IMG/VR virus record: IMGVR_UViG_3300040807_002848
Span: 1-37,149 of that record
DNA length: 37,149 nucleotides
Strand: one strand, 5' to 3'
From: a virus
Shown: positions 1 through 37,149 of the stretch, one piece after another
Position numbering within the stretch: position 1 is the first letter of the stretch
How the letters are laid out: every line of letters starts with the position of its first letter
The notes under the pieces: generated by a model
The model's input: only the letters and a program-made list of their open reading frames with translations
The model's database searches: none
Told to the model about the DNA's origin: nothing
Translations under genes and position numbers: made by a program

Positions 1-62
1 GGCTAATCGCGTCAAGCATGTTGCGTTTTTGTGAGAAAATGTTGAAAAACACTTCCCACGTT

Positions 63-77
63 CACAAGGGGCTTGCA
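63..77. promoter_or_regulatory. Family A operator copy, upstream site
   Basis: The sequence reads CACAAGGGGCTTGCA, matching the 15-bp palindrome CACAAG-GGG-CTTGTG in 13 positions. It lies 48 bp upstream of the copy inside the first promoter. No convincing -35/-10 pair surrounds it, so it is more likely an auxiliary operator than a second promoter. An A-rich stretch (81-101) separates the two copies. Confidence 0.6.
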
Positions 78-104
78 ATGCGAAAAAAGAATCGAAGAAA
101 AGAG

Positions 105-132
105 TTGCATCACAAGCGGCTTGCGATAAATT
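105..132 (+). promoter_or_regulatory. Promoter with embedded family A operator
   Basis: The -35 TTGCAT is at 105-110, a 16-bp spacer follows, and the -10 TAAATT is at 127-132. The spacer holds the operator CACAAGCGGCTTGCG (111-125). The ATG of the next gene is at 142, only 9 nt after the -10, so the transcript should be leaderless or nearly so. An A-rich tract just upstream could act as an UP element. A repressor bound here would block RNA polymerase directly. Confidence 0.7.
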
Positions 133-141
133 GCTCTCACC

Positions 142-612
142 ATGAAAACGAAAAGCACCCATCTCACCCGCAAGCTCGAAGCGATTCGCGAGCGCCTCAA
201 CGCGCAAGACCTCGAAGAGCTCGTCGCCTTCCTCGAAGACTTTGACCTCAAGGCGCCCGCAACGAAGCTCGAAGCCGTCGAGAAAATCATGAGCCTCGCC
301 GAGCGCGGCGGCTCGTGGCTTCAAGAAATCGACAAGGGCTATCACGCCTGGAACACGCCGAGCGAGGCGCCCGCCCCGAAGCTCGAGTTGCCCCGCGCAA
401 TCCCGACAACCCGCGCGAAGCTCGAAGCCGACCCCCGCGTCGATTCCGTCTTCGTCGATGAGTCGCCCTTCATGCGCGGCGAATCTTACCGCGTGCTCAT
501 CTACCTCGCCGACGGCTACGTCGCCGAAGATCAAACCTCGACGCTCTACGGGCGCACGATTCGCGAAGCCGCTCAAGGGCTTCGAGGCGTCACCGAAGGC
601 GAACCGATTTGA
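142..612 (+). CDS. Hypothetical protein, first gene of the window
   Basis: A 156-residue protein that I do not recognise. The first 70 residues look helical and charged; residues about 95-156 look like a small alpha/beta domain. There is no signal peptide or membrane segment. The ATG is chosen because it sits 9 nt after a good -10 and coincides with the start of GC-rich coding sequence. It is controlled by the family A operator at 111-125, with another copy at 63-77, and ends in its own terminator, so it is a monocistronic unit. Operator sharing links it to the small genes at 14020, 31366, 31639 and 32021. Confidence 0.8.
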   Translation: MKTKSTHLTRKLEAIRERLNAQDLEELVAFLEDFDLKAPATKLEAVEKIMSLAERGGSWLQEIDKGYHAWNTPSEAPAPKLELPRAIPTTRAKLEADPRVDSVFVDESPFMRGESYRVLIYLADGYVAEDQTSTLYGRTIREAAQGLRGVTEGEPI

Positions 613-635
613 GCCCCGCGCTCGCCGCACCGAAG

Positions 636-665
636 AAGCCGAGCTCGAAAGGACTCGGCTTTTTT
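636..665. terminator. Intrinsic terminator between convergent genes
   Basis: Stem AAGCCGAG (636-643) pairs with CTCGGCTT (654-661), followed by T residues to 665. It lies between the stop at 612 and the reverse-strand stop at 671. The stem also carries A residues on its left side, so it could work in both directions. It is a near copy of the terminator at 4395-4424, with compensating base changes in the stem. Confidence 0.85.
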
Positions 666-670
666 CGTGC

Positions 671-1024
671 TCACTCTTCGAGCAACCCGAGAAGCTCGTC
701 GTCGCTCTTCGTGTAGCGCTCGCAATGGCGCGCGATTCGGTCGAGCGTCTCGGCGTTGAGTTGCTTCTCGGTGAGGCGAATGACCTTGAAGCCGAGAAGG
801 GCGGCTTCGAGATACTTCTCGCAATCCTTCTCGAATCCCGAGCCGCGCGAGTGCCGCCCCTTCACCCATATTCCGCCCTCGACCTCAATGATCGTCATGC
901 TCTCAAGGTGCGCGAAGTCGGCGCGCCATTTCCGAATGGGGTGAAATTGATACTCGGGTGCGAGCTCGGGACCGCTTACGCTTTTCCAAGTGAGTTGAAA
1001 ACGTCGCTCAAGGTGAGATGCCAT
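671..1024 (-). CDS. PD-(D/E)XK endonuclease (DUF559/VSR-like phage type)
   Basis: A 117-residue protein on the reverse strand. The core FHPIRKWRADF followed by IIEVEGGIW gives the D and E-x-E acidic residues of the PD-(D/E)XK fold. A later stretch, GFEKDCEKYLEAALLGFKV, is typical of small phage nucleases found beside terminase genes. It probably cuts branched or free DNA during packaging or recombination; the substrate is inferred. The start at 1024 gives the family's usual length. A longer reading reaches 1135 but adds a Ser/Pro-rich shadow of the terminase gene. Its ATG and that of the opposite gene overlap head to head (ATGCCAT, 1018-1024), so its promoter must lie within terminase small subunit coding DNA. 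Confidence 0.75.
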   Translation of the reverse strand: MASHLERRFQLTWKSVSGPELAPEYQFHPIRKWRADFAHLESMTIIEVEGGIWVKGRHSRGSGFEKDCEKYLEAALLGFKVIRLTEKQLNAETLDRIARHCERYTKSDDELLGLLEE

Positions 1025-1782
1025 CACCGAAGCGCAAGACGTCAACGGCGAAGAAGAAAGTCGCCCCGAAGAAGAAGGCGCCCGCACGCAAGCGGGCACC
1101 CGCGAAGAAGGCGGCACCCTCGAAGCCGTCGTCACCCATCACCGCCGACATCGCCGAGCGACTCTTGCGCGCCGACCTCGCGAACATCGTGCGCAAGGTG
1201 AAGTCGGGCAAGACGCTCACCGCACAAGAGCGGCGCACGTTGCAAGCCGCAAGCGATGGTGACGACGACGCGACCGCACCCGCCTTCGTCAAGAATTACA
1301 CCGAGCTCGCCGAGATTCTCGGCGTGACTCGACGCACCCTTCAAGACTGGCGAAAGATGGAGGGCGCGCCCCAAGCGGCGAGCAACGGCGAGCACGACGT
1401 CGCGGCGTGGCAAGACTTTCAACGGCGCATCGGCGGCAAGGGCGCCGCTCAACCCGAAGACACCGAAGCCGAAGACGGCTTGCCGACCGAGCCGATTCTC
1501 AAGCGGCGCAAGCTCTTGCTCTTTTGTCGAGAGAAAGAGATGCAACTCGCCGAGAAGCGCGGCGAGCTCATCGACGTCGCCCTCGTGCGGGCAACCTGGG
1601 CGAAGAAGTGCGCGGCGGCGAATTCGCTCTTGCGCAAGCGGCTCGAAAACGAATTGCCGAGCGAGCTCGAAGGAATGGAAGCCGCCGACATTTACGAAGA
1701 GCTTGTGAAAGTCGTTGACGAATTCAACGAAGTCATGAGCTCGGGCGATTCGGCGGGGCTCGAAGAAGAGGGCGACGCATGA
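1018..1782 (+). CDS. terS: Terminase small subunit (putative)
   Basis: A 254-residue protein immediately upstream of the large terminase. Residues 1-40 are an extreme Lys/Ala/Pro tail resembling histone H1-like C-termini and likely bind DNA non-specifically. A helix-turn-helix follows (ELAEILGVTRRTLQDWRK, about residues 92-110), as in Nu1-type small subunits that recognise the packaging site. The C-terminal half is helical and acidic and probably mediates oligomerisation or contact with TerL. A weak TTGAAA at 995 and AAGGTG near -10 precede the ATG. Its last codon overlaps the TerL start (ATGA), giving translational coupling. The assignment rests on position and the HTH. Confidence 0.75.
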   Translation: MPSPKRKTSTAKKKVAPKKKAPARKRAPAKKAAPSKPSSPITADIAERLLRADLANIVRKVKSGKTLTAQERRTLQAASDGDDDATAPAFVKNYTELAEILGVTRRTLQDWRKMEGAPQAASNGEHDVAAWQDFQRRIGGKGAAQPEDTEAEDGLPTEPILKRRKLLLFCREKEMQLAEKRGELIDVALVRATWAKKCAAANSLLRKRLENELPSELEGMEAADIYEELVKVVDEFNEVMSSGDSAGLEEEGDA

Positions 1783-3734
1783 CCGACAAAGAAGTGCTTG
1801 AGCATCTATGGCGCGACTCGTGGCACCCGCCCGACCGTCGCCCGCCGTGGCAATGGTGCGAGGAACACGTCGAAACGATTCCGCACTCACCGAAGAGCGG
1901 GCGCTTTCGGTCGAGTGAGTCGCCGTGGCTTCGCGAGCCGCTCGAAGAAATCGCGAACCCGCGCACCGTGCTCATCTCGATTCTCGCCGCGATTCAATCG
2001 GGCAAGACTCTTTTCGCCGAGCTCGGCATCGCGTGGAAATTCGTCAACTCACCTTGCCCGATGCTCGTCTTGCATCAAAAAGATGACGACGCTTCGCACT
2101 ATTGGGTGAACCGATTCCGCCCCTTTTGCGAAGCAATCAAGAGCGTCAAGGCGCTCATGCCGAAGGGTGACGCCTACCGCACGAAGATCAAGAAAGACTT
2201 CGCGAGCTTCGTGAATGGCGCGACCGCTCTCTTCAAGGGCGCCTTCAACAAGAAAAATCTTCAAGGCCACACAATAAAAGAAATCTGGGGTGATGAAGTT
2301 TGGCAATGGCCCGAGGGGCACATGACCGAAGCCGAGGGGCGCGTCTCATCCTATGACTTCAACTCGCTCGTCGTGTTCTACTCGCAAGGCGGCGAGAAAG
2401 ACGACGACACCGACAAGAAGCACGAGACGACCGACAAGCGCGAATGGAATTACAAGTGCCCCGAGTGCGAGGGCTTCTTCCCGTGGGAATGGTCGCAAGT
2501 CGAATGGAGCGACAAGGCAAAGCAAGCCGACGGCACCTATGACTTCAACGTCATTCGAGCAACCGCAAAATACAAGTGCAAGGGGTGCTCTCACGAATTC
2601 GACGACACGCGCTTCAATCGAAAGGCGATGAATCGTGCGGGCAAATACTTCGCGACGAATCCCCAGGCGCCGAAGGGCAACGTCGGCTTTCATTGGAATC
2701 AACTCGTTTGCAAGTCGTGGGGCTACCTCGCCGAGCTTTACGTGCGCGCGAAGGCTCTCGCTCGCAAGGGTGACATGGAAGAGCTCAAAAAGTTCTATCA
2801 AAAGCGCCTCGCTATTTCATGGGAAGACAACCTCGAAGCCTTTGAAGCCGACATCACCCCGAGTAACTATGACCCCGCCGAGCAATGGGAAGGCGAGGGC
2901 ATCATTCACCGGCAAGGCTTTATCACTGAGCGAGCCGAGCCCGTCTTCGAGGAAGACTTCGAGAGCGACGAGGAAGGACTCGAAGAGGCTCGCCGAGAGT
3001 ATCGCGACACGATGCGCGGCTCAACGCCGTTGCGCTTTCTCACCGTCGATTGCCAGCAAACGCACTTCTTCGCCGTCGTGCGCGCCTGGGCACCCGATGG
3101 CTCAAGCCGACTTCTCGAATGGAAGGGCGGCGAGAAGGGTGAGAAGTCTCTCTTGCTTTGGGAAGACATCGAAGAGCTTCGCGCGAAGTGGGGCGTGAAG
3201 CCCGCACTCACCTTCATCGACAACGGCTTTGACACGAGCAACGTGAACCTCGAATGCGCGAAGCGAGGCTTCACCGCCCTTCAAGGCTCGCCGCGTTACA
3301 CGTTCAACCATCGCGTCACTAAGCGCGATAAGAGCGGGCACAAGCGCCGCATGAATGTCGAGCGCTATTACTCGACGATGAAGAAAGTTGCGCTCGGCAA
3401 GAAGGGCGTCATCGCCCGCGTGCACTATTGGAGCAACCTTCACATCAAAGACACGCTTGCGCGCCTTCGCTCGAATCAAGACCCCGCCGAGGGCTCAACC
3501 TGGGAAGTCTTCGACGGCGTCGAAAAAGCATACCTTCGGCAACTTGACGCCGAGCAACGCATCAAGGACGGGAAGACGGGAAAACCGCGATGGGTGCAAA
3601 TCGGCAAGCGCCCGAATCACTTGCTCGATTGCGAGGCGATGCAAGTCGTCGCGGCAACGATTCTTCGCATTCTCGGAAGTGAAGCGAACGTCGGCACGGG
3701 CGCCGAAGCCGACCCCGATGAGGGCGAAGAATAG
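1779..3734 (+). CDS. terL: Terminase large subunit, lambda gpA family
   Basis: A 651-residue packaging motor that pumps DNA into proheads and cuts concatemers. A Walker A-like loop AAIQSGKT is at about residues 70-77. The Walker B region IKEIWGDEVW is around 167-176. Two CxxC pairs (YKCPEC near 225 and YKCKGC near 264) form a zinc-finger-like insertion common in gpA relatives. The C-terminal RNase H-like nuclease begins with FLTVDC near 420, continues with LTFIDNGFD near 478 and ends with NHLLDCEAM near 612. Its length matches gpA (about 640). The ATG overlaps the upstream stop. The family suggests cos-type packaging, but no cos site could be located. Confidence 0.95.
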   Translation: MTDKEVLEHLWRDSWHPPDRRPPWQWCEEHVETIPHSPKSGRFRSSESPWLREPLEEIANPRTVLISILAAIQSGKTLFAELGIAWKFVNSPCPMLVLHQKDDDASHYWVNRFRPFCEAIKSVKALMPKGDAYRTKIKKDFASFVNGATALFKGAFNKKNLQGHTIKEIWGDEVWQWPEGHMTEAEGRVSSYDFNSLVVFYSQGGEKDDDTDKKHETTDKREWNYKCPECEGFFPWEWSQVEWSDKAKQADGTYDFNVIRATAKYKCKGCSHEFDDTRFNRKAMNRAGKYFATNPQAPKGNVGFHWNQLVCKSWGYLAELYVRAKALARKGDMEELKKFYQKRLAISWEDNLEAFEADITPSNYDPAEQWEGEGIIHRQGFITERAEPVFEEDFESDEEGLEEARREYRDTMRGSTPLRFLTVDCQQTHFFAVVRAWAPDGSSRLLEWKGGEKGEKSLLLWEDIEELRAKWGVKPALTFIDNGFDTSNVNLECAKRGFTALQGSPRYTFNHRVTKRDKSGHKRRMNVERYYSTMKKVALGKKGVIARVHYWSNLHIKDTLARLRSNQDPAEGSTWEVFDGVEKAYLRQLDAEQRIKDGKTGKPRWVQIGKRPNHLLDCEAMQVVAATILRILGSEANVGTGAEADPDEGEE

Positions 3735-3737
3735 CAG

Positions 3738-3768
3738 TTGCATCGTTCATTTAAGTGCGGATTATAAT
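3738..3768 (+). promoter_or_regulatory. Constitutive-looking leaderless promoter
   Basis: TTGCAT (3738-3743) and a perfect TATAAT (3763-3768) are separated by 19 bp. The ATG at 3773 is only 4 nt after the -10, so transcription should start at or next to the start codon. It resembles the family A promoters in its -35 but has no palindrome in the spacer, so it should escape that control. Confidence 0.6.
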
Positions 3769-3772
3769 ACGC

Positions 3773-4369
3773 ATGGAAACCGAAAAATTTGCCTTGATAG
3801 GGTGCGAGTGCTCGGGCGTCGTTAGCGACGCATTCGCCGAGCACGGCGTCACCGCACTCTCTTGCGACTTGAAGCCGTGCGAGCGCGGCGGGCGTCATAT
3901 TCAAGCCGACGTGATTGACGCAATCAATTCTCGCGAGCAATGGGATTTCATCGGCTTGCACCCCGAATGCACCGCGCTCGCCGTCTCGGGTAATCGCCAC
4001 TACGCCGAAGGCAAGCCGCTTCATCACAAGCGCATTGCGGCGGTGAAATGGACGGTTGACCTCTGGAACCTCGCGAAGAGCAAGTCGCGATTCGCGTATC
4101 TCGAAAATCCCGTCGGCGTCTTGCCGAAGATGGGCGGCATGACCGGCAAGCGCCAAGTCGTGCAACCGTGGCAATTCGGGCACGGCGAAGTCAAGGCAAC
4201 TTGCCTTTGGCTTCACAATCTCCCCGAGCTCAAGCCAACGAATATCGTCGAAGGTCGCGAGCCTCGCGTCTGGAAAATGCCGCCGAGCGATCAAAGGGCA
4301 ACCGAGCGCTCTCGCACGTATCAAGGAATTGGTGACGCGATGGCGGCGCAATGGTCGCCGCTCTTGTGA
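3773..4369 (+). CDS. Cytosine DNA methyltransferase-like protein
   Basis: A 198-residue protein resembling the short phage proteins annotated as DNA cytosine methyltransferases. Visible features are an SAM-site-like start (IGCECSGVVSDAF), an acidic strand end (SCDLKPC), HPECTALAVSG in the place of motif IV (relatives usually read HPPCT), and YLENPVGVL resembling motif VI. No separate target-recognition domain is visible, so either specificity is unusual or the protein is not an active C5 enzyme. It has its own promoter and terminator, so it can be expressed apart from the structural operon, as expected for early protection against host restriction. The start at 3773 is preferred over an in-frame ATG at 3755 because the latter lies upstream of the -10. 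Confidence 0.65.
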   Translation: METEKFALIGCECSGVVSDAFAEHGVTALSCDLKPCERGGRHIQADVIDAINSREQWDFIGLHPECTALAVSGNRHYAEGKPLHHKRIAAVKWTVDLWNLAKSKSRFAYLENPVGVLPKMGGMTGKRQVVQPWQFGHGEVKATCLWLHNLPELKPTNIVEGREPRVWKMPPSDQRATERSRTYQGIGDAMAAQWSPLL

Positions 4370-4394
4370 GCCCCAGTCTCACCCAGTCTCGAAG

Positions 4395-4424
4395 AAGCCG
4401 CGCTCGAAAGGGCGCGGCTTTTTT
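4395..4424 (+). terminator. Intrinsic terminator after the methyltransferase-like gene
   Basis: Stem AAGCCGCGC (4395-4403) pairs with GCGCGGCTT (4412-4420), followed by T's to 4424. The loop TCGAAAGG and the flanks match the terminator at 636-665 while the inner stem bases differ in compensating pairs. Confidence 0.9.
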
Positions 4425-4454
4425 CGTGCGCGTTGACATCGCCGACTTCGGCGA

Positions 4455-4709
4455 ATGCAAGTGCCCGACTATTACACCGGCTTCACTCAAGAAGAAGTCG
4501 AAGAGATGCTTCGAGTCTTCAAGCCCGAGCTCAAGAAGTGCATCGCTCAATATGCGAGCAACGGCGATTCGGTGACTCGCATTCGGCGCGATGAGTTGCG
4601 CCTCGAAGTGCTCGGTTGTCAACGGGCGCTCAAGAAATTTGACCCCGACACCTACGGCAAGCGGCACCGCACAATGACGAGCCGAGTCGATGGGCACATT
4701 CCCCGATAA
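4455..4709 (+). CDS. Head-tail joining protein, gpW-like
   Basis: An 84-residue protein between terminase and portal, exactly where lambda places gpW. It is predicted to be two helices (about residues 11-28 and 45-62) linked by a short hairpin, matching the gpW fold, and it is slightly longer than lambda gpW (68). The role would be to sit under the portal and prepare the head for tail attachment. The ATG is 22 nt after TTGACA (4433-4438), which directly follows a terminator. The bases between (TCGCCGACTTCGGCGA) form a perfect 7-bp inverted repeat touching the start codon. The call rests on synteny and predicted helices, so it is moderate. Confidence 0.6.
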   Translation: MQVPDYYTGFTQEEVEEMLRVFKPELKKCIAQYASNGDSVTRIRRDELRLEVLGCQRALKKFDPDTYGKRHRTMTSRVDGHIPR

Positions 4710-4712
4710 AGC

Positions 4713-6152
4713 ATGAGCAAACCTTCACTTCTCTCTCGACTCAAGATTGCGGGCTCTCTCCTATGGGGTGGCGGCTCGGCATGGGAGGGCGCCAACACAT
4801 CGCCGAATCGCGGGCGCATCAACGGCGCCGCACCGAGCGACTTTCATCATGAGTTTTCTGGATGGGCACGCGATGAGCTCATGATGAAAATGCGTTACTT
4901 GCGCAAAAACTCGGGCTTCGTGCGCGAGTATATCAACACGCTCGCTTTATATTCGGCACCCGTGAAACCGCAAAGCCTCGTCGAAGATCACGAATGGAGA
5001 AAGGAAGCCGAAGAGCTTTATGCCGACCGCCGACGCATCGCCGACGTCACGGGGCGCTTCACGGGTGAGCAAGTGCAAACGCTCATCTCGAAAGCCATCG
5101 ACACCGACGGCGAAATCTTCGTGCTCAAAACCATCGACCGAGCGAATGACTTGCCCCGCCTTCAACTCATCGAGGCGCACCGAGTCGGCGACTTCGGCAC
5201 GCATAACACCATCGACGGCATCAAAGTAAATGCAAGAGGGCGACCGACTGGCGTGAATGTCATGCAAGACAACGGAAAAAGCCGATTGATACCCATGCGC
5301 GGAATTATGCACGTATTCGACCCCGAGAGCGCAACGGCATTGCGACACCCTTCGCCGCTCGCTCACGCAATCAATCACCGGCTCGACGTTGAAGAGCTTT
5401 TAGCCATCGAGAAGAAGGGCGTGAAAGACAACCTCGAAGTCACCCGCATCATTCAACGGCTCGCTGGTGACGACGTCGATGACGACGAGCTCAACGAGCT
5501 TCTCGGCGGCGACGGTGCAACGCGCGAAAGCACGACCGACCCGAAGGCGATGCAAAAGATTCTCGGCGGCAAAGCCTTCATCACCGAGCCTGGGGAGAAG
5601 GTCGAGTCATGGGTGCCGAATCGCCCGACGCCGACCTTCAACGGCTTCATCGACATTCTCGACCGAGAGAGCGCGCTAGGCACGTTGCCTTACGAATTCT
5701 TCATCAACCCCTCGAAGCTCAACGGCGCCGCCGCGCGCCTCATCACGGCGCGAGTGCAACGCATATCAATGCGCCGCTCGCAAGTGCTTCTTGAGCGCTA
5801 CCTTCGCCCCGACTGGTTTTTTGTCATCGGCACCGCAATCGACAACGGTGAGCTCGCACCCGTGAAAGGGTGGCACCGAATCGCGGGGGGCTTCCCGAAA
5901 CAAGTCACCGTTGACGCGGGGCGCAACGACGAGAGCCTTCGCCGCAACCTCGAAATGGGCGTCGTGACGCCGAGCGAAGCCTTCGCCGAGCAAGGGCGCA
6001 GTTTTGAAGAGGCGATGGAGCAAAAAGCGCAAGACTTAAAGGCGCTCGAAGCTATCGCCGAGCGCAACGGAATTGACCCCGCACAACTCTTCGCCTTCGC
6101 GGCGAAGGCGGCTTCGGCAATGACGCCGCCGAGCGCGAAAGAGCCAAGGTAA
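4713..6152 (+). CDS. Portal protein, lambda gpB family
   Basis: A 479-residue portal that forms the dodecameric DNA channel at one head vertex and docks terminase. Typical family landmarks are the early FVREYINTLALY segment (about residues 69-80), IDTDGEIFVLK near 128, the LQLIEAHRVG strand near 149, and IMHVFDPE near 199. The ATG is 3 nt after the previous stop. The C-terminal 40 residues are Ala/Glu-rich and helical, as in the portal barrel region. Position and length agree with lambda-type portals. Confidence 0.92.
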   Translation: MSKPSLLSRLKIAGSLLWGGGSAWEGANTSPNRGRINGAAPSDFHHEFSGWARDELMMKMRYLRKNSGFVREYINTLALYSAPVKPQSLVEDHEWRKEAEELYADRRRIADVTGRFTGEQVQTLISKAIDTDGEIFVLKTIDRANDLPRLQLIEAHRVGDFGTHNTIDGIKVNARGRPTGVNVMQDNGKSRLIPMRGIMHVFDPESATALRHPSPLAHAINHRLDVEELLAIEKKGVKDNLEVTRIIQRLAGDDVDDDELNELLGGDGATRESTTDPKAMQKILGGKAFITEPGEKVESWVPNRPTPTFNGFIDILDRESALGTLPYEFFINPSKLNGAAARLITARVQRISMRRSQVLLERYLRPDWFFVIGTAIDNGELAPVKGWHRIAGGFPKQVTVDAGRNDESLRRNLEMGVVTPSEAFAEQGRSFEEAMEQKAQDLKALEAIAERNGIDPAQLFAFAAKAASAMTPPSAKEPR

Positions 6153-6181
6153 TTTTTTACGCACAACACCGCACGCACAAC

Positions 6182-6859
6182 ATGCCCGAGAACACCCCCG
6201 AAAAAGAAGGGTGCGATTGCCTTCGCCCCGATTGCGTTGAATGCTGGCAACGAGAGAATCGTCGCGCTATAGCCGAAGCCGCCGAGCCGCCGAAGTCGTG
6301 CGGGTGCGGGTGCGACGATTGCGTCGAGTGCTTTCCTCAATCAGCTTTTTGCACCGATTGCGGCGAGAATCACGGGCTCAACCCGTGCCTCGAAGCGAAG
6401 GCGCCTTGCACCCATTGCGGGCACAAGCACGAAGAAAGCGAGCCCTGCGTCGGCGACGCCGTGCTTCCCGACTCGGGTGCCCGCTCTCACTTCGAGACGG
6501 GCGCGGTGCGCGACGCGAGCGAGGGCAAGGGCTTCTTCGCCATGATTCCGCCCGAAGCCGAGCGTCGCATCGCTCGGCGTTTCGAGGACGGCGCTCGCAA
6601 ATATGGGCCCGAAAACTGGCGCAAGGGCATCCCGCTCTCGCGCTATCACGACGCAATGCGGCGGCACCTTGCCGCCTGGGCTCTCGGCAAGACCGAAGAA
6701 GATCATCTCGGCGCCGTAGGGTGGAATTTTGCCGCCGCCGTATGGACCGAGCGCGCCATCTATGAGGGGAAATTGCCCGAGTCGCTCAACGACCTTCCCG
6801 AGCGAGGGGAACACAACCTCGAAGAAGTGCGGGCTTTTCTCGCAAGCGTGGCACTTTGA
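6182..6859 (+). CDS. Cys-rich zinc-binding domain fused to DUF5664
   Basis: A 225-residue fusion. Residues 1-95 hold repeated Cys pairs (CDCLRPDCVEC, CGCGCDDCVEC, CTDCGENHGLNPC and CTHCGHKHEESEPC), which must bind several metal ions. Residues about 100-205 resemble DUF5664, the N-terminal domain of phage dATP/dGTP diphosphohydrolases (GAVRDASEGKGFFAMIPPEA, then ARKYGPENWRKG and LAAWALGKTEEDHLGAVGWN). That all-helical fold suggests nucleotide pyrophosphohydrolase activity or a structural relic of it. No PurZ-like gene is visible, so it does not by itself indicate modified bases. The leader is A/C-rich (ACGCACAACACC before the ATG). The gene is embedded in the head operon, between portal and protease, which is unusual. 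Confidence 0.7.
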   Translation: MPENTPEKEGCDCLRPDCVECWQRENRRAIAEAAEPPKSCGCGCDDCVECFPQSAFCTDCGENHGLNPCLEAKAPCTHCGHKHEESEPCVGDAVLPDSGARSHFETGAVRDASEGKGFFAMIPPEAERRIARRFEDGARKYGPENWRKGIPLSRYHDAMRRHLAAWALGKTEEDHLGAVGWNFAAAVWTERAIYEGKLPESLNDLPERGEHNLEEVRAFLASVAL

Positions 6860-6869
6860 CACGGTGAGC
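6856..6869 (+). repeat. 14-bp start-associated repeat, copy 1
   Basis: TTGACACGGTGAGC lies 20 nt before the protease ATG (6876). Its TGA is the stop codon of the upstream gene. An identical 14-mer occurs inside the protease gene at 7723-7736, before the presumed scaffold start. Confidence 0.8.
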
Positions 6870-6875
6870 TTGTCG

Positions 6876-8297
6876 ATGAAAGACAAGCTCGAATTTTTCA
6901 AACGCCCCTGGGCAATCACTCGTGACGCCTTCGAGATTCTCGCTGGTTACGACTTCGACCGATGCGAAGATTCGCCCGCGCTCGCCGAAGTGAGTCTCGA
7001 AGAATTCAACGAGAAGCTCGAAGTCGATGAGCTCAACGGTATTGCGAAGCTCGACATCTCGGGCCCGCTCATGCAAAACCCCTCGCTTCTCGCGCGCTTT
7101 TTCATGGGTGCCGCCGACCTAGTGCGAATCGAGAAGCTCATTCGCTCGGCGAAAAGCAACCCCGACGTGCGGGCTCTCGTGCTTAACATGAACACCCCAG
7201 GCGGCACCGTCACCGGCACGCCCGAAGTCGGCAATGCCGTCGCCGACTTCGTCAAGAGCGGCAAGCCCGCTTACGTCTTCTCGAATGGGCTCGTCGCATC
7301 GGCGGGCTATTGGATCGCGGCGCCAGCAACCGAGCTCGTCGGCACCGAGTCTTCTCGATGGGGAAGCGTCGGCGTCATTCGCCCTCACGTTGACTTGAGC
7401 GAAGCCCGTCGGCAAGCGGGCATCAAGGTCGAGCTATTCACGAGCGGCAAGCACAAAGCGGCGGGCGCATTCGCAACCTCTCTCACCGAAGAGCAACGCG
7501 AAGAAATCAAAGCCGAAGTCGAGAGGCTCGGCGCGAAATTCCGCGAGCACGTCAAAGAGTATCGCCCCGACATCGACGACGAAGACCTTGAAGCGCTCGT
7601 TTACTACGCCGACGACGCGAAAGCGAAAGGCTACCTCGACCGCACCGTCGCGAATTACGACGAATTTATTGCGGGCATCATCAAGAAGCACGGTGCGGAT
7701 TCCCTAGGCACCGCCGCTCAAGTTGACACGGTGAGCACGGGTGAAGATCAAGGCGACCTCGCCGATTCCGAAACCATGAAAAACGAAACCGACAACACCG
7801 AACACGACGACGAGCTCGACACGGGCGCCGAAGTCGAAGGCGAAGTCGAGGACACCGCAAGCGAAGGCGAGGGCGCACCCGAGGGCGCGACCGATTCCGC
7901 CGACACGAGCGACGACTCAACCGCCGAAGACATCGCGACCGAGAGCGAAGCCGCCGACACCGAAGACGAAGTCGAGCTCACCGAGAGCGAAGACGTCACC
8001 CCCGACGTCGCTCTAGCGAATGCGCTCAACCGAATCGAAGTGCTCGAAGGTAAGCTCGAAGACTTCGACGCGAAAGTCGATGAAGCCGCCGCAAAGAAGG
8101 CGGCTCGATTTGCCGCCGAAGCCTCGACCGACGCCGCCGACGTCACGACCGAAGGCGACGCAACCGCAACCGAAGAATCTCGCTTTTCTTCCATGAGCTC
8201 ATCTGAGCTATGGGCTGAATATGAGAAGATTCGCGGCGCGAGCGGCGACGCAAAGGCAAGCGAATTTTACAAGAAGCATATCGAAGGGCGCGGATAA
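6876..8297 (+). CDS. S49 (SppA/gpC-like) prohead protease with scaffold tail
   Basis: A 473-residue maturation protease and scaffold, like lambda C. The nucleophile is Ser142 in NGLVASAGYW. The catalytic Lys is probably Lys194 in SGKHKAAG. NTPGG near 106-110 lies in the oxyanion-hole region. After residue about 280 the protein becomes very acidic and repetitive (Glu/Asp/Thr/Ala, residues 300-410), then a coiled coil and a short basic C-terminus, as expected for a scaffold that binds the coat protein. The ATG at 6876 is preferred over an earlier ATG at 6729 because that extension overlaps the upstream gene in another frame and the TTGACA element fits 6876. Confidence 0.92.
   Translation: MKDKLEFFKRPWAITRDAFEILAGYDFDRCEDSPALAEVSLEEFNEKLEVDELNGIAKLDISGPLMQNPSLLARFFMGAADLVRIEKLIRSAKSNPDVRALVLNMNTPGGTVTGTPEVGNAVADFVKSGKPAYVFSNGLVASAGYWIAAPATELVGTESSRWGSVGVIRPHVDLSEARRQAGIKVELFTSGKHKAAGAFATSLTEEQREEIKAEVERLGAKFREHVKEYRPDIDDEDLEALVYYADDAKAKGYLDRTVANYDEFIAGIIKKHGADSLGTAAQVDTVSTGEDQGDLADSETMKNETDNTEHDDELDTGAEVEGEVEDTASEGEGAPEGATDSADTSDDSTAEDIATESEAADTEDEVELTESEDVTPDVALANALNRIEVLEGKLEDFDAKVDEAAAKKAARFAAEASTDAADVTTEGDATATEESRFSSMSSSELWAEYEKIRGASGDAKASEFYKKHIEGRG
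7723..7736 (+). repeat. 14-bp start-associated repeat, copy 2 (inside a gene)
   Basis: TTGACACGGTGAGC repeats exactly the element before the protease start, but lies within the protease reading frame (coding V-D-T-V-S). The next in-frame ATG is at 7776, 53 nt from its first base, and begins the scaffold-like part. This suggests that the element marks a second translation start. Confidence 0.7.
7776..8297 (+). CDS. Nested scaffold protein (in-frame internal start)
   Basis: Starting at Met301 of the protease frame gives a 173-residue acidic protein that contains only the scaffold part, in the manner of lambda Nu3 within C. The ATG is followed by an A-rich start (MKNETDNTEHDDELD), which favours initiation. 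A 14-mer identical to the one before the protease start lies 40 nt upstream of it. The product would be made in excess over the protease and removed from proheads. There is no proof that it is translated separately. Confidence 0.6.
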   Translation: MKNETDNTEHDDELDTGAEVEGEVEDTASEGEGAPEGATDSADTSDDSTAEDIATESEAADTEDEVELTESEDVTPDVALANALNRIEVLEGKLEDFDAKVDEAAAKKAARFAAEASTDAADVTTEGDATATEESRFSSMSSSELWAEYEKIRGASGDAKASEFYKKHIEGRG

Positions 8298-8305
8298 TCG
8301 CGCCC
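8286..8305 (+). promoter_or_regulatory. Hairpin at the scaffold stop, upstream of the coat gene
   Basis: GGGCGCG (8286-8292) and CGCGCCC (8299-8305) are a perfect 7-bp inverted repeat with a 6-nt loop that contains the scaffold stop codon. No T-run follows, so it is not a standard terminator. It could protect or define the 5' end of a processed coat mRNA. A TATAAT at 8354-8359, 17 nt before the coat ATG, may add a dedicated promoter, though no clear -35 is seen. Confidence 0.45.
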
Positions 8306-8376
8306 CGAGACGCTAACAACCTAAACCTCACAAGATCACAATTTCTTCAATTTTATAATCTCAAACCCCAAAAACA

Positions 8377-9282
8377 ATGGCACAAGATAATTCCGCCCAT
8401 TATATTCACAAGCTCGCCGAGCGCTCGCTTCAATACCTTTCGAGCAATGGCATCGCTTTCTCACGTTTCTCAACAAACCTCGCCGAAGGAGTTAGAGAAA
8501 AAGGTAACACGGTGCGCACTCGCCTCGCTGGCTCTCTCACCGCTCAAGACAAGAGCACCCCTGGCAAGATCGCCAAGCAAGACGCAAATCTCTCCGCTGT
8601 CACCGTAACACTCGACAAGGTCGCCGCCGTCAAGATTGGCGCAAATGACCTTGAGCGCTCTTACTCCGACTTGCAACTCGAAGATGAATTCATCGCACCC
8701 GCGTTTGAAGCTCTCAACGAGCAAGTCATGAGCGACGTGCTCGGACTAGCGACTACAGCAAACGGCTTCGACACAGATCAAACCGACGTAGATGTCACCG
8801 CTTTCACCGCTGACACTATGGCGAATATTGCCCGCAAGTTGAGCGACAACAAAGTGCCTCATGCAAACCGCTCGGCGCTCTTGTCTCCCGCCCTCATCGA
8901 GTCTCTGACAACCGACGGCGCGATTCAGAACGCATCTAGCTTCGGCGACAATAGCGCCGTCCGCGAAGGTCGCGTTGCTCGTGTTAGCGGCATCGACACC
9001 TTTGAATATACGGGAAATATCCCGACTAATTCCGAAAATATGATCGGAATTGTCGCTCACCCCCAGGCGTTCGCAATCGCCGCCCGTGAAATCGCCGAGC
9101 CCGAGCCTGGAACATGGTATGGGCAAGTGCGCTCTGCCGTGGATAGCGTGACGGGCTTGCCTTTTCAAATCCGGCGTTACTATGATACCGAAGACGAAGA
9201 GCAAGTCGTCGAGTGGCAAATTCTCTACGGCGTAGCCGTGGGACAAGTTGCCGCTGGCGTGCGCATCATCGACACCCCATAA
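8377..9282 (+). CDS. Major capsid protein
   Basis: A 301-residue protein directly after the protease/scaffold, the standard place for the coat protein. Length and composition fit an HK97-fold coat. Features include an N-terminal arm, a long helical stretch around residues 85-120 (DLERSYSDLQLEDEFIAPAF) and a beta-rich C-terminal half ending VAVGQVAAGVRIID. Its codon use is more relaxed than that of its neighbours (GCT, AAT, ACA more frequent), often seen in highly expressed genes. The leader is A/T/C-rich with ACCCCAAAAACA just before the ATG and no Shine-Dalgarno. A strong terminator follows. I did not identify the exact family. Confidence 0.85.
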   Translation: MAQDNSAHYIHKLAERSLQYLSSNGIAFSRFSTNLAEGVREKGNTVRTRLAGSLTAQDKSTPGKIAKQDANLSAVTVTLDKVAAVKIGANDLERSYSDLQLEDEFIAPAFEALNEQVMSDVLGLATTANGFDTDQTDVDVTAFTADTMANIARKLSDNKVPHANRSALLSPALIESLTTDGAIQNASSFGDNSAVREGRVARVSGIDTFEYTGNIPTNSENMIGIVAHPQAFAIAAREIAEPEPGTWYGQVRSAVDSVTGLPFQIRRYYDTEDEEQVVEWQILYGVAVGQVAAGVRIIDTP

Positions 9283-9301
9283 GGGTATCGTCAACCCTCT
9301 C

Positions 9302-9341
9302 AAAAAGGGCGGTGGTTGAATAAGCCGCCGCCCTTTTTTTT
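9302..9341 (+). terminator. Strong terminator after the coat gene
   Basis: GGGCGG (9307-9312) pairs with CCGCCC (9328-9333). Flanking A's pair with T's, and an 8-base T-run ends the element. It should limit read-through into the tail genes and keep coat transcripts abundant. Confidence 0.9.
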
Positions 9342-9377
9342 GCTTAGAAAAACACCGCAACACAACCCCTCATCATC

Positions 9378-9866
9378 ATGCAGAATATTAAGACTCACAT
9401 CGTTGTCGCCATCAATGGCGAATCGAAACATGAAGCCGATTTCAAAGTCATTCACATCGGCACCGACCGACGCAAAGCTCGCGAAATTTACCTCGCCAAC
9501 ATGGATAACACCGACTTCGACTTCGTCGGTATGAGCACGCTTGCGGGCTTCAAATCTCGCGCCCGCCCGAAGATTGACGTCGAGACTCGCAAGTCTATTG
9601 CCGCATCACAAGCGAAGAAGCAAGAAGAAGTCATCAAGTCGAAAGCGGCAAAGGCGAAGGCGGCAAAAGAAGCTCTAGGTGAAGCCGCTATCAAGGCTGA
9701 AGCCGAGGAAGAAGCCGCTCGCGAAAAGCTCGACAAGCTCGTCAAGAAGAGCGGCGCATCGGTTGAATCGGACGAGCCCCAGGGCAAGAAGGCGCCCTCG
9801 AAGAAGGCAACATCGAAGAAAAAGAGCGGCAACACCGAAGACGGTGCCGACGCGCTTCTCAAGTAA
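9378..9866 (+). CDS. Hypothetical protein with long Lys/Ala/Glu helix
   Basis: A 162-residue protein. Residues 1-60 look like a small alpha/beta domain (KTHIVVAINGESKHEADFKV). Residues 65-130 form a charged coiled coil rich in Ala, Lys and Glu, and the tail is Lys/Ser-rich. Position after the coat gene suggests a head decoration, head-tail or DNA-binding role, but the sequence does not decide. The leader is A/C-rich (CGCAACACAACCCC) and no Shine-Dalgarno is present. It forms its own unit, flanked by terminators at 9302-9341 and 9890-9923. Confidence 0.75.
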   Translation: MQNIKTHIVVAINGESKHEADFKVIHIGTDRRKAREIYLANMDNTDFDFVGMSTLAGFKSRARPKIDVETRKSIAASQAKKQEEVIKSKAAKAKAAKEALGEAAIKAEAEEEAAREKLDKLVKKSGASVESDEPQGKKAPSKKATSKKKSGNTEDGADALLK

Positions 9867-9889
9867 AGCATCCCCCCTCGTGTTGTGCG

Positions 9890-9923
9890 GGCGGCGTCGG
9901 GCTTCGGCTCGGCGCCGCTTTTT
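9890..9923 (+). terminator. Intrinsic terminator
   Basis: GCGGCG (9891-9896) pairs with CGCCGC (9913-9918), followed by five T's. The loop TCGGGCTTCGGCTCGG can itself fold. A TTGACT start element follows 12 nt after the T-run. Confidence 0.8.
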
Positions 9924-9956
9924 CGTGCCCGCACGTTGACTCGGTGCCCTTGAGCA

Positions 9957-10274
9957 ATGGGAAACATCATTCAAGAGATGCTCGCCGAAGACGGCAAGCA
10001 AATTGTCGAAGAGATCGGCGACCGCGTGACGTGGAACGGCTCCGAATTCTCGGCACTCGTCGGCGACCCTGACGTCTCGGTTGACCTCGACCAAGGCGGG
10101 CTCATGCCGACGGGCGACTTCGTCGTCAAGATTCTTCGCGCCGACTTCGGTGCGGGCTCATTTCCCGAAGAAGGCGACGTCGTGACCTTCGAGGGGAAGC
10201 GCTACGTCGTCACACGATCACTCAACAAAGCATCGAGCGCCTGGGTGCGCCTCGACATCGCAACGAACGCATAA
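9957..10274 (+). CDS. Head-tail connector protein (gpFII-like, putative)
   Basis: A 105-residue protein with an N-terminal helix (NIIQEMLAEDGKQIVEEIG) and a beta-rich remainder (GDFVVKILRADF, GDVVTFEGKRYVVTR). This is the usual look of lambda gpFII-type stoppers that attach the tail to the filled head. The ATG lies 21 nt after TTGACT at 9936. It is followed 6 nt later by the gpU-like gene, matching lambda's FII-Z-U order. The call is from fold pattern and synteny. Confidence 0.65.
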   Translation: MGNIIQEMLAEDGKQIVEEIGDRVTWNGSEFSALVGDPDVSVDLDQGGLMPTGDFVVKILRADFGAGSFPEEGDVVTFEGKRYVVTRSLNKASSAWVRLDIATNA

Positions 10275-10280
10275 GACAAG

Positions 10281-10715
10281 ATGAATTCCGAACTTGAAGA
10301 AGGATTAAAGACTTGGCTCGAAGATGAGGGCGTCGCGGTGCCTCTATTCACGGGCTTCACGGGCGACGAGCAACCTACCGACGAGCAAACCGTCACCGTA
10401 TTCACGAGCAACGCCGAGCGCGTCACGGGCCCGCTCTATCGCGCAACCATCAACTTCATCGTCTCGACACCCCCGCACGACGAGAACACGCCCCAGGCGT
10501 CGCTTGCCGATCACCGCGCAACCGTCAACTCGATTCGTGCGCTTCTCGAAGATCACGACGAAACAACCCTCAAGACCTCGCTTGAAGCATCGACGAGCCT
10601 CTTCTTTCATGGCGGCTTCTTGCGGAGCGGCGGCGAGGCGACCATCGAGGGCGGGCGATGGGTAACAACGCTCGACTTCCTTGCGGGCATTGCAACCGAA
10701 GACATCGACGCTTGA
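10281..10715 (+). CDS. Tail terminator / minor tail protein (gpU-like, putative)
   Basis: A 144-residue protein with a helix at each end of an alpha/beta core. LYRATINFIVSTPP (about residues 53-66) is a central strand, followed by the helix HRATVNSIRALLED. This arrangement is typical of gpU-type proteins that cap the tail tube and join it to the head. The ATG is 6 nt after the previous stop with only a weak purine stretch (AAGACAAG) upstream, so translation is probably coupled. Confidence 0.6.
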   Translation: MNSELEEGLKTWLEDEGVAVPLFTGFTGDEQPTDEQTVTVFTSNAERVTGPLYRATINFIVSTPPHDENTPQASLADHRATVNSIRALLEDHDETTLKTSLEASTSLFFHGGFLRSGGEATIEGGRWVTTLDFLAGIATEDIDA

Positions 10716-10757
10716 GTTGACATCGCGGGAAGTGGTGAACGCAACCCCTCTCGATTC

Positions 10758-11078
10758 ATGCCCGCGACTTTCGCCGTCTCCAACATCACGAACCTCACCG
10801 CCCCGACGGGCGGCTATATCAACGAAGCGAGCGTCGATGAGTCGCTCGAAGTCGCCGAAGTGCGCGACGAAAACGGCGACGTCGTCATCGCAAAGCCGAA
10901 GAAGCTCATTACTGTCACCGAAACCATCAAAGGAAAAGGCGACCCCGAAATCTCCGCCGTCACGGCGGGCGGCTTCACCGAAGATACCGTCAAAATTATT
11001 GAGGCGAAGGGCACCGAGTCGCAAGACGACTTCCCCGACTTCGAGATCGTCGGGCGCGTCTTCAAGTCGCTTGCGTAA
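10758..11078 (+). CDS. Tail tube-like protein, first of two paralogues
   Basis: A 106-residue, beta-rich, acidic protein. The stretch TIKGKGDPEISAVTAGG (about residues 55-72) and the following strand-rich end resemble the next gene (SLKGRGDLPSGIAIGTDGG), so the two are probably tandem paralogues. Tail tube or tube-associated roles fit the position before the tail chaperones. TTGACA (10717-10722) is present but 41 nt from the ATG, outside the usual spacing. Confidence 0.55.
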   Translation: MPATFAVSNITNLTAPTGGYINEASVDESLEVAEVRDENGDVVIAKPKKLITVTETIKGKGDPEISAVTAGGFTEDTVKIIEAKGTESQDDFPDFEIVGRVFKSLA

Positions 11079-11117
11079 GGCACATTTTTTTACGCATTAA
11101 TTCAACCCCGTTTCAAC

Positions 11118-11462
11118 ATGCCCGCAAACCTCAACGACGTCGGAATTCAAGCCTCTTCTCTCACACTTCTCGAAACCGTAGATTACTCGAAGAAGCTCGA
11201 AGAAGCCGTCATCATGGATTCCGATTCGAGCTTCGGCGACGCCGAAGCCTTCAACCCGATCATCGAATTTTCCCTCAAGGGGCGCGGCGACTTGCCGAGC
11301 GGCATCGCTATCGGCACCGATGGCGGCGCAAGCGGCGCCGTTGACCTCACCGGCATCAACGACGGCTCGGGCACGCTCATCATCACCAGCGTCAAGCAAT
11401 CCGAGAGCAACACCGACTTTAACGCCTGGGAATGCTCGGGCACTTATTACCCGAGCGCGTAG
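11118..11462 (+). CDS. Major tail tube protein candidate, second paralogue
   Basis: A 114-residue beta-rich protein with the KGRGD motif shared with the preceding gene. It has the A/T/C-rich leader type also used by the coat gene and is followed at once by a terminator, both features of an abundant structural protein. It is therefore the better tube candidate of the two. Typical siphovirus tube proteins are longer (150-250 residues), which keeps confidence moderate. Confidence 0.55.
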   Translation: MPANLNDVGIQASSLTLLETVDYSKKLEEAVIMDSDSSFGDAEAFNPIIEFSLKGRGDLPSGIAIGTDGGASGAVDLTGINDGSGTLIITSVKQSESNTDFNAWECSGTYYPSA

Positions 11463-11481
11463 AGCTAATAATTCAACACGG

Positions 11482-11522
11482 CGCGAGCCTCTCGCCCTCA
11501 CGGGTGACGCTCGCGTTTTTTT
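11482..11522 (+). terminator. Intrinsic terminator after the tail-tube candidate
   Basis: CGCGAGC (11482-11488) pairs with GCTCGCG (11509-11515), followed by seven T's. The 20-nt loop contains a further CCCTCACGGG mini-stem. Confidence 0.85.
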
Positions 11523-11598
11523 CGACATCAACCCGAAGGCAAAGCGGCACGCCTGACAAGAGCCGATAACATCACAACAACACCGATCACAACAGACA

Positions 11599-12042
11599 AT
11601 GAACCGAGGCACTCTTTCTCTCGTGCGCGACGACATCGACCCGCGCCGAAGCACAAACACAACTCTCATCGGCGCCGCACTCGCGGCGGGCGCCGACTTC
11701 GCAAGCTCGAAGGCTCTTCACGACTCAATCGACGAAGAAGGCAAGCGTCAAGTCACCTGGAGCATGAATGGCGACCGACTCATGCGTTTCTCGCCTGACT
11801 TCGACGAAGAAGAAATTGAATTCGCCGAATTCCGCCGCCGCTTCGAGTCGAGCGAATGGTGCGAGGAAAACCCCGACCATCCCATCGCTTTTCTTCGCGC
11901 GTATCGCGATCAAATGAACCGATTGCGCGACAAGTTGCGCACCATGAAGCCGATGGCTCGCGTGAAGAAGGGGCGCCGCGTCGCGCTAATCCCCGCCGAC
12001 ACCCCAGCCGCGAAGCGTCAAGAGATTCTCGGCGAGCTTTGA
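11599..12042 (+). CDS. Hypothetical tail-region protein
   Basis: A 147-residue protein I do not recognise. Its middle is acidic (FSPDFDEEEIEFAEFRRRF, about residues 63-81), followed by a helical basic segment (MNRLRDKLRTMKPMARVKKG). It lies between the tube candidates and the frameshifted chaperones. The leader is an unstructured CAA/ACA repeat (ACATCACAACAACACCG) without Shine-Dalgarno. A role in tail assembly is possible by position only. Confidence 0.7.
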   Translation: MNRGTLSLVRDDIDPRRSTNTTLIGAALAAGADFASSKALHDSIDEEGKRQVTWSMNGDRLMRFSPDFDEEEIEFAEFRRRFESSEWCEENPDHPIAFLRAYRDQMNRLRDKLRTMKPMARVKKGRRVALIPADTPAAKRQEILGEL

Positions 12043-12085
12043 GCCGGCGAGTGCGCACAAAAACACGCAACACCCCTATCACCCC

Positions 12086-12520
12086 ATGAGCGAAAAAGAC
12101 AACGCAAAGAAGGCTCGCGAAGCCGCACTCACGAAAGGCTTTCACGGTGAAGGCACCGCGAAGCTCGCGGGGCACGAGCTTCGCCCTTTCACCTTCGGCT
12201 CTTTCACCTTATGCCGTCGGCTTGGGCTTACCCTCTTTACGCAAGACGGTGCCGCCGACGAGCTCGAAGAAGATGAAGTCATGCGGCAACTTGCCGCTTT
12301 TTTCTGGCTTCAATCGCAACCCGTCGAAAGCGTGCTTCAAGCGGTGCGGGAAGGCACCGCCGAGCTCTCAATCGACGCCTTTCAATTCGAGATACCCGTG
12401 CACGCATTGCCCGCGATTATGCGGCGCGTCAACGAGCTCTCGAAGCTCGCGAGCGATGCCGCCGTCGAAATCGAAGAGAAGCCCGACTCGAAAGACGACC
12501 CCGACGCGCCAAAAAACTGA
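12086..12520 (+). CDS. Tail assembly chaperone, short form (gpG-like)
   Basis: A 144-residue protein with charged ends and a helical centre (ELRPFTFGSFTLCRRLGL, then helices to about residue 125). Its last sense codons form the slippery sequence A AAA AAC directly before the TGA stop. This matches the lambda gpG/gpGT arrangement, in which the short form coats the tape measure and the frameshifted form recruits tube subunits. The leader is A/C-rich (ACACGCAACACCCC). The call rests mainly on the frameshift site and its position before the tape measure. Confidence 0.8.
   Translation: MSEKDNAKKAREAALTKGFHGEGTAKLAGHELRPFTFGSFTLCRRLGLTLFTQDGAADELEEDEVMRQLAAFFWLQSQPVESVLQAVREGTAELSIDAFQFEIPVHALPAIMRRVNELSKLASDAAVEIEEKPDSKDDPDAPKN
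12511..12517 (+). promoter_or_regulatory. -1 ribosomal frameshift slippery heptamer
   Basis: A AAA AAC is in the correct phase (codons CCA AAA AAC TGA) and abuts the stop. Slipping back one base continues as CTG ATC GAG into an open frame up to 12783. A stop directly after the heptamer favours pausing; no strong downstream pseudoknot is obvious by eye. Confidence 0.88.
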
Positions 12521-12783
12521 TCGAGCCCTCTTTCGAGGCGAGCTTCGTGTTTGCACTCGGGAAAGGGCGCGTTGACCGAGACTTCGAGCAATGGGTGCTT
12601 TGGGAATTACCCCTCACCCGAGCTCTTCAATACTATCACGCCGCCCTTCGATACGCGGGCGAGTGGACGGTGCCCGTTGACCTCATCGGCAACGAAGAGA
12701 AGCTCGAAGCCGCAAATCGAGCCATCGAAAAAGCCGTTACCGAAGACACCGAAGAGAGCGACGAATTTGACGAGCTCTTTTAG
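12517..12783 (+). CDS. Frameshift extension of the tail chaperone (GT form)
   Basis: This is the -1 frame extension (LIEPSFEASFVFALGKG and onward, 88 residues) translated as a fusion with the 144 residues encoded from 12086, giving about 232 residues. It contains an aromatic, helical segment (EQWVLWELPLTRALQYYHAA) typical of T-domain relatives and an acidic end. A GTG at 12547 could start it separately, but the perfect heptamer makes fusion far more likely. It stops 6 nt before the next gene. Confidence 0.82.
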   Translation: MIEPSFEASFVFALGKGRVDRDFEQWVLWELPLTRALQYYHAALRYAGEWTVPVDLIGNEEKLEAANRAIEKAVTEDTEESDEFDELF

Positions 12784-12789
12784 ATAAGG

Positions 12790-13239
12790 ATGAGAAAAGA
12801 GCCCCTTGCGCTTGAGCGACATCAAAACGGCACCCTTCCGACGATATGGGTGACACGATTGCCGAGTGCTCGGCTTTGGATTACGCAAGCCGACTATCTC
12901 GTGCGGGTGCCCGTCGAAGGTGAGCTCGTCGAGATTCTCGTGCCGCTCGGTTTTCGATTCGACATCGCGAGCGTGCCGCGCGTAGCATGGTCGATAATTG
13001 CACCCTTCGAGCTCTCGCTCGCGGCGCCCCTAGCTCACGACTTCCTCTATGAGCGCAACGGGCGCCTCGACGGTCGAGAGAAGCCGCTCACCCGCAAGGA
13101 ATCCGACGACGCCTTTCTCTACCTCATGAGGCGCGAGGGCATCCCCGAGCTTCGTGCTCGCATCGCGCACGCCGCCGTGAGAGTCGGCGGCGGGCGAGCT
13201 TGGCGGCGCTACCTTCGGGGAAAAGGTCGCCGAAATTGA
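12790..13239 (+). CDS. DUF1353 family protein
   Basis: A 149-residue protein with the DUF1353 hallmark GFRFDIASVPRVAWSIIAP (about residues 54-72) followed by AAPLAHDFLYERNG and a C-terminal helix pair. The conserved D, H and D residues suggest a metal-binding or peptidase-like site, but its role is unknown. DUF1353 proteins are common in siphovirus tail regions. The ATG follows the preceding stop by 6 nt with GATAAGG upstream, one of the few purine-rich sites here. Confidence 0.8.
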   Translation: MRKEPLALERHQNGTLPTIWVTRLPSARLWITQADYLVRVPVEGELVEILVPLGFRFDIASVPRVAWSIIAPFELSLAAPLAHDFLYERNGRLDGREKPLTRKESDDAFLYLMRREGIPELRARIAHAAVRVGGGRAWRRYLRGKGRRN

Positions 13240-13257
13240 CTTCGGCGCCTAGGTAGA

Positions 13258-13962
13258 ATGGCGACGCAACGAAGCAACACGCTCAACATCGACGTCGGGG
13301 GCTTCAACAAGGCTCTCGAAACGATGATCTCGCAATCGAAGCGAAGCTCGAAAGCCGTCATCGAAGAGCAAGCGAAGGGCGTCATTCGCAACGTCATTCG
13401 CATCACACCCCCAGGCCGAAGCACGAAAGAGTCGCTCGGCGCGGCGGGAAAATACGGGCGGCTCAAGATTGCCGCCGACATCAACAAAGTCTTGCAAGGA
13501 GTGCCCGTGAAGCAAGCCGAAGCGAGCGATATGGGCACCATCAAGACGACGCACCGACAAGCTCGAAAACAAGGGCAAGTCACGCACGAGGCGAGCCGAA
13601 AGGTGCGCGTGCCGAAGACGATGCTCAACGAATACATTCGCGCGCAAAAGAAGAAAGCGGGGCGCCTCATGGCAGGATGGAGTGCGGCGGCGGCTCGATT
13701 CGGCGTGCCAGTTCCCGCTTGGGTGACGGCGCACTCGACGCCGAGCGCCGTGAAGGTGACGGCTTCGGGCTCGAAGTTCCACATGAAGGCGAGCAACCGT
13801 TCACCCTACGCGAACAAAATCCGAATGCTTGAGCGCCAAGTGAAGCACGCCGTGCAAGTGCAAGCGGGCAACATGCGCAAGCGAATCGCGAGCAAGATCG
13901 CGCAAGACGCTCGCCGTGCGGGCTTCAAGTCGGGGCAAAAGGCGGGCGCCGCCGTCGGGTGA
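13258..13962 (+). CDS. Hypothetical basic protein of the tail-neck region
   Basis: A 234-residue, strongly basic protein. Residues 1-60 resemble the start of gpZ/HK97 gp10-like neck proteins (LNIDVGGFNKALETMISQS). The middle holds many Lys/Arg helices and the end is Lys/Arg/Ala-rich. It could be a completion protein that contacts DNA or the tail. The ATG is 22 nt after TTGACT (13236), whose TGA is the previous stop. It is followed directly by a family A promoter. Confidence 0.7.
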   Translation: MATQRSNTLNIDVGGFNKALETMISQSKRSSKAVIEEQAKGVIRNVIRITPPGRSTKESLGAAGKYGRLKIAADINKVLQGVPVKQAEASDMGTIKTTHRQARKQGQVTHEASRKVRVPKTMLNEYIRAQKKKAGRLMAGWSAAAARFGVPVPAWVTAHSTPSAVKVTASGSKFHMKASNRSPYANKIRMLERQVKHAVQVQAGNMRKRIASKIAQDARRAGFKSGQKAGAAVG

Positions 13963-13982
13963 AAAAAAGATGAAAAAAAGAG

Positions 13983-14010
13983 TTGCATCACAAGGGGCTT
14001 GTGATAATCT
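13983..14010 (+). promoter_or_regulatory. Promoter with perfect family A operator
   Basis: TTGCAT (13983-13988), the perfect palindrome CACAAGGGGCTTGTG (13989-14003) and TAATCT (14005-14010). The ATG is at 14020, 9 nt later. The A-rich flank (13962-13980) closely resembles the one before the first promoter at 81-101. This is the best copy of the motif. Confidence 0.78.
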
Positions 14011-14019
14011 ACTCTCACC

Positions 14020-14256
14020 ATGAAGAAAGCATCAACTCAATCGCTCATCACTCGCATCGGAAAAAAGTCAACCGCCATCAACCGCGCCGCGTACCGCCTT
14101 GAAGGTAAAGCCCCAGGCGAAAGCCTCACGGTGCAAAGGCTCGTCGATGACTTCGACGACATGAAGGAAGAGCTCATCGAGCGCGGCGCCTGGGAAGAGG
14201 CGTGCGACAAGCACGGCTTCGACTACGGCGTCGAGGGCTTCGATTGCACCGCCTGA
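14020..14256 (+). CDS. Hypothetical small protein under family A operator
   Basis: A 78-residue acidic protein that I do not recognise. Ser/Lys-rich residues 1-20 are followed by a helical segment (SLTVQRLVDDFDDMKEELIE, about residues 40-59). It sits between the neck genes and the tape measure but has its own operator and terminator, so it is an independent unit embedded in the tail operon. Such small genes (morons) often alter the host or block superinfection; that is inference. Confidence 0.75.
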   Translation: MKKASTQSLITRIGKKSTAINRAAYRLEGKAPGESLTVQRLVDDFDDMKEELIERGAWEEACDKHGFDYGVEGFDCTA

Positions 14257-14280
14257 TTATTCACCCAGGCTCACCCCGAG

Positions 14281-14310
14281 AAGCCCGAGCCTCACCGCTC
14301 GGGCTTCTTC
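14281..14310 (+). terminator. Intrinsic terminator before the tape measure gene
   Basis: AAGCCCGAG (14281-14289) pairs with CTCGGGCTT (14298-14306), loop CCTCACCG, followed by CTTCG with a weak T-run. It is nearly identical to the terminator at 20386-20418. In both cases a TTGACA start element follows. Confidence 0.75.
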
Positions 14311-14335
14311 GTGCTTTGACATCGCGCGCTTCTCG

Positions 14336-16075
14336 ATGGCGAGCGAAATCAATGCCGAGCTCATGCTCGAAATCAAGGGCTTCTTGGAAGGAATCAAGAA
14401 GTCGCAAAACGCCGCGACGAAATTCTCGAAGAAAGGGAAGGACGGCGCGAGCGGTTGGGGCTCGGCTCTCAAGAAGGTCGCGGGCGGGCTCGTTGCCGTC
14501 GGCAAGGCGGCACTCAAAGCCGCCGCCGTAGTCGCTGGCATCGGCACCGCCGTCGCGGGTGCGATGGCGGCGGGGCTCAAGAACGCCCTCGATATGGGCG
14601 GGCGGTTTTCAGACCTCGCCGCGCAAATGGGAACGACGGCGGGACGGGCGCGCGTGCTCGCGGCGGCATTCGAGAACAACGGAATGCAAGCCGACGAGAC
14701 GGCGAAGACCGTCAACAAAATGCAAAAGAGCTTCAACGATGCGGCGAATGGCTTGAGCACCGCGAAGCGCGCCTTCGGTGAGCTCGGGCTCGACCCCGAG
14801 GCGCTCATGACGAGCGACCCCGTTGACGCCTTTCACACTATCATCGACGCACTCGGCGGAATCGAGAGCGAATCAAAGCGCACCGCCGTCGCGATGGATA
14901 TTTTCGGGCGCTCGGGCGGCAAGCTCAACGTGCTCTTGAAGGATAAAGACGCGATGAAAAATGCGCGCAACCTCATCGGCGGGCAAGCCGACCTTCTCGA
15001 CGAGCACGCCGAGAAATTCGACCGCGCGAGCGACGTGCTCAATCAAGTCAAAACGAAGGTGCAAGGCTTCTTTGTTGGCGTCGGCGCGAAGATCATCGAG
15101 CAAATCATGCCCGCAATTGAGGCACTCAACAAGCTCGACCTCACCGGCATCGGTGAGCGCTTCGGCGCCGCACTCTCGGGCGCCCTCGACATTGCAATCG
15201 CCATCTTCAAGACTTTTCGCTCGATGAGCCTCGCCGAAGTCGCGAAGCTCTTCGGCGTTGCTATTCGCCTGGGTATCTCGAAGGCAATCAATTTTTTCTG
15301 GTCGGGCTTTCAAGCCGTGATTTCCGCTGTCATTACTTATTTTGTTGAAGGCTTCAAGAATATCATTGCTTTCGTCGGCATTCTTGCAACCGCCGATTTC
15401 TGGAAAGGAATGCTCAACGCATTCGTCGGCATATCGAAGGTTTTCGTCGGGCTTCTCTTGCAAGGCGCGGGCAAGCTCGTCAACATGCTTCGCGACGCAA
15501 TGGGCCCGCTCGGCGACGAGCTTATCGGTGACTCTGGCGACGCGCTCAACGAAGTCGGCGAAGGGCTTGTCGATGAAAGTGAAGATGATTTTGCGAATGC
15601 GGGCAAAAATCTCGAACCCGCACTCGATAAGGTCGGCGAGAGAATGCGCGAGACGGGGCGAGCCGTCGCTCAAGGCTTTCAACGCGGGCTCGCGAATGCA
15701 ACCGACATCATCGACACAAGCGGCGACGAAGCCGTGATGGCGGACATCGCGGCGCAAGTCGCAAACACCGCCGCCGCCATCAAGAGCGACCGAGAAAAGA
15801 AGAAAGCCGAGACGGGCGCCGCCGAAGATGAGGAAGGTAGCGGCACGACTGACTCGGGCTTGCCGAAGCTCAACTCTCGACTCGCGGGCGCGATCAACAC
15901 TATTGCGGGAAGAAGCGCGAATGCCGTCATCGCCGCCGAGGCATCGAAGACGAGCGCCAACACCGAGCGCACGGCGAAAGCCGCCGAGGAAATCGCGAAG
16001 AATACCGCGAACAATGGCGGCAACCCTAGACCGAAGCCGACGCCCGTATCGAATATGGGTGGAAAATTCGGTTGA
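14336..16075 (+). CDS. Tail tape measure protein
   Basis: A 579-residue protein that sets tail length and is later ejected with DNA. Its length would predict a short siphovirus tail (below 100 nm using the usual 0.15 nm per residue). Hydrophobic segments lie near residues 40-80 (Ala/Gly/Val-rich) and about 310-380, interrupted by helical coiled-coil stretches. The C-terminal 130 residues are Ala/Lys/Glu-rich and low-complexity, perhaps interacting with chaperones. The ATG is 20 nt after TTGACA (14316-14321). Position after the frameshifted chaperones supports the call. Confidence 0.9.
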   Translation: MASEINAELMLEIKGFLEGIKKSQNAATKFSKKGKDGASGWGSALKKVAGGLVAVGKAALKAAAVVAGIGTAVAGAMAAGLKNALDMGGRFSDLAAQMGTTAGRARVLAAAFENNGMQADETAKTVNKMQKSFNDAANGLSTAKRAFGELGLDPEALMTSDPVDAFHTIIDALGGIESESKRTAVAMDIFGRSGGKLNVLLKDKDAMKNARNLIGGQADLLDEHAEKFDRASDVLNQVKTKVQGFFVGVGAKIIEQIMPAIEALNKLDLTGIGERFGAALSGALDIAIAIFKTFRSMSLAEVAKLFGVAIRLGISKAINFFWSGFQAVISAVITYFVEGFKNIIAFVGILATADFWKGMLNAFVGISKVFVGLLLQGAGKLVNMLRDAMGPLGDELIGDSGDALNEVGEGLVDESEDDFANAGKNLEPALDKVGERMRETGRAVAQGFQRGLANATDIIDTSGDEAVMADIAAQVANTAAAIKSDREKKKAETGAAEDEEGSGTTDSGLPKLNSRLAGAINTIAGRSANAVIAAEASKTSANTERTAKAAEEIAKNTANNGGNPRPKPTPVSNMGGKFG

Positions 16076-16095
16076 TTGACACCGTCGCTTTCGCG

Positions 16096-16788
16096 ATGGC
16101 GACGCAATCTTTCCGAATGGCGGGCACGAAAGGCTCGCGCGATGACACGGGGCTCTTGAGTATCACCGTGCCCTTTTACGTGCCCGATGAAGCCGAAGTG
16201 CTCACCGTAGGCATCGAGCCCCCTTTTGGGCTTGTCGAAGTCGGGCGTGAATGGTCGGACGTCGAAGGAATGAGCGGCTTTGAAGTTACGGTGAATTACG
16301 AGGGGCTCGAAGACGGAAAAGACGAGGGCGATGAAAGCATCGAATTCGACCCGAGCTTCGCCGAAGAGCCCATCGAGTCGCACCCCGCCTTCATCACCCT
16401 CAAGAACAAATACGGCGGCACCCTCGACGACAAGGGGCGCGTGCAATGGACCGAAACTTATAAGCCGAGCAACTCGGCACTTCAAGCAAACACCGGCACG
16501 AGCGAAAAGAAAAACCCGCTCTTCGGCATATCGACTTACCTCTCGCTCAAGAGCGTCTTTCGCCGCACTTACACTTTGCGCGACTTGCCGAATGACATTC
16601 TCGACGACCTGGGCGGAATCGAAGAGAGCTTGCCCGATGGCTTCCCGACGCCGAGCGGGCGCAACTGGCTTCGCTTACCGCCGAAACTAAGCAAGCGCGG
16701 CAACTCTTATCAAGTATCCGAAGAGCTCATCTTGAGCCCCCCAGGCGGCAAATGGCCCGAGGGCGTGCACGGGCTCATTGAATCCTAA
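16096..16788 (+). CDS. Distal tail protein, hypothetical
   Basis: A 230-residue protein immediately after the tape measure, where distal tail (Dit/gpM-like) proteins are found. It appears beta-rich with an acidic middle (EGLEDGKDEGDESIEFDP). I do not recognise its family. The ATG at 16096 is chosen over one at 16072 because TTGACA (16076-16081) lies exactly 20 nt before it; the earlier ATG overlaps the tape measure end. Confidence 0.72.
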   Translation: MATQSFRMAGTKGSRDDTGLLSITVPFYVPDEAEVLTVGIEPPFGLVEVGREWSDVEGMSGFEVTVNYEGLEDGKDEGDESIEFDPSFAEEPIESHPAFITLKNKYGGTLDDKGRVQWTETYKPSNSALQANTGTSEKKNPLFGISTYLSLKSVFRRTYTLRDLPNDILDDLGGIEESLPDGFPTPSGRNWLRLPPKLSKRGNSYQVSEELILSPPGGKWPEGVHGLIES

Positions 16789-16791
16789 GTA

Positions 16792-17430
16792 ATGGCAATT
16801 CCGCGTGAAATTCGCGCGCGGCGCGGCGACTGGATTCTTCCCCGATGGCTCGCGCTCTTGCGCTTCATCGACCGCACGAGTAAAATCGTGCGCGGCGCGG
16901 GCGTGCGTGTTCAATACTTGCCGAGCGGCGGCATTCACATTTTCGCCGACGACAATTTCAACCCTTGGACAAGCCCTTTTAAGGTGCGCGTCACCGGCAC
17001 CGAGGCAACCGTGCGCGAAGGCACCGTCAACGGCGTCGTGCCCGCAATCGGTGACATCAGGCTCGACGGCACCGACGCCGACGGCGCCTTCGTCGAAGAG
17101 CCGAAGCTCGAAGTCGAGCATCTCGGCGGCTCTCGCTCTTTCATCGCGCTCAAGCTCACTTTTACCGAAGAGCCCGTTGAATTCGATGCCGCCGACCCTC
17201 AAGCGGCGCAAATTGTGCACGTTGAAGAAGTGCACCCGCTCTTTACTCAAGGCGGCGCCGTCATCAATGACGACAACTCGACGCTCTACCCTCTCGCCTC
17301 GATTGCATGGAAGGATGACGGCACCGTGCGGCGCTCGTTTCAAATCGTTCACCATAACCTCAATCATCGCTTTGTGCGGGGCTCGGCTTCATTGGGCAAG
17401 CCGTCACGTCATCTTTTTTGGTCGGCATGA
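16792..17430 (+). CDS. Tail protein, hypothetical
   Basis: A 212-residue protein with a basic start (REIRARRGDWILPRWLALL) and a beta-rich remainder. It begins in the compact junction TAAGTAATG, which recurs at 27880. It ends by overlapping the next gene (ATGA). The operon position indicates a tail tip role; the family is not recognised. Confidence 0.68.
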   Translation: MAIPREIRARRGDWILPRWLALLRFIDRTSKIVRGAGVRVQYLPSGGIHIFADDNFNPWTSPFKVRVTGTEATVREGTVNGVVPAIGDIRLDGTDADGAFVEEPKLEVEHLGGSRSFIALKLTFTEEPVEFDAADPQAAQIVHVEEVHPLFTQGGAVINDDNSTLYPLASIAWKDDGTVRRSFQIVHHNLNHRFVRGSASLGKPSRHLFWSA

Positions 17431-18536
17431 TAGGGGAAAGCGTGACAATAAAGCGGCTCATTCAACGAGCCGAGAGGGCGCGCAAGGAAGTCTTCGAGCT
17501 CACCGCCGAGGCATGGAATCGAGCCGTCGAAACCTACGCCCGAAGCCGCCCTCTCATCGTGAAGGGCGACCGTCGCGGCGGGTGGCTTCACCCGTGGCAA
17601 TTCTCGGTGCGATGGAATACCGACCGCGAGCAATGGGAGGCGCGAATCAACCCCGGCTTTGTCAACGGGCTCGACGCGACGGTGCGGGTGCCGAGCGAGA
17701 TTGCACCCGAGGAAACTCTCGCGCGCCTGGGTGACATCGAAGACGGCGAGCGCGTCGATTCTCGCCTCACCGAAGAGCCCGACGTGCCGATTCCGATGAC
17801 GGCGTTGCGCTCAATCGGGCCCGACGGGCCCGCTCTCGGCACGACTGGCGAGGGCTTCGACTCTCGCGTCTCTTATGAGCCAGTGCCCGATTTCTTCGCC
17901 GCTCTCGGCGTCGGCGACCCGCCCGAGCAAACCTTCGACACGTTCAAGGGCATCAATACGAGCGCCGACTTCTTGAATCAAGAGAGCCTCAACGCTAGGC
18001 GACTTCTTCGAGCCGTTGACGTCGTGCTCAATCAAGACCGCCCCGCCGTCGCGGCGGAATGGCGCACCGGCACGGGCGCCGATGGAACGATTGCGCAATT
18101 CGACGTGACCTATGCGAACACGCCTAACCATCGCGACCGCGCTCACGTCGGTTTCACCGTGAAGCATGAGCCCCAGGGTGAGAGCGACGAGGGCGTGCTC
18201 GCCCGCCTTCTCGGCGCCGTCGATTCATCACCCTTCGACCGTTTGCACGTCGCAACTATCTACTTCATGAGCCCCCCAGGCGAGCCGGCGGGCGCCGAAG
18301 TCTCGAATGAATGGCAACCCTTCGTGAAGCATAGGCTTTTCTGGAATCTCAACCATGCTCTCAATCGGCTTCCCGTCACGGTGCCGAATGACAACCTTAC
18401 CTTCGACATTCCGCTCGCGGGCGGAATCGGCACCGCGCTTGCAAACACGATTCTCGCAACGAACAACGACGCCCGCGACGCCGCGAGTGAATTTCTCAAC
18501 GCGCGCTCTCTAAAGGGGCGTTTCTGGACTACATGA
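17427..18536 (+). CDS. Tail protein, hypothetical
   Basis: A 369-residue protein that starts by overlapping the upstream stop (ATGA). It begins with a charged helix, then has mixed alpha/beta regions. The last residues, ASEFLNARSLKGRFWTT, resemble a segment near the N-terminus of the glycosyltransferase at 25544 (ARDFLAARSLTGRVVEF). It is coupled to the next small gene, suggesting they act together. No catalytic motif is visible. It is probably part of the tail tip or baseplate. Confidence 0.68.
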   Translation: MIGESVTIKRLIQRAERARKEVFELTAEAWNRAVETYARSRPLIVKGDRRGGWLHPWQFSVRWNTDREQWEARINPGFVNGLDATVRVPSEIAPEETLARLGDIEDGERVDSRLTEEPDVPIPMTALRSIGPDGPALGTTGEGFDSRVSYEPVPDFFAALGVGDPPEQTFDTFKGINTSADFLNQESLNARRLLRAVDVVLNQDRPAVAAEWRTGTGADGTIAQFDVTYANTPNHRDRAHVGFTVKHEPQGESDEGVLARLLGAVDSSPFDRLHVATIYFMSPPGEPAGAEVSNEWQPFVKHRLFWNLNHALNRLPVTVPNDNLTFDIPLAGGIGTALANTILATNNDARDAASEFLNARSLKGRFWTT

Positions 18537-18760
18537 GCACCCTCGAAGACGTAGCAAATAACATCGCGAGCCGATACGGCAACGATGAGGCTTTGAGCAA
18601 GACGAAGCGCCGAGAGCGTGAGCGGCGCGAGCGCGCACTCGAAGAAGAAGAAAGCGTCGAGCTTGAGCCGTCCTTCCCCTTCACCGTCGTCGAATTCGAC
18701 CCCGCTTTCTTCAACGTGCCCGCGACCCCGCCCGAGCGCCTTCGCCCGAGCGAAGATTGA
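18533..18760 (+). CDS. Small charged tail-region protein
   Basis: A 75-residue protein, coupled by an ATGA overlap to the upstream tail gene. It has a strongly charged helix (residues about 22-43), then FTVVEFDPAFFNVPATPPER. The VVEFD segment also occurs in the glycosyltransferase N-terminus (GRVVEFDESQF), directly after that protein's match to the upstream gene's end. Function unknown. Its stop is immediately followed by family B operator sites. Confidence 0.68.
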   Translation: MSTLEDVANNIASRYGNDEALSKTKRRERERRERALEEEESVELEPSFPFTVVEFDPAFFNVPATPPERLRPSED

Positions 18761-18761
18761 G

Positions 18762-18779
18762 TGCGCACTTTTATGCGCT
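18762..18779. promoter_or_regulatory. Family B operator, distal helicase site
   Basis: TGCGCA-CTTTTA-TGCGCT, with 12-bp period. The first 17 bases match the site at 18792-18808 exactly, so the two are direct repeats 30 bp apart. Confidence 0.72.
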
Positions 18780-18785
18780 TTTTTC

Positions 18786-18821
18786 TTGAAGTGCGCACTT
18801 TTATGCGCATTATTGTGCGCA
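18786..18821 (+). promoter_or_regulatory. Helicase promoter with triple family B operator
   Basis: TTGAAG (18786-18791) and ATTATT (18809-18814) are 17 bp apart, and the ATG at 18821 is 6 nt after the -10. Three TGCGCA units at 18792, 18804 and 18816 have an exact 12-bp period. The last overlaps the start codon. A protein bound here would cover the whole promoter. Confidence 0.7.
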
Positions 18822-20353
18822 TGGCAAACTTCACTCCATCACCCTATCAAGCCGCAATCTTCGACAAGATCGAAAACACGCGGGAAAGCCTCATCATCGA
18901 AGCCGTCGCGGGAAGCGGCAAGACGACGACCATCGTGCAAGGCGTCGAGCTCATGCCGCCGAGTGCGAGCATTCTATTCCTAGCCTTCAACAAGGACATC
19001 GCAAACGAGCTCGGCGAGCGGTTGCCTTGGCGTTGCATCACGAAGACCTTTCACGCGATTTGCCTCGGCGCATGGCTTCGCTATTGCGGCGGCTCGAAAG
19101 ACCTCACGGAATTCATCGACGGCGACAAGATGCGCCGCATCGTGAAGAAGGGGCTCAAGCTCACCGACATCGAAATCGAGCTTTACATCGGCTTCGTGCT
19201 CAAGCTCGTCGGTTTTGCGAAGAATGCGGGCGTCGGCTTCCTCGTCGAAGACAAGCCCGCCGAATGGCTCAAGCTCGTCGATCACTTCGACCTTCAACTC
19301 GATTCCGAAGACGCGACCATCAAAAGGGGCGTCGAGATTGCCCGCGCCGCCCTTCACATGAGCATCAAATACGCCGACCGCGTGATTGATTACGACGATA
19401 TGCTCTTCATGCCGCTCTTGTGCAAGTGCAACTTCTTTCGCAATGACTTCGTGCTCGTCGATGAGTCGCAAGACACGAATGCCGTGCAACGCGCGCTCTT
19501 GAAGAGAATGCTCAAGAGCGACGGGCGCCTCATCGCCGTCGGCGATTCCGCGCAAGCAATCTATGGCTTTCGCGGCGCCGATTCCGATGCAATGGAAATC
19601 ATCGCCCGAGAATTCGGTTGCGTGAAAATGCCGCTCACCGTCTCTTACCGTTGCCCGAAAGCCGTCGTGAAAAAGGCGCAAGAAGTCGTGCCACACATCG
19701 AGGCTTTCGAGGGCGCCTCCGACGGCGAAGTCATCGAGCTCGCGGGCTATACCGAGCACGACTTCACCCCAGGCGATGCCGTGATTTGCCGCAACGTCGC
19801 GCCGCTCGTCTCGATGGCTTACGGGCTTCTTACCCGCAACGTCGGTTGTAAGGTGCTCGGGCGTGATATCGGCGAGGGGCTCGTCAAGCTCATCGAGAGG
19901 CTCAAGGCGAAGGGCATCGACCGCCTTCTTGAGAAGCTCGAAGAATGGCGAGCCCGCGAAGTCGAGAGGGCTCGCGCGAAAGAAAACGAAGCAAAAATTG
20001 AGAGCATCAACGACACCACCGAATGCGTGCGGGCTTTCGTCGGAATGCTCGACGAGAACAACCGCACCGTGCCCGCACTCGTGCGCAAGATTGAGTCGCT
20101 CTTCGGCGACGGCGAAGATGAAGACCTCATCACGCTTTGCTCGGCTCACAAGAGCAAGGGGCTCGAATGGCGCACCGTTTACCTTCTCGACGCCGACGAA
20201 CTCATGCCGAGCAAATGGGCCCGCAAGGCATGGCAACAAGAGCAAGAGCAGAATCTCATTTACGTCGCTTACACCCGCGCAAAGCGCTCGCTTCGATTCA
20301 TCAATTCGGGCGCTTGGGTGAAAGCCGACGCCCCCGAGAAGGTCGCGGCATGA
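18821..20353 (+). CDS. UvrD/Rep-like SF1 helicase
   Basis: A 510-residue ATP-dependent 3'-5' helicase of the UvrD/Rep superfamily, shorter than chromosomal UvrD (about 720). Motifs in order: Q-motif start (PSPYQAAIF), Walker A AGSGKTT (30-36), FLAFNKDIANEL (Ia), KTFHAICLGA, VLVDESQDTN (II), IAVGDSAQAIYGFRGAD (III), LTVSYRCP (IV), ITLCSAHKSKGLEW (V) and YVAYTRAKRSL (VI). All catalytic residues appear intact. The ATG at 18821 is chosen because it fits the promoter and the Q-motif; an upstream ATG at 18761 would translate the operator. It interrupts the tail operon but carries family B sites like the recombination genes, so it is probably expressed with replication. Two hairpins follow it. Confidence 0.93.
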   Translation: MANFTPSPYQAAIFDKIENTRESLIIEAVAGSGKTTTIVQGVELMPPSASILFLAFNKDIANELGERLPWRCITKTFHAICLGAWLRYCGGSKDLTEFIDGDKMRRIVKKGLKLTDIEIELYIGFVLKLVGFAKNAGVGFLVEDKPAEWLKLVDHFDLQLDSEDATIKRGVEIARAALHMSIKYADRVIDYDDMLFMPLLCKCNFFRNDFVLVDESQDTNAVQRALLKRMLKSDGRLIAVGDSAQAIYGFRGADSDAMEIIAREFGCVKMPLTVSYRCPKAVVKKAQEVVPHIEAFEGASDGEVIELAGYTEHDFTPGDAVICRNVAPLVSMAYGLLTRNVGCKVLGRDIGEGLVKLIERLKAKGIDRLLEKLEEWRAREVERARAKENEAKIESINDTTECVRAFVGMLDENNRTVPALVRKIESLFGDGEDEDLITLCSAHKSKGLEWRTVYLLDADELMPSKWARKAWQQEQEQNLIYVAYTRAKRSLRFINSGAWVKADAPEKVAA

Positions 20354-20378
20354 TGGAGTGAAGACCGCCGCCGCGACC
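20341..20378 (+). other. Inverted repeat across the helicase stop codon
   Basis: GGTCGCGG (20341-20348) and CCGCGACC (20371-20378) are perfect 8-bp arms with a 22-nt loop containing the stop codon (20351-20353). No T-run follows. Together with the next terminator it forms a tandem hairpin that could shield mRNA ends. Confidence 0.5.
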
Positions 20379-20385
20379 CCCTAAG

Positions 20386-20420
20386 AAGCCCGAGCCTCAC
20401 CGCTCGGGCTTCTTCTTTTT
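20386..20420 (+). terminator. Intrinsic terminator after the helicase
   Basis: AAGCCCGAG (20386-20394) pairs with CTCGGGCTT (20403-20411), loop CCTCACCG, then CTTCTTTTT. Stem and loop are identical to the terminator at 14281-14306. Its T-run merges into the TTGACA element. Confidence 0.85.
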
Positions 20421-20445
20421 GACACGACGAGCTTGTCGATCACCT

Positions 20446-23151
20446 ATGCAAGCGCTCGCTTATCTCGACCTCTCACGAAAGAAAGCAACCGAAACGCTCG
20501 GCGGCTCGGTTTTTAGATTTCCCTCGCTCACCTATGGGGAAGACGTGACGCTTGCGATTCGATTCGCCGAGCGACTCAACGGCGAGACGGTTGAGTCATC
20601 GAAGACCGTGCAAGAGCTTCGCGCGAGCATCGGGCGAATCGACGCTCGCCCCGAGCTCGGAAAATTTCAAATTCTCGTCGGCGATAATCCCGCCGCGCTC
20701 GGCACAAACCTCACCGCCGAGATTCCGCACAACGCGAAGGCGAGCACCATAGAGAGCGCCCTCAACGCTCTCACCGTCGTCGGCACAACTTACGGCGCCG
20801 CGAGCGTCGAGCTCAAGGGCGAGTCGTGGCTCGTGACCTTCGACGGCGAAGGAGCCGCCGTGCCGCTCGAAGCGGGCGGCAACTCACTTTTTCCGCTCTC
20901 TTTTCTCCGCGTGCGGGCGAGTGAGCTCAACGGCGAATTTGTGCACGACCTTCGCCTCATTCAAGCGCCCATCGCCTCGACCGATCAAAGCGCGCGAGTC
21001 GTGCCGCCCGCGCCGACCGTCACGACGCTCGAAGACGGCTCGACCGACGAAACGGGCACCGATTACCCCGAGACGCAAAAACTCTTCATTCCGCCGAGCT
21101 TTCGCGGCGTTTATCAGATTCGCCGAGGCTTTCGCAAAACCGGAATGCTTGACCGAAGCGATGACGAAGCCGTCGTCGCGAAAGAGCTCAACGACAATCT
21201 CACCGAGGAAGACGACGAGCTCTTCGAGTGCACGTTACCGAGCGACAACACTTTTCACATTTCCTTCAAAGGAGCTCTTGCGGGCATTAATCACGACCCG
21301 CTTGAGATTGAAGTCTTCGACGCGCCCGAAGGCGACCTCACCTTTACTCTTGACCTAAACACGCCCGAGCTTCACGCGCTCTTGCGAAAGAGCGAAAAGG
21401 TGACTTTGCCGATTGAAATTGAAGCCGACATAGAAGACGACAACGACGACTCAATCGTTTACACGCGCACCCTTCTTCGCGACACCGTCACCATCGAGCG
21501 CGAGCTTCACTTTGAAGAGCTCTCGACGGTTGCCTCGATTGATTGGCAACGCCCGCCCTTGCCGAAGTCTTACGTGCCCTTTACCGCCGACCAGGTGAGC
21601 AACGGGCAAATTCACTATGCAACCGCCGACTTCGGTGACGGCTCGGCGGGCCCGTATGTCATCGACCACAATCTCGACACTCCCCGCATCGACGTCACCA
21701 TTTACCCGAATTCTTCGAGCGGCGAACCGTTGAAGCTCGGCACTCTCGCCGAAGTTGCGGCGGGCGACGCCGACTTCGGCTTCTCGCGTGTCACCGACAA
21801 CTCTCTCGAAGTCACCTTCGCGAGCGGGAAAGAGCCCGCTTACAACGATTACCTCATCACCGTTCTCGGGCTTGAGCAAACGAGCTTCTTCGATACTCAC
21901 ACGCACACGATCGAGCAAATCGTCGGGCTTCGCGCGATTCTCGACGACCTGGGAAACCGAGTGAGCGACCTCGAAAACCGAAGCGGCACCGGCAAGCTAA
22001 AAGGCGAAGACGAGGCGAGCGGGCAAGCCGCGCATTGGCAACTTCCTTCGCTCTTTGAAGTCTTTCCGAGTCGCAAGTCTCTCGAAGTCGAGCCCGCTCG
22101 ACTTGTCGAACTCAATCCTTCCGAGCTCGGGCGCGCTCGCGGGCTTCTCGCCGCCGTGCACGACGCGACGACCGAAGACTTGCCCTCGACGATTCCGACG
22201 CCCGCCGACGATTACATCGGGCGCGTCTTTGAGAATAACACGGGCGGCACCGTGCTTCTTCCAGGCGGCAAGGGCATTCGCTCGTCGAATCTCAAGGCGG
22301 GCGAATTCGCCGCGTGCGACGGGCGCCTTTGGTATCCCGTCACGCGCTACGGCGAGCACGCGAGCGGCGTGACCTTTGCGACCGATTACGCGAGCGACGC
22401 GAATGAGCTCGCCGCCGACAACAACGAATTTCCCGACGGCACCATCGTCAACGCCTCGACGACTGACACGTTGCCCGCGCCGCTCGATGACTCGACCGAT
22501 TACGAGATTCTCAACCGCACCGACGACACCGTCGAGCTCACGACCATCGGCGGCGAAACCCCTATCACTCTCACCGATGACGGCGTGGGCACTCACACGC
22601 TCACGAAGAAAGCCGAAACGAGCTATTACCCGACCGCCTTCGAGCGCGAGCTCTTCCGCATCGCCGTCAACGAGCGGCAACTTCGCCTCAAGAAGCGCTT
22701 CGAGCTTCGCTTCGCGCTTGAGCTCGCCGTGCTCAAGAGCAACACGTCGGCGCTTTGGAGCGTCGCGATTGAAGTCGGCGAGAAGACAAAGGCGAGCACC
22801 CCGTTGCGCACGGGGCGAAACCTCGACTCGATTATTTGGAGGGGCACGCCGCTTCTTGAGCAAGAGATTCTCGTCTCGCCGCTTTCGACTGTGCACCGCC
22901 TGGGCATGAAGATCGAGCGCACCCTCGAAGACGCCGTCGATACGCTCACGGCGACGAGCCTCGTTTACGGCGCGACCGAAGGCGCCGTCGCGCCGAAGAG
23001 CGCGAACTTCGCGCTTCGCGCCCGCCTCATTCGCTTCGATACCGAAGACGGTGAGAGCGACCCCGAGGGCTTCGTTGCGCTTCGAGGCTTCACGATTGAC
23101 ACTCCGAGCGGGGAAACGCCCGCGACCGAGGGCACCGCCCTCATCAACTGA
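20446..23151 (+). CDS. Large tail fibre/baseplate-type protein
   Basis: A 901-residue structural protein. The N-terminal part resembles BppU-like domains (YGEDVTLAIRFAERLNGETV near residue 33). A repeated domain follows, seen at about 75-165 (KFQILVGDNPAALG... ESWLVTFDG) and again at about 215-305 (VYQIRRGFRKTG... FHISFKG). The stretch FFDTHTHTIEQIVGLRAI near 485 is a common fibre linker. The C-terminal half is beta-rich and could bind receptors. TTGACA (20419-20424) is 27 nt upstream. An ATC sits at the usual 20-nt position, as if the start had moved downstream. It begins a new transcription unit after the terminator. Confidence 0.8.
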   Translation: MQALAYLDLSRKKATETLGGSVFRFPSLTYGEDVTLAIRFAERLNGETVESSKTVQELRASIGRIDARPELGKFQILVGDNPAALGTNLTAEIPHNAKASTIESALNALTVVGTTYGAASVELKGESWLVTFDGEGAAVPLEAGGNSLFPLSFLRVRASELNGEFVHDLRLIQAPIASTDQSARVVPPAPTVTTLEDGSTDETGTDYPETQKLFIPPSFRGVYQIRRGFRKTGMLDRSDDEAVVAKELNDNLTEEDDELFECTLPSDNTFHISFKGALAGINHDPLEIEVFDAPEGDLTFTLDLNTPELHALLRKSEKVTLPIEIEADIEDDNDDSIVYTRTLLRDTVTIERELHFEELSTVASIDWQRPPLPKSYVPFTADQVSNGQIHYATADFGDGSAGPYVIDHNLDTPRIDVTIYPNSSSGEPLKLGTLAEVAAGDADFGFSRVTDNSLEVTFASGKEPAYNDYLITVLGLEQTSFFDTHTHTIEQIVGLRAILDDLGNRVSDLENRSGTGKLKGEDEASGQAAHWQLPSLFEVFPSRKSLEVEPARLVELNPSELGRARGLLAAVHDATTEDLPSTIPTPADDYIGRVFENNTGGTVLLPGGKGIRSSNLKAGEFAACDGRLWYPVTRYGEHASGVTFATDYASDANELAADNNEFPDGTIVNASTTDTLPAPLDDSTDYEILNRTDDTVELTTIGGETPITLTDDGVGTHTLTKKAETSYYPTAFERELFRIAVNERQLRLKKRFELRFALELAVLKSNTSALWSVAIEVGEKTKASTPLRTGRNLDSIIWRGTPLLEQEILVSPLSTVHRLGMKIERTLEDAVDTLTATSLVYGATEGAVAPKSANFALRARLIRFDTEDGESDPEGFVALRGFTIDTPSGETPATEGTALIN

Positions 23152-23168
23152 CAACCGACTCTTTCACT

Positions 23169-24698
23169 ATGGCAACCCCCATAATCGACGACCGCACGAG
23201 CATTCTTTCAATCGCCGAGGGCGGCACGTTCTCTTTCCAGCCTAGCGCGGCAAACTCGCCGACCTCATGGGCGGCGAGCGGCTTGCCGAGCGGCTTGAGT
23301 ATCAATTCAAGCACGGGCGCCATCACCGGCACCATCACCGCCGACTCGGGCATTTATCACGTCACGCTTTCGGCGACGAATGCCGACGGCACCGATGAGC
23401 TCGTGCTCATCATTCCCGTCTTCGATACTCCCGAAGTCATTGCGGGCGAGATTACGATTGAGATGAATGTTGACCTCATCTCGGGCGCCGTCACCGTGCT
23501 CGGCATGGGCGAAGGCGAGCTCTCACCGCCGACGAGCGAGCAACGCGACGACGGGCTTCGCAAGGCGGTGCTTCTCGTGAAGGAGGGCGACCGATTCCCC
23601 GTGAGCATCGGCTTCACTCGCGACGGCGTGCTTCAAGATTTGACGCTTCGCTCGCTTCGCATGAAGTGCAAGGAATTCGAGCCCGACGCCGTTCTCGCTC
23701 TTCTCGAAGGCGACTTCACGAAGACGGGCTCGGGTGACACGACGCGCTTCGAGTCCGTTCTCAACGTCAAAGAGAGAGCCTTTGCGGGCGTGCTCTCAAA
23801 TTACGAGGAAGACTTCGGCACTTATCTCGACGCACTTGCCGAAATCGAGTTTTCAATTCTTGTTTCGTCGAATTCTTACGACACGACGAAAGCCGAGAGC
23901 TTCACGCTCACGGGTAGCGACACCGAAACCGACACCTTAGTCTTCACGGGGCTTCCCGATATAGAAACCGAAACCGAATACACCCTCGACATCGACCTCG
24001 CTGTCACGGGTGCAACCGATCAAAACGCCTCTCTCGCGCTCACTCTCGACATCGCCTTCGATTCCGAGACGGGGCTCTTCGTGCCGAGCAACCTCACCGG
24101 CTCGACGAGTGCGCAAGGTGATGTGCCGAGCGCAATTTTTCAATGGCGCTCGACACTCACGCACGTTTCGGTGACTGGCACCGCCGACGGCGTTGAGGTC
24201 GTCGTCACCGTAACGACGAGCGACGTCGGCACGGGCGACTTTGTTGTGCTTCCCGAAAATTCTGATTGGAGCATTGTAAGCGGCTCGCTCGTCTTCGACC
24301 CTTACGGCGCCTTTTATACCGATTACGAGGCGCGCGACACGAGCGGCGGCGGTGCACCCTTGACAGGCTCTTTTCAGATTGCCGACGGCGACACCGAGAG
24401 CACAATTCTCACAACCCTTCAAGCCCTCACCGAATTCTCGGGCGCCGATTCTTTCGAGTCAGTTTCATTCGAGGACGGCATCGGCATCGTCATCGAGCTC
24501 AATGCGGGGCATAACGTGAGCGAGATTGAAGACACGCTTGCGGCGGCAATCTACTACCCCCAGGCGGGCAACTCCATCGTGAGCAAGTCGGCTTCGACTT
24601 CGGTGCAACTCGCGGGCGACGCAATCGACGATATTTATCGCCGCACAAGCGAAACCTTCGTGCTTCGCACCGAGCGCGACCTCATTGCCGACGCCTAA
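23169..24698 (+). CDS. Fibre-type protein with Ig-like (He_PIG) domain
   Basis: A 509-residue protein. Residues about 10-85 form a putative Ig-like He_PIG domain (LPSGLSINSSTGAITGTI is characteristic), often used for carbohydrate or surface binding. A BppU-like segment follows (GDRFPVSIGFTRDGVLQDLT near 139-158). The C-terminal region contains GSFQIADGDTESTILTTLQ, related to the repeated domain of the previous gene. CTGACA (23148-23153), which includes the previous stop, is 21 nt before the ATG. It is probably a virion surface or fibre component. Confidence 0.75.
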   Translation: MATPIIDDRTSILSIAEGGTFSFQPSAANSPTSWAASGLPSGLSINSSTGAITGTITADSGIYHVTLSATNADGTDELVLIIPVFDTPEVIAGEITIEMNVDLISGAVTVLGMGEGELSPPTSEQRDDGLRKAVLLVKEGDRFPVSIGFTRDGVLQDLTLRSLRMKCKEFEPDAVLALLEGDFTKTGSGDTTRFESVLNVKERAFAGVLSNYEEDFGTYLDALAEIEFSILVSSNSYDTTKAESFTLTGSDTETDTLVFTGLPDIETETEYTLDIDLAVTGATDQNASLALTLDIAFDSETGLFVPSNLTGSTSAQGDVPSAIFQWRSTLTHVSVTGTADGVEVVVTVTTSDVGTGDFVVLPENSDWSIVSGSLVFDPYGAFYTDYEARDTSGGGAPLTGSFQIADGDTESTILTTLQALTEFSGADSFESVSFEDGIGIVIELNAGHNVSEIEDTLAAAIYYPQAGNSIVSKSASTSVQLAGDAIDDIYRRTSETFVLRTERDLIADA

Positions 24699-24701
24699 GT
24701 C

Positions 24702-25526
24702 ATGCCCGAGCAAGTGCAAGTCAAAGCGTCAAATGCGAGCTCTCTAATTCGCACGAGCATCGGGCGCATTCAACGCAACTTTCCGAGCATTCCCGAGCAC
24801 CTTCGGGCTACGCCGATAATCTCGGGCAACTACGTCGTCGCAACTCGAAGCGAGAGCGGCGCCATTGCGCCGACTTACGGGCGCGACGGCAATGCCCCTA
24901 CCGTTGACGAATGGCTTGCCGACCGACCTATCGGCAACAACCTCTCAAGCCAAGGCGATGGCAAATACACAGGCGTCAACGGGCCCGCGACTTATTACGA
25001 CGTGAACGTCGGGACGTCGAGCAACTCGGCTTCCCCAGGCTCGGCGACCGAAGCCGAGCTCATTGAGGGGCGAAACCTTCTCGAACTCGAAGAAGTATTG
25101 CCATTCATCGACCCTGACACCGTCATCGAATTCGACACATTGACGACCGACGACGGCATTACACTTTATTACAACGCGCGCCTCTTCGATGAGAATGCGC
25201 CACCTTCAAACCTCATGAACTACCCGACCGCCGAAAAGCTCGCGAGAGAGAAGGGCACGCCCGTCGCTCGCACATCATGGCGCGATTCCGAAGGTAAGCC
25301 GACACAATGGCTCACCTATGAGAAAGGCGCCTTCTACCTCTACACGACGAGCGCGAGAACCATCGTGCGAGCCGACACCTTAGATGAAGCCGATTTTCGC
25401 GCGAACGACTGGCAGACCCCGAGCGGGTGCTCGGAAACCGTGCCGACTCAAGCCGACTTAGGGGGAGAGTCTCAAGCCGACGAGCCGACCTTCGACATTC
25501 TCAACCCGCCTTGCTCGATTGGTTGA
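24702..25526 (+). CDS. Fibre-operon protein, hypothetical
   Basis: A 274-residue protein rich in Ser, Thr and Asn, with an Asn/Gly-rich middle (GNNLSSQGDGKYTGVNGPAT near 75-95) and a beta-rich second half. No signal peptide or catalytic motif is seen. It starts 3 nt after the previous stop in the junction TAAGTCATG. It may be a fibre tip or chaperone. It is the gene directly upstream of the glycosyltransferase and therefore a possible substrate; that is speculation. Confidence 0.65.
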   Translation: MPEQVQVKASNASSLIRTSIGRIQRNFPSIPEHLRATPIISGNYVVATRSESGAIAPTYGRDGNAPTVDEWLADRPIGNNLSSQGDGKYTGVNGPATYYDVNVGTSSNSASPGSATEAELIEGRNLLELEEVLPFIDPDTVIEFDTLTTDDGITLYYNARLFDENAPPSNLMNYPTAEKLAREKGTPVARTSWRDSEGKPTQWLTYEKGAFYLYTTSARTIVRADTLDEADFRANDWQTPSGCSETVPTQADLGGESQADEPTFDILNPPCSIG

Positions 25527-25543
25527 CGTGAGCGCTTGCGTGA

Positions 25544-26833
25544 ATGATTTACGCAATCTTTCCTCACACAACGAAAAACCCCGCGCAAGCCGTGCGGGAA
25601 ATAAAGCGGCGAGGGAAACGCCCCGCGAGCTTCGGATTCCAGGGCGTCGGCGCGAGCATCGAATCGCGAAGCATCACGAGCGAAGAAGTCGCCCGCGACT
25701 TTCTCGCGGCTCGATCACTCACGGGCCGAGTCGTTGAATTCGATGAGTCTCAATTTACCGTGCGCGAATTCAACGCGCCGCCCGTGCTCGACAAAGTGCG
25801 GGAAAATGTTGCTCTCTCTAAGTCACCCGACAGGAGCGCCGACAAGGTGAAGCCGTGCGACGTCTTGAGCGTCTTCTTTCATGACTTCCCGACCTGGGTG
25901 CAAACGCGAGGCGTGCGGCTCGGTGAATTCTTAGGGAAGCGCGACATCGAGCACGACTTCTTTTTCACTCGTCACGAGACGAGCGCACAAGACATCGAGA
26001 AAGCGATTCGAGCGTCAGGGTGCAAAGTCTTCTTAAACGAGCTTTGCGTCACGCGCCCGCACGTCATCGAGTCGCTCGCTCAAAAATTCCCATCGGTGCG
26101 CTTCGTTTCCATCTTTCACGCCGCGCCGAATTACACGAGCACTCAACCCGACTGGAAAGAGCGCACTTTCGACACTCTTCTCGCAACGACTCGCTCTCGG
26201 AATATCGTCGCCGCGACCGTCATGCCCGCCGACCGATTCGACGACTTCAAGGGCGCAAAAGTCGTCTCGCTTCCGAATTTCTTCGAGCTTCCCGAGGGCA
26301 TACAAACGCCCACCAGGGGCGACCGACCTTTCACTCTCTCTCTCGTCGGGCGTCGCGACGTCGTAAAGGGCACTCATGCCGCCGTCTCGACAATTTGCCG
26401 ACTCCATCAAAGGCGCGACGACGTCGGCGCTCTTCTCATCTCGAACAAATTCGACGACGGGGACCGCGCACGCATCGCTTACGAGGGAGTGCGGGCGAGC
26501 TTCGTGAAATGGGGTGACTGGCAAGAATATCTTCAACTTATTGCCAACACGGTTGACGTCGGGCTTCAATACTCGCTCACAGAGAGCTTCAATCTCGTTG
26601 CCCTTGAGCATCTCGCTCTCGGCAAGCCCGTCATCGGCTCGCACGCAATCGAATACTTGCCGAAAAAATGGAAGGTGAACCCGCAAGACCCCGCCGAGGG
26701 CGCGCGCGTCGCCGAAGACATCTTCGACAACCTCGAAGAAGAGAGTGCTCGCGCGGTGCGCACCGCGAAGCGCGTCTCGAAAAAGTGCAACGAAACCTTT
26801 CTCGATAACATCAACACCCTTCTCAACTCTTGA
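25544..26833 (+). CDS. Glycosyltransferase, GT4-like (GT-B fold)
   Basis: A 429-residue protein. From about residue 105 it looks like a GT-B retaining glycosyltransferase: CDVLSVFFHDFPTWV, FVSIFHAAPNY, FTLSLVGRRDVVKGT as the start of the nucleotide-sugar domain, and GLQYSLTESFNLVALEHLAL with the E-x7-E motif near 346-354. The first 100 residues are an extra region that partly matches the tail genes at 17427 and 18533. The enzyme would transfer a sugar from a nucleotide donor to a phage protein or host glycan; the substrate is unknown. The ATG is 21 nt after TTGACG (25523), whose TGA is the previous stop. The stop overlaps the sulfotransferase start (TTGA), so the two are made together. Confidence 0.8.
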   Translation: MIYAIFPHTTKNPAQAVREIKRRGKRPASFGFQGVGASIESRSITSEEVARDFLAARSLTGRVVEFDESQFTVREFNAPPVLDKVRENVALSKSPDRSADKVKPCDVLSVFFHDFPTWVQTRGVRLGEFLGKRDIEHDFFFTRHETSAQDIEKAIRASGCKVFLNELCVTRPHVIESLAQKFPSVRFVSIFHAAPNYTSTQPDWKERTFDTLLATTRSRNIVAATVMPADRFDDFKGAKVVSLPNFFELPEGIQTPTRGDRPFTLSLVGRRDVVKGTHAAVSTICRLHQRRDDVGALLISNKFDDGDRARIAYEGVRASFVKWGDWQEYLQLIANTVDVGLQYSLTESFNLVALEHLALGKPVIGSHAIEYLPKKWKVNPQDPAEGARVAEDIFDNLEEESARAVRTAKRVSKKCNETFLDNINTLLNS

Positions 26834-27438
26834 ATTTTTTCATTGCGACCATCGGGCGAAGCGGCTCGATTTGGCTCTCTTCAACTCTCAACAAGGGCTC
26901 GCACACGGTGCTTCACGAAGAAGCCGACGAGGCGCCTCAATCGCACATGCGCCCCTTTGCGCCCTTCCCGATTCACCGATTCGCCCGCTCGAATTATGGA
27001 GAAGTGCACGGCTATCTTCGCTATCATTTGAGCGCGCTCAACCTGGGCGCCGAGATGCTCGTTTCGCGCCGCGCGGTGCTCAAGCGCGGCGTGCGAAAAG
27101 TCGTGACGTCATGGATGAATCGAGACAACCGCACGCCCGAAGTCGATGAGCTCGGCGCCGTTATTTTTGAAGTGCTCACTCAACAACGCTATCTTGACGA
27201 ATGGGCGAAGGCTTCCGGCTCGCGCGTCTTGCACCTTGAAGAGCTCTCGACCGACTTGCGAGCTCTTACCGATCTCTTCGACTGGCTCGGCATTGAAACT
27301 TACAAGCCGACCGAAGCCGACCTCTCGCCGAAAAACGTCAACGACAACGGGCGGCGCAATATATGGTTTTCATGGGATGACCGAGCCGAGGCGCTTCTTC
27401 AAAAGCTCGCCGCAAGGCAAAAAGTCACCGTCGATTGA
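26830..27438 (+). CDS. Sulfotransferase-like protein
   Basis: A 202-residue protein. IATIGRSGSIWLSSTL (residues 5-20) is the 5'-phosphosulfate P-loop of PAPS-dependent sulfotransferases. RKVVTSWMNRDN (about 94-105) takes the place of the RDPRxxxxS 3'-phosphate site. LEELSTDLRALTDLFDWLGI (about 137-156) is the typical C-terminal helix pair. It would transfer sulfate from PAPS to a hydroxyl, plausibly on a sugar added by the adjoining glycosyltransferase. The start is TTG, overlapping the upstream stop; no ATG gives the P-loop in place. It is small for the family (usually 250-300), so it could be a minimal or specialised enzyme. Confidence 0.75.
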   Translation: MNFFIATIGRSGSIWLSSTLNKGSHTVLHEEADEAPQSHMRPFAPFPIHRFARSNYGEVHGYLRYHLSALNLGAEMLVSRRAVLKRGVRKVVTSWMNRDNRTPEVDELGAVIFEVLTQQRYLDEWAKASGSRVLHLEELSTDLRALTDLFDWLGIETYKPTEADLSPKNVNDNGRRNIWFSWDDRAEALLQKLAARQKVTVD

Positions 27439-27456
27439 CACGTCAACTTGAGCGCA

Positions 27457-27882
27457 ATGAAGCTCGCAATCGACCTCGACAACCTCACTTTCGTCAACCC
27501 TCTCAACCCGAGCGTCGCGGCTCGCGAAGTCTCTATGAGGCGCGACGACGTCTTGCCGCTCGAAGTCATCTTCTTTAAGGGTGGGACACGCTTCGAGCTC
27601 GCCGACGGCACGACCGTCTCGGGGCAACTCAACGAAAAAGACACTTACGGCGGCGCGGGGCTTTCTAGCGATTCTTCCGCCGACAAGACCGGCACGGGCG
27701 TCGATTCCGTTTACACGCTCGACTTTGACCTCTCGGGCGCCGCCGTCGATTCCGCCTTCACCGCCGAAAGCGATCCGGCTTACCTCAACGCGCTTCTCGA
27801 AGTAAAGCTCGACGACGGGACGCATACACAACGCACCGCGCCTCTCACCGTGCGGCTTCAAAATGCCGTCGATCAAGCCTAA
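27457..27882 (+). CDS. Short BppU-like baseplate/fibre protein
   Basis: A 141-residue protein. MRRDDVLPLEVIFFKGGTRF near residue 28 matches the BppU-like segment of the two large fibre genes. The rest (VYTLDFDLSGAAVDSAFTA... LTVRL) resembles their second domain. It seems to be a stand-alone version of a shared module and may connect fibres to the tail. The ATG is 22 nt after TTGACA (27435-27440), which overlaps the sulfotransferase stop. Confidence 0.7.
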   Translation: MKLAIDLDNLTFVNPLNPSVAAREVSMRRDDVLPLEVIFFKGGTRFELADGTTVSGQLNEKDTYGGAGLSSDSSADKTGTGVDSVYTLDFDLSGAAVDSAFTAESDPAYLNALLEVKLDDGTHTQRTAPLTVRLQNAVDQA

Positions 27883-27885
27883 GTA

Positions 27886-28044
27886 ATGGCCCGCCCTCTA
27901 ATCATTCGCCCCGTAATTCGACCGACCAGCGAGCGCGAGCGCTCGCGCGGGGCGAGGCTTTTCTTCTTCGGCTTCCGAGTCTCGATGACTCTCGAAAAGG
28001 CGCGCGAGCTTATTTGCAACCTCTTTTCTCGATTCCGAAGATGA
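27886..28044 (+). CDS. Small basic protein (52 residues)
   Basis: An open frame of 52 codons that fills the gap between two genes exactly. It starts in the junction TAAGTAATG (27880-27888), the same as at 16786, and ends overlapping the next ATG (ATGA). The product begins MARPLIIRPVIRPTSERERS and has a Phe-rich centre and a basic end. It may be a short membrane-associated or tail protein. Tight junctions on both sides support it being real. Confidence 0.55.
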   Translation: MARPLIIRPVIRPTSERERSRGARLFFFGFRVSMTLEKARELICNLFSRFRR

Positions 28045-28322
28045 AAATGTTTGCACCTTTTCTCAACTCGATTCATTGGAGCGGCAAGGGGCACGACATC
28101 AGCGCCCTTCTCGCCGCCGCCGTCGCAACTCTTTCGGTGCACGCCGTCGGTGAATGGCTTCAAGTCGGCGTGCTCTTTTTTACCATTATTTTTCTTGTGC
28201 TAGGAATCGTCATGAGATGGCAAAAGCTCAAGCTCGGCATCGTCGCCGAAGTAGACAAAGAAGACGAGCCCATCTTGAAGGTCGGCGAGCCCATCGACCC
28301 GCCGAAGAGGCGCCGAGATTGA
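28041..28322 (+). CDS. Membrane protein, holin candidate 1
   Basis: A 93-residue protein with two likely membrane helices (ISALLAAAVATLSVHAVGEW and LQVGVLFFTIIFLVLGIVM, about residues 20-60) and a charged cytoplasmic-type tail (KEDEPILKVGEPIDPPKRRR). This is typical of class II holins, which open the inner membrane for the endolysin. The start overlaps the preceding stop. It lies two genes upstream of the lipoprotein and endolysin. Confidence 0.65.
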   Translation: MKMFAPFLNSIHWSGKGHDISALLAAAVATLSVHAVGEWLQVGVLFFTIIFLVLGIVMRWQKLKLGIVAEVDKEDEPILKVGEPIDPPKRRRD

Positions 28323-28378
28323 CACGGGCTTTTTTCGTGAACACGCGCAACCGCGCACAACCAACACGAAAAAACGTC

Positions 28379-28570
28379 ATGAACGAAACACCGAAGCCCC
28401 TCGAAGGTCGCAAGACTCTTCTCATCAACGCCATCATCGCCTTCTCGGCACTTTATCCACCAGTAGGCGAATTCGTGCAAGCGAATCCCGAGCTCGTGCT
28501 CAACGGCGTCGCTCTCGTCAACATCGTCTTGCGCTTCGTCACGAAGGGCAAAGTGCGCCTCTTCAAGTGA
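28379..28570 (+). CDS. Small membrane protein, holin candidate 2
   Basis: A 63-residue protein with one or two hydrophobic stretches (TLLINAIIAFSALYPPVGEF and LVLNGVALVNIVLRF) and a basic C-terminus. It could be a second holin or antiholin paired with the previous gene. The leader is A/C-rich (CGCACAACCAACACG). A TTGACA at 28318 overlaps the previous stop but is 61 nt away. Its stop overlaps the next start (GTGA). Confidence 0.62.
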   Translation: MNETPKPLEGRKTLLINAIIAFSALYPPVGEFVQANPELVLNGVALVNIVLRFVTKGKVRLFK

Positions 28571-28800
28571 GACGCGCGCTTATAGCGATTGCACTCTTCT
28601 TCGCGTCGTGCGCGTCTCGTGAACAACACGAGCGCGCACTTCGCGAGCTTCAATTCATCCCGCACGATGGCGGAAACCGAGAGCATCTTGAAGCGACTCG
28701 CTTCGCTCTTGAGCGAGCTCTTGAAGAAGCTCGACTTCACGAAGGCTTTCTCGGTGACGATTACGATGAAACCCTCACCCGACTCAAAGAGCTCAAGTGA
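28567..28800 (+). CDS. Lipoprotein, spanin-like candidate
   Basis: A 77-residue protein with a short signal peptide ending in a lipobox-like FFASC (Cys15), followed by a charged helical region without further membrane segments. A small lipoprotein directly before the endolysin suggests an outer-membrane spanin subunit (Rz1-like), which would imply a Gram-negative host. The start is GTG, overlapping the previous stop. Its end overlaps the endolysin start in another frame. Confidence 0.62.
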   Translation: MRRALIAIALFFASCASREQHERALRELQFIPHDGGNREHLEATRFALERALEEARLHEGFLGDDYDETLTRLKELK

Positions 28801-30049
28801 AGCCGACGCCCGCGTCAAGACTGGCGTGAATCAATCTACGCTTAGAGAGAATCGCTTCGGCGCGCAAATCGTTCGCTTCGAGGCTCACCCCGACGACCTG
28901 ACTCGACGCACGCCCGAAGGGCACCTTGACGTCGTCGGGCTTCCCGCGAACGACGGCGGGGGCACCTGGGAAATCGGCGGCATCAATTCTTTTCACCCCC
29001 AGGCTCGCGCGAAGTTGCGGGCAATGGCGCCAGCCGACCGCGAAGCCTTCGCCGCCGAATATGTCGAGGCGTATGCACGCAAGGGCACGGGGCTTTTTAA
29101 GCCGACTGCATTACGTGCGGGCACCGAACTCTTCGTGCTAGATTGCGCCTTCAATCGCGGCCCGACCGCCGCTTGCGACATTTCGCAAGATGCACTCGTG
29201 CGCCTGGGCTTCTCGATGGAAGCGATGGGCGGCAAAGGGTGGGGAATGCGCACCCGAAGCGCTCTTCTTATCGCCGATAAGCGGCACGCCTCTCGAATCG
29301 TCACCGAGCTTCGGCAAGCCCGCGAGCGATATGAGAACGCTCGCGACGCCGCGAAAGGCGTGCGAGCAAATCTTCGCAAAGGGCTCGTCAATCGGTGGAA
29401 CAAATGCGCCGAGATTGCTCGCGCATGGAATGCCGACGCCGACGTTGCCGAACCCGAGCCCGAGCCGAAGCCCGCAATCGTCCTCGCCGAGCCCGAGAAA
29501 ATCGTTTTGCCGCGCGAGGGCGACGCCTCGCTCAATTCGTTTTATGGGACCGCGACGCCGCAAGGAAACTTTCTCGAATGGTTTAATTTTCCGTGCGACA
29601 ACGTGCGGCTTTATTCTCGCACGGGTGCACATCTCACCGACCGAGACGGCGACGGGAACGACGAGCACCGAGCTCACAAGCTCATCGTCGGGCGCCTCGA
29701 AGCCGCCTTTCGCGAGCTTTACGCGAAGCTTGGCAAGGAAGAATTCGAGCGGCAAGGCTTGCAAGTTTACGCGGGCGCCTTCAACTACCGCAAGAAGACT
29801 TCGGGCGGCTCGCTCTCAACTCACTCTTGGGGCATTGCAATCGACATCAACCCAGGCCCGAACGGGTGGAAGCACTACGGCACAACCTTCACCGATGCGA
29901 CCTTCGACATTTTCGAGAAGCACGGCTTCTTGAGCGCTTTCCGCGCCTGGGGGCATGACGCAATGCACTTACAAGCCGCAATCCCCTATATTGCGAGCGG
30001 CTCGTACTACGCGAAGCACGGCTTGCCGAAGAATATCGTCACGGCGTGA
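28769..30049 (+). CDS. Two-domain endolysin: GH108-like plus M15 peptidase
   Basis: A protein of about 426 residues with two predicted wall-cutting domains. The first (about 24-200) resembles GH108-type muramidases: IVRFEAHPDD with a candidate catalytic Glu39, NDGGGTWEIGGIN, then LFVLDCAFNRGPTAA. A linker (EPEPEPKPAIVLAEPEK) leads to an M15 D,D-/L,D-peptidase: GGSLSTHSWGIAIDINPGP holds the metal-binding His and Asp, and WGHDAMHLQ the last His. No signal peptide is present, so export needs the holin. The start is uncertain: an ATG at 28667 would add 34 residues but overlap the lipoprotein more deeply. Confidence 0.85.
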   Translation, partial: KPSPDSKSSSEADARVKTGVNQSTLRENRFGAQIVRFEAHPDDLTRRTPEGHLDVVGLPANDGGGTWEIGGINSFHPQARAKLRAMAPADREAFAAEYVEAYARKGTGLFKPTALRAGTELFVLDCAFNRGPTAACDISQDALVRLGFSMEAMGGKGWGMRTRSALLIADKRHASRIVTELRQARERYENARDAAKGVRANLRKGLVNRWNKCAEIARAWNADADVAEPEPEPKPAIVLAEPEKIVLPREGDASLNSFYGTATPQGNFLEWFNFPCDNVRLYSRTGAHLTDRDGDGNDEHRAHKLIVGRLEAAFRELYAKLGKEEFERQGLQVYAGAFNYRKKTSGGSLSTHSWGIAIDINPGPNGWKHYGTTFTDATFDIFEKHGFLSAFRAWGHDAMHLQAAIPYIASGSYYAKHGLPKNIVTA

Positions 30050-30075
30050 GGCTTTGACATTAATTGCCGAGTAGT

Positions 30076-31290
30076 ATGCAAGAAGACTCGGCGGGCGTGA
30101 CTCGCAAAGAAATCGGCGACGCCTACGTTGCAAAACTGTCGGAATTTGAGAGCGTAACCGCCGCCGCTCGCGACGCTTTAGCAAATCACCCCGAGCTTCT
30201 CGGTAACGTCGAGAACGCGCGCAACGCGATCAAGCAAGCTAGGTCGCGGGCAATGAAGAAAGCGCGAAAAGACCCGCGCCCGCCTCAAACTCTCGAAGAA
30301 TATGGGATTGCCGAAGGCTTCAAGGCAAAAGGTCGATCTTCTTATTACAACAAAGAAGGCGAGCTCGGTGGTGTTTGGATACTTGAGCGAGAAGATGCTG
30401 AAAAGCAACGCGAGATTCTCGAAGAAGCCCTCGCGGCTCTTTCTCAAGACTTGCCGCGAGTCGCGCCGATACCGGCACCCGAGCACGGCATCGAATCGCT
30501 TTGCAATCTCTACACGCTCACCGACTGCCATCTCGGCATGATGGCGAGTGCGAGCGAAGCGGGCGAAGATTGGGGGCTTGATAAGGGTGAAGAGATTATC
30601 GGCAAAGGCTTCGACTGGCTTATCAAGGGCGCGCCGAAAGCAAGAAAATGCGTGATTTCACAACTCGGCGACTTCCTGCATTCCGAAGGGCTTGAAAGCC
30701 TCACATCAAGAAGCAAGCACTCACTCGATCAAGACGCTCGACTCGGCGACATCGTTCGCGCCGCGATTCGACTCTTGCGACGAGTTGTTGATTCGGCTCT
30801 CTCGGTGCACGAAGAAGTCGAGCTTGTCGTTGCCGAAGGAAATCACGACGAAGCCGCGAGTATCATTTTGCGGGAATCTTTCAAAGTTATTTATGAGCGA
30901 GAGCAAAGGCTCACCGTTCTCGACGGCGTCGGCGGCGGCGACTTGCCCTTCTATGAGACGACGCACGGCGACACGATGCTCGGCTTTCATCACGGGCACA
31001 TTCGCAACGTCAAGAGCAAGGGCGCCGCGCAAGGGCTCGCGCTTCTCTTCGCGAATGGAGAGGCGTGGCGAACGACTCGCAAGCGATACATTCACACGGG
31101 GCACCATCACGACGAGGCGCTCATCGAAGTCACGGGCGCAAAGTGCTTCGCGCACCCGAGCTTCATCGTGCCCGATGCTTACGCGAGCCGAAACTTCGGC
31201 GGGGCGATGCGCCACATGACGGCGCACACGTATCACGCCGAGCACGGGAAAGTCGGAGAGAACACCGTGACGCCCGAGATGCTCGGGTAA
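30076..31290 (+). CDS. Calcineurin-like metallophosphoesterase
   Basis: A 404-residue phage phosphoesterase. The first 110 residues are helical and HTH-like (FESVTAAARDALANHPELL). The catalytic part starts near residue 140 with the motifs LTDCHLG (D-x-H), QLGDFLHSEG (GD), AEGNHDE (GNHD), FHHGH and HTGHHHDE (GHxH), all the metal ligands expected of a two-metal enzyme. Its substrate is unknown; relatives act on DNA ends or cyclic nucleotides. The ATG is 22 nt after TTGACA (30054-30059). It is the last gene of the late block and ends before the family B/A control region. Confidence 0.88.
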   Translation: MQEDSAGVTRKEIGDAYVAKLSEFESVTAAARDALANHPELLGNVENARNAIKQARSRAMKKARKDPRPPQTLEEYGIAEGFKAKGRSSYYNKEGELGGVWILEREDAEKQREILEEALAALSQDLPRVAPIPAPEHGIESLCNLYTLTDCHLGMMASASEAGEDWGLDKGEEIIGKGFDWLIKGAPKARKCVISQLGDFLHSEGLESLTSRSKHSLDQDARLGDIVRAAIRLLRRVVDSALSVHEEVELVVAEGNHDEAASIILRESFKVIYEREQRLTVLDGVGGGDLPFYETTHGDTMLGFHHGHIRNVKSKGAAQGLALLFANGEAWRTTRKRYIHTGHHHDEALIEVTGAKCFAHPSFIVPDAYASRNFGGAMRHMTAHTYHAEHGKVGENTVTPEMLG

Positions 31291-31307
31291 ACCCCAAGCG
31301 AAAAAAA

Positions 31308-31323
31308 TGCGCATTTTAATGCG
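31308..31323. promoter_or_regulatory. Family B operator upstream of a family A promoter
   Basis: TGCGCA-TTTTAA-TGCG with 12-bp period, about 8 bp before the -35 of the next promoter. It is the only place where a clear B site adjoins an A site, so the gene at 31366 may respond to both regulators. Confidence 0.55.
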
Positions 31324-31331
31324 ATTTATGC

Positions 31332-31359
31332 TTGCATCGCAAGGGGCTTGTTGTAAATT
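31332..31359 (+). promoter_or_regulatory. Promoter with family A operator
   Basis: TTGCAT (31332-31337), operator CGCAAGGGGCTTGTT (31338-31352) and TAAATT (31354-31359), spacer 16 bp. The ATG at 31366 is 6 nt after the -10. Confidence 0.72.
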
Positions 31360-31365
31360 CTTCTA

Positions 31366-31584
31366 ATGAACGGCAAACAAATTCACACTCTCGCAAACGA
31401 ACTCACCGAAGCTCAAGTCGAAAACATTCTCGCTAACTGGCAAGAAACCGAAGACAAGGCTCTCGAAAACTTCAAAAGCCTCGTGCGTCTCGGTGACTCT
31501 CGCGAGCTCGCGGTTGCGACTGCGATTTCGCAAAAATACCGCAACGACGCTTCGGAAGTTTACCGCGTCGCTTACGAGTCATAA
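31366..31584 (+). CDS. Hypothetical small protein under family A operator
   Basis: A 72-residue, mainly helical protein, not recognised. Its leader would be almost absent (6 nt after the -10). The coding sequence has no strong codon oddities. Right after its stop, GGGGCTTG-ATAATG-CAAGCCCC (31599-31620) could act both as its terminator hairpin and as an operator of the next promoter. Confidence 0.75.
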   Translation: MNGKQIHTLANELTEAQVENILANWQETEDKALENFKSLVRLGDSRELAVATAISQKYRNDASEVYRVAYES

Positions 31585-31598
31585 ACTCTCAAACAGTA

Positions 31599-31632
31599 GG
31601 GGCTTGATAATGCAAGCCCCTTGTTGTATATT
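31599..31632 (+). promoter_or_regulatory. Promoter with double half-site family A operator
   Basis: TTGATA (31604-31609) and TATATT (31627-31632) are 17 bp apart. The palindrome CAAGCCCCTTG (31613-31623) fills the spacer in the opposite orientation to the first copies. An extra half-site GGGGCTTG (31599-31606) makes a perfect 8-bp inverted repeat with it. The ATG at 31639 is 6 nt downstream of the -10. Confidence 0.7.
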
Positions 31633-31638
31633 CACACC

Positions 31639-31935
31639 ATGACCGAAGAAGAAGAAAAGGCTCTCGCCGCTTACCGTGCGATGCGTGCGGGCGGGGCGAA
31701 GGGCGGCAAGGCAACCGGCGACGCGAAGCGCCGCGACCCAGAGCACTATGCAAACGCGACGCTCAAGGCGGCAATCGCACGAGCCCGCGCGAAAGGCTTG
31801 CACCTCTACCTCGTCGCGCATCGCTCCGGCGAGCGACGAGTGCAAGCCGCCGACGATACTGCCGCGAAGAAGCGCGCCGTCGAGCTCGACAAGAGCTTCG
31901 AGGGCAAGAAGCTCACCGCGAAACGCCTCTCGTGA
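31639..31935 (+). CDS. Hypothetical small basic protein under family A operator
   Basis: A 98-residue protein, not recognised. It begins with an acidic helix (MTEEEEKALAAYRAMRAGG), then a Gly/Lys-rich segment and a basic helical C-terminal half. Nucleic-acid binding is possible. The ATG at 31639 is preferred to an in-frame TTG at 31621 since the latter lies within the promoter. The stop is inside a perfect hairpin (ACGCCTC-TCGT-GAGGCGT, 31923-31940). Confidence 0.72.
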   Translation: MTEEEEKALAAYRAMRAGGAKGGKATGDAKRRDPEHYANATLKAAIARARAKGLHLYLVAHRSGERRVQAADDTAAKKRAVELDKSFEGKKLTAKRLS

Positions 31936-31986
31936 GGCGTCTCGCCTGGGGCTCGAAAAAAAATCGCATTTTTTTGCACTTTCCCC

Positions 31987-32014
31987 TTGCATAGCAAGCC
32001 CCTTGTGATAATCT
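31987..32014 (+). promoter_or_regulatory. Promoter with family A operator
   Basis: TTGCAT (31987-31992), operator AGCAAGCCCCTTGTG (31993-32007) and TAATCT (32009-32014), spacer 16 bp. The ATG at 32021 is 6 nt after the -10. An A/T-rich stretch precedes it. Confidence 0.72.
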
Positions 32015-32020
32015 ATTCCC

Positions 32021-32263
32021 ATGAGCGCAACAAATCTCACACTCGACCTCGACAAAAAACGCCGTGGGCACTACTCGAAGAAGGTCGGCGGCATTGAAAT
32101 CTCGATCACGAACGCAACCGAAGAAACCGGAATCAAAAGCGACTGGCAACTCATCATCACCGACGACGCGAATGAAAATGAAGAATGGGTGATTTTGAAC
32201 GAATTCTTTCCGACGAAGAGAGCGGCGACACAATTCGCCGTTGAGTGGGTAGTCAATAACTAG
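32021..32263 (+). CDS. Hypothetical small protein under family A operator
   Basis: An 80-residue, beta-then-alpha protein. Features are KKVGGIEISITNATEE and WQLIITDDANENEEWVI strands followed by a helix (TKRAATQFAVEWVV). The family is not recognised. It ends 28 nt before a terminator that separates it from the convergent recombinase. Operator sharing suggests co-regulation with the other family A genes. Confidence 0.75.
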   Translation: MSATNLTLDLDKKRRGHYSKKVGGIEISITNATEETGIKSDWQLIITDDANENEEWVILNEFFPTKRAATQFAVEWVVNN

Positions 32264-32290
32264 AATCGCAACATCAAGCCCCCCCCGAAG

Positions 32291-32316
32291 AGCCGCTCAC
32301 GCCGAGCGGCTTTTTT
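32291..32316. terminator. Terminator between convergent genes
   Basis: AGCCGCTC (32291-32298) pairs with GAGCGGCT (32304-32311), followed by T's on the + strand. The right arm lies in the end of the recombinase reading frame. Confidence 0.85.
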
Positions 32317-33805
32317 CGTCGGGAAACGGCACGACGCTCTCGGGGAAGAAGAAGCGCGCTTCGCCGCCCTCTTCGCAATACTCGAAGAGCTCGCCCGTGA
32401 GCGTCTCCACCGAGAAGCGCCGCTCATTCGCATCGACGACGATGCGCTTGACGAGAGAGCGCACATTTTCGCCGAGGCGCTCGTCGTCGTCAATGGCGAT
32501 AAACTCACCCCCGCCGACCTGGGGCTCGGCTTCGGCGCCGAGAAGCCGCTCTTCGAGGGCGGCGCGCTCGTCACCCAGGCGCCGAAGCTCTTGCTCGATG
32601 GCTTCGACGTAGCCATTCGCGAGCACCCGCGCGAGATTGCCCTCTTTCGCTCTCACGGCTTCAATCTCAAGCCGCAAGCGCTCGGCGGCTCTCGTGTCAT
32701 GCGAGCGCTCAACGCGGCGCTCTTGAGCCTTCTCGAAGAGCAAGGCGAAGAGCGCTTTGAATTCGTCGTAATTCCATGACTTCGACTTCTTGCTCGAAAT
32801 CTTCGTCGAATTCGCGCGAAGGTAAGAGTAAGTGCGCCCGCTTCGCCCTCGACACTTTTGCGCGTGCAAGGGCTCGCCGTCGGGCGTGAAGATGAGCCCA
32901 CGAAAGGCGTTATTCATCGGCGCCTTCCCGCCGCCCCGTTGCCGCTTGTGAGCGGGGCGCATGAGTTGCGCCTTTGCCCATTGCGCGGGCTCGATAATTT
33001 GCGGGTAATATTCGGCAATAGGAGCGCCGACTGGCTCGCGCTTGCCGTCCTTCGTCGCGTGCGGCTGATACTCGCCGAGCACCGCGCGCCCGTCGAGAAG
33101 CCGGCGCACCGTTTGCACACTCCACGACTTGCCCTTGCGCAAGGTCGGCACGCCCTCGTCGTTGAGCCCGCGCACGACCGCGCAAAGCGCTTTACCCTCG
33201 CAAATCTCATCGAAGACGCGCCGCACTATTCTCGCCTTCGTCTCGATGATGCGCCAACTGTCACCCGAGCGCTTGAGCCAATTCGGCCCGCGCGTCGTCA
33301 CGACTTCGGTGCGGGCGAGCTCGTGCTTTCGTTCCCAGGCGGCACGCACCCGCTTGCTCTTCGTGAGGCTCTCTTCGTGAGCCCGCATGAGAATCGTGAT
33401 TGAAACGATGAGCTTCGTCGGCTCGGCGTTGACGCTCGCGGAATCGTAAACGGCGCCGTCGGCGAGCGTGACGACGTGCACGCCGGCGTCGATGATTCGC
33501 AAGATGAGCGAGACGGCGCGCGTTATCTCGTCGCGCGTGATTCGGTCGAGGCTCTCGACGAGAAGGAAAGAGCCGCTCGGCACCCGCCCGCCTTCGGCGA
33601 GCTTCATGAAAGCGGCGAGAGCACCTTCATGCGCATTTTTGCCGCGAAAGGCGCTCACGCCTAAGTCGGCGAAGTCTTCGACGAGCTCGGCATCATGCCG
33701 CTCGCACCATTCGCGAGCCGCCGCCGTTTGCCGCCGCACCGAGTCGCCGCCCGCCTGGGCGAGCGACGAGAAGCGCGTATAGGAATATGCGAGGGGGCGA
33801 AGCAT
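32297..33805 (-). CDS. Large serine recombinase (phage integrase)
   Basis: A 502-residue site-specific recombinase that would integrate the phage. The N-terminal resolvase domain begins YSYTRFSS, with Ser13 the likely nucleophile, and includes SVRRQ and ESLDRITRDE. A recombinase domain follows at about 165-270 (GLNDEGVPTLRKGKSWSVQT). The zinc-ribbon position (LIFTPDGEPL, then HAQKCRGRSGRTYSYLRA) lacks CxxC pairs, as in a known cysteine-poor subclass. A coiled coil lies near 365-430. Its promoter contains a family B site, and the ATG is 9 nt after the -10. No attP core could be identified by eye. Confidence 0.93.
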   Translation of the reverse strand: MLRPLAYSYTRFSSLAQAGGDSVRRQTAAAREWCERHDAELVEDFADLGVSAFRGKNAHEGALAAFMKLAEGGRVPSGSFLLVESLDRITRDEITRAVSLILRIIDAGVHVVTLADGAVYDSASVNAEPTKLIVSITILMRAHEESLTKSKRVRAAWERKHELARTEVVTTRGPNWLKRSGDSWRIIETKARIVRRVFDEICEGKALCAVVRGLNDEGVPTLRKGKSWSVQTVRRLLDGRAVLGEYQPHATKDGKREPVGAPIAEYYPQIIEPAQWAKAQLMRPAHKRQRGGGKAPMNNAFRGLIFTPDGEPLHAQKCRGRSGRTYSYLRANSTKISSKKSKSWNYDEFKALFALLFEKAQERRVERSHDTRAAERLRLEIEAVRAKEGNLARVLANGYVEAIEQELRRLGDERAALEERLLGAEAEPQVGGGEFIAIDDDERLGENVRSLVKRIVVDANERRFSVETLTGELFEYCEEGGEARFFFPESVVPFPDEKSRSA

Positions 33806-33809
33806 AAGT

Positions 33810-33845
33810 CGAGCATTACAATGCGCATTTTTTTACGGAATGCAA
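33810..33845 (-). promoter_or_regulatory. Recombinase promoter with family B operator
   Basis: Read on the reverse strand: TTGCAT (33845-33840), spacer 19 bp, TGTAAT (33820-33815), then 9 nt to the ATG. TGCGCA-TTGTAA-TGCTCG gives a 12-bp-spaced pair, with a weak third unit (TCCGTA) upstream. This arrangement fits repressed, near-leaderless expression. Confidence 0.62.
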
Positions 33846-33891
33846 CAACGAGCAACATCTTCGCTCTATTCCATAAAACGGCGCAAGTTGC

Positions 33892-34140
33892 TTAAACCGA
33901 GCCACTTGAGACGTCGCCGCGCTCATCAGCGACCGCCCTCGCGGCTTCTTCGATGCGAGCTTGCGAGCGCGTCTTTCGCTCGCCTCTCACCGTCTTATTG
34001 TGAGCGTCGAGAAGAGTCTCGACGAGCTCGCTCAAGCTAACACCTTCTTGATCGGCTATAAGCCGAGCCTCTCTAACAACGAGAGAGTCGAGCGTCATGT
34101 TGACTCGGGGCTTCTTGTTTTTGATTTTCGGTCTAGCCAT
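33892..34140 (-). CDS. Ribbon-helix-helix regulator, reverse strand
   Basis: An 82-residue protein. The strand RVNMTLDSLVVREARLIADQ followed by VSLSELVETLLD is a clear MetJ/Arc (ribbon-helix-helix) domain, with a basic N-terminal arm and a charged C-terminal tail. It probably binds DNA as a dimer of dimers. A family B site overlaps its likely -10 (TATAAA, 34205-34200; TTGCGA -35 at 34227-34222), suggesting autoregulation. It is upstream of, and in the same direction as, the recombinase. The start at 34140 is chosen because 14 extra residues upstream would cross a hairpin. Confidence 0.8.
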   Translation of the reverse strand: MARPKIKNKKPRVNMTLDSLVVREARLIADQEGVSLSELVETLLDAHNKTVRGERKTRSQARIEEAARAVADERGDVSSGSV

Positions 34141-34170
34141 TTTATCAGGGTGACAATGTTGAAGATAGGT

Positions 34171-34194
34171 GCACCCGAACAAATAATCGGGTGC
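34171..34194. other. Perfect inverted repeat in the regulator leader
   Basis: GCACCCGA (34171-34178) and TCGGGTGC (34187-34194) are perfect arms around an A/T-rich 8-nt loop. It lies in the presumed 5' leader of the reverse RHH gene and next to a family B site. It may be a second operator or an RNA hairpin that lowers expression. Confidence 0.55.
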
Positions 34195-34209
34195 GCGCTT
34201 TTATACGCA
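34192..34209. promoter_or_regulatory. Family B operator of the reverse RHH gene
   Basis: TGCGCG-CTTTTA-TACGCA, 12-bp period. It overlaps the TATAAA -10 read on the reverse strand. Confidence 0.6.
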
Positions 34210-34301
34210 CTCGAAGCACCTTCGCAAAGCAATCGCTTTTCGTCAATTCCGATTCTCAATCGTGAAGGAAATTTTAATTCTGGAAAAATTGATATTTTCG
34301 C

Positions 34302-34330
34302 TTGAGTCGCGCATTTCGGTGCGCATTTTT
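34302..34330 (+). promoter_or_regulatory. Promoter with family B operator before the second RHH gene
   Basis: TTGAGT (34302-34307), then CGCGCA-TTTCGG-TGCGCA (34308-34325) with 12-bp period, and a weak -10 (ATTTTT, 34325-34330). The ATG at 34337 follows after 6 nt, the same geometry as the helicase promoter. Confidence 0.55.
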
Positions 34331-34336
34331 CCGATC

Positions 34337-34516
34337 ATGGTTTCAAATACAACACCCGACCCCGACAATCAACACAAGGGCAAATTGAGCCTCAAACTCG
34401 ACGCCGCCCTCATCACCGAAGCAAGAAGCAATCTTCGCGGCGACAAAACTCTCGATTCTCTCATTGAGAGTCTTCTTCGCGAAAAAATCGCCGAAAGCAA
34501 GAACCCCTCTCGATGA
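34337..34516 (+). CDS. Ribbon-helix-helix regulator, forward strand
   Basis: A 59-residue protein. The strand GKLSLKLDAALITEARSNL and the helix TLDSLIESLLREKI fit the ribbon-helix-helix fold. It is divergent from the reverse-strand RHH gene, and family B sites lie between them. It may be the repressor, or a Cro-like counterpart, of the family B regulon. The ATG at 34337 is preferred over one at 34262, which would place the operator in the coding sequence. Confidence 0.72.
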   Translation: MVSNTTPDPDNQHKGKLSLKLDAALITEARSNLRGDKTLDSLIESLLREKIAESKNPSR

Positions 34517-34651
34517 TGCGCATTGCCTCGCTCAAGAGCGCTCGCCCCCTGGGGCACGGCGGCGTTGCCGTTGACAAGGGTGAGCTTGTCGATCGGCTCT
34601 TCGCACTCGTTCAATCAACGACAAACAACAACGCACAACCGAAAAACGCAC

Positions 34652-35725
34652 ATGAAAATCAACATCACTCGCGGGAAGAAAACCCGCCCGCAAAAACTCG
34701 TCATCTATGGGCCAGAAGGCGTCGGCAAGACGACGCTCGCCTCGCAATGCCCGAAGCCTCTCTTCGCTGATTGCGAGGGCGGCACCGATCACATCGACCT
34801 CGCCCGAGTCGAAGTGCACAACATAGCGGAATTCCGCGAGACGTGCCTTTATCTCATTCGCGACAATTCCGAAAACTTCGAGAGCTTCATCGTTGACACC
34901 GCCGACTGGCTCGCCGCTCGCGACGTCGAAGAGATGCTCGGCGAGGACGAGAAAGATTCCGTCGAAGACTACGGTTACGGGAAGGGCTACAAGAAAGCCG
35001 AAGAGCGCTTTCACGAGCTTCTCAAGTTGCTCGACCGCGTGAAGAAGTCGGGCGTGCACGTCATTCTTCTCGCGCACTCGAAAGTCATCAAATTCGAGGA
35101 ACCCGACAAGAGCGGCTCTTACGACCGTTACGAGCTCAAGCTCGAAAAAAAGGTCGCGCCGCTTCTCAAGGAATGGTGCGACGCTCTTCTCTTCCTTAAC
35201 TTCGAGACGCGCATCGTCGAGCGCACGAAGGGGCAAGAAGGCAAGAAGCGCGGCATCGGTGGCACGAAGCGCATCTTGCATTGCGAGCGTGACGCCGCCT
35301 TCGACGCGAAGAATCGGCATGGAATGCCGAAGACGTGCGAAGCGACCGTCGAAGAGCTCAAGCCGATTCTCGGCTTCAAGGGTGACGAGCCCCAGTCGGC
35401 GCCAAAAGTCGAGCCGAACAACGACGCCGAGAAAGCCGAGCAACTCGGCGAAGCTCTCGACCGTCGTGCCGAAGAGGCGAAGCCCGAGCCCGCCGAAGCC
35501 GCCCCGAGTGCCGAGCCCGATGAGCGCGGCGAAAGCATCAACGACGCCTTCGCCGACCTCGTGAATCGCTCGGGCGGGCGCGAAGCCGTTGCGGCTTTTC
35601 TCGAAACCCGCAACAAGGACATCGACGAGCTCGACGGCGCCTATGTTGCCCGCGTGCTCGAAAACTCCGGCGCCTTCACGAAAGCCGTCGCCGAGCACTC
35701 GAAGAAGCTCGCCGCCGCTTCTTGA
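34652..35725 (+). CDS. Sak4-like AAA/RecA-type recombination ATPase
   Basis: A 357-residue protein. Walker A GPEGVGKTT is at residues 20-28. FESFIVDTADW (about 81-91) is Walker B and VHVILLAHSKV near 139 is the sensor strand. It belongs with the phage Sak4/AAA_24 ATPases that act in single-strand annealing recombination. The last 110 residues are Ala/Glu/Pro-rich with a helical end. The leader is a pure A/C track (CAACGACAAACAACAACGC). A TTGACA-N8-CTTG stretch at 34571 lies farther upstream. It is followed by a RecB-like nuclease 1 nt after its stop. Confidence 0.85.
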   Translation: MKINITRGKKTRPQKLVIYGPEGVGKTTLASQCPKPLFADCEGGTDHIDLARVEVHNIAEFRETCLYLIRDNSENFESFIVDTADWLAARDVEEMLGEDEKDSVEDYGYGKGYKKAEERFHELLKLLDRVKKSGVHVILLAHSKVIKFEEPDKSGSYDRYELKLEKKVAPLLKEWCDALLFLNFETRIVERTKGQEGKKRGIGGTKRILHCERDAAFDAKNRHGMPKTCEATVEELKPILGFKGDEPQSAPKVEPNNDAEKAEQLGEALDRRAEEAKPEPAEAAPSAEPDERGESINDAFADLVNRSGGREAVAAFLETRNKDIDELDGAYVARVLENSGAFTKAVAEHSKKLAAAS

Positions 35726-35726
35726 T

Positions 35727-36911
35727 ATGGGTGCCGTCATTCGCACAAGCGCGCTCCCGAAGCTCGCCTCTTGCCCGTGTTTCATGGGCAAGGGCGGCTC
35801 GGCGGGCCCATACGCCGCGCGCGGCACGCTCGCCGACGAAGCCTTTCGACTGGCGAACATGGGCGAGAGGCTCTTCAAGTGCAAATGCGGGCACGCATTC
35901 GACAAGTGCAATCATCGAGGAAATCTTCGCGCCGAATGCCCGCAATGTTCTCTCTCATTCAAGGCACGAGAGCCCGAGAAAATTGACCCGCTCGATGTGC
36001 TCGACGCACGCATCGAGGCAATCGCCGACGAGCACGGCATTCCGTTCAAGCCCGCCCGCAAGGGCGTCGAATGGGCGCTTGAGAAGATGCAAGAGCTTGC
36101 GGGCGAAGGCGTCGAGTGCATCACCGACGAAGCCGAGCTCACCGTTGACGTCGAGGGGCTTGACGCCGACTCGGTTGCCGACGGCAATGCGCCCGACGCG
36201 CTCGTCGGCTTCGACCTCAAGACGGGGAAGGTGAGCAACTACCTTGAGCAAATGGCCGGCTATGCGCTCGGCTTTATGGCGGCAAACTTCGCCGACCGTT
36301 ACACGATGCACTTGCTTTTTTGCGACGCGCAAGAAGTCGTCACGCACGCCTTCACTTATGATGAGGCGCGCAACATCGTGCTCGGCATTCGGGCGAAAGT
36401 GCTCGACCCCGACCGCAAGCCCGTCGTGAATCAACATTGCTCATGGTGCGCCCTCAATGAGACGTGCACCCCCAGGCTCGAAGCCGCTCAACGAGCGCTC
36501 GAATACGCGAACGGGCTCAACGTGCGCGAGGGTATCGGTGAGATTCTCGGCTCACCCTCAAAACTCTCGGCTTTCCTCGATGCGTGCGACGCACTCAAAG
36601 GCTTCGAGAACGTCGCGCAAAACCGCGCAAGGTGGAAGCTCGAAGAGGGTGAAGAGTTGCATGGGTGGGCATTGACGCGCGTGCTCGGCATCGGGCACGT
36701 CACGCCCGCCGCCGCGAAGATGCACACGAAGAAATTGCCGAAGGGGCAAGAGCTCACGCTCGAAAAGCTCTTCGATGCTCTCGGACCTCTCACCCCGTTT
36801 CAATTCAAGAATATCATGAAAGCCGTCGAGAAGCCATTGCCGAAGCGATGGCGCTCGAAGGGGCGCCCCTCGACCTACCTCATGCGGGCGCCGAAAAAGA
36901 AAAAAATTTGA
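35727..36911 (+). CDS. RecB/Cas4-like PD-(D/E)XK nuclease (DUF2800-like)
   Basis: A 394-residue exonuclease for recombination. GFDLKTGKVSNY near residue 161 is the D-x-K motif. LEQMAGYALGFMAANF is the following QxxxY-type helix. Cysteines at ASCPCF (16, 18) and HCSWCALNETC near 240-250 fit an iron-sulfur cluster as in Cas4/AddB. A separate insertion, CKCGHAFDKC and CPQC (about 52-76), looks like a zinc finger. The ATG starts 1 nt after the Sak4-like gene, so both are co-translated. Confidence 0.82.
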   Translation: MGAVIRTSALPKLASCPCFMGKGGSAGPYAARGTLADEAFRLANMGERLFKCKCGHAFDKCNHRGNLRAECPQCSLSFKAREPEKIDPLDVLDARIEAIADEHGIPFKPARKGVEWALEKMQELAGEGVECITDEAELTVDVEGLDADSVADGNAPDALVGFDLKTGKVSNYLEQMAGYALGFMAANFADRYTMHLLFCDAQEVVTHAFTYDEARNIVLGIRAKVLDPDRKPVVNQHCSWCALNETCTPRLEAAQRALEYANGLNVREGIGEILGSPSKLSAFLDACDALKGFENVAQNRARWKLEEGEELHGWALTRVLGIGHVTPAAAKMHTKKLPKGQELTLEKLFDALGPLTPFQFKNIMKAVEKPLPKRWRSKGRPSTYLMRAPKKKKI

Positions 36912-36912
36912 G

Positions 36913-36936
36913 TTGAAGCGTGCATTTTAGTGCGCA
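36913..36936 (+). promoter_or_regulatory. Family B-like operator before the last gene
   Basis: TTGAAG followed by CGTGCA-TTTTAG-TGCGCA (36919-36936), 12-bp period. No good -10 follows. The leader then becomes an ACA/CAA repeat up to the ATG at 36988. Confidence 0.5.
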
Positions 36937-36987
36937 CTCTTCGGCTCACCTTACAAAACAACAACCAACAACCAACAACCGAAAAAA

Positions 36988-37149
36988 ATGCCTAGCTACA
37001 TAAGCGGACAACAAAGCAAACGAACAGATTGCCACAAAGACGGCAATTACCTTCTAGCCGTCATCGGCGCCGAAGAAAAAACGAGCTCGAAAGGCTCGGA
37101 AATGATCGAGCTCAAGCTCGAAGTCATCGGGCCCGACATCGAAGAAGGC
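36988..37149 (+). CDS. DUF669-like protein, cut by the window end
   Basis: Only the first 54 codons are present. The segment GNYLLAVIGAEEKTSSKGSE resembles the start of DUF669 proteins, which accompany Sak4-like ATPases and phage nucleases and may bind single-stranded DNA. The leader contains ACAACCAACAACCAACAACC directly before the ATG, the clearest CAA-repeat leader in the window. Expect the gene to continue beyond 37149. Confidence 0.65.
   Translation, partial: MPSYISGQQSKRTDCHKDGNYLLAVIGAEEKTSSKGSEMIELKLEVIGPDIEEG

Follow-up and report, generated by a model that had tools for sequence, protein, structure and literature searches.

A divergent ribbon-helix-helix gene pair and phased TGCGCA boxes in the putative immunity region of a temperate phage

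Lysogeny switches of phages are commonly identified through their CI-like HTH repressors, and CI and Cro normally occupy the position between the integrase and the early or recombination operon. In P22, the ribbon-helix-helix (RHH) proteins Mnt and Arc are encoded in a divergent arrangement, with the shorter protein heading the lytic-side operon, and the Arc/Pant operator lies between the -10 and -35 elements of the lytic-side promoter. Mnt (82 aa) and Arc (53 aa) repress the antirepressor gene during lysogeny and lytic growth (PMC7549136), and the Mnt/Arc module is not essential for lysogeny (PMC11016777). RelB dimers occupy 12-bp half-sites on relO (PMC2812701); relO is 1 bp longer than the Arc operator, and the operator of an RHH antitoxin is located near the -10 box (PMC3507626). 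Cluster A mycobacteriophages employ one repressor with many sites across the genome, the stoperators (PMC9283540).

The locus described here is located in IMG/VR record IMGVR_UViG_3300040807_002848, which was analysed over its whole length of 37149 bases (hereafter the window). The window harbors terminase, portal, protease, head, and tail genes, as well as a recombination operon and the gene for a large serine integrase. It shares 99.8% identity across 22.5 kb with a second record, IMGVR_UViG_3300041403_001008 (G001), which also matches the other end of the window with 99.9% identity over 842 bases. Owing to this overlap at both ends, each of the two "linear" records is taken to be a fragment. 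Bases 843-13029 of G001 span from the end of the window to its start, such that the map appears closed at ~49.3 kb, provided that the window and G001 are one phage; the RHH region lies outside G001. The bridging stretch encodes SSB, helicase, primase, and, away from the RHH pair, a ParB-like protein (G001:10293-10919). The host group is probably Verrucomicrobiota, since Akkermansia phages are among the relatives by Sak4; in these phages, "transcriptional repressor" genes are annotated close to the Sak4 gene. Of separate note, near-identical intergenic hairpins occur at 631-670 and 4390-4429 and at 14279-14337 and 20384-20440; T runs follow some of them, and they are likely repeated terminators.

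RHH1 (33892-34140, minus strand, 82 aa) and RHH2 (34337-34516, plus strand, 59 aa) start at 34140 and 34337, respectively, and enclose a gap of 196 bp (34141-34336), as the initial annotation had described. RHH1 lies on the side of the large serine integrase (32297-33805, minus strand; PF00239 2.4e-16, PF07508 7.4e-16, PHROG_95 2.8e-72). RHH2 heads the rightward operon, and the early genes downstream of it (34652-36911, plus strand; AAA_24 3e-46, PHROG_124 5.3e-54, PHROG_69 5.4e-10) comprise a Sak4-like annealing ATPase (34652-35725) and a DUF2800/exonuclease gene (35727-36911). The pair is located between the integrase and an operon for annealing protein, exonuclease, SSB, helicase, and primase. 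With the integrase and the Sak4/exonuclease genes as neighbours, neither a toxin gene nor a ParA/ParM-type gene was recognised adjoining it.

RHH1 belongs to the RHH (MetJ/Arc) superfamily on the basis of both a profile match and its strand-helix-helix layout. It matches DUF6364 at 2.3e-6, above the cut-off, while CcdA (1.8e-4) and an Arc-like PHROG (0.0097) fall below it. The AlphaFold model of the monomer is of modest confidence (pLDDT 72) and places helices at residues 19-32 and 36-74; its fold matches are weak (E 0.2-0.5), including CopG (0.2), Arc (0.4), and ParG. A sequence search of the PDB returned no relative and no match to Arc or Mnt. RHH2 has no Pfam or PHROG match and is assigned to the superfamily solely through its alignment with the RHH1 family, whose HMM it matches at 12.5 bits. 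The proposed recognition strand of RHH1 carries N14 and T16, while that of RHH2 carries S14 and K16 and reads K-L-S-L-K (KLSLKLD) versus N-x-T/Y in the other members. Because of this divergence, the target of RHH2 may differ, and one common box for both proteins is not required.

The initial annotation had placed two "family B" sites in the gap and gave no definition of the family, which is taken here as a pair of TGCGCA boxes with a 12-bp period (TGCGCA-N6-TGCGCA). Two such sites are indeed present. The first, TGCGCGCTTTTATACGCA (34192-34209; TGCGCG-N6-TACGCA, 10/12), covers the -10 predicted for the leftward promoter of RHH1. The second, CGCGCATTTCGGTGCGCA (34308-34325; CGCGCA-N6-TGCGCA, 11/12), is located upstream of RHH2 in the spacer that follows TTGAGT, and a third, weaker box stands beside it at 34332-34337. 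At least two sites at this level are found in 0.02% of dinucleotide shuffles of the gap.

Promoters in both directions had also been proposed. By sequence inspection, the leftward candidate, TTGCGA-16-TATAAA with its -35 at 34221-34226 on the minus strand, is plausible. The rightward candidate has a good -35 (TTGAGT, 34302-34307, plus strand; TTG recurs at such an offset at other sites) and a spacer of 17 but a weak -10 (ATTTTT). A consensus promoter scan yielded one promoter-like site against 0.5 expected, which is not above chance, and detected neither of the two; both are therefore treated as predictions. A perfect inverted repeat of 8 bp does occur at 34171-34194, yet its reading as a functional element is not supported, as 8.75% of shuffles have one. 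An RHH2 operator at this repeat was considered and rejected, given that on inspection the gaps of the other phages lack it and ~9% of shuffles contain such a repeat. The corresponding RNA hairpin is strong (z -4.1) and falls at or near the point where the RHH1 mRNA is predicted to start or, on the plus strand, is terminator-like; it could stabilise the RHH1 mRNA or stop rightward transcription.

Family B sites extend well beyond the gap. Across the whole window, 22 places match at least 10/12 at spacing 6, compared with 1-8 at other spacings; within the 1977 bp of intergenic DNA, the counts are 13 at spacing 6 and 0-2 at each other spacing. The enrichment of the intergenic sites (13 in 1977 bp versus 9 in ~35 kb of coding DNA) has a Fisher p of 8.5e-12 that is post hoc, since the motif was defined on the same window, and the spacing control and the independent phages described below carry the weight instead. 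The sites are dispersed at predicted promoters across the phage and do not form one cluster. A triple-box array (33810/33822; 33810-33839) stands at the integrase promoter, in the interval that separates this gene from RHH1. The sites at 18762, 18792, and 18804 (18762-18821) precede the helicase gene with TTGAG or TTGAAG just upstream, the last two together forming a perfect triple array, and those at 36919 and 36931 (36919-36948) stand after TTGAAG and before an SSB-like gene. Others are found ahead of both a family A promoter and the gene at 31366 (31308-31325), between structural genes (12040/12052; 12040-12069), before the gene at 11118 (a weak 9/12 site, 11079-11096), and directly 3′ of the terminase gene (TGCGGA-N6-TACGCA, 3756-3773). 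The bridging stretch of G001 has further sites at 3443, 7091, 8545/8557, 9144, and 11301. When 15 phage sites were inspected for a TTG before the first box (30 site-orientation tests), it was found at an offset of 6 bp in 6 tests and of 18 bp in 8, i.e., in 14/30, with 0-3 at other offsets. Such placement is as would be expected of a repressor operator.

A second sequence family was also observed, TTGCAT-N2-CAAG-N3-CTTG followed by TAATCT or TAAATT, at 105-123, 13983-14001, 31332-31350, and 31987-32005, as well as at 65, 31613, and G001:7115. CAAGNNNCTTG from this family occurs 7 times against 0.56 expected. It likely represents a second operator or promoter class, and a family B site is sometimes located upstream of it (31308, G001:7091).

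The same layout recurs in phages with no detectable DNA similarity to the window. A scan of IMG/VR with the box pair TGCGCAYTTTNRTGCGCA, which used DNA only and no protein, returned 22 records; one of the 20 that were tested with RHH1 matched. This record, IMGVR_UViG_3300032004_000423 (G016), encodes divergent RHH1 homologues at 770-952 (minus strand) and about 1034-1324 (plus strand), with the triple TGCGCA array TGCGCATATGAATGCGCATGAAAATGCGCA between them and an integrase after the longer RHH gene. A triple-box scan combined with a local HMM search added one more phage, IMGVR_UViG_3300006641_000662 (L213), in which RHH genes at 2663-2905 (minus strand) and 2993-3175 (plus strand) flank sites at 2917, 2956, and 2968. 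Its gene order is that of the window, with different genes: integrase, RHH (80 aa, minus), operators, RHH (60 aa, plus), resolvase, RecT, exonuclease VIII, and helicase. In both phages a divergent pair of RHH1 homologues surrounds a triple TGCGCA array beside an integrase, and the type of that integrase, serine or tyrosine, differs among the three phages.

A protein-first scan arrived at the same two contigs and no others. The RHH1 family is rare, with three viruses in IMG/VR and none in 50,697 phage records. Single-protein scans of IMG/VR with RHH1, RHH2, and Sak4 and a scan of genome contigs with the RHH alignment A2 found nothing, and a scan of genome contigs with the triple box gave no RHH1-family locus among the matches listed. 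Among the ~22,800 ORFs of all fetched loci, none rose above chance beyond the RHH1 family and a weak RHH2. Most other array matches look like coding coincidences, since 62 of the 72 instances of the array fall in reading frames of 150 codons or more. Intergenic-looking TGCGCA arrays in three viral contigs (L196, L198, L178) have no RHH1-family neighbour and were taken as chance.

HMM searches of Verrucomicrobiota genomes revealed further divergent RHH pairs, and two prophages share the layout of a pair beside an integrase. In the first (G438, L266), the pair lies between the integrase and an SSB/helicase/primase set, of which the SSB and helicase are 43-45% identical to those of the present phage (76 and 515 residues) and the primase 33%. 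Its gap harbors TATCCG boxes at an 11-bp period (among the spacings tried, 5 did best, with 6 sites versus 0-2), and its recognition strands, VSLYM and VGVTI, have S/G at position 14, where all RHH1-family members with TGCGCA have N. In the second (G102, L267), the pair adjoins the integrase and a relative of exonuclease VIII, position 14 is N, and TGCGCA boxes are retained: both copies of TTGCGCAA in the 19-kb stretch fall within the RHH gap or border on it. These two prophages, small in number, suggest a code that relates box sequence to recognition strand. More distant chromosomal RHH genes of Verrucomicrobiota are mostly without upstream TGCGCA pairs, which ties the box to the close phage family rather than to RHH genes in general. 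The nearest chromosomal locus (L227) has diverged boxes, TGCGTG, TGCGTA, and TACGAC, at a 12-bp period. Divergent RHH pairs, which may be prophage remnants, were also observed on other Verrucomicrobiota contigs (L227/L243, G149:C12; L235, G357:C11; L248, G477:C28).

The locus shares several features with P22 immI. A longer and a shorter RHH protein are divergently encoded (82/59 aa here, 82/53 in P22), as is also the case in L213 and G016, and the predicted operator is located between the -35 and -10 of the lytic-side promoter. However, immI controls an antirepressor, whereas the pair described here stands beside the integrase and would control the main early operon; its putative operators are genome-wide, and no CI-type primary repressor was found, while P22 has C2. 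The match of RHH1 to an Arc-like PHROG (0.0097) falls short of significant similarity to Arc or Mnt. The box period is 12 bp, in contrast to that of Arc. In its position, the locus resembles a lambda-type immC, with divergent regulators beside the integrase, sites at both predicted promoters, and the second protein heading the early operon. It differs from CI/Cro in that the proteins are RHH instead of HTH and that no protease or RecA-sensing domain was recognised on RHH1. The 12-bp half-sites or period, the dimers side by side (here proposed from the boxes), and a site near the -10 are shared with RelB/relO; unlike RelB and other RHH antitoxins, no toxin partner is recognised, and the putative regulon covers many promoters. 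As with the stoperators of cluster A mycobacteriophages, many sites across the genome would serve one repressor, although in the present phage these sites are symmetric, phased, and placed over predicted promoters, and their putative reader is an RHH protein.

Given the primary position of the pair beside the integrase and the genome-wide sites, RHH1 is proposed as the repressor that reads the TGCGCA boxes and RHH2 as its Arc/Cro-like antagonist. RHH1 dimers would bind side by side on the boxes with 12-bp spacing, in the manner of RelB and Arc dimers on their operators. The box pair at 34308 fills the -35/-10 spacer of the predicted rightward early promoter; RHH1 bound there would thus silence RHH2, the annealing protein, the exonuclease, SSB, helicase, and primase. 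Because the boxes at 34192 lie over the predicted -10 of its own leftward promoter, autoregulation is proposed as well, and the operator copies at promoters of the integrase, helicase, SSB, and further genes would extend control to a genome-wide regulon. RHH2, as the first product of the early promoter, would act as a Cro/Arc-like antagonist that lowers RHH1. The sequences themselves show the gene pair, the phased boxes and where they lie, and the recurrence of the arrangement in other phages; we infer that RHH1 binds these boxes and represses, that RHH2 counteracts it, and that the pair controls lysogeny.

The initial annotation had likened the gap to a lysis-lysogeny switch with two RHH proteins, a layout that the position between integrase and early operon and its recurrence in two phages and two prophages support. 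It had also named a CI-like repressor elsewhere in the genome as the finding that would speak against this. None was found among the genes of the window or in the 12-kb stretch of the 99.8% identical record G001 that closes the map, the only hints of HTH type in the two being an HTH_11 match (0.0078) and a PHROG regulator match (0.0085). A remote HTH repressor among the small orphan ORFs is possible. These many orphan ORFs and weak matches at 0.008 are what favours RHH1/RHH2 being a secondary modulator like immI, with an unrecognised repressor maintaining lysogeny; the P22 Mnt/Arc module is itself secondary, lysogeny without it being possible (PMC11016777). This arrangement is unlikely here, given that no CI-like gene is present in the window or the closing record, that the pair lies directly between integrase and early operon, whereas immI sits inside the late operon, that family searches identified no antirepressor-type gene, and that box sites cover the early and integrase promoters. 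With the roles exchanged, RHH1 would be mainly an Arc-like attenuator of early genes and RHH2 the lysogenic repressor. The roles do not follow from transcriptional direction by itself, and RHH2 may read another target, but RHH2 heads an operon expected to be silent in a lysogen, and the conserved recognition strand is kept in RHH1 only; such an exchange is the least probable of the alternatives.

The boxes themselves could be read otherwise, as part of the promoter, i.e., an extended spacer recognised by RNA polymerase of host or phage origin. Several sites would fit this, having a -35 TTGA immediately ahead of the boxes, yet the boxes at 34192 lie over a -10 in a different register, tandem triples extend past the spacer (18804, 33822), RHH1-family loci are marked by the pattern in phages that share no DNA similarity, and a related prophage has another box in a similar layout, all of which renders a promoter element rather improbable. 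It is very improbable, too, that RHH1 and RHH2 are antitoxin-like or centromere-binding partition proteins instead of phage regulators. RHH partition proteins do bind phased repeats, and RHH1 is close to the antitoxin-like families DUF6364 and CcdA; however, no toxin or ParA/ParM-type neighbour is recognised beside the pair, which is flanked by the integrase and the recombination operon, the boxes are dispersed at promoters instead of clustered in a single centromere, and the ParB-like protein is encoded elsewhere. Two RHH paralogues probably make up the immunity switch of a temperate phage, with the gap as its control region.

The best reading of the locus, inferred from these comparisons, is an RHH-pair switch comparable to P22 Mnt/Arc, yet at the primary immunity position and with genome-wide operators. 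Whether it typifies a family is a matter of even odds: a family of temperate phages of Verrucomicrobiota would use a divergent RHH pair as the sole immunity switch, in which one of the two proteins would silence the entire phage through promoter operators with boxes phased at 11-12 bp, and box and recognition strand would change together, such that the pairs TGCGCA with N14 and TATCCG with S/G14 would define immunity types. As searches for switches usually look to CI-like HTH repressors, phages of this sort would be scored as repressor-less. If a switch of this kind is conserved, its simple and countable operator would make such phages findable from DNA alone and their immunity groups predictable. 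The change in RHH specificity, in which box and strand appear to shift together, would also offer a case suited to direct testing in a phylum with little-studied phages.
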